From NCBI RefSeq assembly GCF_003264855.1, contig NZ_NFZS01000001.1, forward strand, positions 2,356,001 through 2,420,000: DNA of 64,000 bases, in the 5' to 3' direction. Both the position numbers and the translations under genes were made by a program. The first letter of the stretch is position 1. Each line of letters starts with the position of its first letter. Origin of the DNA: Dyella jiangningensis. Its GTDB lineage: Bacteria; Pseudomonadota; Gammaproteobacteria; Xanthomonadales; Rhodanobacteraceae. Below the pieces are notes generated by a model. It saw only the letters and a program-made list of their open reading frames with translations. It ran no database searches and was not told the origin of the DNA. This document shows, one piece after another, positions 1 through 64,000 of the stretch.

Positions 1-1
1 C

Positions 2-451
2 ATGGCGGTTGTGCTTCAACGCGTATGGCAAGGCTACGGCGAAGTGGAAGCCGTGCGCGATCAACTGGAGGCGCTGGATCACAAGCTCGGCAAGAGTGCC
101 GCGAACAAAGCGCTGCTCGCCAGCGTGGATTCGCTGCAGTCGAAAACCACGCCACTGGTCGAGGGTGCGGGCGAGACATCCCTCAACCTGCACGCGATCA
201 GCGATGCACTCGCCGCGATCGCGACCGACGTCGAAGGCGCCGACCACGCGCCGACCGACGGTCAACACGAGGCGCTCGCCCACTACCAGGCCAGCGTCGA
301 TCAGGCACTCGCTCAATGGAATGCCATGCGCACCACCGATCTGGCGAAGCTCAACAAGCAACTGCACGAGGCGGGTCTCGCCGAAATCATCGTGCCCGGT
401 GACGGCGCAGCCGGTTCCGGGCGCACGCTTCAGGATGTTCAGGCTGACTGA
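2..451 (+). CDS. C-terminal part of an unidentified protein, possibly a BNR/VPS10-type repeat protein (5' truncated)
   Basis: The frame is open from the left edge and stops with TGA at 449-451, so only the last ~149 codons are present. The visible part is alpha-helical, with runs such as EAVRDQLEALDHKLGKS and repeated Ala/Leu/Gln-rich stretches that look like two helical hairpins or a coiled coil. Helical tails of this kind end some bacterial sialidase-like (BNR/VPS10, sortilin-type) secreted proteins, and that is my best guess. None of the beta-propeller repeats that would prove it are inside the window. The ATG at position 2 is probably an internal Met, not the start. I see nothing else diagnostic. 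Confidence 0.5.
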   Translation: MAVVLQRVWQGYGEVEAVRDQLEALDHKLGKSAANKALLASVDSLQSKTTPLVEGAGETSLNLHAISDALAAIATDVEGADHAPTDGQHEALAHYQASVDQALAQWNAMRTTDLAKLNKQLHEAGLAEIIVPGDGAAGSGRTLQDVQAD

Positions 452-591
452 AGTCAGGAACCATGCGACCTCAAGCGGCGGCCGATGATCTGTTCTTCGG
501 AAAAGCGCTTCTTCCCGAATTGAAAGCAGCCATCACACCGACACGGCATTCAGGTCGCTAGGATGTTTCAATTCTTTCGCACGCTGGGAAC

Positions 592-1818
592 ATGCAAATG
601 ATGAAGCTGACTGGCGGGATCCTTCTTGCAGCACTGCTGGCAAGCGCTGCCCATGCGCAGACCAATGCAGGCGAACAGAAATCCGATCCCAACCTTCCCT
701 TCACCATCACCAAGGTGGCGAGCTTCGATCTGCCTTGGCGCATCGCGTTCCTGCCCGATGGCCGCATGCTGGTGACCGAGAAGGTCGGGCGCGTCGACCT
801 GGTTACGCCGCAGGGCGCCAAGACCGAGATCGAAGGTGTTCCGCCCAGCTATGTCAAAGGTCAGGACGGCATGCTGGGCGTCTTCCTCTCGCCTCATTAC
901 GCCACCGACCACGCGGTGTATCTCACTTATGTCGCGCCGGGTGACTATGGCGGCGGCGTGGTGCTGGGCCGGGGTCGGCTCGTGCTGGATGGCAAGCAGC
1001 CCCGGCTGGACGACTTTCAGGTGTTGTGGCGCCAGATGCCCACGGGCATGGGCGGCCAGCCCGGCGGTCAGATCGCCTTCTCACCGGACGGCAAGTACCT
1101 CTTCCTCACGCTGGGCGACCGGCAGCGCTTCACCCCGGCGCAGGATCCCGACCAACCGGCAGGCAAGATCCTGCGGCTGACGCTGGATGGCAAACCCGCG
1201 CCGGGCAATCCATGGGCGGGCAAGGTCGGCGCTCGCACCATTTCGCTGATCGACCTGGCGGCCGATACCGAGAAAGCCAAGACGGCGCCGGTGGTCAGCA
1301 CCTATACGTTCCCGGGTCCCAACCTGACGCCGGCCGAAACCTGGACCACCGGCCACCGCACACCTTATGGCCTGGCCTTTGGTCCCGATGGTCGACTGTG
1401 GGAACTTGAGCATGGCCCGTCCGGCGGCGACGAGCTGAACCTGATCCAGCCCGGCAAGAATTACGGCTGGCCACTGGTCTCGTATGGCAAGAACTATAAC
1501 GGCGTACCCATTCCAAGCCCGGATACGCGGCCCGATCTCGCCAAGCCAGTGATCTATTGGACGCCGGTGATCGCGCCGGGCAACCTCATGTTCTACAAGG
1601 GCAACCTGTTCCCGCAGTGGAAGGGTAGCGCCTTGCTCAGCGGACTGGTCAGCCTGGGCATTGTTCGCGTCACGTTTGATGGCAAAGGTGGCGCCACTGA
1701 GATCCAGCGCTGGAGTGTCGGCAAACGCATCCGTGATATCGAAGAGGCACCGGATGGCTCACTCTGGATGCTGGAGGACGCCCAGCCCGGCGGCCTGTAT
1801 CACCTCATGCCGAAATGA
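592..1818 (+). CDS. PQQ-dependent soluble sugar (aldose) dehydrogenase, exported
   Basis: The 408-residue product begins with a signal peptide (MKLTGGILLAALLASAAHAQ, cleaved after AHA-Q) and is therefore periplasmic. The body is the six-bladed beta-propeller of the soluble glucose/sorbosone dehydrogenase family (YliI-like). Signs are PWRIAFLPDGRMLVTEK at the start of blade 1, GGQIAFSPDGKYLFLTLGDR, TGHRTPYGLAFGPDGRLWELEHGPSGGDELN and GKNYGWPLVSYG. In this family the GHR/NP-type loop and the EHGPxGGDE segment carry the catalytic His and the PQQ/Ca2+ ligands. The enzyme would oxidise aldoses to lactones in the periplasm. Three close ATGs (592, 598, 601) compete as start; GGGAA upstream fits 598 best, and the difference is two residues. 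It stands alone, followed by a strong hairpin at 1995-2038. Confidence 0.9.
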   Translation: MQMMKLTGGILLAALLASAAHAQTNAGEQKSDPNLPFTITKVASFDLPWRIAFLPDGRMLVTEKVGRVDLVTPQGAKTEIEGVPPSYVKGQDGMLGVFLSPHYATDHAVYLTYVAPGDYGGGVVLGRGRLVLDGKQPRLDDFQVLWRQMPTGMGGQPGGQIAFSPDGKYLFLTLGDRQRFTPAQDPDQPAGKILRLTLDGKPAPGNPWAGKVGARTISLIDLAADTEKAKTAPVVSTYTFPGPNLTPAETWTTGHRTPYGLAFGPDGRLWELEHGPSGGDELNLIQPGKNYGWPLVSYGKNYNGVPIPSPDTRPDLAKPVIYWTPVIAPGNLMFYKGNLFPQWKGSALLSGLVSLGIVRVTFDGKGGATEIQRWSVGKRIRDIEEAPDGSLWMLEDAQPGGLYHLMPK

Positions 1819-1994
1819 TTCGACGAACCGGCACCCACTTTGGGACACGGTCCGGCAAGAAGCCCAAGGACGCCTATACGGCCATAGGATGAACAGGGCG
1901 GCGAACGTGTCAAGGAAGCAGGAGGAGATGTGCGGCGACAGTCCTCCGGACCGCCTCCCTGCTCTCGGAGACGCTTTCTGGTCATCAACATGCT

Positions 1995-2038
1995 GATCAG
2001 GCGCGGCGCCTGATCCCTTGATCAGGGCGCTTCGTTTT
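1995..2038 (+). terminator. double-hairpin terminator with two competing stems
   Basis: GATCAGGCGC (1995-2004) pairs perfectly with GCGCCTGATC (2006-2015), and that same arm can pair with GATCAGGGCGC (2020-2030). A TTCGTTTT run follows. The stem fits termination of the sugar dehydrogenase transcript. The mutually exclusive pairings are unusual (see findings). Confidence 0.6.
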
Positions 2039-2105
2039 CAAGCATCGGATTTCTGACGCCGCCCACCACCCTCCTCCGTCTCCCCGGGCCATGGGGCGCC
2101 ACCTA

Positions 2106-2411
2106 CTAACGAATGAATGAGTTGGCGCGTTGCGCCTCGCGAGCCAGCCCGTAGCGCGCCTGCAGCACCAGCCAATAGAACGGTGACGTATCCAGCACGA
2201 GTGCAAGCCGTATGGCTTGCCGGGGAGTCATGGGGCGGGTATCGGTGAGGAACTCCCTGAGATGTGGCGCACGGATACCTGTACGTCGAGCGAGTTGCTG
2301 GTGATTCATCGTGGCCGGAAGCATGTAGTCGAGCAGCAGCACCTCGCCGGGGGAGCGCAGTTGCAGTGAAGGATCCACGTCCATGCGTGGCGAGAGTTGG
2401 ATCAGTTCCAT
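2106..2411 (-). CDS. HigA-like XRE-family antitoxin/regulator (orphan)
   Basis: This is a 101-residue product. The segment RSPGEVLLLDYMLPATMNHQQLARRTGI and the following helix LREFLTDTRPMTPRQAIRLALVLDTSPFYWLVLQARYGLA match the HigA/VapI class of helix-turn-helix antitoxins (SPGEiLleEyl...qLA..tGv....i..il.g.r..t...AlrLa..f.ts..fWl.lQ). I chose the ATG at 2411 because AGGGA lies 9 bases upstream; the open frame extends further but has no ribosome site. HigA normally sits downstream of a HigB RNase. Here no RelE/HigB-like toxin precedes it, only an unrecognised 133-codon frame, so it is either an orphan regulator or half of an atypical pair. Confidence 0.8.
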   Translation of the reverse strand: MELIQLSPRMDVDPSLQLRSPGEVLLLDYMLPATMNHQQLARRTGIRAPHLREFLTDTRPMTPRQAIRLALVLDTSPFYWLVLQARYGLAREAQRANSFIR

Positions 2412-2550
2412 GGCTTGTCGTCCCTGTCGGGCACAGCCGCACGGCGGATAGGCGCTTACAGCGCTCCGTGTCGGTGAATGCCTAGTGGCTTTGTCGGTGA
2501 TCGCCCGAGTGCAGCGCATCGCCATGTCGGCCGATGCGCCTCGACGGCGA

Positions 2551-2952
2551 TCATCGGTGGCGTGGTGCGTTCACTTGGGGCTCGTGACCGAGCAGACTGG
2601 CGTATTGCTGGAGGCACTCGATGGCGGTGCCAAGGCTGGCCGTGATGACCGCGGGAAGCGGCCATTCCAGTGGCCTGCCGGGGAATCCGCGCGCTCGCGC
2701 CTTGCTGCACTGTTCGCTGTCGTAGCGCAGGCGCGCAAGGGCGAGCACCGCCAAGGCGATGTCGCTGCGGCTGCAGGAATGCAGAGTTTCGGGCCATGCC
2801 ACGCGCGTGGGTGGCGTGTCGCCAGGGGAAGGAGTGAGGGTGCCGTCAGAGGGAACGGACGCGCGAATGCGTGCCGTATGATCGCAGATAGCCATGATCA
2901 ACGTCCGGTAGTTGGTGATGGTTAGCGGGTCGTGGGTGTTAGTGGCACTCAC
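2551..2952 (-). CDS. hypothetical protein upstream of the HigA-like gene
   Basis: Unrecognised. The 133-codon frame starts with GTG at 2952 or, more likely, ATG at 2895 (114 residues). The C-terminal half is a plausible helical domain (RSDIALAVLALARLRYDSEQ, then LPAVITASLGTAIECLQQYASLL). It is on the same strand and 140 bp upstream of the HigA-like gene, so co-transcription is possible. There is no match to RelE/HigB motifs. An opposite-strand frame over 2485-2925 has Arg/Ala-rich composition typical of a shadow. I treat the minus-strand reading as the real one with modest confidence. Confidence 0.4.
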   Translation of the reverse strand: MSATNTHDPLTITNYRTLIMAICDHTARIRASVPSDGTLTPSPGDTPPTRVAWPETLHSCSRSDIALAVLALARLRYDSEQCSKARARGFPGRPLEWPLPAVITASLGTAIECLQQYASLLGHEPQVNAPRHR

Positions 2953-3337
2953 GGCCCGCGCCTCATGACTTGGTCGTCATGGTCATTCGCGAGACCCTTC
3001 AGCGAGACGGCGCGAATGACGGCCTGACCCTAACAAGCAGGGTCGGCATCGTCTGTCACGGATAAGCGAGATGAGTGTCCGCCGGGCTCAGGGTGGGCAT
3101 GACGGCGATCAGGCGGCAAAACGTCGGCGCGCTACTCATGCAGAACCCGGCGAAATTGCAGGCCTGGCAGGCGCTTTTAGCCTGCGCGGCGGTCGGATAC
3201 GCCCCTCGATCAAGGCGGGACCTCGCCCTCAGGCCCAACGCAGACATTAGACTGTCCGCCAAGGGCAGACGGGTGCAGCGGGGGAAACGTCGGCCCGCCA
3301 TCTGCGCGCATCGCGCGCTACAAGACGTGGAGGAGCG
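2953..3337. other. intergenic region, no gene seen
   Basis: This is a gap of 385 bp between the leftward hypothetical gene and the rightward DUF969 operon. No RNA gene or convincing frame was found. It should contain the two divergent promoters, but I could not pick clear -35/-10 boxes in this GC-rich DNA. GGAGGAG at 3326-3332 is the ribosome site of the DUF969 gene. Confidence 0.5.
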
Positions 3338-4027
3338 ATGCTGGTTCTGATTGGTGTGGCGATCGTCGTGATCGGCTTCGCGCTTCGCTTCAATGCGCTG
3401 CTGGTGGTGACGGTCGCCGGCCTCGCGACCGGGCTCGCCGGTGGCCTGGGTCTCGTCGACATCGTCAGCGCATTCGGCAAGGCGTTCACCGAAAACCGCT
3501 ACATGGGGCTGATCTGGCTGACGCTTCCGGTGATTGCGCTGCTCGAACGCAATGGACTCAAGGAACAGGCGCGGCGGATGATCGGACGAGTACGCGCGGC
3601 CACGGCGGGCCGCGTGCTGATGCTGTACTTCGTGATTCGCCAGGTCACCGCCGCACTCGGCCTCACGTCGCTCGGCGGCCACGCGCAGATGGTGCGGCCG
3701 CTGATCGCACCGATGGCGGAGGCCGCGGCCGCAAACCGGCACGGTGAGTTATCGGAAGCCGTGCGCCAACAGATTCGTGCGAACGCATCCGCCGTGGATA
3801 ACATCGCGGTGTTCTTCGGCGAGGACATCTTCATCGCCATCCAGTCGATCCTGCTGATCAAGGGCTTTCTCGAACAGAACGGCATCATCGTGGAGCCGCT
3901 GCAGGTATCGGTGTGGGCCATTCCCACCGCGATCGCGGCACTCCTTATCCACTGCACGCGGCTCTCCCTGTTCGATAGCCGGCTCGCGCGGACCTTCGCG
4001 GCACCCGTGAAGAAGGATCCGCGATGA
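3338..4027 (+). CDS. DUF969 family membrane protein, putative 5-oxoproline transporter subunit
   Basis: The 229-residue polytopic membrane protein has hydrophobic segments at about 1-20, 22-45, 58-70, 95-115, 165-185 and 190-207. The conserved DUF969 stretch ENRYMGLIWLTLPVIALLERNGLKEQAR and the segment NASAVDNIAVFFGEDIF are both present. DUF969 and DUF979 proteins are always adjacent and are annotated as two subunits of a 5-oxoproline (pyroglutamate) transporter in the inner membrane; that function comes from family knowledge, not from this sequence. It is preceded by GGAGG and its stop overlaps the start of the DUF979 gene (ATGA), so the two are translationally coupled. Codon choice in this trio is more Burkholderia-like than its neighbours, which may hint at transfer. 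Confidence 0.85.
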   Translation: MLVLIGVAIVVIGFALRFNALLVVTVAGLATGLAGGLGLVDIVSAFGKAFTENRYMGLIWLTLPVIALLERNGLKEQARRMIGRVRAATAGRVLMLYFVIRQVTAALGLTSLGGHAQMVRPLIAPMAEAAAANRHGELSEAVRQQIRANASAVDNIAVFFGEDIFIAIQSILLIKGFLEQNGIIVEPLQVSVWAIPTAIAALLIHCTRLSLFDSRLARTFAAPVKKDPR

Positions 4028-4973
4028 TCGGGCTCGAGGCGCTTTACACGATCGCGGGTTTGATGTTCGCGGCGTTCGCGATTTTCAACCTGACCGACCG
4101 GACGAATCCGCGGCGCGTCGTGAACTTTGCGTTCTGGATGATCTATGCCGCGACTTTCCTGTTCGGCGCCCTGCTGCCGCATTTCGTGACGGGCTGCCTC
4201 GCGATTACGCTGGCGGTGATCGCCGGCTCTGGCAAGCTTGGGCGCGGCAAGACCAAGGCGCGCAGCGCGACCGCGGCCGCGCGACGTGACGCCGGGGCAC
4301 CTCGCCTGGGCAACCGGCTGTTTCTGCCCGCACTGTTGATTCCCGCGGTGACGCTGGCGGGAACGTTCGCGTTGAAGCACGCGTCGTTCATCGATACGAA
4401 GAACGTGACGCTGATTTCACTCGTTCTAGGCACCCTTGTCGCGTTCGGCGTCGCGCTCGTGATGCTGCGCGACTCGCCGGCACACGGGCTTCGGGAAGCG
4501 CGCTACACGATGGACGCGGTCGGCTGGGCCGCGATCCTGCCGCAGATGCTTGCGGCGCTCGGTGCGGTGTTTGCGGTCGCAGGCGTCGGCGGCGTCGTAT
4601 CCGGGCTGGTGACGTCCTGGATACCGATCGATTCGCCGATCGCCATCGTTGTGGCGTATACGGTCGGCATGGCGTTGTTCACGATGATCATGGGCAACGC
4701 GTTCGCCGCGTTCCCGGTGATGACGGCCGGCATCGGGCTGCCGCTGATCGTCCACAGTTCCACGGCAATCCGGCGATCCTCGGCGCGATCGGGATGCTGA
4801 GCGGCTTCTGCGGTACGCTGATGACGCCGATGGCCGCGAACTTCAACATCGTGCCCGCCGCGCTGCTCGAACTGAAGGACAAGAACGGCGTGATCAAGGC
4901 GCAATGGCCGACGGCCGTGCTGCTGCTGGTCGTCAACACGGTGCTGATGGCCGTGCTCGTGTTCCGGTTCTGA
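4024..4973 (+). pseudogene. DUF979 family membrane protein with a one-base frameshift near 4755
   Basis: The frame from ATG 4024 encodes a polytopic membrane protein up to TAGIGLPLIVH, then runs out of frame to TGA at 4798-4800 (258 codons). In the -1 frame, coding resumes at once with HGNPAILGAIGMLSGF and continues through NFNIVPAALLELKDKNGV and a last membrane helix to TGA at 4971-4973. The junction reads GTCCACAGTTCCACGG. One added C (CACCAG) would give V-H-Q-F-H-G-N and a ~316-residue protein, the normal family length. It is therefore either a real inactivating deletion or a base-call error. The lost C-terminal quarter holds conserved residues, so the truncated form should not work. Partner of the DUF969 protein. 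Confidence 0.85.
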
Positions 4974-4985
4974 CGCATTATTTCC

Positions 4986-6023
4986 ATGAGCGAGATGCCA
5001 GTGACTTCCGTACTCACACCTACGATCGCGTCGAAATTCGCATCGCTCGCACTTGCGCACCTCACGCGCGAGTATCCGAACAAGCTCACGCATGCGCTCG
5101 CCGGGCCGCAGGACGTCGCGGGACCGCGCGCACTGCATCCGATCTTCTACGGCAGCTACGACTGGCATTCGTGCGTGCACGGCTACTGGCTCGTACTGCA
5201 TCTGCTCGAACGTTTTCCTGGGCTGCCGGAAGCGGCGCACGTGACGGCCGTCGTCGATGCACATTTCACCGATGCGAATGTCGAAGGCGAGCGCGCCTAT
5301 CTCGACCAACCGCACCACCGTGGATTCGAGCGGCCCTATGGTTGGGCATGGATTCTCGCGCTGTCCGCGAAGCTCGATGGGCTTGCTGCGGGCAACGTGA
5401 TACCGCAGGCATCGCGCTGGAAAGCGACGTTTTCGCCGCTGACCGACGCGATCGTGGATCGCTTCGAGGCCTTCCTGCCGAAGGCGACTTATCCGCTGCG
5501 CGTCGGCACACATTACAACACCGCCTTCGCACTTTCGCTGGCCTACGATTTCGCGCGAGGGACACAGCGCGAGTCGCTTGGTGCGCTGATCGTGGAGACG
5601 GCGAAGCGCTGGCACATGAACGACGTGGCGTGCCAGGCATGGGAGCCTTCAGGTGACGAGTTCCTGTCGCCGTCGCTGATGGAAGCGGAACTGATGCGGC
5701 GCGTGCTGCCGCCGGAAACGTTCGGCGGCTGGCTCACGCGGTTCCTGCCGGACCTCGCGCAAGGTGAACCCGCGACGCTGTTCACGCCGGCAACGGTCAG
5801 CGACCGCAGCGACGGCAAGATCGCGCATCTCGACGGGTTGAACCTCAGCCGTGCATGGTGCATGCGAGCCATCGCTCGCGCTTTGCCGGAAGGCGACATG
5901 CGCCGCAAGCGGCTTTTCGATGCGGCCGAGCAGCATCTCGACAGTGCACTCGCCCATGTCGCGGGCGACTACCTGGGCGAACACTGGCTCGCGACGTTCG
6001 CCACGCTGGCACTGGAGGCGTGA
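4986..6023 (+). CDS. DUF2891 family protein
   Basis: The 345-residue soluble protein has no signal peptide. Hallmarks of DUF2891 are the N-terminal HLTREYPNKLTHAL, HPIFYGSYDWHSCVHGYWLV (conserved His/Trp/Asp cluster), RPYGWAWILAL, and GTHYNTAFALSLAYDFAR further on, ending with LGEHWLATFATLALE. The family is an all-helical (alpha/alpha toroid-like) enzyme of unknown reaction; the invariant His and Asp/Trp residues suggest a catalytic pocket. It starts 12 bp after the DUF979 gene, so it is the third gene of the operon. Its steady co-occurrence with DUF969/DUF979 suggests a role with 5-oxoproline or a related peptide-derived substrate. That link is inference. Confidence 0.85.
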   Translation: MSEMPVTSVLTPTIASKFASLALAHLTREYPNKLTHALAGPQDVAGPRALHPIFYGSYDWHSCVHGYWLVLHLLERFPGLPEAAHVTAVVDAHFTDANVEGERAYLDQPHHRGFERPYGWAWILALSAKLDGLAAGNVIPQASRWKATFSPLTDAIVDRFEAFLPKATYPLRVGTHYNTAFALSLAYDFARGTQRESLGALIVETAKRWHMNDVACQAWEPSGDEFLSPSLMEAELMRRVLPPETFGGWLTRFLPDLAQGEPATLFTPATVSDRSDGKIAHLDGLNLSRAWCMRAIARALPEGDMRRKRLFDAAEQHLDSALAHVAGDYLGEHWLATFATLALEA

Positions 6024-6082
6024 CGGGACGCACGGCCGTTCATCACGCGGACCAGCGGTCGCCCAATGGCCAGTGCTTTCCC

Positions 6083-6511
6083 TCACCAAATCTCAATGAT
6101 GCTCGTGGAAGCCTGCTTATCGGACTTCCACGCCTTGATGACTATTCTGGCCGGTATGAAGCTGCCGCCCTTGTATTCGGGCAGTGCGGTGTAGCGACAG
6201 ATGCGGCCTTCTCGCATGTGTGCCATGACCGTGCCGTCCACAAGCGTCTTGAGCCGAGCGGCCTTCCTGGGAACGAAGCAGATATTCGATGGGAGATCCT
6301 TTCCTCCGAGCTCCGGAGGCCATAGGAAGATCCGGTCCAGGCGTCCACATGCGAACAGCTCTTCAGCGCGACCCCAGGTGCGCACATTCGAGAAGTCGCG
6401 TGCATGCCTCCATCGGTGGACGCGGAACAACGCGATGAGTGAGCGAATAGATCCCAGCATTCCCTCCACCACCATCCCTATTGCAGACACGGTTCGAATT
6501 GCGTGACCCAT
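6083..6511 (-). CDS. hypothetical protein, immunity-like
   Basis: This is a 142-codon frame, possibly starting at one of the later Mets (6475 or 6460). No start has a good ribosome site. The C-terminal half reads RLDRIFLWPPELGGKDLPSNICFVP, then a helix and ALPEYKGGSFIPARIVIKA. The order 'lek-iylfPleFGG-D-peNi-yvP ... PeYkG-SfvPs-i-i-a' recurs in small cytosolic proteins that lie beside polymorphic toxins, so I read it as an immunity-type protein, from memory of the pattern only. No toxin gene is next to it. It lies between the DUF2891 operon and the autotransporter terminator. Confidence 0.55.
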   Translation of the reverse strand: MGHAIRTVSAIGMVVEGMLGSIRSLIALFRVHRWRHARDFSNVRTWGRAEELFACGRLDRIFLWPPELGGKDLPSNICFVPRKAARLKTLVDGTVMAHMREGRICRYTALPEYKGGSFIPARIVIKAWKSDKQASTSIIEIW

Positions 6512-6574
6512 CGGGGCCGGTCGAGCCAGGGCAACCCGGTCTGAGGCTCGCCGCGGGTTGTCCCCGGGCTGTTC

Positions 6575-6601
6575 AAGCCGGCCGCATATGGCGGCCGGCT
6601 T
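6575..6601 (-). terminator. terminator of the giant autotransporter gene
   Basis: AAGCCGGCCGC (6575-6585), a five-base loop and GCGGCCGGCTT (6591-6601) form an uninterrupted 11-bp stem 22 bp after the stop codon at 6624. Only a very short T run follows on the minus strand, so termination may be partly Rho-assisted. Confidence 0.65.
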
Positions 6602-6623
6602 CGGGCGTCTTCATGCAAGCTGC

Positions 6624-9600
6624 TTACCAACGCACGCGCACGCCTAGGTTGGCTGCTTCCTCTCGGTATTTGCTTCCCTGCAGCTCATGCGTGGCCGACA
6701 GCACGCCGAACAGGCTCACGCTCTTGTTGAGCTTGGCTTCGACGCCGGCATCGACACGTAGCGCCAGCCCCAGGTCCTGGTTTGGAAGCGCCAGGCCATT
6801 GCCGACTTCGCCCGGCTCAAGAACCTGCAGTGCGTTCCTTTCGTGGGTGAGCGAATCCTGCATGGCAATCGATACCCACGGTTTGATGGTGGCGCCGCCA
6901 TCGGTGGTGAACATCTTTTCCGTGCGCAAGCCGGCGCGGGCGTTGCCCACCCAGTGGTTGTTGAAGGTCAGCTGTCGGTTGCCGTTATCAACGACGTCGT
7001 TCCAATGCACCTGCGTGGCAACCAATTGCAGGCTCGGCTCGACGGACCAACCGTTGTCCATTTCGACGCGGCGACCGACCTTGGCACTCACCGTCACGCT
7101 CCCTCCGTGCAGGGATTGCACGAAGCCGTCCGTGGTGCGCACGCGTGCACGTGTCCGCTGGCCGCTCACGACCGTGTCCAGGTAAAGGCCATTGTTCCAG
7201 AAGAGGCCGGTGTACCAGCCGCCGACGGGGGTATCGAGGCGGATGCGGGAGGCGCCGACGACAGGCATGCCGGTCGAGTTGGCGCCGGTCGTCATGTAGT
7301 TGCCGTGCACGTAGCCCAGGAACGCACCGAAATGTCCCGAGCCCGACTGGTTTTCTCCGGCATAGTCGAAGCCTACGTACATGCCGGCGTCACTACCCGA
7401 AGTGGCGAAGCCGGGGTTGGCGCCAAGATCCCTGTTGCTGCCCGTGGCTGCCACCCAGAAGCCGTGGCAATCGTCATACAGCCCCACGCCGGCCTGTCTT
7501 TGCTGCTCGGGCTTGTTGCCGCACATCAGGTGTTCGGTATCGCGAATGCCTGCAAGGCGCTGGTGGATCAGGTCATCGTCCTGACGCGCCATCAATACGC
7601 CCAGCGTCGGCAGCACGGCGTAGGCCGGGAATTCCGGCAGCAGGCCCGCCTGCGCATTCAAGTACCAGTTGTGGTCCGATTCCTGGCCGAAGGTCCAGGG
7701 GAACGCGCTGCCGTCCAGGCGGACTGCGCCGTCCACCGTCTTGGCGGGCACGAACGTGCCTGCCGTATTGGGATTGTCGTTGGGGCTGGAGATCACCAGG
7801 ATCGATACCTTGCCGGCCCCGGAAACCTTGCTGCCGTCGCTGTCGAACGACACGGCGGTGGTGCCGCGCACGTCCCCGGCGACGTCCAGGCCGCCAGCGC
7901 TGAGGTTTTGACCCGACACACCTACGCGAAGCGTGCCGTTGTTGCCCGTGTAGTCGCCGCTGATCGACAGCCGATTGGTTCCCACGTCGACCAAGCCTGC
8001 GTTCTCCACGCTGGCGCCCAGCGCCGCACCGGCCTGGGCCGTCAACTGCGAGCTGCCATCGATGGCGAGCACGCCGCCTTGCAGGTCAAGCGCCGAATCG
8101 AGATTCAGTCGGCTGGCGTCGTTGAGCTCCACGCGCTCCCATCCGGTGAGCGTCGGCAGCGTTTTGCTTTCCAGCGAGAGGCCACCGAAGCTCAGTCGAT
8201 CGTTGCCTGCGCCACCGGCCAGTGCGGTGACGCCGCTCGGGTCGCCACCGACGAAGGAAACCACGTCGTTGCCATCGCCGAAGTCGAAGGCGCCGACCAC
8301 CTTGCCCATCGAGGTGAAGGTGTCATCGCCGTTGGTGCCGCTGTAACGGCCTTCGACCTGCAGCGTCGCACCGGACGACACGGTGGTGTTCTGTGCCGCG
8401 ATGCTGCCGGCAGCCGTCACGTCGAGGATGCCTTCGCGCACGTTCACCGTGGTGAAGTCCGAACTTGCCGGACCATTGACGTTCAACACGCCCTGCCCGG
8501 TCTTGCTCAGGATTTCGAACGACTGCACCGCGCCGAGGTTGGCGGTCGTGGCGATGTCGGCGTTGAAGGTGTCGTTGCCGGCGCCGCCCTGCACCGTTCC
8601 GTCGATGTGCGTGTTGTCGTGGATGGTCAACGTGTCGTCGCCATCACCCAGGTCGAGGATGCTGCCGGCGGTGTCGAGCGTACCGGCCACGTCGAGCACA
8701 TCGTTGCCTGCGCCCAGGCTGCCCGTGGCGTGCAAGGTGCCGCCCTCGCCCACCTTCACCGTATTGGCGCCGGCACTGCCGGTGATCACCAGGGCCGTGG
8801 CGCCGGTGTTCTGCACGGTGCCTTCGACATTGAGCACCGTGCCGTCGGCCAGGCTCATGGTCGGTGTTTCAAGCTGTCCGGCGACGGTCAGCGTGCCGCC
8901 GTTGATGGCGGTGCCGCCGATGAAGCTCTGGCTGCCGACCAGCGTTGCCTCGCCAGCGTTGTTCTTCTGCAGGAACTCGAAGTTGGTCGTGCGGGAGGCA
9001 TCGAAGGTCAACGCGCCGGCATTGTCGAGCACCACGGTATCGCCAGCGTTGTGCCCGCCGCCGCTGATGGTGGTGGCCAGCACGGCGCCGTCCTGCAGCG
9101 TCAGCGTATCGTCGCCGCCGCACATGTCGATGGTGCCCGTGCCGGAGACCGTGCCGGCCACGGTCATGCTGTCCGCGCTGTTGCCGCAGCCGAAGCTGCC
9201 ATCGACATTCAGCGTGGCGCCGGCCGCAACGACGGTGGTGAGCGAGCTGCCCGCGGCCGCCACCACGCTGGCGCCGGCAGCGACGTTCATGGTGCCGCCA
9301 AGCACGCTTACTTCCTGCAGGTCGGTGCTGGCCGGGCCGTTGATGTTGAGTACGCCGGTACCCGTCTTGGTCACGCCCTCGAAGTTCACCAGGGCGCCCA
9401 GGTCGGCAGTGAGATTGATGTCGTAGACGCGGGTATCCAGGCCGGCGCCGCCATCGACGATGCCGTTCACTACCGTGCCATCGTGCACTACGAAGCTGTC
9501 GTTGCCATCGCCGAGTGCAAAGACGCCGCCCGCGGTGTCCAGCGTGCCGCGCACGTCGAGCACGTCCGCGCCGGCACCCAGGTCGCCGGTGGCCAACGCG

Positions 9601-12600
9601 GTGCCCGTGATGTTCACGGTATTGACGCCGGAGCTTCCCGTGATCGCGGTCGGCGTGGTGCCGCCGGCATTCAGCGTGCCCGCCACGGTGAGCGTGGTGT
9701 CGTCGGCCATCGTCACCGTTGGCGTGCTCAGGTTGCCCGTGACCGCCAGCTCGCCACCATCGATGGTCGTGCCGCCGATGAAATTCTGGTTGCCGACCAG
9801 GGTCGCGACGCCGGTGTTGGTCTTGGTCAGGTATTCGAAGTTCCTGACCGTGCCCGAGCCGAACGTCAGTGCCTGCGCATTGTCCAGCACCACCGTGTCG
9901 CTGGCGCTTGGGGCGCCACCGTCGAGCACGCCCGTGAAGCCGCTCAGGTCGGCGCCGTCGCGCAAGGTCAGCACGTCATCGCCATCGCCGAAAGCAATCG
10001 TGCCGCTGCCTGTAAGTGCGCCGGCCACCGTCATGCTGTCGTTACCGGCCGAACCGTTGTAGTTGCCGTCGACATTCAGCGTGGCGCCGTTGGCCACGGT
10101 GGTCGTGACCACGCCGTTGAGGCTGCCGGCCATGCCCACGTCCAGCGTGCCGCCGTCGACGTTGACGGTGGTGAAGTCCGACGACGCAGGGCCGGCCACG
10201 GTCAGCTTGCCGGTGTTCGTCTTGGTCAGCGTTTCGAAGTTCGTGGCACCGCCCAGCACGGCCGTGCCGGCGATGTCCGCCGTGAGCGTGTCGTTGCCGG
10301 CGCCACCATCGATGGCCGTCGTCAGGCCGCTAAGGTCGGCGCCGTCCTTGATGATCAGGTTGTCGTCGCCATCGAGCATGTTGATGGAACCCAGCCCGCT
10401 GACGTTGCCAGCCACGACGAAGGTGTCGGCACCGGGCGTGAACACCACGCTGCCGTCCACGTTCAAGCTGGCGCCATGCGCCACCGTTGCCATCTGCACG
10501 CCGCTGAGGCTGCCGGCCACGCCGACATCGAGCATGCCGCCGTCGACGTTGACGGTGGTGAACGCGGACATGGCCGGGCCATTGATGTGCAACGTGCCGG
10601 TGTTGGTCTTGGTCAGCGTTTCGAAATTCACCGCGCCACCCAGCACGGCACTGCCGGCCAGGTCGGCCACGAAGGTGTCGTTGCCCGCGCCGCCGCTGAC
10701 GGGGCTGCTCAGGCCGGAAAGGTCGGCGCCATCCTGGATGGTGAAGGTGTCGTTGCCATCGCCCATGTCGAGCACGCCGTTGCCGGCGACGGTACCAGCG
10801 ACAGTGAGGCTGTCGTTGCCCGCCGTGAACGACAGGTTGCCGTCCAGCCTGAGCGTGGCACCGTTGGCCACGGTCGCGTTCTGTACGCCGGTGATGCCGC
10901 CGGCCGCGCCAACATTGAGCGTGCCGTCCCGCACGTTGACCGACTCGAAGCTCGATTGCCCGGGCCCCGTGACGTTGAGCACGCCCGTGCCGGTCTTGGT
11001 CAGGATCTCGAAGTTGGTCAGCGCGCCGAGGTTGGCGCTGGTGTTGATGTCCGGATTGAAGGTATCCAAGCCCGCGCCGCCATCGACCGTTCCCAGCACG
11101 GTGGTGCCGTCATGGATGGTGAAGGTGTCGCTGCCGTCGCCGAGGGAAAGCACGCCGCCTTGCGTAACGAGGGTGCCTGCGACATCCAGCACGTCGCTGC
11201 CGCCGCCCAGGTCGCCGCTCGCCACCAGCACCGCGCCGGTGCCCACGTTGATGGTGTTGGCGCCGGCACTGCCGGTGATGACCGCGTTGGTGCCGCCTGC
11301 TCCGCCCACCATGCCGTTGACGTTGAGCACGGTGTCGTCGCTCATCGCGATGGTCGGCGTCTGGAGCGTGCCGGCGACTGTGAGCGTGCCATCGTTGAGC
11401 ATGGTGCCGCCGCTGAAGCTGTGCGCGCCGGTGAGCGTTGCTTCGCCCGCGCCATCCTTCTGCAGCAGTTCAAAGTTGGTGACCTGGCCCGCGTCCAGTG
11501 TCATCGCGCTGTTGTTGTTCAGTACCACCTTGTCGGCGGTACCCGCGTTGCCGTCGATCGGATGGGCAAGGCTGAGGTTGGCGCCGTCGTTGAGCGTCAG
11601 CGTGTCGTCGCCGCCGCACAGGTTGATGATGCCGTTGCCGGTGACGTTGCCCGATACGGTCATCGTGTCGTCGCCGGCACCGCATCCATAGTTGCCGTCC
11701 ACGTTCAAGGTGGCGCCCGTCGCGACCGTGGTGGCCAGCGAGCTGCCACTGGTCGCGACGATGCTGGCGCCCGCGGCCACGTTCATGGTGCCTTCGAGCA
11801 CCTGCACGTCCTGCAGGTCGGTCGCCCCCGGTCCATTGACGTTGAGTACGCCTGTACCCGTCTTGGTCACGCCTTCGAAGTTCAGCAAGGCGCCGAGATT
11901 GGCGGTGGTATTGATCGCATAGGTGCGCGTATCCAGCCCTGCCCCGCCGTCGATGGTGCCGATCACCTGGGTGCCGTCGTGCACCACGAAGTTGTCGTCG
12001 CCGTCGCCCAGCGAGAAGACGCCGCCGCCGGTGTCGAGCGTGCCGGCCACGTCCAGCGTATCGACGCCGGCACCGAGATCGCCATTCGCCAGCAACGTGT
12101 CGCCGGCAGCCACCGATACCGTGTTGCTGCCCGCGCTGCCGTTGATCTGCGCTGGCGTGCCCGCGCCTGCGCTGAGCGAGCCCGAAACGTTGAGGATGGT
12201 GTTGTCCGCCATGTCGACGGTGGGCGTCTGCAGCGTGCCCGCCACATCCAGGGTCCCGCCATTGATCGCGGTGCCGCCGGTGAAGCTTTGCGTGCCCGTC
12301 AGCGTCGCCGTGCCGGTGTTGTCCTTCTGCAACAGTTCGAAGTTCGTCGTGCGGCTGGCGTCGAACGTGAGCGAGCCGCTGTTGTCGAGCACCAGCGTAT
12401 CGCCGGTACCGGTGCCGCCGCTGATGGTGTTGTTGAGTACCGCGCCGTCCTGCAGCGTCAACGTGTCGTCGCCACCGCACAGATCGATGGTGCCGCTGCC
12501 CGAAACCGTGCCGGCGACGGTCATCGCATCGTTCTCGGCGCTGCAGCCGTAGCTGCCGTCTACATTCAGCGTGGCGCCGTTGGCCACGGTCGTGGTCAAC

Positions 12601-15600
12601 GGGATGCCGGGGGCGCCGACCACGCTGCCGGCCGCCGTCACGTTCAGCGTGCCCGCCGACACGTTCACCGTGTTGAAGTCCGAGCTGAGCGGACCGTTGA
12701 TGTTCAGCACGCCGGTGCCGGTCTTGGCCAGCGTTTCGAAACCCTGCACCGCACCCATGTCCGCCACCGTGTCGATGTGCGTGTCGAGCGTGTCGTTGCC
12801 TGCGCCAGCCGTCACCGTGCCGATGATGTTGGTGTGCTCGTGGATGGTGAGGGTGTCGTCGCCATCGCCCAGATCGAGCGAGAGCGTGCCGGTATCCAGC
12901 GTGCCAGCCACGTCCAGCACGTCATTGCCGGCACCCAGGCTGCCATTGGCGAGCAAGGTTCCGCCGGCACCCACGGTGACGGTGTTGCTGCCGGCGCTGC
13001 CGGTGATGGTCGTTGCAACACCGCTTGCGGCCTGGAGTGAGCCGTTGACATTGAGCGTCGTGTCGTCGGCCATCGTCACGCTTGGCGTCGTGATATCGCC
13101 GGCCAGCGTCAGCGCGCCCTGATTGATCGTGGTGCCGCCGCTGAAGCTCTGCGCGCCGGTGACGATGGCCAGTCCCACATTGTCCTTCTGCAGGAACTCG
13201 AAACCGGTCGTCTGCGTGCCGTCGAGCACCAGGCCTGACGCGCTGTCCAGCACCAGGCGGTCACTGGCGCCGGCGCCACCATCGACGCCCGCCCCGGTGA
13301 TCAGCGCGCCGCTCTGCAAGGTCAGCACGTCGTCGCCAGCACCCAGGGCCAGCGTACCGGTGCCGGTATCCAGTTCACCCGCGAGCGTGACGGCATCGTT
13401 GCCGTCGCCCAGGTCGCCATTGGCGGCGAGGATGCCGGTGCTGCCGACGGAAATGGTGTTGCTGCCGGCACTGCCGGTGATGAGCGCCGGATTCGCACCG
13501 GCGTTGATCGAACCGTCGACGTTGAGCGCCGTGTTGTCCGCCATGGAGATGCTGGGCGTCGCCATGGTGCCCGCGACGTCGAGCGCACCGCCATCGATGT
13601 GGGTGCCGGCGCCGAAGGCCTGGCTGCCGGTCAGCGTCAGCGTGCCGGTGTTCTGCTTGGTCAGCACGTCGAAGGTATCGATGGCGCCACCGTCGAGCGT
13701 ATAGCCCAGTGCGGTGTCGACCACCAGGGTGTCCGTGCCGTTGCCGCCGGACGCGTTCACGCCGCCGCCCAGCATCTGCGCGCCATCGTGGAGGATAAGC
13801 GTGTCGTCGCCGTTGCCCAGGCCCAGCGAGCCGGTGCCGGTATTCAAGGTGCCGCGCACGTCGACGACGTCGCTGCCGTCACCCAGATCGCCGCTGGCGA
13901 GCAGCGTGGCACCAGCGCCCACGGTGACCGTCTGCGCTCCGGCATCACCGGAGAGAGTGGTCTGCGTGCCGCCGGCGGCCTGCAGCGTGCCGTTGACGGT
14001 CAGCGCCGAGGTGCCGGTCATGCCTACCGTGGGCGTAGCCAAGGCGCCATTGACCTGCAGCGTGCCGGCGCCGATGGTGGTGGCGCCGATCTGGTTGTTC
14101 GCCGACGTCAGCACGCTGGTGCCGGTACCCACCTGCGCCAGGGTGCCAGGGCCGCTCAACGTGCCGCTGAAAGTAAACGTATCGCTGCGATTGAGGGATA
14201 GCGTGGACGTCGGCGAATCGACGATCACGTTGCCCGCACCGGCGTTGCCGGTGGTGCCGCCATTGCCGATCATCAGGTTGCCGTTGTTGATGACGGTATT
14301 GCCGGTGTAGCTGTTGTTGCCGGTGAGGATCCAGGTGCCCGAGTCGTTCTTCGCCAGCGTGGTGGCGCCGGTGCCGTTGTTGGCGATGGCGCCGCCCATC
14401 GTATTGGCACCCGTATTCGTGCCGCCCAGGGCGATGGTGCGCGGTGCGTTCGTGCCAAGCAGCGCCACCGTGCCGGTGTTGGTGAACTGCAGCGCGCCGG
14501 TGCCGGAAGATTCGATATAGGTGACGCCGGTATCCAGCGTGAACTGGCGGTCGGTGCTGTCACCGGCGCCGGTATAGCGCAGCGTGGAACCATTGCCGAT
14601 CACCAGGTTCGCCGCCGCATTGGACGAGGCGCCGATGCTGCTGGCCAGGCCGCCGTTGGCCATCTGGTCCACGCTGAGCACGCCACCGCTGATGCGGGTG
14701 ATGCCGGTGTAGGTGCTATTGGCGTTGCTCAGGCGCCAGGTGCCGGTTCCCGACTTGGTCAGCGAGGTGACGCCGGCGCCGTTGTCGTTCAACTGGCCCG
14801 AGAACAGGTTGTCGCCGGTGTTGGCGCCGGTCAAGGTCAAGGTCCGGGCGACATTGGAACCGGCCAGGACCACCGCGCCAGTGTTGGTGAACTGGACGAT
14901 GCCGGTGCCGGCGGAGGTGATCGTGCCGCCGCTGGTGCCCAGGGTGAACTGACGGTCGGTGCTGCTGCCGACACCGACGTAGTTCAGCGTGCCATTGATC
15001 ACCAGGTTGGACGGATCGGAGGTCGAGGCGCCGATCGAGCTGTTGAGGCCGCCGTTCGCCAGGCAATCGACCGACAGGATGCCGGCGTTGACGGTGGTGG
15101 GGCCGGTGTAGCTGCTGTTGCAGCCAGCGAGCCGCTGGTTGCCGCTGCCATTCTTCACCACGTTGCCACTACCGCTGATGACGCCACTGTAGGTCTGATT
15201 GGCGCCATCGAGGATGGTCAGCGTAGCGTTGCCCAGGGCAACGTTGCCGCCGTTGGCGCCGCCGGCGATCAGCGAGGTCACTGCCGTGTTGAAGCCGTTG
15301 AGGTCCAGCAACACGCCAGCGGTGTTGTCCAGCGTCATGTTGCCGCTGGGACCGAACGCGTTGGTGGTACCGGCGCGCAAGATGCCACCCGTGACCTGGG
15401 TATTGCCTGTCGAAGTGTTGGTGCCCGACAAAACCACCGTTCCTGGTCCATCCTTGCGGAACCAACCGGTGCCAATGACCGCGCCTGAGAACTCCAGCGT
15501 GCTAGCGGCGTTGCTGACACCGATGGCACCGATATTGGCCTGCAGTTGGAAGCCCCGATCGATGGCGATGCTGCCCCCCGTATAAGTCAGGACCGCATTG

Positions 15601-18600
15601 TTGAAAACCAGATTGGTCGATGCCGCACTGGACGCACCGATACCGCTGGCCTGCCCGCCATTGGCCAGGCAGTCGGTCGTGATGCTGGCGCCCTGCAGGC
15701 TGGTGACGCCGGTATAGGTGTTGTTGCAGCCGTTGAAGGTCTGCGTGCCGCCACTGGTGCGCGTGACACCACCCGTGCCGCTGATCACGCCAGAATAATT
15801 GCCGTTGCCGCCGGCGATGGTCAGGGTTGCCGAGCCGAGCGTGACGTTGCCGCCATTCACGCCGCCGCCATTGAGCGGGCCGATGGTGTTGTTGAAGTTG
15901 TTGAGGTCCAGCAGTACGCCGGCGGCATTGGCCAGCGTCATGGTTGCCGCGGTGCTGGGCGCGCCGAAGGCCTGCGTCGAGCCGGCGCGCAATACGCCGG
16001 CGTTGACGGTGTTGGGCCCGGTGTAAGTGTTGATGCCGGAAAGCACCAGGGTGCCGGCGCCGTTCTTGGTCAGCGCGCGGTTCCCTCCGGCCTGCTGCGC
16101 GACGATGCCACTGACGGTCAAGGTGGTCGCTGCATTGCTCACGTCCACCGTGCCGTTGCTTGCCCCGAGGGTGAAGCCACGGTCGGTACTGGTGGTGGCG
16201 CCGGTGTACTGCAGCCCGCCGCCATTAAGCACGAGGTTGGCCGATGCGCTGCTGCCTGCGCCGATACTGCTCGCCTGCCCTCCGTTGGACAGGGTGGTCG
16301 CACTCAGCAGGCCGCCGCTGACCGTGACGATGCCGGTAAAGGCGTTGGCCGGGTTGGCGAGCGTCAGCGTGCCGGGGCCGCTCTTGAGGAAGTTGGCGCC
16401 GTCCGGGCTGCTCACCAGTCCGCTCAAGGTGAGGTTGGCGCTGGCGTTGGTGACCTGCACGCCGCTTTCGATGATGGCGCCGGACTTGGCGAAGGTGAAG
16501 CCGCGGTCGCTGGTGTCACCCGTTCCCGTATAGCTCAGCGTGGCACCTTCCAGCGACAGGTTGGACGAAGCGGCGGACGATGCGCCGATGCCGCTGGCGA
16601 CGCCGCCGTTCTGGATGCTGCTCACCGCCAACGTGCCCTGGGCCACGCGCGTGGCGCCCGTATAGCTGTTGCCGGTGTTGCTCAACGTCACCAGGCCGGT
16701 ACCGGCCTTGACGAAACCCGTGCCCGTGCCGTTGTCGACGATCTGCGAGGCGACGGTGAAGTTGCCGGTGCTGTTCTGCTGGATGCCCAGGTCGCCACCG
16801 TTGGCGCCGGTCATCATGCCGCCGGTGATCACCTGGTTGGTGTTCAATACCGTGGGCGCCACGATGATGGTGCCGTCCACGCCCAGGGTCTGGCCCGGGC
16901 TCACGGTCACGGTGGTGGACTTGGGGGCCGTATAGCGCAGGCCCGCCAGCTGCTTGGTGCCACTCACCGTATTGAAGAAGCCGGTCGAATCGGTGATGTA
17001 CTCGCCGCCCAGCCAGTTGGCCGCATTGTCTTTGTTGGTGTAGTCCAGCGATGTGAACGCAAGGATGTTGCCGCCCACCACCTTGGCGTAGTCGGTGCCG
17101 TTGACGGTCGCCCATCCTCCGAGCGTGGTATTGGTGGTGGTGATGTTGCCGCTCGTCGGCAAGTTGAAATTGATCAACCCACTGGTGCGCGTGATGGCGC
17201 CCAGGTTCACGGTAAGGCTGCCACCGGTGCCGGACTTGGCATCGATGGTGTTGTTGCTGGCGGTGACGTTGAGGCCGTTGAAGGTCTGGGTGTCGCTCTC
17301 GCCGGCGGCGCCGACGACGTTGAGCCGGCCGCCGGCCATATTGAGCGTGGAGCTGCCGCTGATGATGTTGCTCGTCGGCCCGCCCGCGGGGCTGAAGTCC
17401 AGGGCGAGCACGCCGCCGCCAATCGTGGTGGCGCCGGTATACGTATTGGCGCCGGTCAAAGTCTGCGTGCTGGCGCCCAGCTTGGTAAGGCCGCCGCTGC
17501 CGATGATGTTGCCGGCATAGGTCGCGGTGGTGCCTGTCGCCGCCTGCAGGGTGAGTGTGGCGGTGCCCAAATCCACGGTGCCGCCCGTGCCGGCGAGCGT
17601 ACTGAAGGTCCTATCGAAATCGTTGAGGTCCAGCGTGCCACCGTTGACCTGTGCACTGGTGGACGCGCCAAACGCATCGGTGGTGCCCGCGCGCAGTACG
17701 CCGGAGTCGACAATGGTGCTGCCGGTATAGGTGTTGGTGCCGGTCAAGACCCAGGTGGCAGCTCCCGCGCTGCGCAGGTTGCCGGTGCCGGAGATGACGC
17801 CGGAAATGAGGTTGTCAGCACCGGTAAAGCTGCCGCCGAGCGTGGCGGTGCCACCAAGGGCGACCGTGCCGCCCAGGGACAGTGCACCGGTGCCGTCGCT
17901 GTTGAGCGAACCATTGGAAAGCGTCCAGTTCTTGTTGGTCGACTCGCCGACGCCGACATAGGAGAGATTGCCGCCGTTGACGTAGATCGTGCCCGCCCCC
18001 AGGGATCCGGCAACGCCAGCGTTGGCGAGCACCGATGCCTCGACCTTGCCGGCGCCGCCTATCTGCGCCTGACCCGTAAACGTGTTGGCGGTACCGAGCC
18101 GGATCGTGCGCCCGGCGTTGCTGCTGAACGTGACGGTGCGGGTGTCGTTGGCGCTGATCACACCAAGCAGTTCCATGTCGGCCGATTGGGCACCGAAGCC
18201 GATGGGATGCCCACCTGCTCCAATACCGGCAATGTTGCCGGTCAGTCGCAGCGTGCCACTGCCGGCGTTATACAGGTAGGCAGAGCCGTTATAGGAACCC
18301 GGATTCATCTGCCAGTTGCGGTTGGAGCTGTTGCCGGTGCCGGTGTAGTACACCTGATTGGCGCCCAGAGACTGGCCGCCCCCGGGCCCGATCAGGATGG
18401 TTCCGTTGGCCACGGTCGTGGGCGCGCCCAAGGCGCTCGCCACGCCCAGGTCCGCTACCGAGCTGAAGGCGTTGTAACTACCCGACCAACCGGTTTGGGT
18501 GGTGAACTGCGTTTGCCCCAGATAGTTGTTCGCGTTGTTGGTCAGCGACACACCATCGGCAACGTGCAAGCCACCGGTGCCGGTATAGAACAGGCTGCCG

Positions 18601-19439
18601 ACCGCCCCGCCGATATAGCCGATGCCACCCGTGAGATTGACGGTGCGGTTCGAGATCGTGCCTGACGACGAGAACGATCGCCCGTTGGCCAGATAGATCT
18701 GGTTGGCGGCATCACCCAGCGCCGCGTTACCGATCGTACCGATGCTGAGGTTGCCGCCGGTGACGTTGATGTTTCCGGTAAAGCTGTTGGCCGCGTTCAA
18801 GACCAGGCCGCCACCGCTGACGGTGAGGGCGCCGCCAAAGCTATTGCTTCCATTGAGCGTCAGCGTGCCGCCGCCGGCCGTGGTCAACCCGCCGGCGCTG
18901 GTGATCGGGGACGCGATGGTGCTGGCGCCGGTCGTCACCGTAATGGTCGGGCTCGCGCCACCGAGCGCCAGGCTGCCGCCCGTGAGCGAATAGCCGGTGG
19001 TCTGGAACGTGAGGTTGTGGGCCGTCATCGTCCCGCCCAGGGTCACCGTACCGGCGGTGCCGCCGAAGTAGGCATCGTAGAGGGCGGCGTTGTTCCAGGT
19101 GCTGTACGGACCGCTGGTGCCGTCGCTGTTCGGGCTCCAGAACGCATTGGTGGTGTCCCATGTACCGGTGCCGCCGTAACCAAGGGTCGTGCCGTTGACG
19201 TCCCAGTAGCGATCAACGGCGTACGCCGGTGCATGCAACGCCAGCAATGCGGTCAGGATGCCAAGCCGTAGTGGCCAGGGAGAGCTGGCGCTTGCGAAGG
19301 ACACGTGATCGGACGTGATGCCATCGAGGGCACGACGATCGATGCCACCGCAGCCCTTGCCGCGACGCGTCGCCAACTCGGACGCCACTACCCAGGTATG
19401 CAGCGCCCGGGACCAGATGACACGAAAAATGCGATTCAT
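6624..19439 (-). CDS. giant type Va autotransporter (4,271 residues) with ESPR signal and modular passenger
   Basis: The start is ATG 19439, chosen because MNRIFRVIWSRALHTWVVASELA is the extended signal peptide region (ESPR) of type V secreted proteins and AGGGGAGA lies just upstream. The signal peptide is ~74 residues (cleavage after APAYA). The passenger begins with RYWDVNG..GTGTWDTTNAFW. It continues with about 1,700 residues of passenger-associated repeats (TNTYTGxTxVxxGxL; nt ~19,100-14,100), then fourteen 130-155-residue modules (see repeat entry), each with a GDGDDTLTL-type and a GGAGxDT-type motif resembling RTX glycine-rich calcium sites. The last ~330 residues (nt ~7,620-6,624) are an autotransporter beta-barrel ending in VRVRW. 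Expected role: cell-surface beta-helix adhesin or aggregation/biofilm protein. Cysteines occur only in spaced pairs. It is 39 bp downstream of the HPt gene, so co-transcribed. Confidence 0.93.
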   Translation of the reverse strand: MNRIFRVIWSRALHTWVVASELATRRGKGCGGIDRRALDGITSDHVSFASASSPWPLRLGILTALLALHAPAYAVDRYWDVNGTTLGYGGTGTWDTTNAFWSPNSDGTSGPYSTWNNAALYDAYFGGTAGTVTLGGTMTAHNLTFQTTGYSLTGGSLALGGASPTITVTTGASTIASPITSAGGLTTAGGGTLTLNGSNSFGGALTVSGGGLVLNAANSFTGNINVTGGNLSIGTIGNAALGDAANQIYLANGRSFSSSGTISNRTVNLTGGIGYIGGAVGSLFYTGTGGLHVADGVSLTNNANNYLGQTQFTTQTGWSGSYNAFSSVADLGVASALGAPTTVANGTILIGPGGGQSLGANQVYYTGTGNSSNRNWQMNPGSYNGSAYLYNAGSGTLRLTGNIAGIGAGGHPIGFGAQSADMELLGVISANDTRTVTFSSNAGRTIRLGTANTFTGQAQIGGAGKVEASVLANAGVAGSLGAGTIYVNGGNLSYVGVGESTNKNWTLSNGSLNSDGTGALSLGGTVALGGTATLGGSFTGADNLISGVISGTGNLRSAGAATWVLTGTNTYTGSTIVDSGVLRAGTTDAFGASTSAQVNGGTLDLNDFDRTFSTLAGTGGTVDLGTATLTLQAATGTTATYAGNIIGSGGLTKLGASTQTLTGANTYTGATTIGGGVLALDFSPAGGPTSNIISGSSTLNMAGGRLNVVGAAGESDTQTFNGLNVTASNNTIDAKSGTGGSLTVNLGAITRTSGLINFNLPTSGNITTTNTTLGGWATVNGTDYAKVVGGNILAFTSLDYTNKDNAANWLGGEYITDSTGFFNTVSGTKQLAGLRYTAPKSTTVTVSPGQTLGVDGTIIVAPTVLNTNQVITGGMMTGANGGDLGIQQNSTGNFTVASQIVDNGTGTGFVKAGTGLVTLSNTGNSYTGATRVAQGTLAVSSIQNGGVASGIGASSAASSNLSLEGATLSYTGTGDTSDRGFTFAKSGAIIESGVQVTNASANLTLSGLVSSPDGANFLKSGPGTLTLANPANAFTGIVTVSGGLLSATTLSNGGQASSIGAGSSASANLVLNGGGLQYTGATTSTDRGFTLGASNGTVDVSNAATTLTVSGIVAQQAGGNRALTKNGAGTLVLSGINTYTGPNTVNAGVLRAGSTQAFGAPSTAATMTLANAAGVLLDLNNFNNTIGPLNGGGVNGGNVTLGSATLTIAGGNGNYSGVISGTGGVTRTSGGTQTFNGCNNTYTGVTSLQGASITTDCLANGGQASGIGASSAASTNLVFNNAVLTYTGGSIAIDRGFQLQANIGAIGVSNAASTLEFSGAVIGTGWFRKDGPGTVVLSGTNTSTGNTQVTGGILRAGTTNAFGPSGNMTLDNTAGVLLDLNGFNTAVTSLIAGGANGGNVALGNATLTILDGANQTYSGVISGSGNVVKNGSGNQRLAGCNSSYTGPTTVNAGILSVDCLANGGLNSSIGASTSDPSNLVINGTLNYVGVGSSTDRQFTLGTSGGTITSAGTGIVQFTNTGAVVLAGSNVARTLTLTGANTGDNLFSGQLNDNGAGVTSLTKSGTGTWRLSNANSTYTGITRISGGVLSVDQMANGGLASSIGASSNAAANLVIGNGSTLRYTGAGDSTDRQFTLDTGVTYIESSGTGALQFTNTGTVALLGTNAPRTIALGGTNTGANTMGGAIANNGTGATTLAKNDSGTWILTGNNSYTGNTVINNGNLMIGNGGTTGNAGAGNVIVDSPTSTLSLNRSDTFTFSGTLSGPGTLAQVGTGTSVLTSANNQIGATTIGAGTLQVNGALATPTVGMTGTSALTVNGTLQAAGGTQTTLSGDAGAQTVTVGAGATLLASGDLGDGSDVVDVRGTLNTGTGSLGLGNGDDTLILHDGAQMLGGGVNASGGNGTDTLVVDTALGYTLDGGAIDTFDVLTKQNTGTLTLTGSQAFGAGTHIDGGALDVAGTMATPSISMADNTALNVDGSINAGANPALITGSAGSNTISVGSTGILAANGDLGDGNDAVTLAGELDTGTGTLALGAGDDVLTLQSGALITGAGVDGGAGASDRLVLDSASGLVLDGTQTTGFEFLQKDNVGLAIVTGAQSFSGGTTINQGALTLAGDITTPSVTMADDTTLNVNGSLQAASGVATTITGSAGSNTVTVGAGGTLLANGSLGAGNDVLDVAGTLDTGTLSLDLGDGDDTLTIHEHTNIIGTVTAGAGNDTLDTHIDTVADMGAVQGFETLAKTGTGVLNINGPLSSDFNTVNVSAGTLNVTAAGSVVGAPGIPLTTTVANGATLNVDGSYGCSAENDAMTVAGTVSGSGTIDLCGGDDTLTLQDGAVLNNTISGGTGTGDTLVLDNSGSLTFDASRTTNFELLQKDNTGTATLTGTQSFTGGTAINGGTLDVAGTLQTPTVDMADNTILNVSGSLSAGAGTPAQINGSAGSNTVSVAAGDTLLANGDLGAGVDTLDVAGTLDTGGGVFSLGDGDDNFVVHDGTQVIGTIDGGAGLDTRTYAINTTANLGALLNFEGVTKTGTGVLNVNGPGATDLQDVQVLEGTMNVAAGASIVATSGSSLATTVATGATLNVDGNYGCGAGDDTMTVSGNVTGNGIINLCGGDDTLTLNDGANLSLAHPIDGNAGTADKVVLNNNSAMTLDAGQVTNFELLQKDGAGEATLTGAHSFSGGTMLNDGTLTVAGTLQTPTIAMSDDTVLNVNGMVGGAGGTNAVITGSAGANTINVGTGAVLVASGDLGGGSDVLDVAGTLVTQGGVLSLGDGSDTFTIHDGTTVLGTVDGGAGLDTFNPDINTSANLGALTNFEILTKTGTGVLNVTGPGQSSFESVNVRDGTLNVGAAGGITGVQNATVANGATLRLDGNLSFTAGNDSLTVAGTVAGNGVLDMGDGNDTFTIQDGADLSGLSSPVSGGAGNDTFVADLAGSAVLGGAVNFETLTKTNTGTLHINGPAMSAFTTVNVDGGMLDVGVAGSLSGVQMATVAHGASLNVDGSVVFTPGADTFVVAGNVSGLGSINMLDGDDNLIIKDGADLSGLTTAIDGGAGNDTLTADIAGTAVLGGATNFETLTKTNTGKLTVAGPASSDFTTVNVDGGTLDVGMAGSLNGVVTTTVANGATLNVDGNYNGSAGNDSMTVAGALTGSGTIAFGDGDDVLTLRDGADLSGFTGVLDGGAPSASDTVVLDNAQALTFGSGTVRNFEYLTKTNTGVATLVGNQNFIGGTTIDGGELAVTGNLSTPTVTMADDTTLTVAGTLNAGGTTPTAITGSSGVNTVNITGTALATGDLGAGADVLDVRGTLDTAGGVFALGDGNDSFVVHDGTVVNGIVDGGAGLDTRVYDINLTADLGALVNFEGVTKTGTGVLNINGPASTDLQEVSVLGGTMNVAAGASVVAAAGSSLTTVVAAGATLNVDGSFGCGNSADSMTVAGTVSGTGTIDMCGGDDTLTLQDGAVLATTISGGGHNAGDTVVLDNAGALTFDASRTTNFEFLQKNNAGEATLVGSQSFIGGTAINGGTLTVAGQLETPTMSLADGTVLNVEGTVQNTGATALVITGSAGANTVKVGEGGTLHATGSLGAGNDVLDVAGTLDTAGSILDLGDGDDTLTIHDNTHIDGTVQGGAGNDTFNADIATTANLGAVQSFEILSKTGQGVLNVNGPASSDFTTVNVREGILDVTAAGSIAAQNTTVSSGATLQVEGRYSGTNGDDTFTSMGKVVGAFDFGDGNDVVSFVGGDPSGVTALAGGAGNDRLSFGGLSLESKTLPTLTGWERVELNDASRLNLDSALDLQGGVLAIDGSSQLTAQAGAALGASVENAGLVDVGTNRLSISGDYTGNNGTLRVGVSGQNLSAGGLDVAGDVRGTTAVSFDSDGSKVSGAGKVSILVISSPNDNPNTAGTFVPAKTVDGAVRLDGSAFPWTFGQESDHNWYLNAQAGLLPEFPAYAVLPTLGVLMARQDDDLIHQRLAGIRDTEHLMCGNKPEQQRQAGVGLYDDCHGFWVAATGSNRDLGANPGFATSGSDAGMYVGFDYAGENQSGSGHFGAFLGYVHGNYMTTGANSTGMPVVGASRIRLDTPVGGWYTGLFWNNGLYLDTVVSGQRTRARVRTTDGFVQSLHGGSVTVSAKVGRRVEMDNGWSVEPSLQLVATQVHWNDVVDNGNRQLTFNNHWVGNARAGLRTEKMFTTDGGATIKPWVSIAMQDSLTHERNALQVLEPGEVGNGLALPNQDLGLALRVDAGVEAKLNKSVSLFGVLSATHELQGSKYREEAANLGVRVRW
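8140..14110 (-). repeat. fourteen tandem passenger modules of two types (A ~460 bp, B ~390-400 bp)
   Basis: Anchors of the form F-[ED]-x-L-x-K lie near 13653, 13181, 12720, 12320, 11857, 11454, 10993, 10604, 10220, 9818, 9364, 8964 and 8499. Type A runs from a [LV][QT]KxxxG anchor through GGTxIxxGTLxVAG, TPTxxMADxTxLNV, ITGSAGxNTV and LGAGxDxLDVAGTLDT. Type B runs from KTGTGVLNVNGP through FxTVNVxxGTLDV, VAxGATLNVDG and MTVAGTVSGxGTI. Reading N to C the order is A A A B A B A B B B A B A B. Each ends with a GDGDD motif and, ~20 residues on, GGAGxDT. Confidence 0.85.
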
Positions 19440-19478
19440 GAGCCCTGTCTCCCCTGATGGCTCCAATGGATGCGCTGA

Positions 19479-19859
19479 TCAGTCCGTTCGCCCTCTGGCG
19501 CGGACGCCCGCATACGTTGCGGCACGATCAAGCACTGCGCGGAGCGTCCCATGGGCGCTCCAGAATGTTTGGACGAACGCGTCGCCTTCGAACGCGTCGT
19601 GACCGGAATGCTCGATCGCATCCAGTGCATCGGCTGCCTGGTCTTCACCGATGAAGCGGCAGCCCCATGCCGTGCGATGTGCGAGTTCGCGCACGTGCAT
19701 CCATTCTCCGGCGACGACGGCGTGCTCCATCTGCCGGAGATCGTTGCTGACCATGTGGTGAAAGACGCACAGCACGACGCCGACCCGGCACACGTCATTG
19801 CCGAGCAATGCAGCCAGTGACGGATACACCGGACGCTCCTCATGACGCGTGGATTCCAT
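19479..19859 (-). CDS. HPt-domain phosphotransfer protein
   Basis: The 126-residue cytosolic protein fits a single histidine-containing phosphotransfer domain. It has an N-terminal helix (YPSLAALLGNDV), a second helix with FHHMVSNDLRQMEHAVVAGEW, and the signature helix RELAHRTAWGCRFIGEDQAADALDAIE. There His61 occupies the phospho-acceptor place of the 'aHxlkGsa..iGa..La..c..lE' pattern. AAGGGA precedes the ATG at 19859. No receiver or kinase domain is attached, so it should relay phosphate from a hybrid sensor encoded elsewhere. Only 39 bp separate it from the autotransporter, making an HPt-autotransporter operon, which is an unusual pairing. An RcsAB-box-like site lies 100 bp upstream. Confidence 0.75.
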   Translation of the reverse strand: MESTRHEERPVYPSLAALLGNDVCRVGVVLCVFHHMVSNDLRQMEHAVVAGEWMHVRELAHRTAWGCRFIGEDQAADALDAIEHSGHDAFEGDAFVQTFWSAHGTLRAVLDRAATYAGVRARGRTD

Positions 19860-19959
19860 CGCCCGTTCCCTTTCCAGGAGAATCTCGCTTGCCGCCCACG
19901 GCGAAGGCAGCGCTGCAGGTCCAGCGCAAAGGCTAGGTTCGGCACGCCTGCTCGACCAG

Positions 19960-19973
19960 TGGGAAAAATCTTA
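19960..19973 (-). promoter_or_regulatory. RcsAB-box-like site upstream of the HPt/autotransporter operon
   Basis: On the minus strand the site reads TAAGATTTTTCCCA, matching 11 of 14 positions of the enterobacterial RcsAB box (TAAGAATATTCCTA). It is 100 bp upstream of the HPt start and is repeated almost exactly at 26999-27012. The nearby gene at 27058-27684 encodes an RcsB-like regulator. Confidence 0.55.
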
Positions 19974-19979
19974 GGGTGA

Positions 19980-20428
19980 TCGATGTCCAACGCCCTGCCC
20001 TCCGAAAAACCGGTGAGTTCTCCGGGCGCACTGCGGCCGGCTTGTCATGTCGAGGTGGCAAGGTTGCCTACGGAGGGAGCACCTCGGAAGGCCAGAAAAC
20101 TGAAACCTCCGGTTGCTCCAGGACGAACTGGCCGAAAGAGGCCAGTCGCGATGCCAACTTGTCGGGCACGCACACCGCTACCCGTTGGAAGAGAACCGGC
20201 GCAACCAGCCCGCACGATGCAGGTGAGCGCCAAAGCGGCGAAGGTCGCCGCCGCTCGGTCAGGACGTTACGGAAAGCGCGATCCTGGCAAGGCTCGGCGC
20301 TTCGGCGGGCCATCTCCCAAGCTATCGGACCCGCTGCATGGCGGAAGCTCAGGAATTGGCAACGTCAGGTTGCCTGGGCGCGAACGGACGTGAGCCGGCG
20401 GCCCGTGTTGCTGGCCCTTTTGAGGACC
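19980..20428. other. intergenic region with REP-like palindromes
   Basis: About 450 bp between the HPt promoter and the 3' end of the sulfotransferase gene. Frames on both strands are Arg/Pro-rich and lack ribosome sites, so I do not call a gene. It contains GGCAA-gg-TTGCC (20057-20068) and the GGCAAC-GTTGCC palindrome described separately. Confidence 0.5.
20344..20386 (+). repeat. REP-like palindromic repeat, copy 1
   Basis: Contains GGCAAC-GTCAG-GTTGCC (20358-20374) followed by CGCGAACG. It aligns without gaps to 21604-21646 at 34 of 43 positions. The two direct copies flank the sulfotransferase gene. Confidence 0.6.
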
Positions 20429-21241
20429 CTATACCACGCGTACGCCCCGAATGTTCGATGGCGCGTGGCGCCAGAACGCGTCGTTCTCGAAACGCCGAAA
20501 GATATCCGGCGGCAGGACCGTCTCGCGTCCGCGTGCCTGCACCTTTGCGGCAACGGCATGCAAGCCCGGCATGCCGGTGCGATCATCGAACGCGCCCACA
20601 TCGAAATGCACGTTGTCGAAATCGTGATTGAATGCCGGCTCACCGACGAAATCGTAGACGGCCGCCATGGCCATGGCGGGATCTCGCACCAGCGTTTCGT
20701 ACTGCAGCAGCATCAGGTGGGGCGCATGCTCGCCAAAGAACGCATCCTTCAGCGCATTGTAGGAGTAACCCAGGATGCCCTCGCCCGTGGCGAACCCCTC
20801 GACCCGGTTGTAGATGGTGCCGCGCGTGTCGAAGTTGACCATGAAGGAGGGTCGCAAGGTGTTCTTCTGGACCGCACGCTCAAGGCTGTCGACGATCCAT
20901 GAGACATGCCGAACGCAGGCAATGATGCGGTAATCAGGAAACAGTCCGCTCAGCACCGGCAGCTTCGCGCACCATGTACGGCTGGTATCGAAGATGACGC
21001 TTGCCGTCATCTCCTGACCGTAATACCCGTCGAAAAGCCCGCGCAGGACACGCCGCCGTTGTTCGTTCGTGATGAAGGTGGACAGCTCGTTCCGGTCACT
21101 CATCTCGCCCAGCATCGCGTCGACCATGCCTGCGAGCGGACTGCTCATGTGCGCGTGAAACCGGGGGTTCTGCCGCAGCAATGCAGCCAGCAACGTGGAG
21201 CCAGACCTGGGCAGGCCCGAGATGAAATGAATGGAACGCAT
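20429..21241 (-). CDS. PAPS-dependent sulfotransferase
   Basis: This is a 270-residue cytosolic enzyme. The start at ATG 21241 is supported by AAGGGGAA six bases upstream and by the N-terminus MRSIHFISGLPRSGSTLL, the 5'-phosphosulfate-binding P-loop at residues 8-18. RIIACVRHVSWIVDSLERAV is the 3'-phosphate-binding region with its Arg and Ser. The C-terminal half has LMLLQYETLVRDPAMAMAAVYDFVGEP, standard for the sulfotransferase_3 family. It would move sulfate from PAPS to a hydroxyl of a protein tyrosine, glycan or small molecule; the acceptor cannot be read from sequence. It is transcribed alone, bounded upstream by the terminator at 21408-21445 and by REP-like repeats on both sides. In Xanthomonas, RaxST-type enzymes sulfate secreted peptides, so an exported neighbour could be the target, but this is speculative. 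Confidence 0.88.
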   Translation of the reverse strand: MRSIHFISGLPRSGSTLLAALLRQNPRFHAHMSSPLAGMVDAMLGEMSDRNELSTFITNEQRRRVLRGLFDGYYGQEMTASVIFDTSRTWCAKLPVLSGLFPDYRIIACVRHVSWIVDSLERAVQKNTLRPSFMVNFDTRGTIYNRVEGFATGEGILGYSYNALKDAFFGEHAPHLMLLQYETLVRDPAMAMAAVYDFVGEPAFNHDFDNVHFDVGAFDDRTGMPGLHAVAAKVQARGRETVLPPDIFRRFENDAFWRHAPSNIRGVRVV

Positions 21242-21407
21242 GACTTCCCCTTCCAGTGCGCTGCTCGCGAAACAGCCTTCATTGCACATGATGCATCGTG
21301 CATCGAAGACTACCCGTTGCAGTGCCGTCAGTGTCAAGGCGCTCAGTGCCTCGCGTTGAACCTGTCGTTGGCGAGGGGCGCAGCCAAGGCACAGGATGAT
21401 CGTCACG

Positions 21408-21445
21408 AAAAAAAACGGGGCGAAAGCCATCCAGCTTTCGCCCCG
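21408..21445 (-). terminator. strong Rho-independent terminator (leftward)
   Basis: CGGGGCGAAAGC (21416-21427), loop CATCCA, GCTTTCGCCCCG (21434-21445): a perfect 12-bp stem followed on the minus strand by eight T (21408-21415). It ends the long leftward operon that starts at 26885 and closes with the LysR gene (stop at 21667), and insulates the sulfotransferase gene. Confidence 0.9.
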
Positions 21446-21603
21446 TCGCGACCGTCTCTCGACGCTCAGGCTAGCCCCAGGGGTTGGAGTAGCCAGTGCA
21501 CCTTCGACCCAGGGACGGATCCGAAGTCGATTCTGCCGAAAGCAGGGGGTGGACTACCTCCGGCGGGTGCACGCCCAATTTAAGTGGCCAGCCGGAGCGC
21601 CCG

Positions 21604-21646
21604 GAAGATCATGGTTCGGCAACATCCGGTTGCCCGGACGCGAACG
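21604..21646 (+). repeat. REP-like palindromic repeat, copy 2
   Basis: Contains GGCAAC-ATCCG-GTTGCC (21618-21634) and CGCGAACG. Same orientation as copy 1, 1,260 bp away, and just downstream of the LysR stop codon. Confidence 0.6.
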
Positions 21647-21666
21647 ACTTCAAGGCGGCACGATCT

Positions 21667-22590
21667 TCATGTGGGCGAAGCCATTCCAGGCAGCGAGACG
21701 GCAGGCACGCCATGCAGTCGCGAACCCAGGAACTCGATCAAGGCCTGCACCTTCTTCGAGTGCCGCCTGCTTTCCGGGTAGACCACTACGATCTTTTCCG
21801 CCGATGGCATGAAATCGACCAGTACTGGCTGCAGGCTGCCATCGGCAAGCGCGGCCTCGACGACATAGCGCGGCGTCAACAACAAGCCAAGCCCGGCCCT
21901 GGCAGCGTGGGCGAGCTGAATCCTGCAGGTGCTCCGCAGGCGCTCGCGCACGCGAAAGGCCCGCGGCTCGCCTTCGGCGAGCAATGTCCAGAAGCTTCCG
22001 GAACCTTCGTGGGTATAGAACAGCCCATCGTGGCCATCGAGGTCCGCCGGATGCTGCGGTCGGCCGCGCACATCCAGATAGTCCGAGCTGGCGCATAAGA
22101 CAAAGGGCACGGCGTTGAACGATCTCGTCAGCAGGCCCGAGTCCGGCTGCCGGCCTTCGCGGAACGCAACGTCGTAGCCTCCGACCTGGAAATCCGGCCG
22201 CAGGTCGTCCGCCTCCACGTCGAGCGTCAATGAAGGATGGATTTGCGCAAACTCCGCGAGCAACGGCGCCAGCACGGCGCTCAACAAGGCGGAAGAAACC
22301 GAAAGGCGAAGTCTGCCACCCAACACGTTGTTGTGGCCGTTGACGAATTCATGCGCACTTTCGATTGCTTCGAGGATGCGCGCACATTTGGCGTAATACA
22401 CCGCGCCCACCTCGGTCGGGCGGATGCGGTTGCCGGCGCGGTCGAGCAAGGCAACGCCCAGTACCTGTTCGAGGTTGCGAATGCGCCGGCTCGCCACGGA
22501 CTTGACCACCCCGAGGCGCAAGGCTGCCTGCGAAATGCTCGACGTCTCGACAGCTGCGACAAAGGTCGCCATGTCGGCGAATTCGATCAT
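21667..22590 (-). CDS. LysR-family transcriptional regulator
   Basis: The 307-residue protein has an N-terminal winged helix (residues 1-60: MATFVAAVETSSISQAALRLGVVKSVASRRIRNLEQVLGVALLDR) and a periplasmic-binding-like effector domain (about 88-295, with RPDFQVGGYDVAFREG and GLGLLLTPRYVVEAAL). The family usually activates a divergent promoter. Here there is no divergent gene; instead its ATG overlaps the stop of the kinase-like gene (ATGA), so it is the last gene of the GTPase operon. Its recognition helix S-V-A-S-R-R deviates from the common S-Q-P-A-L-S-R form, as in the DSBs-like subgroup of Xanthomonads. The effector is unknown. Confidence 0.88.
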   Translation of the reverse strand: MIEFADMATFVAAVETSSISQAALRLGVVKSVASRRIRNLEQVLGVALLDRAGNRIRPTEVGAVYYAKCARILEAIESAHEFVNGHNNVLGGRLRLSVSSALLSAVLAPLLAEFAQIHPSLTLDVEADDLRPDFQVGGYDVAFREGRQPDSGLLTRSFNAVPFVLCASSDYLDVRGRPQHPADLDGHDGLFYTHEGSGSFWTLLAEGEPRAFRVRERLRSTCRIQLAHAARAGLGLLLTPRYVVEAALADGSLQPVLVDFMPSAEKIVVVYPESRRHSKKVQALIEFLGSRLHGVPAVSLPGMASPT

Positions 22591-24104
22591 GGTGCACCGC
22601 CTTCATGATCAACGACCCACCCCGCAACGCCTTGCTCGACAGCGTCGCGCAGTGCTGCTGCGAGCACATCGCGCTGCGCGTCGGCAGCCACCACGACACG
22701 ACGATGCCTGCGCTGCCAGCCGCCCGCCACGGCACGCGCGTGGCGGTGCGACAGCAGAACAACGGGAGCGCCGGCGCCGAGATCATGCAGGCGATAAACC
22801 AGTCCGGCACCAGGCTCGCCGGCGAAAGTATCGGAGAGCACCACCAGGACCGTGCGCGCTTCGCAGGCCGCTGTCTCCAGTCCGGACAGGCTCGCCGCGA
22901 CATGTGCGTCCAGCCCCATATCGGCAAGCAATGTCGCGACGGTCCTCGACAAGACGGGATCGTCAACGGCAACCACCGCACACCTGCCCTGTCGCGCGCT
23001 CTTGAGCACGGCCGGCGCGGATGGCGGCTGGGGCAACAGGACGCGTACCCGCGAAAGCCCGGTGTCCTTGCTGTCCCTCTCGACGTCGAACTGGCCGCGC
23101 AGTGCCCGCACCAGTCGATGGCAGGCGCGCAAGCCCCACGGTACGCCTGCCTGCGCGGGATCGGGAAGGCTTGCGGTATCCGCATGCCAATCGACATGCG
23201 CATCGATACTTATCAGCAGGTCGCCGCCTGGCGTATCCAGCCGCACCACGACACCCGGCTTGCGCGCCCCGTCCAGCGCAAGCGTGATGAGCGTGATGAG
23301 CAATTGATACACGCGCGGATAATCCATCTCCGCTGCGGCGGACTTTCCGGCGTCGGAGGCGACCTCGATGACGAGGTGACGGCCTTCGTCCATGCTGAAA
23401 AGTCGCTTCAGCTCACCAGTGAGCGCCTTCAATGCGATGGGCTCGGACGTACTGGATCCCTCGGCGCGTGCCCGGCTCCCTCGCAACAAGTGACCATAGT
23501 TGAGCAGTTGCGCTTCAAGGTAGACCGCCGTGCGCTGGATGTAGCCAAGGGCGCTCATCGCCTCCGGATGTTCGGCGCAATAAGGGGCAAGTACCCGCGC
23601 GTGGCCAACCAGTGCATCCAGCCTGGCGCGCGCATCATCCGAGATGCTCTCCAGCAGGCCAACCCGCCGCCGCAACGACTGCTCTCGCTGCTCCTGCTGG
23701 CGCAGCTTATCCTGGTGTTCCTTGTCCTTCGCGATGAGCTCTCGCTTGAGCCGTTGACCGGCAAGCGACGCCTCGTTTTTCATCTGCTGGAGTTCGCGCG
23801 CCTCCAGCACGCCAGCGGTGGCATCGAGCAGCACGAGATGCCGGAGATGGCCTTCGGGCACGACATGTACGTCGGCGTACCTGCCCGGCGAGAGTTCCAC
23901 GGCACGCAGGAGTGGCGCGGCATCGCCCTGCCCCACCAGCAGGTCGCACAGAAGGCCGAGCAAGCTTTCACTGTCGTCCGCACCGGTGAAATAGGCCAGG
24001 TCGCCGAATGTATCGACCATGGTTTCGCCGTCGAACGTGACTACTACCGGTGCCTGCGCCTGCGGCAGGTCCGATGCGAAGCGGGATGAGCCTGGCCCGG
24101 TCAC
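22587..24104 (-). CDS. degenerate histidine-kinase/receiver protein linked to a small GTPase
   Basis: The start is GTG 24104, overlapping the stop of the GTPase gene (GTGA). The product is 505 residues. Residues ~15-110 form a PAS-like sensor fold (VELSPGRYADVHVVPEGHLRHLVLLDATAG), a type often found with small bacterial GTPases. A coiled coil follows (about 112-160), then a DHp-like helix pair in which no phospho-His is present (ESISDDARARLDALVGHARV). Next is an HATPase-like fold lacking the Asn of the N box (LITLITLALDGARK). The end (about 400-505) is receiver-like, keeping the VDD acidic pair but not a clear phospho-Asp or the Lys. It is soluble. Probably a signalling scaffold or pseudokinase reading the state of the GTPase; that role is inference. 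Confidence 0.65.
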   Translation of the reverse strand: MTGPGSSRFASDLPQAQAPVVVTFDGETMVDTFGDLAYFTGADDSESLLGLLCDLLVGQGDAAPLLRAVELSPGRYADVHVVPEGHLRHLVLLDATAGVLEARELQQMKNEASLAGQRLKRELIAKDKEHQDKLRQQEQREQSLRRRVGLLESISDDARARLDALVGHARVLAPYCAEHPEAMSALGYIQRTAVYLEAQLLNYGHLLRGSRARAEGSSTSEPIALKALTGELKRLFSMDEGRHLVIEVASDAGKSAAAEMDYPRVYQLLITLITLALDGARKPGVVVRLDTPGGDLLISIDAHVDWHADTASLPDPAQAGVPWGLRACHRLVRALRGQFDVERDSKDTGLSRVRVLLPQPPSAPAVLKSARQGRCAVVAVDDPVLSRTVATLLADMGLDAHVAASLSGLETAACEARTVLVVLSDTFAGEPGAGLVYRLHDLGAGAPVVLLSHRHARAVAGGWQRRHRRVVVAADAQRDVLAAALRDAVEQGVAGWVVDHEGGAP

Positions 24105-24604
24105 GACACTATCTTCCCGGCCAAGGCTTTGAACGCCTCCTCCACGGATGCGCCCGTCTTGGCGCTTACCTTGAACAATGGGAGCGTGCGCCCCGCCTGG
24201 GCCAACGTTTCGGGTGAAAGCTCCCATCGATCAGCCAGGTCGAACTTGTTGATCATCAGCACGGCCGGCAGTTCGCTGCCACAGGTTTCGCAAGCCTGCA
24301 GCCAGAGGTCCAGGGCGCTGGCAAAGGTGCTGTGCCGCGTACCATCGGCCACCAGCATCAGGCCGTGCGCTCCGCGCACGTAGTTGGCGCGCGTCTGGTC
24401 GATCATGCTCGACCCGGCGATATCCCACACCACCAGGCGCGCGGTGCGTTCGTCGTCCACGGGGACGGATCTGGTGTCGACCTTCACACCGACCGTGGTC
24501 AGGTAGGTGTCCGAGAATGTATTGCTTACGAAACGCGCAACCGTACTGGTCTTGCCGACGGCGAAGTCGCCGAGCAGGCAGATCTTGCGGGCTAGAACGT
24601 TCAT
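24101..24604 (-). CDS. Rab/Ras-like small GTPase
   Basis: The product is 167 residues from ATG 24604. All five G motifs are visible: P-loop GDFAVGKTS (12-20), switch-I Thr in TTVGVKV (~37), WDIAG (60-64), NKFD (119-122) and SAKTG (147-151). The position equal to Ras Gln61 is Ser, so intrinsic hydrolysis may be slow or need a partner. There is no lipidation site. It belongs to the bacterial Rab-like group distinct from MglA (no Arg-finger-type insertion seen) and should act at the inner face of the membrane. It overlaps both neighbours by four bases (ATGA with the OmpA-like gene upstream, GTGA with the kinase-like gene downstream), so the three proteins are made together and probably form one complex. 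Confidence 0.9.
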   Translation of the reverse strand: MNVLARKICLLGDFAVGKTSTVARFVSNTFSDTYLTTVGVKVDTRSVPVDDERTARLVVWDIAGSSMIDQTRANYVRGAHGLMLVADGTRHSTFASALDLWLQACETCGSELPAVLMINKFDLADRWELSPETLAQAGRTLPLFKVSAKTGASVEEAFKALAGKIVS

Positions 24605-26307
24605 GGAGTGGCGGACCCTGTCGGTTGCAGGTCGACGCGAATCAATGCGGCTCGCGTAATGCCGTGGAATTCCAGTGCGGACAAGGTATCCAGGTCGACT
24701 GCAATCCGGGCAGGTGGTCGAAGTACCGGCGTCAGGCGTTGCGCCAGCCATTCGGCCCTGCGCATGCGCAAGTCGCGATTCACCAGTGACCCACCCGGCT
24801 CGTCGGTCAGGCCGAATGCATGCAATTGCACGCTGATGCCCGCATTGGCGGCTTGCGCCTGTAATCGCTCGACATCGCCAAGCAACGATTGCAACGTCGT
24901 CTCTGCCGTCGCGTCAGGCGCAACTGCGGTATCGAAGCCGATACGCGCCGCTTCGATGCGCGCGACAAGCGAGCTGATCTCAGGCGAACCCCGATAGTCC
25001 AACTTGGACAAATCGACCCGCGTCACTCCCGGGATCATCTGGCTCCCGTGGCGCAGTCGATACCATTCCGCGAAGGGAACGGTGCCGGTCAGCTGCAACA
25101 CGCCCGCGGCATCGGGCCCGTTGATCAGCGTCGAATCCACAGCCAGCACGCGCGCAGCACGACGAGCTACCAGGGCTGGCTCCAACGAGAGATAGGGCCG
25201 CAGCGACCAGTCGATGTGCATTGCCTGGCCGGATGGCTTCGTGCCGGGGTTCCAGCGCGCACCAGGGTCGCCACCGGCAGGATCGTACAAGCCATCGATC
25301 CGCAATTCGCCGCGTCGTGAAGAAGAGGCCTCGAGCAGAACGAAGCCCGGCCAGCGCATCAGGTCGGCGCGAACGGCGTGAACCTGTTGCGACCATTGCC
25401 ATCCAAGCCATAGCCGATAGGACATCACGCCGAGCGCGGCGGCCAGCAACGCAAGCATTACCCAGCGCAGGCGTGGCTTGGCGCGCTCGCCCTCGACAGG
25501 CTGAGCCTGGTGAAGGTCCGCAAGCAGGTTGGGTTCGAGCAGGCCGCCGGCCGTATCAGGCGGCGCGGCAAGCCGCTTGCCATGACGTGCCTGCAGCTCC
25601 TCGCTCAGCTCGTCCATGCGAGTGGCGAGCGCCGAAGGTGGCACGCCCCTGACCAGGGCTGCCAGTCGCGCCTCGGGCCCGTCACTCACGAGCAACCGAT
25701 ATTCGCCGACGCTCGCCGAGCCGAGCTGGGCAGCACCCTCGGCGCGAACTGAATCGTGTACAAACTGCGCGATCGCGGTGAGCATACCTGCCACGGCGTC
25801 GGCATCGATGTCCGGCACGCCCGGAGCAGACAGGTGATCAAGCAACAGGCCGCTCTGATGCTGGATCAGGAACAGATGTTCGACGCGGTAGTGCAAGCGC
25901 TGCCGCAATACGACCTGGGCGTACGGCACACCGGTCCGCCAGGCCTCGAACCGCCAGCGCAGCACTTTCAGGCTCAACGTATCGGCCAGGGCCTGGTCGA
26001 GGTCATGCGCCATATGTCGCAACGCCTCGACCAGCGCACGACGGATGGCGGGGCCGATCACGGGAAATACGGCATGCACGACGGCCTCGGGCCTTCGGCG
26101 CACCGCGACTTCCAGCGATTCGGTGGTGGATTCGGACAGTGCGCGTGCAAGGCGTGACGCGCCCCCGGTGCGATTGGCCGATTCGATGCTCTCGGCCAGT
26201 GTCTCGGGCAACGCGTCGAGACGGCGGTCGATGCCATCCAACCGCTGCTGCTCGTCATCCAGCAACAGCAATCGAAGGTTTTCATACTCGCCGCGCATGG
26301 CGCCCAC
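24601..26307 (-). CDS. OmpA-like transmembrane partner of the small GTPase
   Basis: The 568-residue protein has three parts. Residues 1-280 are cytosolic and helical, with the stretch VFPVIGPAIRRALVEALRHM ... WRFEAWRTGVPYAQVVLRQ ... VEHLFLIQHQSGLLL, a domain I recall from uncharacterised cyanobacterial and proteobacterial OmpA-family proteins. Residues ~281-302 are one membrane helix (VMLALLAAALGVMSYRLWLGW). Residues ~420-568 are periplasmic and end with an OmpA/MotB-like peptidoglycan-binding fold (FGLTDEPGGSLVNRDLRMRRAEWLAQRL). It could tie the cytosolic GTPase to the cell wall. No signal peptide; N-in topology is predicted. The upstream coiled-coil gene ends two bases before its ATG. Confidence 0.75.
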   Translation of the reverse strand: MGAMRGEYENLRLLLLDDEQQRLDGIDRRLDALPETLAESIESANRTGGASRLARALSESTTESLEVAVRRRPEAVVHAVFPVIGPAIRRALVEALRHMAHDLDQALADTLSLKVLRWRFEAWRTGVPYAQVVLRQRLHYRVEHLFLIQHQSGLLLDHLSAPGVPDIDADAVAGMLTAIAQFVHDSVRAEGAAQLGSASVGEYRLLVSDGPEARLAALVRGVPPSALATRMDELSEELQARHGKRLAAPPDTAGGLLEPNLLADLHQAQPVEGERAKPRLRWVMLALLAAALGVMSYRLWLGWQWSQQVHAVRADLMRWPGFVLLEASSSRRGELRIDGLYDPAGGDPGARWNPGTKPSGQAMHIDWSLRPYLSLEPALVARRAARVLAVDSTLINGPDAAGVLQLTGTVPFAEWYRLRHGSQMIPGVTRVDLSKLDYRGSPEISSLVARIEAARIGFDTAVAPDATAETTLQSLLGDVERLQAQAANAGISVQLHAFGLTDEPGGSLVNRDLRMRRAEWLAQRLTPVLRPPARIAVDLDTLSALEFHGITRAALIRVDLQPTGSATP

Positions 26308-26309
26308 GT

Positions 26310-26885
26310 TTATGGAAGGTCCAGCGTTCCACGCAGGCGCATGGATAGCTCCGCCATCATGTCCGCAAGGTCTTCCCGCCCGAGCTTGTCGCCGCGCAAA
26401 GCATCGCGCTCAGCCGACAGTGCCTCGCGCAATGTCCTTACCGCGGCATCGAGATTCGACTGGAGCTGCGTTGCCACCTCTCGGCTTCGCGCATCGTTGC
26501 GCCCCACGTTGGCTTCGACCTGTTCGATGGCCGCGACCCACTCGCCACGTTGCGTGCGCAACGCCTGGCTGCCTCGGTGATCCAGATCCTCGATGGCTGC
26601 CGCTCGTGCAGCGCCCTCCTGGCGCAGCTGCATGGCAAATTTCTCGGCACCCGCCTCCAGGCGTTCTTCGATGGCGGCCATGCGGCGGCCATGCTCGTTT
26701 TCCACTCGCTCGATCTCTGCCTTGAAGCGAGCTTCCAGTTCCTGGAAACGCCGGTCGTATTCGCGGATGAGACTGCCGAACAGGATGTCGCGGACCTGGT
26801 CCATCTTCCTGTCTTCGGTGATCGATGATTCCACGACCGGCGCTACTGCGGGTGGGTCGGCGACAAACCTTTTCTTCGTATTCAT
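26310..26885 (-). CDS. coiled-coil protein, first gene of the GTPase operon
   Basis: The 191-residue cytosolic protein (start ATG 26885, weak GAG ribosome site) has a short Pro-rich head and a long amphipathic helix from about residue 30 to 150, rich in Glu/Arg/Ala (FQELEARFKAEIERVENEH and similar). This is a continuous coiled coil, ending with DLADMMAELSMRLRGTLDLP. I do not recognise a named family, though similar 'fibrinogen-like' coiled-coil proteins precede OmpA/GTPase genes in other bacteria. No membrane segment. It is likely a structural or adaptor subunit of the same complex. An RcsAB-box-like site lies 113 bp upstream of its start. Confidence 0.75.
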   Translation of the reverse strand: MNTKKRFVADPPAVAPVVESSITEDRKMDQVRDILFGSLIREYDRRFQELEARFKAEIERVENEHGRRMAAIEERLEAGAEKFAMQLRQEGAARAAAIEDLDHRGSQALRTQRGEWVAAIEQVEANVGRNDARSREVATQLQSNLDAAVRTLREALSAERDALRGDKLGREDLADMMAELSMRLRGTLDLP

Positions 26886-26998
26886 CTCGCACGGCTCGCT
26901 GGTTCGGTTGCCGGCCACGGGGATAAGCCGGAAAGGCGGACGCGGTTGCACGCCGTTTCCCCGGGCCGACCCTACGGCCGCTCCCGGAACCTCACCAT

Positions 26999-27012
26999 TG
27001 GGAAAAGTCTTA
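26999..27012 (-). promoter_or_regulatory. RcsAB-box-like site upstream of the GTPase operon
   Basis: Minus strand reads TAAGACTTTTCCCA, 11 of 14 matches to the RcsAB box. With flanking bases, 18 of 20 positions equal the site at 19960-19973, in the same orientation and at almost the same distance from the first start codon (113 versus 100 bp). Confidence 0.55.
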
Positions 27013-27057
27013 GCCCTGGCCAGGAGTGTTGGTGGGGCGGAACAACTTCGACGGCGC

Positions 27058-27684
27058 TTACTCGACCAGAAAACTCAATCCGTGGTTATTGAGGAATGCG
27101 CCGATTTCAGCTTTGGACCGCAAGCCCAGTTTCCTGAACGCGTTGTACTTATGCGTGGAAACAGTCTTGTAGCTGCGGTGACTGTCGATCGCGAGCGCCT
27201 GCATGTTCTCGCCTCGGGCCAAGGCCAGCATGATGCTGCGCTCGGAGCTGCTGAGCCTGTTCCATGGGTGATTGCGGGCTGCCTCCACGTCAATCGAAGG
27301 ATCGATGAACGTCTGGCCCGCCACGACGGCACGGATAGCATCGATAGCCAGCTGAGGTCTGCTGGATTTGGACACATATGCCTTGGCACCCTGGTCCAAT
27401 GCCGTCAATGCCAAGTACGGGCTCGAGTTGCCCGTGTAGACGATCAGCTTCGATGACGGATCAGCATCTTTGATTGCCCTGAGGAGCGAGATTTCCTTGG
27501 ACGGCCCGGACATGTCCGGCTCAAAGATAAGGTAGTCGTAGCAGGCTCCTCTCAGGCGTTGCAATAATCCATGAGCCCCGCGAGCCGTATCTATCCTGGA
27601 AATCCCGTCTCGGAATGCAACACGCAGCATTTCAGAGAGCGCGACAAGAATGATCGGGTGAACATCGGCAATCAGGAACCTCAT
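27058..27684 (-). CDS. RcsB/BvgA-like response regulator with a non-canonical receiver
   Basis: The 208-residue protein starts at ATG 27684, behind a strong GGAGGAGG. The receiver domain (1-120) begins MRFLIADVHPIILVALSEML, close to RcsB's IIADDHPIVL but with Val in place of the second acidic residue. The phospho-acceptor position is Glu55 (YLIFEPDMSG against RcsB's LITDLSMPG). Thr in VYTGNSS and Lys in YVSKSS are kept. The C-terminal LuxR-type helix-turn-helix (~145-205) has LSSSERSIMLALARGENMQALA ... YKTVSTHKYNAFRKLGL. A Glu at this position often imitates the phosphorylated state, so it may be active without a kinase. It is read separately from the downstream GTPase operon (173-bp gap) but in the same direction. 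Confidence 0.88.
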   Translation of the reverse strand: MRFLIADVHPIILVALSEMLRVAFRDGISRIDTARGAHGLLQRLRGACYDYLIFEPDMSGPSKEISLLRAIKDADPSSKLIVYTGNSSPYLALTALDQGAKAYVSKSSRPQLAIDAIRAVVAGQTFIDPSIDVEAARNHPWNRLSSSERSIMLALARGENMQALAIDSHRSYKTVSTHKYNAFRKLGLRSKAEIGAFLNNHGLSFLVE

Positions 27685-28249
27685 TGCCCCTCCTCCGGAA
27701 TCCCTACCTGGATCGGCGCCACTCCCTTGCCGATCCTGGAACACTCATCCCTATCAACGTAACTGCATCCGTCGCCTGGACGGTCTTGCACCCGCACTGT
27801 CGCGCTTCATTCTGCCTTTGGCCGTATGGAAGATGTTGCTTACTCACCCACCCATCTCGGGGGGTGGCATCTTCAGGCTCGGCGGTTGCGCCGCGTGTGC
27901 CTGACCCGGTGCCTGGTGCACGCCATGCGTCAGCGCTAACGCTGTATTTGGCCGCCTATCATTCCGCTGGTGGCTTTGCCTTGGCTCGCCCTTCCATTGC
28001 GCCGGCACTCTTCATGGGAAAGCCCAACGCCTTTGTCGTAACCCTGTTCCGAATGCCGCTATCGTGGCTTTCGCCCCCGCCTCACCGGAATGCCGCCTCG
28101 TAAAATCTTACAGCCGGAGCTTATCATTCGGCGGTCTGCTGGCAAGGTGCAAGCACCGTGACCGAGGGGAACAATGGCCGTAGGCCGTGCAGGAGCATCC
28201 ATGGCGGAAACGCGGATTTGAGATACGCACACGTGACATCCATCAGCCG
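27685..28249. other. divergent intergenic region between two regulators
   Basis: 565 bp with no convincing gene. It carries the divergent promoters of the RcsB-like and MalT-like regulator genes and a TAAGATTTT-type site at 28099-28112. A GTG at 28187 could extend the MalT-like protein by 21 residues, but the extension lacks family similarity. Confidence 0.5.
28099..28112 (-). promoter_or_regulatory. weak RcsB-type half site / inverted repeat
   Basis: Plus strand contains GTAA-AATC-TTAC; the minus strand reads TAAGATTTTAC, sharing nine bases with the sites at 19960 and 26999. It lies ~140 bp upstream of the MalT-like gene. Weaker than the other two. Confidence 0.3.
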
Positions 28250-30910
28250 ATGACATCCCCCGAGTTGATCCTCAAGACCACGCCACCTCGCTTGCTGAGC
28301 GGAGTGGTAAAACGTGACCTGGTTCACTCTTTCTGGACCTCCGCCCGAGAGCGATCGGCCATCGTGCTGGCCGCACCTGCCGGCTTCGGCAAGACGACTG
28401 TGCTACTGCAGTGGCGGTACCAATGGATGGAGCATGGGGCCCGTGTGGCCTGGTTGAACGTCGATGCCCAGGACGAGCCGGTGCGCTTTGCCCTCGCTTT
28501 GCTGCACGCCCTCGGCAACGCCAGCGGTGCGGTGGTTTTCAGTACGCTGGCCGCCCAGTGCGAGAACAAGGCCGAGCAAGGCATGGCCATCCTCACTGCG
28601 CTGCTGGGAGAGGTTGCGTTGCTCCGTACCGAGATTGTGCTCATGCTCGACGACGCAGAGCGCCTTCCCGACGTTACGCTGCGCACCTCTTTGTCCTACC
28701 TCCTTCTAAACGCGCCCGCCAATTTGCATGTGGTGATCGGTTCAAGAGCGGCATTGCCGCTCCCGATCTCAGAGATGGTGGCGAAAAAAAGCCTTGCGGT
28801 ACTGAAGGCGGAAGAGCTTCGTTTCCGACTCGAAGAATCCATCGACCTGCTCGACCGGCGCCTGGAGGGTCGGCTGAGCGTCCATGAATCAGCCAAGCTC
28901 CACGAGGCGGTGCAGGGGTGGCCCATTGGCCTTCAGTTCGCCATTTCCAGGCTCGAGTACGAAGACGATCTGGCCGCGGCGATAAATACCTTCTCCGCGA
29001 GGGAGGGTGATCTTCAGGACTATTTCGTCGATGCCCTGCTCCACGATCTGACGACGGCCGAGGCAGACTTCTTGGTGCAAATCGCCATCCTCGACTACCT
29101 GCAAGCCGAACTGTGCGAGGCGGTGACGGGTCGCGCAGAGGCAGGCAACCTGCTTAACCACTTCGCGAAGGAAACTCCGCTGATCATGGCGGGCCCTGAG
29201 GACTGGGTCCGTCTGCATCCCTTGGCCAGGGATTTCCTGTTGGAGCGCCTCGAACATCGCCCACGCACCGAGCAAGTAGAACTTCACGCCCGGGCTTCCC
29301 GATGGTTTGCCGGGCGTGAGCGCTTCCACGAGGCTGCACACCATGCATTGGCTGCTGGCGACGAAGCACAGGCGCAAGCTTATGCTGCCCGGTCACTCTG
29401 GCTGCTCGGCGCGCAAGGAAAACTCACGGAAGCGCGCCAATGGCTGGCGTTCATCCCGCCGCGACTCCTTGCAAGCGACATGTCACTCAAGCTGGTGGCC
29501 GCCTGGGTGCTTGCGCTTAGCGGGCGCAGCGACGAAGCGTTACGAATTGCCATGAAGGCAGCGGCTGATCCTGCAAGCACACCGCTCCGGCGCATGATCG
29601 CACTACGCGTGGCCGGCGGCGCTGCAATCTATGCGGACCGGCTGGGGCTCGTCGCTGAACTTGTCGCGCGATGGCCTACGGCGACTACGGTCGACGATCC
29701 TCTATATGTGGCGGCGCCGTTGAATGGAAGCGCAATTGTTGCGTTGCATGCGGGCCACAGCAGCAAAGTCCGTGAACTCGCTGCGCAAGTGCTCAAGCAC
29801 GGCGAGACTGGATCCATGCGCCTCGCTTCCGCTTTGGCACGAACCATGACCGGCCTCAGTCACCTTTGGGAGGGCAGCGCCTGTCAGGCCGAGGCGGTGC
29901 TTCAGCCCGCGCTGATCAAGACGGAAAGAGAGGAAGGTCGGCGTAGCACGATAGCCTGCAACTATGCCGCCGTACTCGCTGCCGCAATGCTGCGCCGTGG
30001 CCAGCCTGATGCGGCCCACGCCCTGCTGGCCGATCGACTGGATGTCATCGAGGAGGGGTTTCCCGACATCGTTCTGGTCGCCTACGACACGCTGGTTCGT
30101 ATCGCCCTCGACAAGGGCGATGAGCGACGTGCCCTAGCCGCGCTCGACAATCTCGACAGCTTGGCCAAGCGCAGGCAACTACCACGTCTTCAGCTGCACT
30201 GCGTGTCTGAGCAGGTCCGCATCCACGCGATGAGCCGGCGCAACGAAACGGTCTCGACGCTGGTGACAAACCTGGACGATCTCGCACCTGCGTTTCGACG
30301 CAAGGCCCACTTATCGTTTCTTGAGCACTATCTTCTGGTGGCCTCGACCGCCAAGGCATACGCAGCGTTCGCGCGCAATCATCTCGATGAGGCAGAACGG
30401 CAGTTGCAATGCGCCGATGCGCTTGCTCACCAGCTAGGGCGAAGCTATGACATGCAGGTGCTAAAGGTCCTTCGCGCGTTACTTGCGAAACAACGCGGCA
30501 CCACCGAAGCGGCCGCGCTGATGTCGGAGGCGATCGACCTAGCTCGCCTTGGGGGCAACGTTCGTCTGTTGGCTGATGCCCACCCTGACGCGACACGCGT
30601 GGCATGCGAACTGCATCTTCTATCCCCTGACGAACAGACCACCGGCCCGGAGGCGGTCGAAGCCACTTCCCCCTCGCCAGCCTCGTCTTCGGCCCCTCCT
30701 CCAGTGCAACAGGGACTCTTGACGGCAAAAGAAGCCGAAATTCTTCATCTGCTTAACAAAGGGATGCCGAACAAACTGATTGCACGAGCGCTGGGCATCA
30801 GCAGCGAGACTGTCAAATGGCATCTCAAGAACCTGTTCCAAAAACTGTCGGCCGGCACCCGCAGGCATGCGGTAGGCCGCGCACGACTTCTTGGCCTTGT
30901 CAGCGAGTGA
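28250..30910 (+). CDS. MalT-like LuxR-family ATP-binding transcriptional regulator (STAND/LAL type)
   Basis: I start the 886-residue protein at ATG 28250 (MTSPELILKTTPPRLL) because the family begins with a 'lLrtKl.pPrl' segment. The NTPase domain has Walker A APAGFGKTT (~42-50) and Walker B IVLMLDDAER (~130). The arm HPLARDFLLERL and a long TPR-like helical region (about 330-780: RFHEAAHHALAAGDEAQAQAYAARSL and many more helices) follow. A Pro/Ser linker leads to the LuxR helix-turn-helix (~822-885: LTAKEAEILHLLNKGMPNKLIARALGISSETVKWHLKNLFQKL). Such proteins are switched on by an inducer bound to the helical domain. It lies 607 bp upstream of, and in line with, the second autotransporter gene, which is a likely target. 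Confidence 0.9.
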   Translation: MTSPELILKTTPPRLLSGVVKRDLVHSFWTSARERSAIVLAAPAGFGKTTVLLQWRYQWMEHGARVAWLNVDAQDEPVRFALALLHALGNASGAVVFSTLAAQCENKAEQGMAILTALLGEVALLRTEIVLMLDDAERLPDVTLRTSLSYLLLNAPANLHVVIGSRAALPLPISEMVAKKSLAVLKAEELRFRLEESIDLLDRRLEGRLSVHESAKLHEAVQGWPIGLQFAISRLEYEDDLAAAINTFSAREGDLQDYFVDALLHDLTTAEADFLVQIAILDYLQAELCEAVTGRAEAGNLLNHFAKETPLIMAGPEDWVRLHPLARDFLLERLEHRPRTEQVELHARASRWFAGRERFHEAAHHALAAGDEAQAQAYAARSLWLLGAQGKLTEARQWLAFIPPRLLASDMSLKLVAAWVLALSGRSDEALRIAMKAAADPASTPLRRMIALRVAGGAAIYADRLGLVAELVARWPTATTVDDPLYVAAPLNGSAIVALHAGHSSKVRELAAQVLKHGETGSMRLASALARTMTGLSHLWEGSACQAEAVLQPALIKTEREEGRRSTIACNYAAVLAAAMLRRGQPDAAHALLADRLDVIEEGFPDIVLVAYDTLVRIALDKGDERRALAALDNLDSLAKRRQLPRLQLHCVSEQVRIHAMSRRNETVSTLVTNLDDLAPAFRRKAHLSFLEHYLLVASTAKAYAAFARNHLDEAERQLQCADALAHQLGRSYDMQVLKVLRALLAKQRGTTEAAALMSEAIDLARLGGNVRLLADAHPDATRVACELHLLSPDEQTTGPEAVEATSPSPASSSAPPPVQQGLLTAKEAEILHLLNKGMPNKLIARALGISSETVKWHLKNLFQKLSAGTRRHAVGRARLLGLVSE

Positions 30911-31517
30911 GATTCCTTCTAGGCGAGCGCGGCTTTGTCGTACCCGCAGATGCGGTCATCCTGCACCGGGACCGCCAGCGGTCAGCGCCTGCCCAATGCC
31001 TTCGAATTGCGCGCCACTGAGGGAGGACTATCGACGTTCAAGTCCACCGATATGCCAAAGCCCTGCGAGGTGCTCCGCGAGTGTCATGCGGGCGAAGAAA
31101 GCATGAGCGATCTCGTTTCATCAGCCACAAAGATGCAGCTGTGTATATCCCCAAAAAGGAATATCGGTGCGCGTGTGTCACCGTCAGTCATGGGCCGGCG
31201 CGCCGCCGTGGCGGCGCGGTAGAATCCACGCTGGACTTCAGGGGTCAGGGGGACTTGTGTCGCGATCGAATGATCGCTCATAGCTGATGGATCGGCTTGG
31301 CGCCGTGCAGGCAAATACCGTCTGAGCTGGCACGCGATCTTTCAGATCGAGTCGACATCCGCTAGCCGCCCAAATCTTCGCCGCATCAACGTGCCGGCGC
31401 ATGGCTACCGCCCACGCCATCTCCGGCACTTCGAAGCATTCACTGCTCTCTCAATCACGGAATGTGGCCTGGCAAGGATTCGCCGCCGGGCATCCGCCCA
31501 ACCAAACAGGGGACAAC
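30911..31517. other. intergenic region upstream of the second autotransporter
   Basis: 607 bp. It should hold the autotransporter promoter and possibly an operator for the preceding regulator. GATATTCCTTTTT on the minus strand (near 31152-31165) resembles the right half of an RcsAB box but lacks TAAGA. One questionable short frame is listed separately. Confidence 0.4.
30935..31222 (+). CDS. possible short hypothetical protein or gene remnant
   Basis: A 95-codon frame from TTG 30935 (or ATG 30950) with no good ribosome site. The segment LPNAFELRATEGGLSTFKSTD resembles a motif (NAF-LRpgE-gLSvf) seen in small uncharacterised bacterial proteins. The rest (CHAGEESMSDLVSSATK) is plain and the last 30 residues are basic. 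It could be a decaying gene overlapping the autotransporter's upstream region. Not a confident gene. Confidence 0.25.
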   Translation: MSYPQMRSSCTGTASGQRLPNAFELRATEGGLSTFKSTDMPKPCEVLRECHAGEESMSDLVSSATKMQLCISPKRNIGARVSPSVMGRRAAVAAR

Positions 31518-34500
31518 ATGAATCGCACTTACCGGCTCGTCTGGAACCGCGCCTTGCGCGTGCTTCAAGTGGCTTCCGAACTTGTATCTACACAAGCCGC
31601 CGGACAATCCGTCAGCTGCGGTACGCCGCCCGCCCCCCGCCGCCGCCTTATTGCGCTGGCTTGTGTGGCCGCCTGCGCAGGTTCAATCGATTCCGCCATG
31701 GCGGCGTGCAGCCCGATCAATCCGACCAACGGTGCCACCGTCACGTGCTCGGGCGCTGCGAATCCTCTTGCGCCGTCCTACGCTGCCAGCGCGGATAACC
31801 TCACCGTCAACGTGAACCCCGGCGGCTCCCTCGGTGTGTTGCTGGGCCTGGGCGGCACCACCATGTCGCTCACCGGCAACGGCACCACACTCAACAATGC
31901 CGGCACGATCGACCCCTCCCTGCTCGGCCAGCTCAGCCTGCTGTCCTCCGGCACAGTGATCGGCAACCCCAATCTCGGCGCATCGATTCCTGGCAGCACG
32001 GTGACGGTCACCAACCAGGGCACGATGAATGGCACCGTCGGCCTCCTCGGACTGAACCTGCCTGATCTGACCGGCATGGCGCTAGCGGTGCGCAACGGCG
32101 CTGGCGGTACGACCACCATCTCCAACGCCGGCAGCATCGGCTCCTCGGCCCTGCTCGGCGTCTCGCTGCTGGGATCGGATGCGCCGGTGGTCGCCGTGTA
32201 CGGCGGCAGCCAGATCAACTTCACCAATACCGGCACCATCACCGGCCGCACCGCATTCGAGGGTTCCGCAGCCGGCAACGCCTTCATCAACGCAGGCACG
32301 ATCTTCGGCAGCGTGTCGATGGGCACCAACAGCACCAATACCTTCACCGCGGTGACCGGCTCCAGCGTATACGCTGCCGGCAGCCTGGGTCAGAACCCGA
32401 TGGGTGTGCTCGGCACCAATCTCAACTTCGCACCCACCGGGCAGATCGATGGTGGTGCCGGTGGAAGCAACACACTGGTATTGCAGAACGCGACAACCGG
32501 CGCCGGCTCGGGCGCTACAGGCACGGGTTTTGCGTCGTCTGGCACTTACGTCAATTTTCAGAATCTGGTCGTCAACAGCGGCACGTGGACGCTGGGCGGT
32601 TCGCTGGTGGACGGCAGCACCACCCTCAACGGCGGCGTGGCACAGTTCAGCAGCGACGCCAACTTCGGCAGCGCTTCCTCCATCATCTCCAATGGAGGCG
32701 CGATCGCCGGCAGCAGCAGCGGCGTGATGCTGAGCACATCGATCCTGCTCAACGCGGGCGGCCTTACTGTCACCGGCAACAATGACTTCACCCTGTTCGG
32801 CCAGTTGTACGGCAGTGGCGCGCTGACCAAAAGCGGGGCCGGTACCGTGTCGCTCGGCTCCCTCGAACTGTATACGGGCGACACCCTTATCAAGGGCGGC
32901 ACCCTCGCGCTCACCGGAGCGGGGGCCCTGCTGAGCAATGCATCGGTCAGCCTGCAGGGTTCCAGCACATTCGATATCTCCGGCGCCAGCGGCAACCGGA
33001 CCATCGGCGCAGTGACTGGCGACTTCGGCACGGCCATCACACTGGGTGCGCACACGCTCACGTTAGGAGACGGCATCAGCACCACCTTCGGCGGAACGAT
33101 CAGCGGCACCGGCGGCATCATCACGCAGGGCGGAGTCATCACCCTGAGTGGCGCAAACGTCTATACCGGCGGCACCACGATCAATACGGGCACGCTGGCG
33201 ATCGGTGCGGGCGGCAGCCTCGCAGGCAGCGGCGCGGTAACGCTGAGCTTCGCGGGCAGCACCTTCGATATCAGCGGCGCCACCGCCAACCAGACCATCG
33301 GCGGACTGTCCGGCGTTGCCGGTAGCCGGGTGGCGCTGGGCACGAACAACCTCACGCTTGGCAATGCCAGCAACACCAGCTTTGGCGGCACCATCGACGG
33401 CACCGGCGGCATCATCAAGCAGGGCGCCGGCACGTTCACCTTGAGCGGTACCAACACCTATACCGGAGGCACCATCGTGAATGCCGGTACGCTCGCCCTC
33501 GGCAGCGGTGGTTCGTTGGCTCCCACTGGCGCTGTTCTTTTGACGGCTCCCGGTAGCTCGCTCGATCTGCGGGCCGCCGGTGCGCAGAGCATGGGTCCCC
33601 TGTTTGGCACTGCCGGCAGTTCGGTGTTGCTTGGCGCCGGTGCGCTGACCATCGCGCCCTCCGGCAGCAGCAGCACCTTCGCAGGCACCATCGGTGGAAT
33701 CGCCGGCGTCGTGATCAACGGGACGGGTACCGAGACCTTCAGCGGTACCAACACCTACACCGGCGGCACCAGCATCCAGTCCGGCACGCTGGCGCTGGGC
33801 TTTGGTGGCGCGCTTGCCGGAGGCACCGCGCTGACGCTGGCCAGTGCGGGCACTTTCGATATCGCCGCCGGCGGCAACCAGACCATCGGCACGCTCGCCG
33901 GCGCCGGCGGCACGGTCAGCCTCGGCTCCAATGTGCTCAGCGTGAGCGGCTCCGGCGGCGGCAGTTTCGATGGCGCGATCCGGGGCACCGGCGGCGTGAC
34001 CAACACCGCCAACGCACTCGTGCTCAATGGTACGAACACCTATATCGGACTGACCACGGTGCAAGGCGGCAGCCTCACCGTCGGCGATGCGACGCATACG
34101 GGCGCCAGGGTGTCCGGCGATGTCACGGTGGCGAGCGGCGCCTCACTCGGTGGCTTCGGCACGGTGGGCGGCAGCGTGACGGTGCAGAACGGCGGCCATC
34201 TCGCGCCGGGTAACCCCACCGGCACGCTCACCGTCGACACCGACCTCACACTCGCCCAGGGCAGCGTGCTCGATGCCTCGTTCGGCGCGCCGGGCCCGGA
34301 CTTCACCACCTTCGGCTCGGGCCACAACGTGGCGGTGAATGGAAACCTCGCCATCAACGGTGCCACGCTCAATGCGATCGATGCCGGTGGCTTCGGCCCC
34401 GGCCTGTACAACCTGTTCACCTACGGCGGCACGCTCACCGAAACCAATGGCGGCATCGTGCCGCCTTCCGGCTTCACCATCCAGAACCTTACCTCCACCA

Positions 34501-37500
34501 AACAGATCAACCTGATCAACACCAACGGCCTCACCCTGACCTTCTGGAACGCCAATGGCCTGGCCAGCGGCACGCAGATGGGTGGTGGCAGCGGTACCTG
34601 GGGCGTCGCCCAGGCCAACTGGACCAATGCCACGGGTTCGATCACGTCGACGCGCAGTCCGTTCGATGCGTTCTCGATTTTCGGCGGCGCCGCGGGCACG
34701 GTGACGGTCAACGACGTGGGTGGCTTGCAACCCGTCTCCACCCAGGGAATGCAGTTCGCCAGCGACGGCTACCACCTCACCGGCGACGCGCTCACGTTGG
34801 TCGCACCGTCGGCCGGTGCATTGAGTGAGATCCGCGTGGGCGATGGCAGCGGCGCCAGTGCAGGCTGGACCACCACCATCGACAACACCCTCACCGGTGT
34901 TGGCCTCAACAAGACGGGTGCGGGCACGCTTGTGCTCAATGGCGTGAATGTCTACACGCAGGGAACCACGCTGACGGCGGGCACGTTGTCCGTGGGCTCC
35001 GATGCATCGCTCGGCCTCAATGGCACCGCGATCGATTTCGAAGGCGGCGTGCTCCGTGTCACCGGCACCACCTATACCTCGACCAACCGCGCGATCATCT
35101 TCGGTGCAACCGGCGGCGGATTCGATATCGCGGATGCGTCCAATACCTTCACGGTCAGCCAGTCGCTGGGCGGCAGTGGCAGCCTGGTCAAACTCGGCGC
35201 GGGCACGCTGGTTTTGTCAGGCGCCAACAGCTACACGGGCGGCACGACGATCAGCGCGGGCACGCTGCGCGGTGACGCGGCAAGCCTGCAGGGCAACATC
35301 ACCAACAATGCGTTGCTGCAGTTCGATCAGACGGTCGACGGCACCTACGGTGGCTCGATGTCCGGCACCGGCGCGCTTGTGAAGGCAGGTGCCGGCGCGC
35401 TCGTATTGTCCGGGGCCAATAGCTACACAGGCGGCACCACCGTCCGTGCTGGCACTCTCCAGGGCGACACCACGAGCCTGGTGGGCGACATCACGAACGA
35501 TGCCGCGCTGGTCTTCGATCAGTCCGCGGATGGCAGCTTCGGCGGCGACGTCTCGGGCAACGGCTCCGTGAGCAAGCTGGGTACCGGTACGGTCACGCTC
35601 ACCGGCGTGAACTCCTACACCGGAGGAACCATCGTTGCCGCCGGCGCGCTTCAGGGCACCACCACGAGCCTGCAGGGCATCATCACCGACAACGCGTCGC
35701 TGGTCTTCAACCAGTCAACCGATGGCGTCTTCACGGGCGCCATCTCCGGCAGTGGCGCACTGACCAAGACCGGTGCGGGCAAGGTCACCCTCAGCGGCGC
35801 GAACACCTACGCCGGCGGCACCACCATCAGTGCCGGCATCCTCCAAGGCGACACCGCCAGCCTGCAGGGCGCGATCACGAACAACGCCGAGCTGGTCTTC
35901 GACCAACTCGGGGCTGGCACATTCAGTGGCGTGATCTCCGGCTCGGGCTCCGTCACCAAGCAGGGTGTCGGGACGGTTGCCCTCACCGGTGCGAATACCT
36001 ATACCGGCGGCACGACCGTTGCTGCCGGCGCGCTCGTGGGATCCACCGCCAGCCTGCAGGGCAACATCGTCGACAACGCCTCCCTGGTGTTCGATCAGGC
36101 GGCCGCCGGCACCTATGCCGGCAACCTGTCGGGTACGGGCTCCCTCACCAAGTCCGGCGCGGGTGTGCTCACCCTTTCGGGCATCAGCACTTACAGCGGC
36201 GGCACGACGATCACCGCGGGTACGCTGCAGGGTGACACTTCGAACCTGCAGGGCGCGATCGCCGATGGCGCAGCACTCGTCTTCGACCAGGCTGCCAACG
36301 GCATCTTCAGCGGCACCGTGTCGGGCGGCGGTTCGCTCATGAAGACCGGCGCTGGCAGCCTGATCATCAACACCGCGAACACTCTCACCGGGGCCACCAC
36401 GGTTTCCCAGGGTGCGCTGATCGTCGGTGATGACAGCCATCCGACCGCCAGCCTCGCCGGCTCGGTGACGGTGTCGAGCGGCGCCATGCTCGCGGGCATC
36501 GGTTCGGTTGGCGGCCTCGATGCTTTCGGTGCGGTGAAGCCCGGCAACTCACCAGGAACGCTCACGGTGACGGGCAACGCGGTGTTTCATCCGGGCTCGA
36601 GCCTGGAAGTCTGGGCGACGCCTGATGGCCAGGTCGGTCGTCTCGCGGTCAACGGTAGCGTGTCGATACTTGGCGGAAGCGTCTTGACCCTCGCCCAGGC
36701 AGGCCCCTATGCCCCACTCACCCAGTACACCATCCTGACGGCGGGCAACGGCGTCACAGGCACGTTTGGCGGCGTGACCTCCAACCTGCTCTTCCTGACG
36801 CCGGCGCTGAGCTACAGCAGCAACGCGGTGACGCTCTCCCTGCAACGTAACGATGTCAGCTTCGCGAGCGTCGCGCAGACCCAATCGCAAGCTGCCACCG
36901 CAGCGGCGCTCGATCGCTTGTCGATCGCCTCGCCGGTCTATGTCGGCATGCTGGGGCTGGATGCCGCAACGGCGCGCCATGCGCTCGACCAGCTCTCCGG
37001 CGAAATGCACGCCAGCGTGACCACTGTTCTGGCCGATGACAGCCGTTATGTGCGTGACGCCATCAACAACCACCTGCTCGGCACCTCTGCCGCCGGCCAG
37101 CAGACCGAAGGCGTCACGAATGCCGGTACCAGCGTGTGGACGTCTGGCTGGGGCCATTGGGGCAATCACGATGGTGACGGCAACGCGCACACGATGAGCG
37201 CCAACGGCAGCGGCATCCTGCTGGGCGCGGACCTTCCGGTCGACGCTTTCCGCGTGGGCGGCGTCATCGGCCATGGTCAGGGCAGCCTGAGCGTGGATGA
37301 AGTCACCTCGACCGGCCACACCGATTCCAATTACGCCGGCCTCTACGCCGGGTGGGATATGGGTGCGTGGCGCGTGCGCGGCGGCCTGGCCTATGCCTGG
37401 CAAACGGTCGACGTAACGCGGCGCATCGCCTTTGGCCCCTACACCGGTACGGCTCAGTCGAGTTACGACGCCAATACCGGACAGGCATACATCGACGCGG

Positions 37501-37940
37501 GCTACACATTCCAACGCGGCGCAGGGACCATCGAACCGTATATCAACCTGAGCGAGGTGCATGTCCGGACGGATGCGTTCACCGAACAGGGCACATCCGC
37601 CGCACTGGCCATCCAAGGCAGTTCGGCCAATGTGAGCACCGGTATCCTTGGCGTGCGCGGCACGCTCAACCTGGGCCCGGGCGGGCTGCATGCCTACGCC
37701 GGCGCGGGCTGGCAGCATGCCTGGGGAGACCGACTGCCACAGCGCCAGCAGCGCTTTGTGGCCGGCGCCGACGCGTTCTCCATCTATGGCCTGCCCGTGG
37801 CGGACAACGCCGGCGTGGTGGATCTTGGCCTGCGCTTTCCGATCGGCCAGATGGTCACGGCAGACTTCGGCTACCACGGCCAGTTCGCCAGCGGCGCCAA
37901 GGACCAAGCCGCTCGCCTCACCTTGAACGTCGCCTTCTAA
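31518..37940 (+). CDS. type Va autotransporter (2,140 residues) with ESPR signal and 64-residue repeats
   Basis: The start is ATG 31518, behind CAGGGGA. The ESPR MNRTYRLVWNRALRVLQVASELV is immediate, and the signal peptide is ~62 residues (cleaved after DSAMA). The mature N-terminus has a Cys pair (ACSPINPTNGATVTCSG). The passenger is a long right-handed beta-helix with passenger-associated repeats (GAGTLVLSGANSYTGGTTISAGTL), including seven units of exactly 64 residues at nt 35220-36563. It is followed by a linker and an autotransporter beta-barrel (~nt 37,120-37,940: TSVWTSGWGHWGNHDGDG onward) ending in RLTLNVAF. It probably serves as a surface adhesin or biofilm protein. It is unrelated in module content to the giant autotransporter except for ESPR, PATR repeats and barrel, so they are not simple duplicates. 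Confidence 0.93.
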   Translation: MNRTYRLVWNRALRVLQVASELVSTQAAGQSVSCGTPPAPRRRLIALACVAACAGSIDSAMAACSPINPTNGATVTCSGAANPLAPSYAASADNLTVNVNPGGSLGVLLGLGGTTMSLTGNGTTLNNAGTIDPSLLGQLSLLSSGTVIGNPNLGASIPGSTVTVTNQGTMNGTVGLLGLNLPDLTGMALAVRNGAGGTTTISNAGSIGSSALLGVSLLGSDAPVVAVYGGSQINFTNTGTITGRTAFEGSAAGNAFINAGTIFGSVSMGTNSTNTFTAVTGSSVYAAGSLGQNPMGVLGTNLNFAPTGQIDGGAGGSNTLVLQNATTGAGSGATGTGFASSGTYVNFQNLVVNSGTWTLGGSLVDGSTTLNGGVAQFSSDANFGSASSIISNGGAIAGSSSGVMLSTSILLNAGGLTVTGNNDFTLFGQLYGSGALTKSGAGTVSLGSLELYTGDTLIKGGTLALTGAGALLSNASVSLQGSSTFDISGASGNRTIGAVTGDFGTAITLGAHTLTLGDGISTTFGGTISGTGGIITQGGVITLSGANVYTGGTTINTGTLAIGAGGSLAGSGAVTLSFAGSTFDISGATANQTIGGLSGVAGSRVALGTNNLTLGNASNTSFGGTIDGTGGIIKQGAGTFTLSGTNTYTGGTIVNAGTLALGSGGSLAPTGAVLLTAPGSSLDLRAAGAQSMGPLFGTAGSSVLLGAGALTIAPSGSSSTFAGTIGGIAGVVINGTGTETFSGTNTYTGGTSIQSGTLALGFGGALAGGTALTLASAGTFDIAAGGNQTIGTLAGAGGTVSLGSNVLSVSGSGGGSFDGAIRGTGGVTNTANALVLNGTNTYIGLTTVQGGSLTVGDATHTGARVSGDVTVASGASLGGFGTVGGSVTVQNGGHLAPGNPTGTLTVDTDLTLAQGSVLDASFGAPGPDFTTFGSGHNVAVNGNLAINGATLNAIDAGGFGPGLYNLFTYGGTLTETNGGIVPPSGFTIQNLTSTKQINLINTNGLTLTFWNANGLASGTQMGGGSGTWGVAQANWTNATGSITSTRSPFDAFSIFGGAAGTVTVNDVGGLQPVSTQGMQFASDGYHLTGDALTLVAPSAGALSEIRVGDGSGASAGWTTTIDNTLTGVGLNKTGAGTLVLNGVNVYTQGTTLTAGTLSVGSDASLGLNGTAIDFEGGVLRVTGTTYTSTNRAIIFGATGGGFDIADASNTFTVSQSLGGSGSLVKLGAGTLVLSGANSYTGGTTISAGTLRGDAASLQGNITNNALLQFDQTVDGTYGGSMSGTGALVKAGAGALVLSGANSYTGGTTVRAGTLQGDTTSLVGDITNDAALVFDQSADGSFGGDVSGNGSVSKLGTGTVTLTGVNSYTGGTIVAAGALQGTTTSLQGIITDNASLVFNQSTDGVFTGAISGSGALTKTGAGKVTLSGANTYAGGTTISAGILQGDTASLQGAITNNAELVFDQLGAGTFSGVISGSGSVTKQGVGTVALTGANTYTGGTTVAAGALVGSTASLQGNIVDNASLVFDQAAAGTYAGNLSGTGSLTKSGAGVLTLSGISTYSGGTTITAGTLQGDTSNLQGAIADGAALVFDQAANGIFSGTVSGGGSLMKTGAGSLIINTANTLTGATTVSQGALIVGDDSHPTASLAGSVTVSSGAMLAGIGSVGGLDAFGAVKPGNSPGTLTVTGNAVFHPGSSLEVWATPDGQVGRLAVNGSVSILGGSVLTLAQAGPYAPLTQYTILTAGNGVTGTFGGVTSNLLFLTPALSYSSNAVTLSLQRNDVSFASVAQTQSQAATAAALDRLSIASPVYVGMLGLDAATARHALDQLSGEMHASVTTVLADDSRYVRDAINNHLLGTSAAGQQTEGVTNAGTSVWTSGWGHWGNHDGDGNAHTMSANGSGILLGADLPVDAFRVGGVIGHGQGSLSVDEVTSTGHTDSNYAGLYAGWDMGAWRVRGGLAYAWQTVDVTRRIAFGPYTGTAQSSYDANTGQAYIDAGYTFQRGAGTIEPYINLSEVHVRTDAFTEQGTSAALAIQGSSANVSTGILGVRGTLNLGPGGLHAYAGAGWQHAWGDRLPQRQQRFVAGADAFSIYGLPVADNAGVVDLGLRFPIGQMVTADFGYHGQFASGAKDQAARLTLNVAF
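35220..36563 (+). repeat. seven tandem 192-bp units (64 residues each) in the second autotransporter
   Basis: The GxNxYTGGTT segment recurs at 35220, 35412, 35604, 35796, 35988, 36180 and, in diverged form, 36372. Every interval is exactly 192 bp. Each unit reads approximately G-N-[ST]-Y-x-GGTTxxAGxLxGDTxSLQGxIxxNAxLVFDQxxxGxFxGxxSGxGxLxKxGxGxLxLSG. Confidence 0.9.
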
Positions 37941-37967
37941 CTGTCCCCGCACGGATAGTTGGTCCGT

Positions 37968-37997
37968 ATCCTCATCCTGGCTTGCCAGGGTGAGGAT
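37968..37997 (+). terminator. hairpin after the second autotransporter
   Basis: ATCCTCATCCTGGC and GCCAGGGTGAGGAT pair over 14 positions (one T-G) around a TT loop, 28 bp after the stop codon. No T tract follows. Confidence 0.6.
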
Positions 37998-38312
37998 CGG
38001 CGTCACCAACTACATCCGCACAACGGTCCGCGATGACACGAGCCAAGCGTGGCGTTGCCGCCGGCATATCTCAGTTCGACGCCGGCATCTGGATCTGCAC
38101 GCCCCATGCCGAGCTATCGCTTCGTGTGCGGCACATCCAACAACTGAAGGCTGCCATCCGCTGCACTTGTCGAGCCGCATCGAAAACATGCTGCATACCA
38201 GCGAGTTGGTCGTCTTGGGCTTGAGCAAAGTGGGCACCGCCATCGGCTCATGGCGAACAGCAGATCATGACTTGCCCGCCGCCCACGCGGCACACGAACT
38301 TGCTGGATTGTT
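37998..38312. other. intergenic region, no gene seen
   Basis: 315 bp between the converging autotransporter and oxidoreductase genes. Frames on both strands are Arg/Cys-rich and without ribosome sites; nothing recognisable. Confidence 0.5.
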
Positions 38313-39896
38313 TTAGATCGCCCACCCCTCGCGATATTCGCGACGCAGAAACGCGTTGGCCTCCGGCATGTTGGTGATGCGCATGTTCGCTGCGTCGTAC
38401 TCGATCTTGCCGCCTGCGCGAAGGGACACGATGCCCAGCAGCATCACCTCCGTGAGCCGCGCGGCGTACGGGAATGGCGACGAGGCTTCTGCCCTTCCCT
38501 TGCAGGCGTCGACCCAGTTCATCTCGTGCGAGGTCTTGATGCGCGCGAACGTCTGGGGCGGCGTGCCTACCGAATCATGCAGCGACTGCGGCAGCAGCCG
38601 CGGGTTCGCCCCGTAGGTTTCATGGATCAGCTTGCCTTTGTCACCAACGTACAGGACGCCGCCGTCCTTGCTCAGCTGCCCGGCTCCCAGCGCCTGCAGC
38701 CCCGGCGGCAGCAGCGCGCCGTCATACCAGGTGAGCTTTACCGGCGGCTTGTTGCCGCGTGCGGGGAAGTCGTAATACGTCATCGTCGCCATGGGGTACG
38801 ACGCATGGTTGAATGGCGTCGAGACCGTCTCCACGGACGTCGGAAAGCCCAGGTCCAGCGACCAGAACGGTGAATCGATCAGGTGCGCGCCCATGTCGCC
38901 GATGGCGCCCACGCCCCAATCCACCCAGCCGCGCCAGTTGAACGGGTGATACACGGGGTGGTAGTCGACGACGGGACCGGGGCCGAGAAAGAGATCCCAT
39001 GCCAGCCCTTCCGGCTTCGGATAATTGCCGACCATGGCATTGGCAAGTCGATCCATCAACGCATCTTCATTCCAGTTCGCGTCGTCCGGTCGCGGCCTGG
39101 ATTGCGGACGTGGAATGCCCTGTGGCCAGTACGCAAGCGGGCGATTCGTCCAGGCGTGGACCTCGCGAACATCGCCGATCGCCCCGGCCGCGATGTACTC
39201 GTTGATCAGCCGGGCATCGTCGGAGGAGTGCCCCTGGTTTCCCATCTGCGTGACGAGCCTGGGATTGTCCTGCGCTTTCCTGGACAGTTCGCGGGCTTCG
39301 TAAATCGACCAGGTGAGCGGCTTTTGCAGATACACGTGCTTGCCATGGCTCATCGCCGCGCTGGCGATCACGGCGTGCAGGTGATCGGGCGTCGCAATGA
39401 CCACCGCGTCGATGTCCTTCTGCTGTTCGAGCATCCGGCGGTAATCGGTATAGCGCTTGATGGAATTGAACTTGCTGGAAAGCAGCTTTGTCTGCTCGAT
39501 CTCGTCCTGTAGCTTCCGGCGTTCCTTGGCGGTCTGGGCCTTGTCGAGGCGTGCCTGCGTCTTGCCCAGGCCGTCGACCATCCCGCGAAAGGACTTGTCC
39601 GTATAGCGCCAGTCCACATCGCACAGGGCGACGATGTTCTCGCCGGCCAAGGCGCGCATGTTGTGCATGCCCATGCCGCCGACACCGATGCCGGCAATGT
39701 TCAATCGATCGCTGGGCGGCGTATGACCAGGCCCGCCAAGGACGTGGCGTGGCACGATCATCAGCCCGGCCGCTGCGATGGCCGTGCCCGTGAGGAATTC
39801 GCGGCGTGAAATCTTTCCGCCTGTTTCCGTATTCCCTGGAGCCCCACCGGCACGGTGGCCCTGCTGCTCTTTCGCGACTTTCGATTCATCCGTCAT
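38313..39896 (-). CDS. Tat-exported Gfo/Idh/MocA-family oxidoreductase
   Basis: The 527-residue product from ATG 39896 has a twin-arginine signal (KISRREFLTGTAIAAAGLMIVP, residues ~29-50), so it is folded with its cofactor before export to the periplasm. The Rossmann fold follows (LNIAGIGVGGMGMHNMRAL), then VVIATPDHLHAVIASAAMSHGKHVYLQKPLTWS, where QKP stands for the usual EKP catalytic Lys motif. It continues with the C-terminal beta-sheet domain (GVGAIGDMGAHLIDSPFWSLDLG). NAD(P)-dependent oxidation or reduction of a sugar or cyclitol, or glycosidase-type chemistry (as in GH109), are both possible in this exported subgroup. The insert around residues 105-140 (KTQARLDKAQTAKERRKLQDEI) is an added coiled stretch. 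It stands alone. Confidence 0.88.
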   Translation of the reverse strand: MTDESKVAKEQQGHRAGGAPGNTETGGKISRREFLTGTAIAAAGLMIVPRHVLGGPGHTPPSDRLNIAGIGVGGMGMHNMRALAGENIVALCDVDWRYTDKSFRGMVDGLGKTQARLDKAQTAKERRKLQDEIEQTKLLSSKFNSIKRYTDYRRMLEQQKDIDAVVIATPDHLHAVIASAAMSHGKHVYLQKPLTWSIYEARELSRKAQDNPRLVTQMGNQGHSSDDARLINEYIAAGAIGDVREVHAWTNRPLAYWPQGIPRPQSRPRPDDANWNEDALMDRLANAMVGNYPKPEGLAWDLFLGPGPVVDYHPVYHPFNWRGWVDWGVGAIGDMGAHLIDSPFWSLDLGFPTSVETVSTPFNHASYPMATMTYYDFPARGNKPPVKLTWYDGALLPPGLQALGAGQLSKDGGVLYVGDKGKLIHETYGANPRLLPQSLHDSVGTPPQTFARIKTSHEMNWVDACKGRAEASSPFPYAARLTEVMLLGIVSLRAGGKIEYDAANMRITNMPEANAFLRREYREGWAI

Positions 39897-40276
39897 GGGC
39901 GCTGCAACCCCTGGTTGGCTGTCGATATCCGAAGCACAGCATTCTGGCCGCAAGGAGAGCAGTGGATCAAGGTGACTCATTTTGGGCATCGCGCACTAAG
40001 CTCTCGCTGGTGAGGTCCGCAGGCACATTCATGCGAGTCGGCCCAAAAGAACTCCTCACCCCGCAGCCCGAAATGTGCGGCAACGCTCAGATGCCACTCC
40101 ACGCTTGGCCGCAGTTCGTCTCGGCAAGATGGGCTGTTGCTTGATGTGTATCCATGCGATCGCCGGGCATCACCCCGCGCCTCTTGTAGTGACGACGGCA
40201 TATCCTGCGGAGCTCACAAGCACTTCTCCCGAGGCTGATTCTCTAGCGTTCATAGCAATATCCAGCGCCGAACCAG
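39897..40276. other. intergenic region, no gene seen
   Basis: 380 bp holding the oxidoreductase promoter and the 3' flank of the next leftward gene. No convincing frame or structured RNA seen. Confidence 0.45.
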
Positions 40277-40744
40277 TCAGCGTGGCCTGAATACGTGTCC
40301 ATCTCTACTCAGAACGACATATTCCTCAACGGGCCTTTCCTCAACGAACGCACGCTCCGTCTTGTAGCGAAGCGCATAGCGAACTCGAACAATCCGCCAC
40401 TCATAACCGAGCAGATAGGAAAGAGTGGAAGGCTGATATCCCTCACTACCGCGCCCGACGAATCGGCAGCAGTCAGGGTTGATCTCCATAAACTCTTGCA
40501 TGCTTACATAAGGAATGGGATCCGATGGTGGCCCGTAGGCCTCGATACTCTGCGCACCGCCGAGCACCTGCACTGTCCTGAGATTTGGCGGATACCTGAC
40601 CAATACGTCCTTGACGGCTGCGTCAATGAAGCATTGGTCGTATACGAACGCGAATTTTGTCGTGGAAAAGCCGCACATCGACAGCGCGCACCAGCCCAGG
40701 AGAAACACAATGAAGACGAAGGACAGCCATCGCGCCCTATTCAT
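40277..40744 (-). CDS. membrane-anchored hypothetical protein, immunity-like
   Basis: 155 residues from ATG 40744 (AAAGGG upstream). One N-terminal membrane helix (WLSFVFIVFLLGWCALSMCG), then a periplasmic domain with DVLVRYPPN, IPYVSMQEFMEINPDCCRFVGRG and an alternating strand region YEWRIVRVRYALRYKTE. The 'fl--NPdCC-v' segment followed by a V-V-V-Y-x-V-R-Y strand recurs in small proteins next to Rhs and other polymorphic toxins, so an orphan immunity role is plausible but is from memory of the pattern. A short coherent remnant lies just upstream at 40783-40959. Confidence 0.6.
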   Translation of the reverse strand: MNRARWLSFVFIVFLLGWCALSMCGFSTTKFAFVYDQCFIDAAVKDVLVRYPPNLRTVQVLGGAQSIEAYGPPSDPIPYVSMQEFMEINPDCCRFVGRGSEGYQPSTLSYLLGYEWRIVRVRYALRYKTERAFVEERPVEEYVVLSRDGHVFRPR

Positions 40745-40782
40745 CACGCTGCCCTTTTCACCAAAGAGTAGTAGGTGCTTGA

Positions 40783-40959
40783 TTACGGCTCTCGCATCGG
40801 CTCGCAAACGCCCTTTTTCAAAGGGTCCAGAACATGACCGATCACCCGACGCGTACCGATGTCGATTTCTACGCCGCGGTTTCCCATGCCGCTGTTCTGC
40901 AACGCCGTCTGTCTTCCGGGCGTCCGCTCCGGCTCGGAAGCGGAACCTTGGCCCGGAGC
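40783..40959 (-). pseudogene. possible C-terminal remnant of a coding sequence
   Basis: The minus-strand open stretch between TGA at 40960-40962 and TAA at 40783-40785 reads coherently (ERTPGRQTALQNSGMGNRG, then VEIDIGTRRVIGHVLDPLKKG). It has a typical codon pattern but no start codon with a ribosome site except an internal ATG. It ends 38 bp before the immunity-like gene. It may be the tail of a lost toxin or PAAR/Rhs-type gene. Low confidence. Confidence 0.25.
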
Positions 40960-41033
40960 TCAGGCCAACCCCAAAAGCGTGAACGCCAAGCGTGTTGAAA
41001 AGTTTGCTTGCCAGCGAAAGCACTCAGCGCCTC

Positions 41034-41540
41034 TCAAGCACATACTTCCCAATCACCCTCCCATACAGCGCCGCCTCTCCTGTACGTCAATCCCAGCCGC
41101 GTTGCGACCCCTATCGATCGGGCGTTACGCTCTGAAATGAGCGCATGAACGCTAGGCTCCCGTCGCACTTCAAAGGCATGGTTGACCATGGCCGCCACGG
41201 CCTCAACGGCTATGCCACGCCCCCAGAAATCGCGGTATGTGTGCCAGCCCATCTCCATTTCCGTGGATTGCTCGCGAAAAAATGCTCCAACGGTACCGAC
41301 GACCTGCCCGGTTTCGCGCAGCTCGACGATCCACCAACCTGCTCCATGCAATAACCACAGGCCGGCGTGCAGCCCGAAGATACGCCATGCGGTCTCGCGA
41401 TCCTTTGCCGAGAGGTGGACCATGCTTTCGGCGTCGGCAGCGTGTTCGGCAAACGCTTCGAAATCGACCGGACGGTGCTCGCGAAGGAGCAGGCGCTCGG
41501 TCTGAAGCCTGGGAACGGCATTTGCGAATGCTTGGACCAT
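41034..41540 (-). CDS. GNAT-family N-acetyltransferase (RimJ/RimL-like)
   Basis: 168 residues from ATG 41540, supported by GGAGG upstream; longer starts exist but lack one. The sequence begins PRLQTERLLLREHRPVDFEAFAE, the standard acetyltransferase_3 opening. It then has GWWIVELRETGQVVGTVGAFFRE, GWHTYRDFWGRGIAVEAVAAMVNHAF (acetyl-CoA binding loop RDFWGRGIA in place of QxxGxG/A) and NARSIGVATRLGLTYR. It transfers acetyl from acetyl-CoA to an amine, perhaps a protein N-terminus or an antibiotic; the target is unknown. Monocistronic. Confidence 0.87.
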   Translation of the reverse strand: MVQAFANAVPRLQTERLLLREHRPVDFEAFAEHAADAESMVHLSAKDRETAWRIFGLHAGLWLLHGAGWWIVELRETGQVVGTVGAFFREQSTEMEMGWHTYRDFWGRGIAVEAVAAMVNHAFEVRREPSVHALISERNARSIGVATRLGLTYRRGGAVWEGDWEVCA

Positions 41541-41792
41541 GAGGTGTTCCGCCTCCTCGTTCACAACTGGTGGATCGTCCGCCATGGCCCGGAAGCAGAC
41601 CATGCCGTCGGCGGTAACGCCGCGCGCTGGAAGCCGGAGTGAAGAGATTGGCTGCCGTGGGACGGTCAAGGACCGCAGTCTTTCCCGTGCGTAGGCATAA
41701 AGAGCCCCTAGCTCGTGCTTCGCCGGATTCTGCCATCTACCGCGAACAGTCGCACTTTGTTGTATTGGCTGTGCCTGAGCTTGTGTACATCG

Positions 41793-42737
41793 TCAGTGCA
41801 TCGCCCCGGATCGCGTGGACGATGGAGACACTCCATAGACTTGGCGATAGCAACTTGCGAAACGCCCAAAATCCCAGACGCCAAACCGGCTGCAGATACT
41901 GGCGATAGATTCATTCGGCTCGGCGCCCTGAAGTGTCTCGTGAATGGCCTTGAGGCGCCTGAGCATCAGGTAGCGATGCGGACCGAGGCCAAAGTGCTCG
42001 GTGAAAACCTTCTGCAGCGTTCTCGCCGAAACGCCCGTGGCCTTGCAGAGATCCGCAATCTGAACCGTCTCCGACATTCGCTGGTCCACAAAAGTAGTGG
42101 CGCGCCGAAGGATGTCGGCCGGAGAGAGGCGTGGACGACCGGCCATTTTCTGACGGGGAGGCATGACCGTGCACATGGCCTCCTGAATGGAACGCGCCAG
42201 CTGATCGTGCGACGCCTTCACCGCCGTGCAGGGCGACAGCGCCTCAGGAGAATGCTCATGTACGGCGAGCAGGCGAGCGACTAGATCTCTGAGTGCGGCC
42301 AGGTATGCGCGACTTGCATTGCCTATGAGGTGATGGGGCGAGATCATCTGCGTTGCTTCCGGGTCAAGAATCATCCAGTGATTGACCGTGGCAGATCCCA
42401 CGCTAATGCCGACCCAGCGGAGCACGTCACTGTTATAGATAGTGAAATCCTTCCCGGAGGCAAGCCAGGTCAAGGTGCTCTTGCCGATATCGCGACCATC
42501 GACAACGAGGGAGCGAATGTCGGTCAGTGGGAAGAAAAGTCCAAAGTTGTCGAGGCGACAAGATCCTTCATAGATGCTTCCGCCACCGTTCTGGCAGACC
42601 ATGACTTCGATGTCACCCAGGACGAGGTACTGCATTTCCCAGTCGTGGCGATGCCTCCGTACGGGTGTGTAACGCCCATCGACGCCACGCATGGCTTCCT
42701 CGAACGCATCGAACTCCAGTCCAAATGAGTGCTTCAT
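41793..42737 (-). CDS. AraC-family transcriptional regulator (EutR-like)
   Basis: 314 residues. The N-terminal sensing domain (1-200) contains HDWEMQYLVLGDIEVMVCQNGG and SLVVDGRDIGKSTLTWLASG, as in EutR/AraC-like activators. The C-terminal double helix-turn-helix (~210-310) has RATTFVDQRMSETVQIADLCKATGVSARTLQKVFTEHFGLGPHRYLMLRRLKAIHETL and ICSRFGVWDFGRFASCYRQVYGVSPS. It is divergent from the DUF1254 genes, sharing a 206-bp region with a 12-bp palindrome (42842-42853), so it probably controls them. Confidence 0.9.
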   Translation of the reverse strand: MKHSFGLEFDAFEEAMRGVDGRYTPVRRHRHDWEMQYLVLGDIEVMVCQNGGGSIYEGSCRLDNFGLFFPLTDIRSLVVDGRDIGKSTLTWLASGKDFTIYNSDVLRWVGISVGSATVNHWMILDPEATQMISPHHLIGNASRAYLAALRDLVARLLAVHEHSPEALSPCTAVKASHDQLARSIQEAMCTVMPPRQKMAGRPRLSPADILRRATTFVDQRMSETVQIADLCKATGVSARTLQKVFTEHFGLGPHRYLMLRRLKAIHETLQGAEPNESIASICSRFGVWDFGRFASCYRQVYGVSPSSTRSGAMH

Positions 42738-42841
42738 AAGACTGCCCTCGACGACTCGCCGGCTCAGATCGGATTTTTACCGAAAATCCACACGACTGAT
42801 AAGGATCGCGTCGCGCGGCCAAGCCAGGCGTGCGCGTCGCC

Positions 42842-42853
42842 GGCGTATACGCC
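42842..42853. promoter_or_regulatory. 12-bp palindrome between the AraC regulator and the DUF1254 genes
   Basis: GGCGTATACGCC is a perfect palindrome about 90 bp upstream of the first DUF1254 start. Candidate operator; AraC proteins more often use direct repeats, so another regulator is possible. Confidence 0.3.
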
Positions 42854-42943
42854 TCGTGAAGTTCATGAGCCTAAGTAATTTTACGATGGCGATGACGAAT
42901 CAGCTTTCCCATGCTCCGTTTCCGGTCCATAGGAGGAACGGCC

Positions 42944-44470
42944 ATGGCGGTATTCGGAAGATTGCTCGCATTGGTTGGCGCGGTTGCGGTGTGCTTGGCG
43001 ATGCCCCGGGAAGCGCCTGCACAGGAAGGTCGATTCGAGGCGCTGGCAAACAGCCGCCTGCATGAAAACCGGCCAACGCCCGAGACGGCGAAGACGCTTC
43101 GCGACGAGCTGTACTTCCAGCGCGCCACGCAGACCTATCTCTGGGCGTTGCCGCTCATCAATACCATGGGCATGAAGGAAGGCTCCGAGAAGCAATTCGG
43201 CGCGGGTTACAACGTGTTGCCGATCTGGAAGAAGCGACTCGATGCCAAGACGCTGGTGACCACGCCAAACTCGGACGTGCTCTATGCCATGGGCTATCTG
43301 GACGTAGGCAAGGATGGTCCCATGGTGTTCGAAGCACCGCCGGGCCTGCAGGGCATCCTGATGGACGTGTGGCAGCGACCGATTCCCGGACCGCCTGGCT
43401 TCTTCGGTGATGTCGGCCTGCCCGGTCCGGATGGCGGCAAGGGCGGCAAATTCCTGATTCTGCCTCCCGACTATCGGGGAGAGCCACCTTCGGGCTACTA
43501 CGTCTATCGCTCGCCCACCAACAATGTCTTCGTCTTCCTGCGCGCCTTCTACAAGGATCCCAAGAACCTGGCGCCGGCGGTCAAGTTGATGGAGGACGCG
43601 AAGATCTATCCGCTGGGTGAAAAGTCGCCCAGGTCGATGACGTTCCCGGATGCGTCCGGTGTGCCGGTGAACATGTTGCCTGCGAGCGACATCGCCGCAT
43701 TCGAGCAGCTCAAGTACCTGGTCGACTCCGAAGGCACGCACCTGGCCGATCCGGACTGGCTTGGCATGCTGGCGATGATCGGCATCGTGAAGGACAAACC
43801 ATTCCGGCCCGATGCTTCGCAGAAGACCCTGCTGCAGGACGCCGCGAAAACCGGCTACAAGATGAGTCGCGTCATTGGTTTCGAGAACGGCGAAGGCGAC
43901 CGCGATTTCCATGTCTACCCGGATCGTCACTGGCTCAATCCGGTAGCCGATGGCACGCCCGCCAACCCGGGCGGTGCGCTCGACCTCGCGTGGCGGCGCA
44001 CCAAGGAAGGCTATACCGACCTTGACGTACGCACGTGGTTCTTCACCGATTACTACTCGCTCAGCCCGGGCATGATTTCGCAGGTACCCGGCAAGGGGGC
44101 GAAGTACATGATTGCCTTCACCGACAGCACCAGCACGCCCCTGTCGGGCGCGACCAACTACCGGTTGCACCTGCCAGCCAATATTCCTGCCGGCAATTTC
44201 TGGTCAGTGACGCTTTACGAAGCCGAGAACGCCTCCGGACTGGCCAATGGCCAGCCTTTCCCCTCGCTGGGTTCGCGTGACAACCCCGCCAAGAACGCGG
44301 ATGGCAGCACCGATCTCTACCTGGGACCCACGGCGCCGGCTGGCAAGCACGGCAATTGGCTGGCAACAGTGCCGGGGCGTGGCTACTTTGCGATTCTCCG
44401 GCTTTACGGACCCACCGAGGCGGCCATCGACAAGAGCTGGAAGCCGGGTGATATCGAACCGGTGAAGTGA
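42944..44470 (+). CDS. exported DUF1254/DUF1214 protein (first of a pair)
   Basis: 508 residues from ATG 42944 behind AGGAGG. A signal peptide (to about residue 27, APAQ) is followed by the DUF1254 domain (QRATQTYLWALPLINTMGMKEG, TTPNSDVLYAMGYLDVGKDGPMVFEAP) and the DUF1214 domain at the C-terminus (NYRLHLPANIPAGNFWSVTLYEAENASGLANGQPFPSLGSRDNP). The function of this widespread periplasmic family is unknown; the two domains form beta-sandwich folds. It is followed after 62 bp by a paralogue and then a channel-like protein, suggesting a periplasmic/outer-membrane handling system for a hydrophobic or aromatic compound. That suggestion is inference. Confidence 0.88.
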   Translation: MAVFGRLLALVGAVAVCLAMPREAPAQEGRFEALANSRLHENRPTPETAKTLRDELYFQRATQTYLWALPLINTMGMKEGSEKQFGAGYNVLPIWKKRLDAKTLVTTPNSDVLYAMGYLDVGKDGPMVFEAPPGLQGILMDVWQRPIPGPPGFFGDVGLPGPDGGKGGKFLILPPDYRGEPPSGYYVYRSPTNNVFVFLRAFYKDPKNLAPAVKLMEDAKIYPLGEKSPRSMTFPDASGVPVNMLPASDIAAFEQLKYLVDSEGTHLADPDWLGMLAMIGIVKDKPFRPDASQKTLLQDAAKTGYKMSRVIGFENGEGDRDFHVYPDRHWLNPVADGTPANPGGALDLAWRRTKEGYTDLDVRTWFFTDYYSLSPGMISQVPGKGAKYMIAFTDSTSTPLSGATNYRLHLPANIPAGNFWSVTLYEAENASGLANGQPFPSLGSRDNPAKNADGSTDLYLGPTAPAGKHGNWLATVPGRGYFAILRLYGPTEAAIDKSWKPGDIEPVK

Positions 44471-44532
44471 GCCGATCGGTGACGCCACCGATGACTTCGA
44501 ATATCTCCACTGCCCCCATCGAGAGAGCAACC

Positions 44533-46011
44533 ATGGACACGCCGAAATCAAATCACCTGCCGCATCACATCTCGCTGACCATTGCGCTGTTGTGCGCGTC
44601 GGCCGGTATTGCCCACGCTCAGCCGGCCGATCAACCTGCCATCACACCTACAGCTGCAGCCCTGGCCCCGCCCGCGGATATCCTGATGACCAAGGAATAC
44701 GTGGCCACGGTAGGGCGCATGGCCTACCTGTGGGGCTGGCCGATCATCAACGAGCGTCATCGTCGCGCGGCCTTCAATAAAGCACCCGAGTCCGGCCTGC
44801 TCGGCGGCGTACTGCCTGTTGCACCCGAGAACAACATCACCATGCTCACCGACTACATTGCGGCAGACGAGCACTTCGTGACCTGCCCGAATCAGGACGT
44901 GACGTACGGCTTCGGATTCGGCGACCTGTCCAAGGACGCCGTGGTGGTGCAGGTGCCCGATTTTGGCGATCGGTTCTGGGTTTACGCCCTCTACGACGCG
45001 CGGTCGGATAGTTTTGGCCAGCTGGGCAAGCAGTATGGAACCAAGCCGGGCATGTACCTGATCGTTGGGCCCGACTGGAGGGGCAAAGTACCCGCAGGCA
45101 TCGCGGGCGTGATCCATTCACCGACGAACACGATCGGCATGGCGCCGCGCATCCTGATGGACGATACCGCCGAAGACCGCAAGGCCATTCAGACGGTGCT
45201 CCGTCAGATCATGATCTATCCATTGAGCAAATACAGCGGCAAACCCCAGACCAAGGAATGGTCGAAGGTGCCGCACTTCCCGGCACCGGAAGGCCAAGGC
45301 AGCGGCGAAACACAATGGGTCAACCCGGAAACGTTCTTCGACGAATTGCCTGTCGCGCTGGACGAGACGCCACCGCTGCCGGGCGAGGAAGCTCTCTACG
45401 CACAGTTCCGCGCGGTGCTTCGTGCAGCGGCCAAGGATCCAGCCATCAGGGACCAGCTCAAGCACACCGCCATCGATGCAGAGAAGAACCTCATCGGCCC
45501 TCTGTTTGAGTTTCGCAACTACGGCGTGGCCATTGGCAATGGCTGGACCACCGCACCCAACGGCGCTCGCTTCGGCTACGACTACCTCACGCGCGCCGCC
45601 GTTTCCAAATCGAACATGTATGTCAATCGGCCGGAAGAAACGCGCTACTTCTACCTTGACCTGGACAGCAAGGGTGAGCGACTGAATGGATCGCATGCCT
45701 ACACCGTTACCTTCAAGTCACCACCGCCGGTCAACGGATTTTGGTCGCTTACCATGTACAACGAGCACCATCTGTTCGAACCCAACACCATGGGCCGCTA
45801 CTCGCTGGGCACCAAGAACAAGAACCTCAAGAAGAATCCGGATGGCTCGTTGACCATCTACGTCCAGCACGATTCGCCTGGAGCGGACAAGGAATCCAAC
45901 TGGCTCCCCTCCCCGAAGGGCGACTTCTCACTCTATACCCGCACCTATTGGCCCAAGCCGGAGATCAACGAAGGCAAATGGGCCCCACCGCCCGCCGTCC
46001 GCGCCAACTAA
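44533..46011 (+). CDS. exported DUF1254/DUF1214 protein (second of a pair)
   Basis: 492 residues from ATG 44533 (GAGAG upstream). The signal peptide ends near AGIAHAQ. The same order of DUF1254 (YVATVGRMAYLWGWPIINERHRRAAF, TCPNQDVTYGFGFGDLSKDAVVVQVPDFGDRFWVYALYDAR) and DUF1214 (HAYTVTFKSPPPVNGFWSLTMYNEHHLFEPN) is visible. It is clearly paralogous to the preceding gene but diverged (the TPNSD motif is CPNQD here), so this is an old duplication or a functional pair. Probably in one operon with it. Confidence 0.88.
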   Translation: MDTPKSNHLPHHISLTIALLCASAGIAHAQPADQPAITPTAAALAPPADILMTKEYVATVGRMAYLWGWPIINERHRRAAFNKAPESGLLGGVLPVAPENNITMLTDYIAADEHFVTCPNQDVTYGFGFGDLSKDAVVVQVPDFGDRFWVYALYDARSDSFGQLGKQYGTKPGMYLIVGPDWRGKVPAGIAGVIHSPTNTIGMAPRILMDDTAEDRKAIQTVLRQIMIYPLSKYSGKPQTKEWSKVPHFPAPEGQGSGETQWVNPETFFDELPVALDETPPLPGEEALYAQFRAVLRAAAKDPAIRDQLKHTAIDAEKNLIGPLFEFRNYGVAIGNGWTTAPNGARFGYDYLTRAAVSKSNMYVNRPEETRYFYLDLDSKGERLNGSHAYTVTFKSPPPVNGFWSLTMYNEHHLFEPNTMGRYSLGTKNKNLKKNPDGSLTIYVQHDSPGADKESNWLPSPKGDFSLYTRTYWPKPEINEGKWAPPPAVRAN

Positions 46012-46228
46012 GTGCGTGATGAAAGGAGGCGGGACTCGCTGCACTGGCTGGTACGGCGTCGCCGTGCAGCCGAACTTGTTGGAGAAAGAGGCGTTCTGGC
46101 GGACGCGTGAGTCGAGTCATCAAGCAGGTGAACTGATCTGACGGCCGCCCATCCCCAAGGCATGTAGCGAGGCCACGGCGAGGTCTACGCCGACAAGGGC
46201 GTTCCATGGTCCATAGCGGAGGCATCGA

Positions 46229-47044
46229 GTGTCCACATTTTCCCCAAGGATCTTCGCCACGATGCTCGCTTGTGCGCTTTCGCCCTGCGCGCATTCGCAA
46301 TCGGATCAGGCAGGTGCGCAGGATCTGGCCAAGAAGCTGTCCAATCCCGTCGCCTCGCTCATCAGCGTGCCGTTCCAGTTCAACTACGACCAGAACATCG
46401 GGCCGACACGCGACGGTGAAAAGTACCTGATGAACTTCCAGCCGGTGATCCCGGTATCCATCGGTCAAGACTGGAACTTGATTGTCCGCACCATTCTTCC
46501 GGTGGCCAGTCAGAGCGACATCGTGCCTGGGGCGGGTTCGCAGACCGGGTTGGGTGATACCACGCAAAGCTTCTTCTTCTCTCCGAAGGCGCCGACGTCC
46601 GGAGGATGGATATGGGGCGTGGGACCAGCCGCACTGATGCCCACTGCCACGGATCGCCTGCTCGGGTCCGGCAAATGGGGGCTGGGCCCTACCGCGGTCG
46701 TTCTGAAACAGGAAGGCCACTGGACCTACGGCATGCTGGCGAACCACATCTGGTCCGTCGGTGGCCAGAGCAACCGGGCCGGCATCAGTTCGACTTTCCT
46801 CCAGCCATTTCTTTCATACAACACGAGCAATGCCTGGACGTTCACCCTGCAATCGGAATCCAGCTACGACTGGAAGCATACGCAGTGGTCCGTGCCCATC
46901 AATCTGATGACTGCCAAGCTGGTCACCTTCGGCAAGCAGCCCGTGCAGTTCCAACTCGGAGTGCGTTACTGGGATCACGCCATTGAAAGCGGTCCGCACG
47001 GGTGGGGCGTGCGGGCAGGTGTCGTGCTGCTCTTCCCCAGATAG
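46229..47044 (+). CDS. outer-membrane beta-barrel, transporter-like (phenol MetA-like)
   Basis: 271 residues from GTG 46229, with GGAGG eight bases upstream. Signal peptide ends near CAHSQ. The body alternates aromatic and small residues typical of a small outer-membrane barrel ([95 protein letters not shown]). It resembles the neutral 'transporter' family often paired with DUF1254 proteins. It would pass hydrophobic compounds across the outer membrane; the substrate is unknown. It is 217 bp after the second DUF1254 gene. Confidence 0.75.
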
Positions 47045-47397
47045 TCGCTATTCGGAGCCTATTCCTTGCAAGCTGCCGACCCAAGGAATGCTTTTGGTCC
47101 AATATTCGATATCGGCATGCGGCCGATATCCCGATTCCAGAAACTAGAGCGCACGTCGGCTGGTGCAACGCACCGGTTTCCCAGCCTTGGGTCATCCGCC
47201 CGATAGTCAAGCGAGCGAACGCGCGCGCAAAGGGCCTGTCGACATCCGCGGCCACGGCGGCCCGGGTCCACGATGCCGTGGGAGCGCCTCGCCATATGCC
47301 GACGGCCTGGCGCTCTGCCAGCGCCACTTCGTCATCTGATTCGACTGAATACGTATGTGAACACTGGTTGCTGCAGTGCGATGCTGCATAACCTTGC
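47045..47397. other. promoter region of the alpha-glucoside operon
   Basis: 353 bp without a convincing gene. It contains the ACGTAT-type palindrome at 47346-47359 just upstream of the transporter gene. Confidence 0.5.
47346..47359. promoter_or_regulatory. candidate LacI-family operator
   Basis: TGAATACGTATGTG, with the self-complementary core ATACGTAT and a central CG as usual for LacI operators. It lies 39 bp upstream of the transporter ATG, where a bound repressor would block transcription. Related sites lie at 57075 and 57339-57370. Confidence 0.5.
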
Positions 47398-48960
47398 ATG
47401 AGTCGTCTCTCGTGCAGGATCAGGTCCTTGAGGTCACCCACCCACGCATCGCGCGCCCTCTTGGCGGATCGCCCCGAACTGTCGTTCCGGCAGATCTGGA
47501 ACATGTGTTTCGGCTTCCTCGGCATCCAGTTCGGCTTTGCGCTGCAGACGGCGGACGTCAGCCGCATTTTCCAGACGCTGGGCGCGTCGCTGGAGCAGAT
47601 TCCGGCGCTGTGGGTGGCTGCGCCGATCACCGGGTTGATCGTGCAGCCGATCATCGGCCACTGCTCCGATCGCACCTGGACGCGACTGGGCCGGCGTCGC
47701 CCTTACTTCCTGGGTGGTGCGCTGCTGGCCACGCTGGCGCTGCTGTGGATGCCGAATGCGGGCACGCTGTGGATGGCGGCGGTCCTGTTGTGGCTGATGG
47801 ACGCCACCTTCAACGTGGCGATGGAGCCGTTTCGCGCCTTCGTCGCCGACCAGCTGCCGGCACGCCAGCGGCCGCAAGGCTATTTGCTGCAGAGCTTCTT
47901 CATCGGCACCGGCGCGGTGATCGCCTCGATGCTGCCGTGGATGCTCACGCAACTGGGCGTCAGCAACGTGGCGCCACCGGGCGTGATTCCCGATACGGTG
48001 AAGTATGCGTTCTACGCCGGCGGCGCGACGTTGCTGGGCGCGGTGCTGTGGACGGTGGCGAGCACGCGCGAATACCCGGCGGAACAGCTGCGTGCTTTCG
48101 ATCCGGGCCACGCCGACGAGACGCTGCCCGACCTGCGCGGCATCTGGCGCAACGGCAGCGCGTGGTTGTTCGCGGGCGGCACGGCCACGCTGCTGGTCGG
48201 GCGCTTCCAGCTGCGCCAGGAGATGTACCTGCTGACCATCACCGTGGCCGTCTACGGCCTGCTGTTGATCGGCTACGAGCTGGCGCTGAAGCTGCGCCCT
48301 GCGCTTGACCGGCAACGCGGCCTGCTCGGCCATGTGCTGGGCGATCTGCACATGATGCCGGCAGCGATGCGCCAACTGGCCTGGGTGCAGCTGTTTTCAT
48401 GGTTCGCGTTTTTCGCGATGTGGATCTACGCCACCGCGGCGGTGGCGCAGGTGCAGTACGGCGCCACCGATGCTCACTCGCTGCCTTACAACGAGGCGGC
48501 GAACTGGGTGGGCGTGCTGTTCGGCGTCTACAACGGCTGCGCCGCCCTGGCCGCATTCGTGATCCCCTGGATGGTACGTCGCTGGGGTCTGCGCACCAGC
48601 CACTTGCTCAACTTGTGGCTGGGCGGCATGGGACTGCTGGCGTTCCTGTTCATCCGCGACCCGCGCTGGCTGCTGCTGCCGATGCTGGGCGTGGGATTCG
48701 CCTGGGCGTCGATCCTGTCGCTGCCCTACGCCATGCTCTCGGACAACCTGCCCGCCGCCAAGATGGGCGTGTACATGGGCATCTTCAATTTCTCCATCGT
48801 GATCCCGCAGCTGGTTGCCGCCAGCGTGCTGGGCGAACTGCTGAAGCGCTGCTTCCACGGCGAACCGGTGTGGGCGCTGGTCACGGGCGGTGCCAGCCTT
48901 TTCGTGGCGGGACTGTGCACGCTGCGGGTGCGCCTGGACGATGCGGGCGACAGGTCATGA
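47398..48960 (+). CDS. MFS sugar transporter (SLC45/GPH-like, maltose/sucrose type)
   Basis: 520 residues, twelve predicted membrane helices. [32 protein letters not shown] and the cytosolic loop [20 protein letters not shown] (MFS motif RxGRR between helices 2 and 3) mark the sucrose/maltose transporter branch common in Xanthomonadales and Caulobacter. [32 protein letters not shown] is also family-typical. It would bring an alpha-glucoside from the periplasm into the cytosol with protons. First gene of the rightward operon; the next start (49092) is 131 bp on. A LacI-type palindrome lies just upstream. Confidence 0.9.
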
Positions 48961-49091
48961 ATCCGACAGTCCGCGACCTGCATTGGACACGCGCCGCCGA
49001 TGCCGGCCCTGGCCGCCGTTCCTACCATCAGGCACTCGAACCCGCACCGTCACGCCGGCACGGGACCATCGGACAAACGCAGGAACCCGAC

Positions 49092-49910
49092 ATGGCCATC
49101 GACCTCGACCGCCCCTACCCGCTCACCGCCCAGCAGATCGCCGACTACCGTCGCGACGGCTTCATCAAGCTCAAGCAGGTGTTCAACGCAGAGGAGCTCG
49201 CCCACTACGGCGCGGAGATCACCCGCCTCACCATCGCGCTCAACACGCAGACCCTGCCACTGGAAGAACGCACCACCTACGACCGCGCCTTCCTGCAGGT
49301 GATGAACCTGTGGGAGGAAAGCGACATCGCGCGCGAGTTCGTGTTCGGACGTCGCCTCGCGGGCATCGCCGCCTCGCTGATGCAAGTGGATGGTGTCCGG
49401 CTCTATCACGACCAGTCGCTGTACAAGGAACCCAGCGGCGGCATCACGCCCGCGCATGCCGACCAGTACTACTGGCCGCTGGCCACCGATCGCACCGTGA
49501 CCGCATGGGTTCCCCTGCAGGCCGTGCCGCAGGACATGGGTCCGCTGGCGTTCTTCGCCGGCAGCCAGCACATCGAGTTCGGCCGCGACCTGGAGATCTC
49601 CGACGAGAGCGAGCATGCGATCACCGCGAACATGCAGGCGCATGGTTTCCGCGAAGTCGATGAACCGTTCGACCTGGGCGAGGTGAGCTTCCATTCCGGC
49701 TGGACCTTCCATCGCGCCGGTCCCAACCGTTCCACGCAGCCGCGCTCCGTCATGACGGTGATCTACATGGATCGCGATGTGCGCCTGAAGGCGCCCGACA
49801 ACCACATGCAACGTGCCGACTGGGAGCGCTGGTGCCCCGGCGCCGTCGTCGGCCAAATCATCGATACGCCGAAGAATCCCGTGTTGTTCGACGTCGCGGT
49901 GACCGCATGA
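49092..49910 (+). CDS. phytanoyl-CoA dioxygenase (PhyH) family Fe(II)/2-oxoglutarate oxygenase
   Basis: 272 residues from ATG 49092. The family opening LTAQQIADYRRDGFIKLKQVF is clear. The iron site is H122-x-D124 (AHADQYYWP) with distal H207 (FHRAGPN), and R213/R218 region residues could hold 2-oxoglutarate. Non-CoA members hydroxylate small molecules, so the substrate cannot be assigned. It overlaps the next gene by four bases (ATGA). Presence of an oxygenase inside an alpha-glucan operon is unexpected and suggests that the transported compound carries an aglycone or modified sugar to be oxidised. Confidence 0.9.
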   Translation: MAIDLDRPYPLTAQQIADYRRDGFIKLKQVFNAEELAHYGAEITRLTIALNTQTLPLEERTTYDRAFLQVMNLWEESDIAREFVFGRRLAGIAASLMQVDGVRLYHDQSLYKEPSGGITPAHADQYYWPLATDRTVTAWVPLQAVPQDMGPLAFFAGSQHIEFGRDLEISDESEHAITANMQAHGFREVDEPFDLGEVSFHSGWTFHRAGPNRSTQPRSVMTVIYMDRDVRLKAPDNHMQRADWERWCPGAVVGQIIDTPKNPVLFDVAVTA

Positions 49911-51022
49911 CGGAGGTGATCGCCGGCAAGGCGATCATCGCCGATGGCGAAGGTCGCTTCAGCCTGGAAAGCGTCGAGATCGATCCGCCTGCCGCGGGCG
50001 AAGTGCGTGTCGCGATGGCCGCGGCAGGCGTCTGCCATACCGACCATGCTTCGTTGCGCTGGCCGGGGCCGCTGGTGATGGGCCATGAGGGCGCGGGCCA
50101 TGTCGAAGCGATCGGCGAAGGCGTCGAGGGCCTCGAACTCGGCCAGCCGGTGCTCCTCAACTGGGCCATTCCCTGTGGCCACTGCTACCAGTGCGATCAT
50201 GGCGCCACGGCGCTGTGCGAACGCACGCATGAGCTCGATGTGCCGAAGCTGGGCAACAGCCGCACCCACGCCGGCGGCATGCGGTGGCGCGGCCAGGCGA
50301 TCGAGCGCGCCTTTCACCTCGGCACATTCGCAAGCCATGCGCTGGTGCGCGCGGAGGCCGTGACGCCCCTGCCCCCATCACTGCCGATCGATGCCGCCTG
50401 CATTCTCGGTTGCGCCGTGATGACCGGCGTAGGCTCCGTGGTCAATGTCGCGGCGGTCGCCCTCGGCGATACCGTGGCGGTGCTCGGCTGTGGCGGCGTT
50501 GGCCTCAACGTGATCCAGGGCGCGCGCATTGCAGGTGCACGCACGATCATTGCCATCGATCGCGTGCCGGCGCGACTGGAACACGCACGTGCATTGGGCG
50601 CCACGCATACGCTCGTACCGCACGAAGACGACGCGGACCATGCGCGACTCGTCGTCGACGTGCGCGCACTGACCCATGGTCGCGGCGTCGATCACGCCTT
50701 CGAAGCCACCGGCGTCCCGGCACTGGCCTTCGTACCGCTGAAACTGGCGCGCAACGGCGGCAATGCATTGCAGGTGAGCGGCGCACACGGCCCCGCTTCG
50801 CTGGAACTCACGGACCTGTTCTGGAACAAACGCTACCTCGCGCCGCTCTATGGCGACTGCGTGCCCAGGCGCGACTTTCCGCGCCTGTTCGACTGGATCG
50901 CGCAGGGACAACTGGAACTCGCCGCGCTGATCAGCCACCACTACCCGATCGAGGCACTGGATCGCGCCTTCGACGACATGCTCGACGGACGCAGCAGCAA
51001 AGGGGTATTGCGCATCGCATGA
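49907..51022 (+). CDS. zinc-dependent alcohol dehydrogenase
   Basis: 371 residues. Catalytic zinc ligands include C43 (GVCHTDH) and H60-E61 (MGHEGAGHVEAIGEGV). Structural zinc is bound by C90, C93, C96 and C104 (IPCGHCYQCDHGATALCE). The NAD-binding motif is AVLGCGGVGLNVIQGARIAGA (~190-210). This is the class III-like medium-chain dehydrogenase family. It would oxidise an alcohol to aldehyde with NAD+. It overlaps the PhyH gene upstream and the esterase gene downstream by ATGA, so the trio is translationally coupled and may act in series (hydroxylation, dehydrogenation, hydrolysis). That series is inference. Confidence 0.92.
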   Translation: MTEVIAGKAIIADGEGRFSLESVEIDPPAAGEVRVAMAAAGVCHTDHASLRWPGPLVMGHEGAGHVEAIGEGVEGLELGQPVLLNWAIPCGHCYQCDHGATALCERTHELDVPKLGNSRTHAGGMRWRGQAIERAFHLGTFASHALVRAEAVTPLPPSLPIDAACILGCAVMTGVGSVVNVAAVALGDTVAVLGCGGVGLNVIQGARIAGARTIIAIDRVPARLEHARALGATHTLVPHEDDADHARLVVDVRALTHGRGVDHAFEATGVPALAFVPLKLARNGGNALQVSGAHGPASLELTDLFWNKRYLAPLYGDCVPRRDFPRLFDWIAQGQLELAALISHHYPIEALDRAFDDMLDGRSSKGVLRIA

Positions 51023-51843
51023 ACGACGAAACCTTTCGCACCATCGAGGTCTCCAACCCCACCATCGAGGCAGGTGGTCTGACCTTCGTGACCGTCAAGA
51101 GTCGCGCATTGCGGCGGCGTGCGGATGTCACCCTCTTTGTGCCGCCCCTCGCCCTGGGCGAGACGGACCTGCCGATCGTCGTGCTGCTGCATGGCGTATA
51201 CGGCTCGCACTGGGCGTGGGCACTGAAGGGCCACGCGCACCTCACCGCCGCCCGCCTGATGGCGGAGGGCGCATTGCCACCCGTGGCGCTGGTGATGCCG
51301 TCGGACGGCTTGTGGGGCGACGGTTCCGGATATGTGGCGCATACCGATCACGACGCCGAACGCTGGATCATCGACGAGATGCCGAAGCTGGCGCAGGAGG
51401 TCATCGCCAATTGCAGCAAGCGCTCACCGCTGTTGATCGCCGGCCTGAGTATGGGCGGTTTTGGCGCGCTGCGCCTTGCCGCGAAGTACCCGCGCCGCCT
51501 CACGGCTGCAGCCGCCCTTTCGGCGGTGACTCACGCCTCGCAGTTCGACGCATTGATCGAAGAGAACCGCGTTGGCTGGCGCAAGGCCGCCGCCGACATC
51601 GACGTATTGTCAGCACTCACGGCCGTTCAAACTCCGCTGCCGCCACTGCGCATCGATTGTGGCCTCGACGACGCCTACCTCGACGCCAACCGTGCCCTGC
51701 ACCGGGATCTGCAACGCGCCGGCGTTGCGCATCAATACGCGGAAGGCCCCGGCGGCCACGATTGGAATTACTGGTCGGCCACGCTGGAACACACCCTGCG
51801 CTTCTTTGGCGAGGCGCTGCACGCCACGAAGGACGAGCCATGA
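51019..51843 (+). CDS. alpha/beta-hydrolase esterase (esterase D / tributyrin type)
   Basis: 274 residues, cytosolic. Nucleophile Ser144 in AGLSMGGFGALRLAAKYP. The oxyanion HGVYGSHWAWALKGH follows LPIVVLLHG, and the catalytic His is likely in the GGHDWNYW segment (as in S-formylglutathione-hydrolase/EstA-like proteins); the Asp is probably in DCGLDDAYL. It hydrolyses small acyl or aryl esters. Both ends overlap its neighbours (ATGA with the dehydrogenase, ATGA with the GH13 gene). Confidence 0.88.
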   Translation: MNDETFRTIEVSNPTIEAGGLTFVTVKSRALRRRADVTLFVPPLALGETDLPIVVLLHGVYGSHWAWALKGHAHLTAARLMAEGALPPVALVMPSDGLWGDGSGYVAHTDHDAERWIIDEMPKLAQEVIANCSKRSPLLIAGLSMGGFGALRLAAKYPRRLTAAAALSAVTHASQFDALIEENRVGWRKAAADIDVLSALTAVQTPLPPLRIDCGLDDAYLDANRALHRDLQRAGVAHQYAEGPGGHDWNYWSATLEHTLRFFGEALHATKDEP

Positions 51844-53420
51844 AACCTGCACGACCGTTGCTTGCCGCATTCGCCCTGCTCGCCGCACTTGTCGGCATGT
51901 TCGCGCAGGCCGCCACGCCACCGCCGCCGGAAAGCCAGGTCTACTACCAGATCTTCTTCCGCAGCTTCCGGGATGCCAACGGCGACCACATCGGCGACCT
52001 GAAGGGCCTGGCTTCGCGCCTCGACTACATCAGGCAACTGGGCGCCACGACCATCCTGCTGACGCCCCTGCAGCCTTCGCCGTACTACCACAACTACTTC
52101 GCCACCGAGTTCAAGGGCATCGAGCCGGCCTACGGCACGATGGACGATTACTTCGCCTTCATCCGCGCCGCCCATGCGCAGGGCCTCAAGGTCTATCTCG
52201 ACCAGGAGTTCCAGTACGTCGCCGAAGGCCACCCGTGGTGGCGCGATGCCGTCTGCAAACCGGAGTCGAAATACGCCGATTACCTGCTATGGAAAGACGC
52301 CGCGCATTGCGAAGCCGAGCCGTTCCTCAACAAGGCGAAATGGGAAGGCTACGACGGCCGCAACATCGGCATCGCGATGGTGAACCTGTCCAATCCCCAG
52401 GTGCGCCAGTACTTCCGCGACCTGCTGTTGTACTGGACCGATCCGTATGGCGATGGCAGCGGCCGCGATGGCGTGGACGGCCTGCGCATCGACCACATGA
52501 TGGACGACCTCGACCACAAGGGCCTGCAGAAGAACCTGTTCGCCGACTTCTGGACGCCGATTTTCCAGGCGTTGAAGGCGCGCCGCCCTGCGTTGCGTAT
52601 CCTCGCCGAGCAGGCCGACTGGGGCTTCGGCACGGCGTGGCTGACCGACGGTCATGCGGACGCGGTGTTCGCTTTCCCCCTGCGCGGCGCGCTGGTGTCG
52701 CTCGACAAGCGACAGATCGTCGACACGATCCGTGCCACCGACAAGGCGACGCCGGCAGGCAAGACGCAGGTGATCTTCCTCGAAAACCACGACGTCGACC
52801 GCTACATGTCCGAAGTCCACGACGACGCGGCAAAGGCGCGTGCCGGCGCTGCCATCGCACTCATGCTCAAGGGTGATCCACTGATCTACTACGGCCAGGA
52901 GCTGGGCATGCGCGGCATGCAGCCCAAGAACGCCGGCACCTCCGGCGGTGTGCCGCTCACCGATGCCATCGGCATTCCCGTGCGCGAGGCCTTCCGCTGG
53001 AAGGCCGACCTCGACGCCGCGGGCTCGGCCACCTGGTATCGCCGCAATCAGCATTTCTGGGATGCACGCTTCAACCGCTCGAACGACGGCGTCTCGCTGC
53101 AGGAAGAAGAAAGCCGCCCCGACTCGCTCTACCACTGGTACGTCAAGTTGCTCGCCCTCCGCCATGCGCGGCCGGAAATCGGTGGCGGTGAGCAGCGTGT
53201 CCTCTGCGACGACGGCAGCGCGGTGCTGTGCGTCCTGCGCGAACAAGGGGACCGACGTACGCTGCTGCTGGTCAACCTCGGCAGGGCTGCCGCACGGCCG
53301 TCGCTGGGCTCGGCGCTTCCGTCCGGCGCGACGTGGGTTGATCTGCTCGACAACGGCAAGCCCGGCGCCGCCGATGCGATGCTTGAGCCCATGCAGGTGC
53401 GTATCCTGGGCTCGCGCTGA
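51840..53420 (+). CDS. secreted GH13 alpha-amylase-family enzyme
   Basis: 526 residues with a signal peptide (to about FAQAA, residue 25), so periplasmic or secreted. The (beta/alpha)8 barrel motifs are all present: YYQIFFRSFRDANGDHIGDLKGL, nucleophile D218 (GLRIDHM), acid/base E257 (ILAEQADW), and H317-D318 (FLENHDVDR). The last ~90 residues are the beta domain. Probably a cyclodextrinase/neopullulanase- or maltogenic-type enzyme working on malto-oligosaccharides before uptake. It overlaps the upstream esterase gene (ATGA), closing a five-gene run with the transporter. Confidence 0.92.
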   Translation: MKPARPLLAAFALLAALVGMFAQAATPPPPESQVYYQIFFRSFRDANGDHIGDLKGLASRLDYIRQLGATTILLTPLQPSPYYHNYFATEFKGIEPAYGTMDDYFAFIRAAHAQGLKVYLDQEFQYVAEGHPWWRDAVCKPESKYADYLLWKDAAHCEAEPFLNKAKWEGYDGRNIGIAMVNLSNPQVRQYFRDLLLYWTDPYGDGSGRDGVDGLRIDHMMDDLDHKGLQKNLFADFWTPIFQALKARRPALRILAEQADWGFGTAWLTDGHADAVFAFPLRGALVSLDKRQIVDTIRATDKATPAGKTQVIFLENHDVDRYMSEVHDDAAKARAGAAIALMLKGDPLIYYGQELGMRGMQPKNAGTSGGVPLTDAIGIPVREAFRWKADLDAAGSATWYRRNQHFWDARFNRSNDGVSLQEEESRPDSLYHWYVKLLALRHARPEIGGGEQRVLCDDGSAVLCVLREQGDRRTLLLVNLGRAAARPSLGSALPSGATWVDLLDNGKPGAADAMLEPMQVRILGSR

Positions 53421-53436
53421 CTCACGCCAAGCCGCC

Positions 53437-54294
53437 ATGGCCCTGCCCCATCTCGATCGCCCGATCTGCGAACCGGTGGAACTCCCGCCGGGCGCACCGG
53501 TGCGCATCGAGCGCATCCGGCAGGGCCGCCACGCGACGGCCAGCGAACCCTTCGTGCATTTTCACGACGTGCACGAGTTGGTGCTGTTCGGTCGCGTCGC
53601 CGGCCACTGCGATCTCGAAGATTGCCGCTACACGCTGACGCCAGGAAGCATCGTCTTCATTCCTTCCCTGCATCAACACGACTTTTCGCTGGAGGCCGGT
53701 CCGCGGGACTGGGTGCTGCTGCAGATAGAAGCGGCGGCCGGCGAGTCGTTGTCACGGCACGCCGGCATGGAGCGCCTGCACGAACCGTTCTGCACCAGGC
53801 CGGGCCGATCGTTGAGAGTACGGCTGCGCGAGCTCACCGACTGGCTGCTGGAACTGGATCCCCTCGATCCCCTGACCCTGCCGGTCACCGACTTGCTGCT
53901 GCGCGCGGCGGCACAGGCCCCGGCCATCGAAGGCGAGAAGCTCGTCAGCCGCGCACGAAGCCTCCATCGACTGCGTCCTGCGATCGACCGCCTGCGGCGC
54001 CAGCCCGCCGCTGCACCCGGCGCCGAGCAAGCCGCGGCGCTTTGCGCGATGTCACCTGCCTACTTCAGTCGTCGCTTCAAGCAGCAGGTAGGCATGAGCT
54101 GGAGCGACTACGTACGCATGCATCGCCTGCATCTTGCCAGTCGGCGCCTGCTCGAAACCGGGCAGAGCATCGCTGCCATCGCGGCGGGCCTCGGTTTTGC
54201 TACCCCTTCGCACTTCGGCGAACTCTTCCTGCATCGGTTCGGCCTGACGCCTGGCGAGTACCGCCGTGCGGCACTCGCCTCGCGTCGCCGCTGA
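53437..54294 (+). CDS. AraC-family regulator with cupin sensor
   Basis: 285 residues from ATG 53437, 16 bp after the GH13 stop and so in the same operon. The N-terminal cupin has HFHDVHELVLFGRVAGHCDLEDCRYTLTPGSIVFIPSLHQHDF. The C-terminal double helix-turn-helix (~185-280) has PAYFSRRFKQQVGMSWSDYVRMHRLHLASRRLLETGQSIAAIAAGLGFATPSHFGELFLHRFGLTPGEYRR. It probably senses a sugar and activates this cluster, acting together with the LacI repressor. Confidence 0.9.
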   Translation: MALPHLDRPICEPVELPPGAPVRIERIRQGRHATASEPFVHFHDVHELVLFGRVAGHCDLEDCRYTLTPGSIVFIPSLHQHDFSLEAGPRDWVLLQIEAAAGESLSRHAGMERLHEPFCTRPGRSLRVRLRELTDWLLELDPLDPLTLPVTDLLLRAAAQAPAIEGEKLVSRARSLHRLRPAIDRLRRQPAAAPGAEQAAALCAMSPAYFSRRFKQQVGMSWSDYVRMHRLHLASRRLLETGQSIAAIAAGLGFATPSHFGELFLHRFGLTPGEYRRAALASRRR

Positions 54295-54302
54295 CGCGTC
54301 CA

Positions 54303-55280
54303 TCACTTGGGTGTCGGCGCCAGCAGGAAGCCCATCGGGATAGCCAGCCGCGCCGCCCATGACCGCTCGCTGTGCTCGGCGCCTTCGAAAACCCGGCTTT
54401 CGAGACGGTCGCCTTTCCATCCGCTCGCTTTCAGCCACTGATCGACGCGCTGCTGTGTCGGGCCGTAGTTCGCATCGAGGGTCGCCGTACCGTGATCGAA
54501 GTAGATGCGGTGCCGTTCGGCCGACGGGAAATGGTGCTGGATGTAATCGACGAAGGCATCCGGCGCGGGATCATCGGTCCTGGCATCCAGGGAGAGATAG
54601 GGCCCGGGCCAGTGCGTCGAGAGGCAGGCCGCACCACCAAAAATGTCCGGATATTCGGCCATCGCATACCAGGCCATCAGCCCGCCCATGCTTGAGCCCA
54701 TCACGAACGTCGCGTCGGGCCTGGTATCGACCGCAAAGCGCTGGTCGATGGCGGGCCTGAGTTCCTGCGTCACGAATTTCAGGAACGCATCCGAATAGGG
54801 CGCGACCGGCATGATCTGGAAATTGCCCAGCTGCTGCGCAAACAGCGTCCGGCGCTGATCGGGCGTCAACGACTCCCAGGGCTTCTGCGGAAAATACTCG
54901 CTCATGCGCTCGGTCGCCGCGTTGGCGATGCCCACGATGATGAACGGACGCGCCTTGCCTTCGCTCATCAGCTTCGCAGCCGTGGTGTCCGCCTGCCAGC
55001 TCGGCAGCTTGCCCGCCTCGCGTTCGCCAAACAGGTTCTGGCCGTCGAACATGTACAGCACGGCGTACGGCGCATGCTCCGGATAGCCTGGCGGCAACCA
55101 CACGTCGACATCGTGCGGCGCCACGAATTGCGAAGGGAAGCGTGCAAGTCGCTGGATCTTCCCCACCGTGGCGACCTGTGCTGCCGACGCATCCGCTGCA
55201 TGCGCGGGGATGCTCGTCGCCACCAGGCCAAGCACAAGCGAGACGAGGATGCCGGGGAAAGTTCGCTTCGCCATCCGCAT
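54303..55280 (-). CDS. exported esterase (enterochelin-esterase-like alpha/beta hydrolase)
   Basis: 325 residues from ATG 55280, chosen because AAGGAG lies six bases upstream; the frame continues further without it. The signal peptide is cleaved near IPAHA-AD. It contains VDVWLPPGYPEHAPYAVLYMFDGQNLF, nucleophile Ser in VMGSSMGGLMAWYAMAEYPDIFGG and catalytic His near EGAEHSERSW. The family includes Fes-like, feruloyl and acetyl esterases. A role in removing acyl groups from oligosaccharides outside the cytosol fits the setting. It is 20 bp downstream of the GH13 alpha-glucosidase gene and so co-transcribed. Confidence 0.87.
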   Translation of the reverse strand: MRMAKRTFPGILVSLVLGLVATSIPAHAADASAAQVATVGKIQRLARFPSQFVAPHDVDVWLPPGYPEHAPYAVLYMFDGQNLFGEREAGKLPSWQADTTAAKLMSEGKARPFIIVGIANAATERMSEYFPQKPWESLTPDQRRTLFAQQLGNFQIMPVAPYSDAFLKFVTQELRPAIDQRFAVDTRPDATFVMGSSMGGLMAWYAMAEYPDIFGGAACLSTHWPGPYLSLDARTDDPAPDAFVDYIQHHFPSAERHRIYFDHGTATLDANYGPTQQRVDQWLKASGWKGDRLESRVFEGAEHSERSWAARLAIPMGFLLAPTPK

Positions 55281-55300
55281 GACGTTCTCCTTTTCCATGA

Positions 55301-56968
55301 TCAGGCTCCTGCCACGGCTTCGGCAATGCCGCCAACGTGCGGCGCCACCATCGGCGCATCCAGTTCGGCGAACCATGCGCTGTAGCCCGGCAACCGTAGC
55401 TTGCCATTCTCCATTTTCCCGCTGGGCAATCCATGGTCATGGCAGGCACAGGCGTTGTCGATCGGCAGCGGCAACACCACCGCCTCGCTGCCGAGGTTGA
55501 ACACGCCGAGCACGATATCGCCGCCGAGCTTGCGCTCGATCGCCAGCAGCGGCTCCGGCACGTCGAGCAGACGGATACTGCCCCACTTCATGGCGGGTCG
55601 CTGCTTGCGCCATTGCAGGAAGCGACGGAAGCGATGCAAGGGCGACGCCTCGTCGCGCTCCTGCGCCTCCACGCTCAGGCGGCGATGGCGATCATCCAGC
55701 GGCAACCAGGGCATGCCATGGGTGAAGCCACCTTGTGGCGCATCGCGCCATGGCATCGGGGTCCGGCAACCGTCGCGCCCTTTCGATTCTGGCCAGAACG
55801 TCATGCCATAGGGATCGCGCAGCGCCTCGAACGGAACGTCGGCTTCGGGCAGCCCCAGCTCCTCGCCCTGGTAGACGCACACCGAGCCACGCAAGCTGCA
55901 TGCGAGCGCACTGAACAGGCTGGCCACGTGATCCGGCGCATCCGGAGGCGCCCAGCGCGTGCGCACGCGCACGGAGTCATGATTGGAGATGGCCCAGCAC
56001 GGCCAGCCCGAAGGCATGCCCCGCTCCAGCGCTTCCACCGTGCCGCGGATGTAGTCGGCGGAATGCTCGGCGCTCAGCAGTTCGAAGCTGTAGCTCGTAT
56101 GCAGATGCTGGTCCCCGGTGTATTCCGCCATGGTCGCCAGCGAGTCCTCGGATGAGACCTCACCCAGCGCCACGCGATCCGGATACGCATCCAGCAATGC
56201 GCGCAGCCGCTTCAGGAACGCCAGGTTCTCGGGCCGCGTGTTGTTGAAGAGATGCCGTTGATAGGCGTACGGACTGTCCGGCGAGAAGCCCCGCCCAACG
56301 CGCTGGTCGGCCGGCTTGGCCGGATTGTCCCGCAACAGCGCGTCGTGGAAGCAGAAATTGATCGAGTCGAGGCGGAAACCGTCCACGCCCCGATCAAGCC
56401 AGAAACGCAGGTGATCCAGCGCCGCATCGGGAACCTCCGGGTGATGGAAGTTGAGGTCGGGCTGCTCGGCGAGGAAGTTGTGCAGGTAGTACTGGCTGCG
56501 CCGCGGTTCCCATTGCCAGGCAGGGCCGCCAAAGATAGAGAGCCAGTTGTTGGGCGGCGTGCCATCCTCACGCGGGTCGGCCCATACGTACCAGTCGGCT
56601 TTCGGGTTGTCGCGGCTGCGCCGGCTTTCCTCGAACCATGCATGCTGGTTCGAGGTGTGGCTGGGCACCTGATCGATCATCACCTTCAGGCCGAGCGCGT
56701 GCGCCTTCGCCAGCAGGCGATCGAAATCCTCGAGCGTCCCGAACACCGGGTCGACATCCCGGAAGTCGGCGATGTCGTAGCCGTAGTCCGCCATCGGCGA
56801 CTTGAAGAAAGGCGAGATCCAGATCGCATCCACGCCCAGGCTGGCGACGTAGTCCAGCCGATCGATGATGCCCGGCAGGTCGCCCACGCCATCGTCGTCG
56901 CTGTCCTGGAAGCTGCGCGGATAGATTTGATAGATGACTGCACCGCGCCACCAGGGGGCGTCACTCAT
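55301..56968 (-). CDS. GH13 alpha-glucosidase / oligo-1,6-glucosidase, cytosolic
   Basis: 555 residues from ATG 56968 (CGGAGA seven bases upstream; the open frame extends to 57466 but this extension is not family-like). Opening PWWRGAVIYQIYPRSFQDSDDDGVGDLPGI is the alpha-glucosidase/oligo-1,6-glucosidase branch. Nucleophile D201 (GFRLDSINF), acid/base E270 (VALGEVSS) and H330-D331 (ISNHDSVR). NFLAEQPDLNFHHPEV is typical of GH13_23-like enzymes in Xanthomonadales. It cleaves terminal alpha-glucose from the oligosaccharides brought in by the MFS transporter. Divergent from the TonB receptor gene; shared upstream operator sites are listed. Confidence 0.93.
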   Translation of the reverse strand: MSDAPWWRGAVIYQIYPRSFQDSDDDGVGDLPGIIDRLDYVASLGVDAIWISPFFKSPMADYGYDIADFRDVDPVFGTLEDFDRLLAKAHALGLKVMIDQVPSHTSNQHAWFEESRRSRDNPKADWYVWADPREDGTPPNNWLSIFGGPAWQWEPRRSQYYLHNFLAEQPDLNFHHPEVPDAALDHLRFWLDRGVDGFRLDSINFCFHDALLRDNPAKPADQRVGRGFSPDSPYAYQRHLFNNTRPENLAFLKRLRALLDAYPDRVALGEVSSEDSLATMAEYTGDQHLHTSYSFELLSAEHSADYIRGTVEALERGMPSGWPCWAISNHDSVRVRTRWAPPDAPDHVASLFSALACSLRGSVCVYQGEELGLPEADVPFEALRDPYGMTFWPESKGRDGCRTPMPWRDAPQGGFTHGMPWLPLDDRHRRLSVEAQERDEASPLHRFRRFLQWRKQRPAMKWGSIRLLDVPEPLLAIERKLGGDIVLGVFNLGSEAVVLPLPIDNACACHDHGLPSGKMENGKLRLPGYSAWFAELDAPMVAPHVGGIAEAVAGA

Positions 56969-57074
56969 GGGTGTCTCCGATTGGGAATAGGCGTGGCGAC
57001 GAATGCGCAACGAGGTTGTGTCGTGCAACGGTCGGGCAAGCGTACGTGACGCTCGCAGGCACGAGCAGAGGTCG

Positions 57075-57087
57075 CAAACGTATTCAT
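57075..57087. promoter_or_regulatory. candidate LacI operator, glucosidase side
   Basis: CAAACGTATTCAT, identical to 57339-57351, 107 bp upstream of the alpha-glucosidase start. On the other strand GAATACGTTTG differs by one base from the site near 47346. Confidence 0.5.
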
Positions 57088-57338
57088 CGAGAAAGTCGTT
57101 TTGATGAAGACGCACGCGCGGCCCGGCATCGTGCGCGAGCGGATGATGCGCCATGCTGCAACACGCAACGAACCCCCGCGGGGATTTCATAAGTCGCTGG
57201 CCTGTATGTCCGGCGACTGGTGCTGCCTCGCAAAATTTCCTGCGAGTCGGCGCGCAAATGGCCCAATGCGACGTCATGAATGCGCGCGTCGATCTCGTCC
57301 AGCGAATTCGCCACGCCGCAATCATGCGCGGGAATCCA

Positions 57339-57370
57339 CAAACGTATTCATACGCCGCATACGTATGCGG
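57339..57370. promoter_or_regulatory. candidate LacI operators, TonB receptor side
   Basis: CAAACGTATTCAT (57339-57351), containing CGTAT-tc-ATACG, immediately followed by the perfect 16-bp palindrome CCGCATACGTATGCGG (57355-57370). They lie 140-170 bp upstream of the receptor ATG. A central CG and ATACGTAT core fit the LacI family. Confidence 0.6.
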
Positions 57371-57510
57371 AAGCTGTTCGCCTCGAAGACACCGCTCTAG
57401 CATCGATTTCACACATTGGCCCGGGGGAGCTGCGCTTCGAACGAAGCGTGCGACGGGTCGCTCCACATACCAATGAAGTTCGTCATGACGAAACGGGAGG
57501 GCGTGCTGTC

Positions 57511-60432
57511 ATGAGTTTCAAACGCAGGATTTTGGTGTTGGCCATGGCGTCGGCGGGTATCGGCCTGTGCGGGGAGGCACTGGCCCTGGATGCATCGCCC
57601 ACGAACATCGCCTCGCAGAGCAACACGCCAGGCAACGATGGGCAGTCGCAGGCAAGCGCCCCGCCCGCCACCAAGGACACCCACGACAAGGACGGCGAGA
57701 AGAAGCCGACCAAGGAAGAAAAACTTGCCCAGACGCTGAATACCGTCACCGTCACCGGCTACAGCCGCAGCGCGGCCACGTCTGCCGACATCCAGCGCTA
57801 TTCGGACAAGATCGAGAACGTGGTGACCGCGGCCGATATCGGTGGCCTGCCCGACCAGTCGATCGCCGACGCCCTGACGCAACTGCCCGGCGTGGCCGCA
57901 CAGCGCATCGGCGGCCAGGCATCGCAGATCAACCTGCGCGGCCTGCCCGGCAATTTCATCCAGACCACGCTCGATGGCCGCGAACAGCCATCGACGAGCG
58001 GCAGCAACTACATCCAGTTCGACGACTACCCGTCCGAGCTGATCCACCAGGTGTCGGTCTACAAGTCGTCACAGGCCAACATCATCGAGGGCGGCGTCGG
58101 CGGCACCATCGCGATGGAAACCGCCAACCCGCTGGACAACAAGAAGGACCAGTCCTTCAACCTGGATACGCGCGGCAGCTACAACTCCCGCGCCGACGGC
58201 GTGTACGGCGCCAACCCGCGTGCGTTCCGCATCAGCGCCGCCTACCAGGGCAAGTTTCTGGCCGACACGCTCGGTGTCGGCCTCGGCTATGCGCAGCTGT
58301 ATCAGCCGCACGTCGCCGAGCAGTACATCAACGAGTCCTATTCGACGACGCCTGCCACGCTCAATGGCAGGCCCACCTACATCAATACCGGCGTGCAGAT
58401 CAGCCAGAACGGCGGCACCGAGCGCCGGCACGGCTACATGGGTACGGTGGTCTGGCAGCCGAACGATGCGTTCAAGCTGACGGGTAACGGCTTTTTCTCG
58501 AAGTACGACAACACCTCGTTCCAGCGCGGCATGCGTGCGCAGCTGTTCACCAACGGCGGCGCGGTCATCACCAACCCGGTCGTGTCGCCCAACGGCGCGC
58601 TGATCGGCGGCACGGCGAGCAGCATCCCGGGCGGGTTCTTCGGCATCAACGGACTGCAGGCGTTCTCCGTCGCGACTACCGCTAACGACCAGTCGAACAA
58701 TGCCGACGTGTTTTCCGGTGGCCTGAACGCGCAATGGAGAACCGGACCGTGGACGGTCACCGCGGATGTCTCCGCCTCGCGAGCGAACAGCCACACGGTG
58801 GGTTCGGACGTCACGGCCGATGTGTACAACGGCCTGGGCTCGGGGCTACCTCTCATCGCCGACCAATCCGTCTCGTTCCTGCTGCACGGGCTCAACGTGG
58901 GCGATTTCTCGGTGGCCAATCCCGGCTCCTACACCGACCTCGGCAAGATGGCCTTGTCGAGCTACGGCATGTATCCGACGACGTATCGTGACGACCGCAA
59001 GGCCTTCCGCAGCTCGGTGCGCTACGAATTCCGCGACAACCCGGTGTTTGCCGGGCTTGAAGGCGGCGTCTACCTGAGCAACCAGACCTACAGCGCCGAT
59101 CGTGCCGTGTGGCTTTACGGCTCGGCCTGGGGACAGTACTGGCTCTCCACGCCCAAGCAGCCGCCACTGGCGCTGGATAGTTCCAATGCGGTGAAGACCT
59201 GCTGGAAGAGCAGCGAGTTCAAGAATTTCCCCTGCTTCCTCGGGCTCAACGCGAACGCGATCCTCGCCGCCCATGGCATCACGCCCGACCCGCAAAAGGA
59301 CTGGTCGCAGAACTGGACCGAAACGCAGAGCGGCGACGTGAACGTCAAGATTCGTGACGCCTTCGTGCAGGCCGACATCGAAACCACCGTGTTCGATCGC
59401 GCGCTGTCCGGCAACCTCGGCCTGCGCGTCGTGCACACCTCGCAGTACAGCCCGGGCCTGCAGCAGGTGGGCAATCATGCGGGCGAGCCGATCGCCGACG
59501 GCCACGGCGTGATCAGCACCGACTACACCCGCGTCAACCCGGGCCAGACCTATACCGACTACCTGCCCTCGCTGAACCTCAATCTGGAACTGGACGACGA
59601 AAACCAGATCCGCTTTGCCGCGGCCAAGGTGATGGCCCGTCCGCCGATCGACCTGCTGAAATCCGGCGTCGCCTCGTACATCTTCAACGGCACCTACAAT
59701 CTGACGAGCGGCACCAATCCCATGCTCGACCCGATGTACGCCAGGCAGTACGACCTGGTGTTCGCGCACTATTTCCCCGACTCCACCGGTGTGTTCGCGG
59801 CTGACGCGTTCTACAAGCACATCGATTCGTTCGTGCAGACCATCACCGATCCGAACTACGACTTCGCCGCGCACGGCTACCTCGTGCCGATCAATCCGCA
59901 GACCGGGCAGCCCTATCTGAACGGCACCTTCCAGACCGCCTACAACAACACCAAGGGTGGCTACGTGCGCGGTCTCGAGCTGCAGCTGATGAGGACGCAC
60001 TTCCTTCCGGGATCGTGGTCCGGCCTGGGCTTCAGCCTCAACTACGCGTACACCGAAAGCGGCACCAAGGTCGAATCCAATCTTGGCGGCTTCCCGCAGG
60101 AGCAAGGTCTTCCGGGCTTGTCCAAGAACGTGGCCAGCGCGGCGCTGTTCTACGACGGCGACAGGTTCTCCACCCGTCTCGCCGCCAACTACCGCTCGCC
60201 GTTCGTCTCCGCCGCGCAGGTGTCGTTCACCTTCCAGACCGTGTACTTCGCCTCCGAGAAGGTGCTCGATTACCAGGCGTCGTACAAGTTCAACGACTAC
60301 CTCAGCGGCCTGTTCCAGGTGCTCAACCTGACGGACCAGCCGACGCGCACCTACTTCGGCAACGCCACGCAGACGAGCACCATCCAGTATTTCGGCCGCA
60401 CCCTCTACGCGGGCGTCAGCCTCAAGTTCTGA
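57511..60432 (+). CDS. TonB-dependent receptor (Xanthomonas/Caulobacter type), oligosaccharide uptake
   Basis: 973 residues from ATG 57511 (GGAGGG upstream). Signal peptide to about residue 27, then a charged Lys/Glu linker, LNTVTVTGYSRS and the plug domain (NVVTAADIGGLPDQSIADALTQLPGVAAQRIGGQASQINLRGLPGNFIQTTLDGREQPSTSG). The 22-strand barrel follows, ending in RTLYAGVSLKF. GVGGTIAMETANPL and AKVMARPPIDLLKSG are features of the TIGR01782-like family. It moves large alpha-glucans or malto-oligosaccharides across the outer membrane with TonB energy. Genes of this family in Xanthomonadales sit in carbohydrate-utilisation clusters exactly like this one. Confidence 0.93.
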   Translation: MSFKRRILVLAMASAGIGLCGEALALDASPTNIASQSNTPGNDGQSQASAPPATKDTHDKDGEKKPTKEEKLAQTLNTVTVTGYSRSAATSADIQRYSDKIENVVTAADIGGLPDQSIADALTQLPGVAAQRIGGQASQINLRGLPGNFIQTTLDGREQPSTSGSNYIQFDDYPSELIHQVSVYKSSQANIIEGGVGGTIAMETANPLDNKKDQSFNLDTRGSYNSRADGVYGANPRAFRISAAYQGKFLADTLGVGLGYAQLYQPHVAEQYINESYSTTPATLNGRPTYINTGVQISQNGGTERRHGYMGTVVWQPNDAFKLTGNGFFSKYDNTSFQRGMRAQLFTNGGAVITNPVVSPNGALIGGTASSIPGGFFGINGLQAFSVATTANDQSNNADVFSGGLNAQWRTGPWTVTADVSASRANSHTVGSDVTADVYNGLGSGLPLIADQSVSFLLHGLNVGDFSVANPGSYTDLGKMALSSYGMYPTTYRDDRKAFRSSVRYEFRDNPVFAGLEGGVYLSNQTYSADRAVWLYGSAWGQYWLSTPKQPPLALDSSNAVKTCWKSSEFKNFPCFLGLNANAILAAHGITPDPQKDWSQNWTETQSGDVNVKIRDAFVQADIETTVFDRALSGNLGLRVVHTSQYSPGLQQVGNHAGEPIADGHGVISTDYTRVNPGQTYTDYLPSLNLNLELDDENQIRFAAAKVMARPPIDLLKSGVASYIFNGTYNLTSGTNPMLDPMYARQYDLVFAHYFPDSTGVFAADAFYKHIDSFVQTITDPNYDFAAHGYLVPINPQTGQPYLNGTFQTAYNNTKGGYVRGLELQLMRTHFLPGSWSGLGFSLNYAYTESGTKVESNLGGFPQEQGLPGLSKNVASAALFYDGDRFSTRLAANYRSPFVSAAQVSFTFQTVYFASEKVLDYQASYKFNDYLSGLFQVLNLTDQPTRTYFGNATQTSTIQYFGRTLYAGVSLKF

Positions 60433-60439
60433 TGACGCC

Positions 60440-60468
60440 GGTTGCGCGCTCCGCGAGGAGCGCCAACC
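60440..60468 (+). terminator. hairpin after the TonB receptor gene
   Basis: GGTTG-c-GCGCTCC, GCGA tetraloop, GGAGCGC-CAACC: 12 bp with one bulge, seven bases after the stop. There is no T run. Confidence 0.55.
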
Positions 60469-60600
60469 CCATTGCCGCACCGATCTTTCGGAAGCGCTGT
60501 CGTATGCCGGAGCAACTGCACCGTCGTCTCGCGCGGTGCATGTTGGCGAGAATTCGCCGCAAGGATGGTCGTCGTGGCGTCGCGGCAGGCCGCAGCACGT

Positions 60601-61614
60601 TCAGGCGACGACGCTGGATTCCCGGACCACCAGGTGCGCGGGAAGACAGATACTCTGCACCGGCTTGCCTTCGATCAGCGCGATCAATGCCTCCACCAGC
60701 AGGCGCCCGGCGCGCCGGGTGTCCTGCGCCACAGTGGTCAGCGACGGACTGACGTTGGCCGCCATGGCGATATCGTCGAAACCGGCGACCGCCACCTGCT
60801 CGGGCACCTTCAGGCCACGCTCGGCCAGCGCGCGCATGGCGCCGATGGCGATCAGATCGCTGGCTCCAAAGACGGCGTCGAATGTCAGCCCGCGATCCAG
60901 CAACTCAAGCACCGCGTCATGCCCGGATTGCTGGCTGGTCACCGCATCGATCCGCAGCGCCGGATCGACCTCGATACCCGCTGCTCGCAAGGCCGCCTGA
61001 TAACCGCGATAGCGTTCCATCACTTCCGGCGAGTGCTCCGGCGCGCCAATGAAGGCCACGCGACGGCGGCCCTGCGCCACCAGGTGCTCGGTCACCATGC
61101 GGCCACCGAGCTGGTTGTCGCTGCCGATCGTGATTCCGGGCTGGTCCAGCAACAGTGATCCCCAGCGCACGAATCGCGTCCCCGATTGCACCAGGGCGTC
61201 GAGCTTGCTGCGGTAGGCCACGAAATCGCCGTACCCGAGAAGAATCAGCCCATCCGCCTTGTGGCTGCCGGTGTATTCCGCATGCCAGTTCCGCGACATC
61301 TGCTGGAAGGACACCAGCAGATCGTAGCCACGCTCGGAGCAGACGCGGGCGATCCAACCCTGCATCGACATGAAGAAGGGGTTGATGTTCGACTCGTCCG
61401 GCGTGGGGTCCTCGAAGAACAGCAAGGCCAGCGTGCGCGTCTGCTGCGAGCGCAGGTTGGAGGCGTTCTTGTCGACGGTGTAGTCGAGCCGGCGCGCAAT
61501 CTCCCGAACGCGCTCACGGGTCTTCTCATTGACCATCGGGTCACCGCGAAGCGCGCGCGAAACCGTGGACTGCGAAACCCCGGCCAGCTGAGCGATATCC
61601 AGAGAAGTTGCCAT
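60601..61614 (-). CDS. LacI-family transcriptional repressor of the alpha-glucoside cluster
   Basis: 337 residues from ATG 61614. N-terminal helix-turn-helix MATSLDIAQLAGVSQSTVSRALRGDPMVNEKTRERVREIARRLDYTVDKNASNLR is the LacI type, including the hinge helix. The ligand-binding domain is standard (GSDNQLGGRMVTEHLVAQGRRRVAFIGAP, FDAVFGASDLIAIGAMRALAERGLKVPEQVAVAGFDDIAMA). SalR/CebR-like relatives answer to alpha-glucosides such as maltose or sucrose. Its likely operators are the ACGTAT palindromes upstream of the transporter, glucosidase and receptor genes. The start region reads CACACGTATGG, a partial match, so weak autoregulation is possible. Confidence 0.92.
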   Translation of the reverse strand: MATSLDIAQLAGVSQSTVSRALRGDPMVNEKTRERVREIARRLDYTVDKNASNLRSQQTRTLALLFFEDPTPDESNINPFFMSMQGWIARVCSERGYDLLVSFQQMSRNWHAEYTGSHKADGLILLGYGDFVAYRSKLDALVQSGTRFVRWGSLLLDQPGITIGSDNQLGGRMVTEHLVAQGRRRVAFIGAPEHSPEVMERYRGYQAALRAAGIEVDPALRIDAVTSQQSGHDAVLELLDRGLTFDAVFGASDLIAIGAMRALAERGLKVPEQVAVAGFDDIAMAANVSPSLTTVAQDTRRAGRLLVEALIALIEGKPVQSICLPAHLVVRESSVVA

Positions 61615-61981
61615 ACGTGTGCTCCCCGCCCCGGCCACCTGCCGGACCCTGCTCGAACGAGTGTAGGGGCCAACCGGCAGGCACGGTAGACGCTATGCAA
61701 CATCTTCGGCCTGCCGGCGCGGGAGGTGTTTTCTGGCGGAACCGGTGACATTCCGCCGCCCCGCGCTTTCGACAAGAACCAACTGCCTTCCGTCGATGCG
61801 TTCTGGTCACTCGGCAGGTACGACCTAGAAGGCGTCCAGGTCGCCGCCCCGTTCGACCGTCATGCCGTTGGCGACCGCGTTCGCCTGGGCCACAACAGCG
61901 ATGGATTTCTGGACAGCCGAGTCGGCCTGCGATCTGCCGGGCGTACTGAAGAGAGTGCTCAAGCAGGGGTGACGCCACTCA
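61615..61981. other. intergenic region, no firm gene
   Basis: 367 bp between two leftward genes. A minus-strand reading ending at 61825 gives a coherent short peptide (QKSIAVVAQANAVANGMTVE) without a usable start, so it is not called. Otherwise it is the LacI promoter and the 3' flank of the GH20 gene. Confidence 0.4.
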
Positions 61982-63559
61982 TCAGAGCGGCGCATGCTTG
62001 AACAGCGATACGCCGGGGCCGTATTGCAGCGATTCGATGCTTTGGCGCAGCACGGGGTACTCCACTCGCTTGCCTGTCTCGTCTTTCGCTTCGCCGCACC
62101 AGAACAGCTGGCCGGCTGCCGGGATGGCATCCTTCAGCAGCGCGTTCACGGTGGTCGCGTAGTCGTAGTCCATCGTTCCCTTGTCGTTCCATACGGCGAT
62201 CTGCCCACCGACCGGCCCAGTGGACGCGTGACGTTCGGCTGGCAGGCGCTTGCTCCACCCCTCGTACAACGCGTCGCCGCGCAAGCCAGCCGGATTGAAA
62301 TAGGAAGGTCCGAACGGGACGACATACCAGTCGCCGAACGATTCGACCCAGGTGAATCCGCGATCGCTCCAGTTGGTCTTCGCCTCGTCACCCCAGTTGA
62401 TCCAGCGCTGGATCACGAAGGACTTGTCCAGCCGACTCGCCATGTCGGCACTGCCCCATATCTCGACCCGCTTGCCGCGTTGTTGCAGGAAGCGCCCTAG
62501 CTTGTTGAGATAGTCGATCTGGTCGTTGACGCTGACCTTGCCGCCATTGACGTTGACTTCGTCGCCGCCGATGTGGACCACATCGGAACGGAACCAGGGC
62601 AGGAACTCGGCAAAAACCGACTCCACGTATGCCAGCGTGTGCGGGTTGGCGGGGTCGAGCGTGCCTCCCGCCGGCGAGTCTTCGGCATAGGCGAGGTCCG
62701 GCCGTGCCAGCACGAAGGCCCCTGCATGGCCAGGCGTATCGATCTCCGGAACGATCGTCACGCCATTGGCGGCCGCGGTGCGTTCCAGCGCCTCCCAATC
62801 CTTGCGCGTGTAATAGCGGCCATCGGTGGATTGCAGCGTCGCAAAGGCAGGGTTGTCGCTCCTCAAGCGAAAATTGCGGCTCAACCATGATTTCTTGTCG
62901 TCGCTGAGCACCTGGTCATTGAGATGGAGGTGCAGCGTATTGAGCTTGTACCAGCCCATGAAGCGAATATAGTCCTGCAGGAACGCGACGTCGGCGAACT
63001 TTCGTCCGACATCCAGCATGACCGAGCGCTCGCGATAGCGCGGAACATCCACGGCGCGTCCCCGGGGTAGCGCGCGGTGCGTTTCGTCCTTGCGGCCATC
63101 CAACACGAGCATCTGCAGCAGGGTGCGTCCGGCGTAGAACATGCCGGCGTCGGCGTTCGCACACAACGTGACGTGGTCATCGATGTCCAGCGTGTAGCCC
63201 TCCCGGCCAATGAGCGGGGAAACGTCTCCGCATGGCGGCAGGCGCATGACGATGTCCCGCGGTCCGGCGAGACCACCGATCGACACGGCCACTTTCACAC
63301 CCGCTACCGACGCGATGTCTTCCGCCAGTCTTGAGGCCATCGGCCCGAGCTCCCTGGCGTGGGAAGGCTCGAGCAGCAGACGCGCATGACGATCCAACGT
63401 CCAACTGCCCGCCTCGCCTTGCCAGCGCTGCAGTGTGGGAATCACCCGTGGCGCCGCATTTGCACCTGCGGGATCCTTCACCGCATCGGCAGCCATGCTC
63501 CGTGATAGAAGCACGGACAAAGCCATGCCCCATGCGATCCAAATCGTGCTTTTCCACAT
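61982..63559 (-). CDS. GH20 beta-N-acetylhexosaminidase, exported
   Basis: 525 residues from ATG 63559 (GGAGG 12 bases upstream; the frame extends to 63721 without a site). Signal peptide to about residue 23 (SRSMAADA). An N-terminal GH20b domain (DIVMRLPPCGDVSPLIGREGYTLDI) is followed by the barrel (VMLDVGRKFADVAFLQDYIRFMGWYKLNTLHLHLND, VPEIDTPGHAG). The catalytic Asp-Glu pair is D333-E334 in VHIGGDEV. It removes terminal GlcNAc or GalNAc from chitin fragments or glycans by substrate-assisted catalysis. Divergent from the GH29 gene, which suggests a glycan-degrading locus like the N-glycan clusters of Xanthomonas. Confidence 0.93.
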   Translation of the reverse strand: MWKSTIWIAWGMALSVLLSRSMAADAVKDPAGANAAPRVIPTLQRWQGEAGSWTLDRHARLLLEPSHARELGPMASRLAEDIASVAGVKVAVSIGGLAGPRDIVMRLPPCGDVSPLIGREGYTLDIDDHVTLCANADAGMFYAGRTLLQMLVLDGRKDETHRALPRGRAVDVPRYRERSVMLDVGRKFADVAFLQDYIRFMGWYKLNTLHLHLNDQVLSDDKKSWLSRNFRLRSDNPAFATLQSTDGRYYTRKDWEALERTAAANGVTIVPEIDTPGHAGAFVLARPDLAYAEDSPAGGTLDPANPHTLAYVESVFAEFLPWFRSDVVHIGGDEVNVNGGKVSVNDQIDYLNKLGRFLQQRGKRVEIWGSADMASRLDKSFVIQRWINWGDEAKTNWSDRGFTWVESFGDWYVVPFGPSYFNPAGLRGDALYEGWSKRLPAERHASTGPVGGQIAVWNDKGTMDYDYATTVNALLKDAIPAAGQLFWCGEAKDETGKRVEYPVLRQSIESLQYGPGVSLFKHAPL

Positions 63560-63780
63560 AAGCGAAGCCAGCCTCCAGGAATGTGTTTTCAAGGCCCCGG
63601 CCGTCCGTGTCGCCACGCATGCGCTGGGCCGCCCGGGCACGACAGATCGGCGGAGAAACATCCGCCGTCGACCGCCTGAAATCATGCCGAACTTCATTGA
63701 CACGATCTCGCCATGTGCCATCTAATGCATCATCGTCGATGGACGTCTTTACGTCCGAATGATGCGACAGAAGGTAAACC
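63560..63780. promoter_or_regulatory. divergent promoter region, GH20 / GH29, with inverted repeat
   Basis: 221 bp shared by the two glycosidase genes. GGACGT-CTTT-ACGTCC (63741-63756) is a perfect inverted repeat 24 bp upstream of the fucosidase ATG. It is a candidate operator or a small hairpin over the ribosome-site region. Confidence 0.4.
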
Positions 63781-64000
63781 ATGAAACGTTTCGCTCGATC
63801 CCTGCTCGGCGCCGCCATTGCGCTCACGCTTCTGCCGACGACATCGACAGCCCAGGCTGCGGCGGACATCAAGCCGTCTGCCCAGCAGGTTCACTGGCAG
63901 GACCTGGAGTTCGGCGTCATCGTGCATTTCGGAACGAACACGTTCCTCGACCGTGAATGGGGCGACGGCACCGCCGACCCCAGGGTTTTCAACCCGGATC
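63781..64000 (+). CDS. GH29 alpha-L-fucosidase, exported (3' truncated by the window)
   Basis: Only the first 73 codons are present. ATG 63781 follows AAGGTAAACC. A signal peptide ([21 protein letters not shown]) is followed by [31 protein letters not shown], the standard opening of GH29 (W-x-x-x-x-F-G-x-x-x-H-F-G). It removes terminal alpha-L-fucose in the periplasm or outside. The catalytic residues lie beyond the window, so activity cannot be judged. Confidence 0.87.

Follow-up and report, generated by a model that had tools for sequence, protein, structure and literature searches.

A Group 1 Rup-type small-GTPase operon of Dyella jiangningensis with a predicted Roadblock-fold membrane partner, a degenerate kinase and a LysR gene

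A five-gene operon of Dyella jiangningensis appears to encode a rewired Group 1 Rup system, composed of a wall-bound Roadblock platform, a small GTPase, a dead kinase serving as an adaptor, and a LysR-type output; we assign this reading a probability of roughly 0.55. The system most likely acts as a switch from the envelope to gene expression, in which the output has moved from a phosphorelay to the LysR regulator. The operon lies in a stretch of 64,000 nucleotides (assembly GCF_003264855.1, contig NZ_NFZS01000001.1, positions 2,356,001 to 2,420,000), hereafter the window, whose numbering is used throughout.

Gene organization and conservation of the operon

The ORF reading revealed four tightly coupled genes on the minus strand, encoding, in this order, a coiled-coil protein (gene 1), an OmpA-like membrane protein, a Rab/Ras-like GTPase, and a degenerate PAS-kinase-receiver protein (gene 4) (Table 1). 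A 2-bp gap separates gene 1 from the OmpA-like gene, which opens with GTG. The OmpA-like and GTPase genes share an ATGA overlap, and the GTPase gene and gene 4 share a GTGA overlap. These ORFs and junctions are as described in the original prediction, in which the four genes overlap or touch. The unit extends beyond 22587, where that prediction had closed it; judging by the sequence, the LysR gene (22590–21667), which overlaps gene 4 through ATGA in the window, belongs to it as the fifth gene. Besides the LysR gene, the predicted Roadblock-fold domain and the lineage-specific nature of the dead kinase had been overlooked.

Table 1. Positions of the operon genes, their domains and key residues, and the upstream neighbor in the window.
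Feature	Coordinates	Strand	Description or basis
LysR-type regulator, 307 aa, fifth gene	21667..22590	-	ATGA overlap with gene 4
Output protein (gene 4), 505 aa	22587..24104	-	PAS-like N-domain, coiled coil, histidine-kinase core without catalytic motifs, degenerate receiver
Asp156, place of the phospho-accepting His	23637..23639	-	His in 15/15 other aligned rows
Q106-Q107, conserved Gln pair, start of the long helix	23784..23789	-	Gene 4 alignment
Group 1 Rup GTPase (Rab/Ras-like), 167 aa	24101..24604	-	Pfam Ras, G1–G5, Ser65 at the Gln61 place
OmpA-like membrane protein, 568 aa	24601..26307	-	Helical N-terminus, predicted Roadblock-fold domain, one membrane helix, periplasmic BON-like and OmpA-like part
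OmpA-type peptidoglycan-binding domain, residues about 456–566	24610..24942	-	Profile match, D502 and R517 conserved
Single membrane helix, residues 283–301	25405..25461	-	Hydropathy 1.81 over 19 residues
Predicted Roadblock/MglB-fold domain, residues about 129–247	25567..25923	-	AlphaFold model and Foldseek
Coiled-coil protein, cytosolic, 191 aa, gene 1	26310..26885	-	ORF reading, sequence and family match
NarL/LuxR-type response regulator	27058..27684	-	Directly upstream of the operon

Co-occurrence of the genes had been set beforehand as the refuting check. Among the matches listed, the coiled-coil protein, the OmpA-like protein, and the GTPase occurred in this order in 71 of 80 loci, taken from at least 398 relatives; six of the other nine loci were cut by an end, and three lacked the GTPase. 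This conserved order rules out a chance cluster. It was kept in records of several phyla, likewise among the matches listed, which bears out the proposal of one functional unit reaching from the cytosol to the cell wall. A strong OmpA-like match was obtained in 68 genomes; that of the window, 11 others, and a further 38 were taken in and 18 were left out, and two partial matches (G085 and G298) were included besides. Within the window's genus, the system was detected in a single genome out of 20. The coiled-coil gene showed dN/dS values of 0.07–0.08 in three pairs of relatives.

The NarL/LuxR-type regulator directly upstream is a possible extra part of the system. At a tblastn threshold of E ≤1e-3, it was matched across 95 loci only in L057 (Lysobacter psychrotolerans), where it also lies upstream of the operon. 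The window contained no Rfam match and no tRNA; one of 14 scanned loci (L059) carried a tRNA, approximately 1.1 kb behind its LysR gene.

Relationship to the Group 1 Rup system

The gene set corresponds to the Group 1 Rup system, predicted in 2014 by Wuichet and Sogaard-Andersen (PMC4316618), whose GTPases closely resemble the eukaryotic Rab/Ran/Ras/Rho group in that analysis. The original prediction knew of no characterised system with this set outside MglA-type polarity. A computational description thus already existed; as to experiment, PMC4316618 gives no Rup member as characterised in 2014, and our search of the open-access literature yielded no experimental study of Rup. The features shared with the system are a Rab/Ras-like GTPase without the G3 Gln, a coiled-coil gene, a gene combining an unknown domain with a membrane helix and OmpA, and an output gene with a conserved N-terminal Gln, here Q106 or Q107. 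Two points set the window apart: the degeneracy of its output kinase and the additional LysR gene. Since the same text states that the fourth gene is "typically" a kinase or a c-di-GMP enzyme, the degenerate output marks a variant. The published description fits all four genes apart from this output.

The OmpA-like protein and its predicted Roadblock domain

A single membrane helix and an OmpA-type end, as originally proposed, were confirmed by hydropathy, the conserved OmpA residues, and the family profile. The helix spans residues 278–317 in the AlphaFold model. The window's protein by itself gave no match to Pfam OmpA; five of 11 family members did (E up to 0.1, best 5e-6), and a 70-row family profile matched OmpA/Rv0899 structures (best 6e-13, to Rv0899). 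In this 70-row alignment, from which six near-copies, L114, L130, L132, and loci that were too short are excluded, R517 is invariant and D502 is present in at least 90% of the rows. Both residues presumably take part in peptidoglycan binding. The protein seems to grip the cell wall on the outside and to expose a fold for GTPase binding on the inside.

The cytosolic domain, called "unknown" in 2014, is predicted to adopt a Roadblock/MglB fold. Residues 129–247 of the AlphaFold model follow the order helix, two strands, helix, three strands, helix, which is the topology of Roadblock/LC7 proteins. In Foldseek, the best PDB match of the model was MglB (1j3w; E 8.8e-5, TM 0.63 on the target), and MglB filled ranks 1–9; because the output gives no query range, the domain was positioned by topology. 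Profile comparison with a nine-row profile yielded E 0.0071 at a probability of 5%, a score equaled by none of 100 shuffled controls, while poorer profiles, with wrong-frame rows or with four rows only, yielded E values of 0.08 and 0.22. Pfam Roadblock did not match the window's protein or the family members searched.

Membrane-anchored roadblock and longin platforms, such as Ragulator and TRAPP, serve Rag and Rab GTPases. The MglA/MglB pair likewise combines a Ras-like GTPase with a partner of the Roadblock fold predicted here, which brings the system nearer to MglA than the original prediction could know. Unlike MglA/MglB, the window's GTPase lacks the intrinsic Gln, and its partner is membrane-bound and probably wall-bound; a separate MglB gene as partner is absent, as Pfam Robl_LC7 had no match anywhere in the window's genome. 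The actinobacterial conservon (CvnA-D) also unites a small GTPase, a roadblock protein, and a histidine-kinase-like protein in one operon, according to PMC4316618 and PMC13343842, whereas in the window the predicted Roadblock domain shares one polypeptide with a membrane helix and an OmpA domain, and the GTPase is of the Rup type.

The GTPase

The GTPase matched Pfam Ras at 8.5e-30, and its best PDB matches were Rab1 proteins. The presence of G1–G5, with Ser65 in the Gln61 place, agrees with the original motif reading. Gln occupies this place in 0 of 82 aligned residues. In L053/L054, the G2/G3 motifs of the GTPase are broken and the Gln pair of the output protein is gone. The idea that close GTPases are carried on plasmids was set aside; the five records found were each below 60% identity.

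The degenerate kinase and its lineage

In gene 4, Asp replaces the phospho-accepting His and the N, G1, and G2 boxes are missing, in agreement with the degeneracy first noted; the receiver Asp and Lys are missing too. The kinase motifs are intact in all 15 other rows of the alignment. The model retains the histidine-kinase fold despite the loss of the catalytic motifs, with a long helix at residues 96–176. Of 64 rows, 60 have Q106 and 59 have Q107; the rows counted are those with a recognised N-terminal domain.

The window and nine other loci form a clade whose kinase has lost the ATP-binding motifs, so that a pseudogene confined to the window is ruled out. On the sequence evidence, the degenerate kinase departs from the intact form in this lineage specifically. 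The label "dead kinase" is not uniform, because L059, a member of this clade, retains the His. A class-wide search for the degenerate kinase at E 1e-60 matched the window only (1 of 27 genomes). The reading frame is open in all ten loci, of which eight could be aligned, with approximately 24–33% identity to the window's protein, and Gln107 is invariant in the nine aligned gene 4 proteins of the clade. The dN/dS values, given for the whole gene only because the domain bounds in the pairs L061/L062 and L066/L069 are unreliable, were 0.27–0.29 in two clade pairs, as compared with 0.055 in one intact-kinase control pair. Gene 4 thus looks to be under constraint in the clade, while its faster evolution also fits relaxed constraint.

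The LysR gene accompanies kinase loss

The LysR gene lies directly downstream in all nine degenerate-kinase loci besides the window, in none of 50 intact-kinase loci, and in none of 18 others, each with at least 950 nt of downstream sequence. For this count, the kinase state was called from the N and G2 patterns, the 18 others include kinases with an overlooked G2 pattern (L100 and L135 at least), and L051–L054, which gave no LysR match in the neighborhood search, are excluded. In eight loci, at most 65 nt lie between gene 4 and the start of LysR, and both genes run in the same direction.

The ten loci group together as a single clade in the OmpA-like protein tree (SH-aLRT 100), which was built from the alignment rows plus L062, L063, and L160. 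The operon LysRs also form one clade (100/100, counting 22 comparison rows, as L183 and L202 look wrong); an earlier tree gave the same clade at 96/100, with 11 of 24 comparison rows on the wrong strand. Operon LysRs of five other genomes scored 214–250 bits against P0005, and any other LysR in 12 genomes scored 159 bits or less. The gain of LysR and the loss of the kinase share one ancestry and so amount to a single evolutionary event rather than ten. No shared LysR-box footprint was found upstream of the operon (L160 left out).

Proposed mechanism and alternatives

In the rewired Rup system, the OmpA-like protein would cross the inner membrane once, with its OmpA domain on peptidoglycan and its Roadblock domain facing the cytosolic GTPase. 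The envelope state, which we infer to be the sensed signal, would alter how the Roadblock platform and the coiled-coil protein hold the GTPase, thereby setting its GTP/GDP state. The GTPase would then act on gene 4 through the latter's PAS-like N-terminal domain, and the Gln pair there may fill in for the Gln missing from the GTPase active site. In the window's lineage, the kinase, catalytically dead and yet kept, would act as an adaptor and hand the signal on to the LysR regulator, the product of the gene immediately downstream. The GTPase would thereby control transcription without phosphotransfer. A more far-reaching version is tentative: a wall-bound Roadblock platform for a Rab/Ras-like GTPase, spread over several phyla as a counterpart of Ragulator and TRAPP, combined with a Gln pair acting in trans and LysR control through the dead kinase.

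Phosphotransfer might instead persist through a partner, with gene 4 regulating another histidine kinase and LysR merely autoregulating the operon. The non-canonical histidine kinases RetS and DivL appeared among the profile matches of gene 4, and RetS among its fold matches too. Like gene 4, they keep the kinase fold; both act via partners, RetS on GacS, and LysR genes often control their own neighbors. Gene 4 differs from them in having genes for a small GTPase and a LysR regulator as its neighbors. Against this unlikely alternative, the presence of LysR tracks the loss of the kinase motifs.

Still less probable is that gene 4 is decaying, leaving the clade with a GTPase module that has no output and a LysR gene that is an unrelated hitchhiker. 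The missing catalytic motifs, the faster evolution than in the intact pair, and the absence of the receiver part from gene 4 of L073 would suit decay, but the frames stayed open despite the low identity, the whole-gene dN/dS and invariant Gln107 speak against it, and so does the tight placement of LysR behind gene 4, down to the ATGA overlap.

The cell-polarity role first suggested, in which the GTPase would mark a pole or division site through a peptidoglycan-bound roadblock partner as in an MglA/MglB-like module, draws on the MglB-like predicted fold and the Ras-type GTPase but is unsupported and the least probable, as the outputs of relatives are signaling enzymes (most often an active-looking histidine kinase, also an HD domain or a nucleotide cyclase) and an apparent OmpR-type regulator occurs in four loci that lack the OmpA-like gene.

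Implications

The proposed rewired Rup system adds to the 2014 prediction a predicted Roadblock/MglB fold, a clade of degenerate kinases that look constrained, and LysR as a fifth gene. If the Roadblock fold is true, the Group 1 Rup system gains a testable regulator in its wall-binding partner, and its apparent difference from MglA, the conservon, and the eukaryotic Rag/Rab systems would disappear. The joint occurrence of a dead kinase and a new LysR gene in this clade offers a natural experiment on how an output is rewired; it reveals which part is retained once catalysis is lost, namely the Gln-bearing domain.

Organization of the operon and its surroundings

Reading of the ORFs and their junctions in the window revealed five minus-strand genes without real gaps between neighbours (see table). 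The first four are as originally predicted, when the unit was thought to end with gene 4; the fifth, a LysR regulator, had been missed. The GTPase belongs to the Ras family (match to Pfam Ras at 8.5e-30), with Rab1 as its best PDB matches. Taken alone, neither the OmpA-like protein nor gene 4, the 505-aa output protein, gave a Pfam match above the cut-off.

Genes of the operon, in order, and other genes of the window (window coordinates)
Gene	Coordinates	Strand	Remarks
Coiled-coil protein	26885-26310	-	first of five genes
OmpA-like membrane protein	26307-24601	-	GTG start, 2 bp after coiled-coil gene
GTPase	24604-24101	-	ATGA overlap with OmpA-like gene
Gene 4	24104-22587	-	GTGA overlap with GTPase gene
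LysR regulator	22590-21667	-	ATGA overlap with gene 4
4280-aa ORF	6624-19466	-	passenger-like repeats; giant autotransporter by the look of the sequence only
Small protein	19479-19859	-	sub-threshold Hpt match
Sulfotransferase-like gene	20429-21430	-	
907-aa protein	28187-30910	+	near the operon; LuxR-type HTH; weaker MalT-TPR and STAND/AAA matches
2179-aa autotransporter	31401-37940	+	Pfam ESPR, PATR repeats, Autotransporter beta-domain

Conservation of the gene set

A scan for the OmpA-like family with one genome per species returned at least 398 relatives, the best 80 of which were used for gene order. The order coiled coil, OmpA-like protein, GTPase was kept in 71 of these 80 loci, which rules out a chance cluster; of the nine exceptions, six run into the end of the locus or contig, and in L092, L098 and L114 no GTPase was seen behind the OmpA-like gene. 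The relatives listed include Lysobacter, Pseudoxanthomonas, Dokdonella, Tahibacter, Acidobacteria, Gemmatimonadota, cyanobacteria, Planctomycetota, Desulfobacteraceae and Verrucomicrobiota. At E ≤ 1e-90, the threshold used for counting, a match occurs in 68 of the 398 genomes from the window's order, the raw tally of 397 including unrelated OmpA domains; among 20 genomes of the genus, the window's own is the only one with a match.

Three loci showed unusual forms. The OmpA-like protein of L114 (4917-7652) has 911 aa and several BON-like-looking repeats, L175 (genome G298) holds a partial OmpA-like protein without a GTPase, possibly a lost system, and the GTPase gene of L051 (~7868-8706) is apparently split over two frames, with the kinase behind it open.

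Viewed from the GTPase side (13 genomes besides the window's, match at E ≤ 1e-24), a gene 4 relative follows the GTPase in 13/13 and the OmpA-like gene is present in 11/13, so that the GTPase and gene 4 form the firmest pair in this sample. No recognisable OmpA-like or coiled-coil genes were found in genomes G050 and G060 or beside the second, weaker copies of G040 and G051; on inspection, the upstream gene in these cases looks like an OmpR-type regulator.

Relation to Group 1 Rup GTPases

According to Wuichet and Sogaard-Andersen (PMC4316618), Group 1 Rup GTPases lack the G3 Gln and lie beside a coiled-coil protein and an unknown domain, often with a membrane helix and an OmpA domain. The output protein, typically a DGC/PDE or a histidine kinase, carries an invariant Gln in its N-terminal part, a residue that those authors consider might be supplied in trans. 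The window's system fits this description in its missing G3 Gln and the conserved Gln in the N-terminus of its output protein: Gln occupies the G3 place in 0 of 82 aligned residues, and in the 64 rows with a recognised N-domain the Gln pair is kept at Q106 in 60 and at Q107 in 59. The second copies L053 and L054, which have an OmpR-like regulator beside the GTPase/kinase pair, combine an intact kinase lacking the Gln pair with broken GTPase G2 and G3 motifs; this joint loss, in a single lineage, agrees with a Gln supplied in trans.

Among 74 proteins picked behind GTPases, we detected HATPase_c (43), HisKA (39), receiver (34), HD (8) and nucleotide cyclase (3) domains. GGDEF and EAL, both named in PMC4316618, do not occur in the 25 of 29 families listed for these proteins. 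Fusions of the Gln-bearing domain occur with HD in L111 and L129 and with a class III nucleotide cyclase in L116, L126 and L130. The domain stands alone (131-133 aa) directly behind the GTPase in cyanobacterial L091 and L124, each with a kinase-like ORF behind it.

A predicted Roadblock domain in the OmpA-like protein

The OmpA-like protein was modelled from a 70-row alignment (mean pLDDT 85.5, pTM 0.54). The predicted order within residues 129-247 is a helix, two strands, a second helix, three strands and a final helix, which we take to be the Roadblock/LC7 order. In a PDB search with the whole model, MglB chains took all of ranks 1-9 (the best at E 8.8e-5, with a TM of 0.63 on the target and 3.2 Å), and the next matches include TRAPP, asgard Roadblock and longin proteins; there are matches to BON and OmpA domains as well. 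Since the whole-model search gives no query range, the predicted placement of the MglB-like match on residues 129-247 is our own. The periplasmic part has matches to structures of Rv0899 and OmpA.

Sequence comparison supports the putative Roadblock domain weakly. When profiles were compared with a set of nine roadblock proteins, E was 0.0071 at a probability of 5%, in the expected register; none of 100 block-shuffled controls reached the real score, the best coming close (20.19 versus 21.04), and poorer roadblock sets gave E 0.08 and 0.22. Pfam Roadblock matched neither the OmpA-like protein nor any protein of the window's genome; in the order, 24 of the 61 genomes have a hit at E 0.01.

Degenerate kinase and linked LysR regulator

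Kinase motifs and most receiver motifs, kept in all 15 other aligned gene 4 rows, are lost in the window. The kinase-motif loss is shared by its closest relatives, L057-L063 and L073 (Lysobacter, Pseudoxanthomonas, Lysobacterales), and by L160, found by motif search. Across nine gene 4 sequences compared, the phospho-His is kept in L059 alone, and the G1 and G2 boxes and the second N-box Asn in none; gene 4 of L073 stops short of the receiver. Both the kinase and receiver parts of the window's gene 4 are still predicted to fold. With dN/dS of 0.29 (L058/L063) and 0.27 (L061/L062) against 0.055 for one intact-kinase pair, degenerate gene 4 evolves more slowly than neutral and faster than an active kinase.

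A tblastn search with the window's LysR (E 1e-3) matched 8 of 95 loci, L057-L063 and L073, all with the dead kinase; in each, LysR starts at most 65 nt behind gene 4 on the same strand. A wider survey took 131 loci and, after removal of 19 duplicates, left 112 distinct non-window loci: 92 with a recognised gene 4 (15 too short downstream to score), 13 in which a GTPase was present and gene 4 was not recognised, and seven without a GTPase call. Where 950 nt or more lay downstream, LysR was found behind gene 4 in 9/9 dead-kinase loci, window excluded, in 0/50 intact-kinase loci and in 0/18 others. In 12 genomes searched, operon LysRs from five genomes besides the window's scored 214-250 bits against P0005, the protein used for LysR scoring, and no non-operon LysR exceeded 159 bits; nor did any LysR in six genomes of the intact-kinase type. 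The OmpA-like proteins of the ten dead-kinase loci form a single clade, as do their LysRs. Kinase loss and LysR gain are a single evolutionary event, retained since.

Proposed signalling route

This kind of system is already known from genomes, and no experimental test of it was found in the open-access literature searched. Within that literature, the predicted Roadblock domain, the cyclase-fused and stand-alone output forms, and the dead-kinase clade with LysR are, to our knowledge, new. The cell-polarity role originally suggested found no support. Most likely, the route runs from the envelope through the GTPase and gene 4 to LysR; beyond the gene set, the motifs and the fold prediction, its steps are inferred. 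A wall-bound, membrane-spanning roadblock protein and the coiled coil would hold the GTPase, whose nucleotide state would shift upon envelope change; the GTPase would act on the Gln-bearing PAS-like domain of gene 4; in the window's lineage, the dead kinase would relay the signal to LysR.
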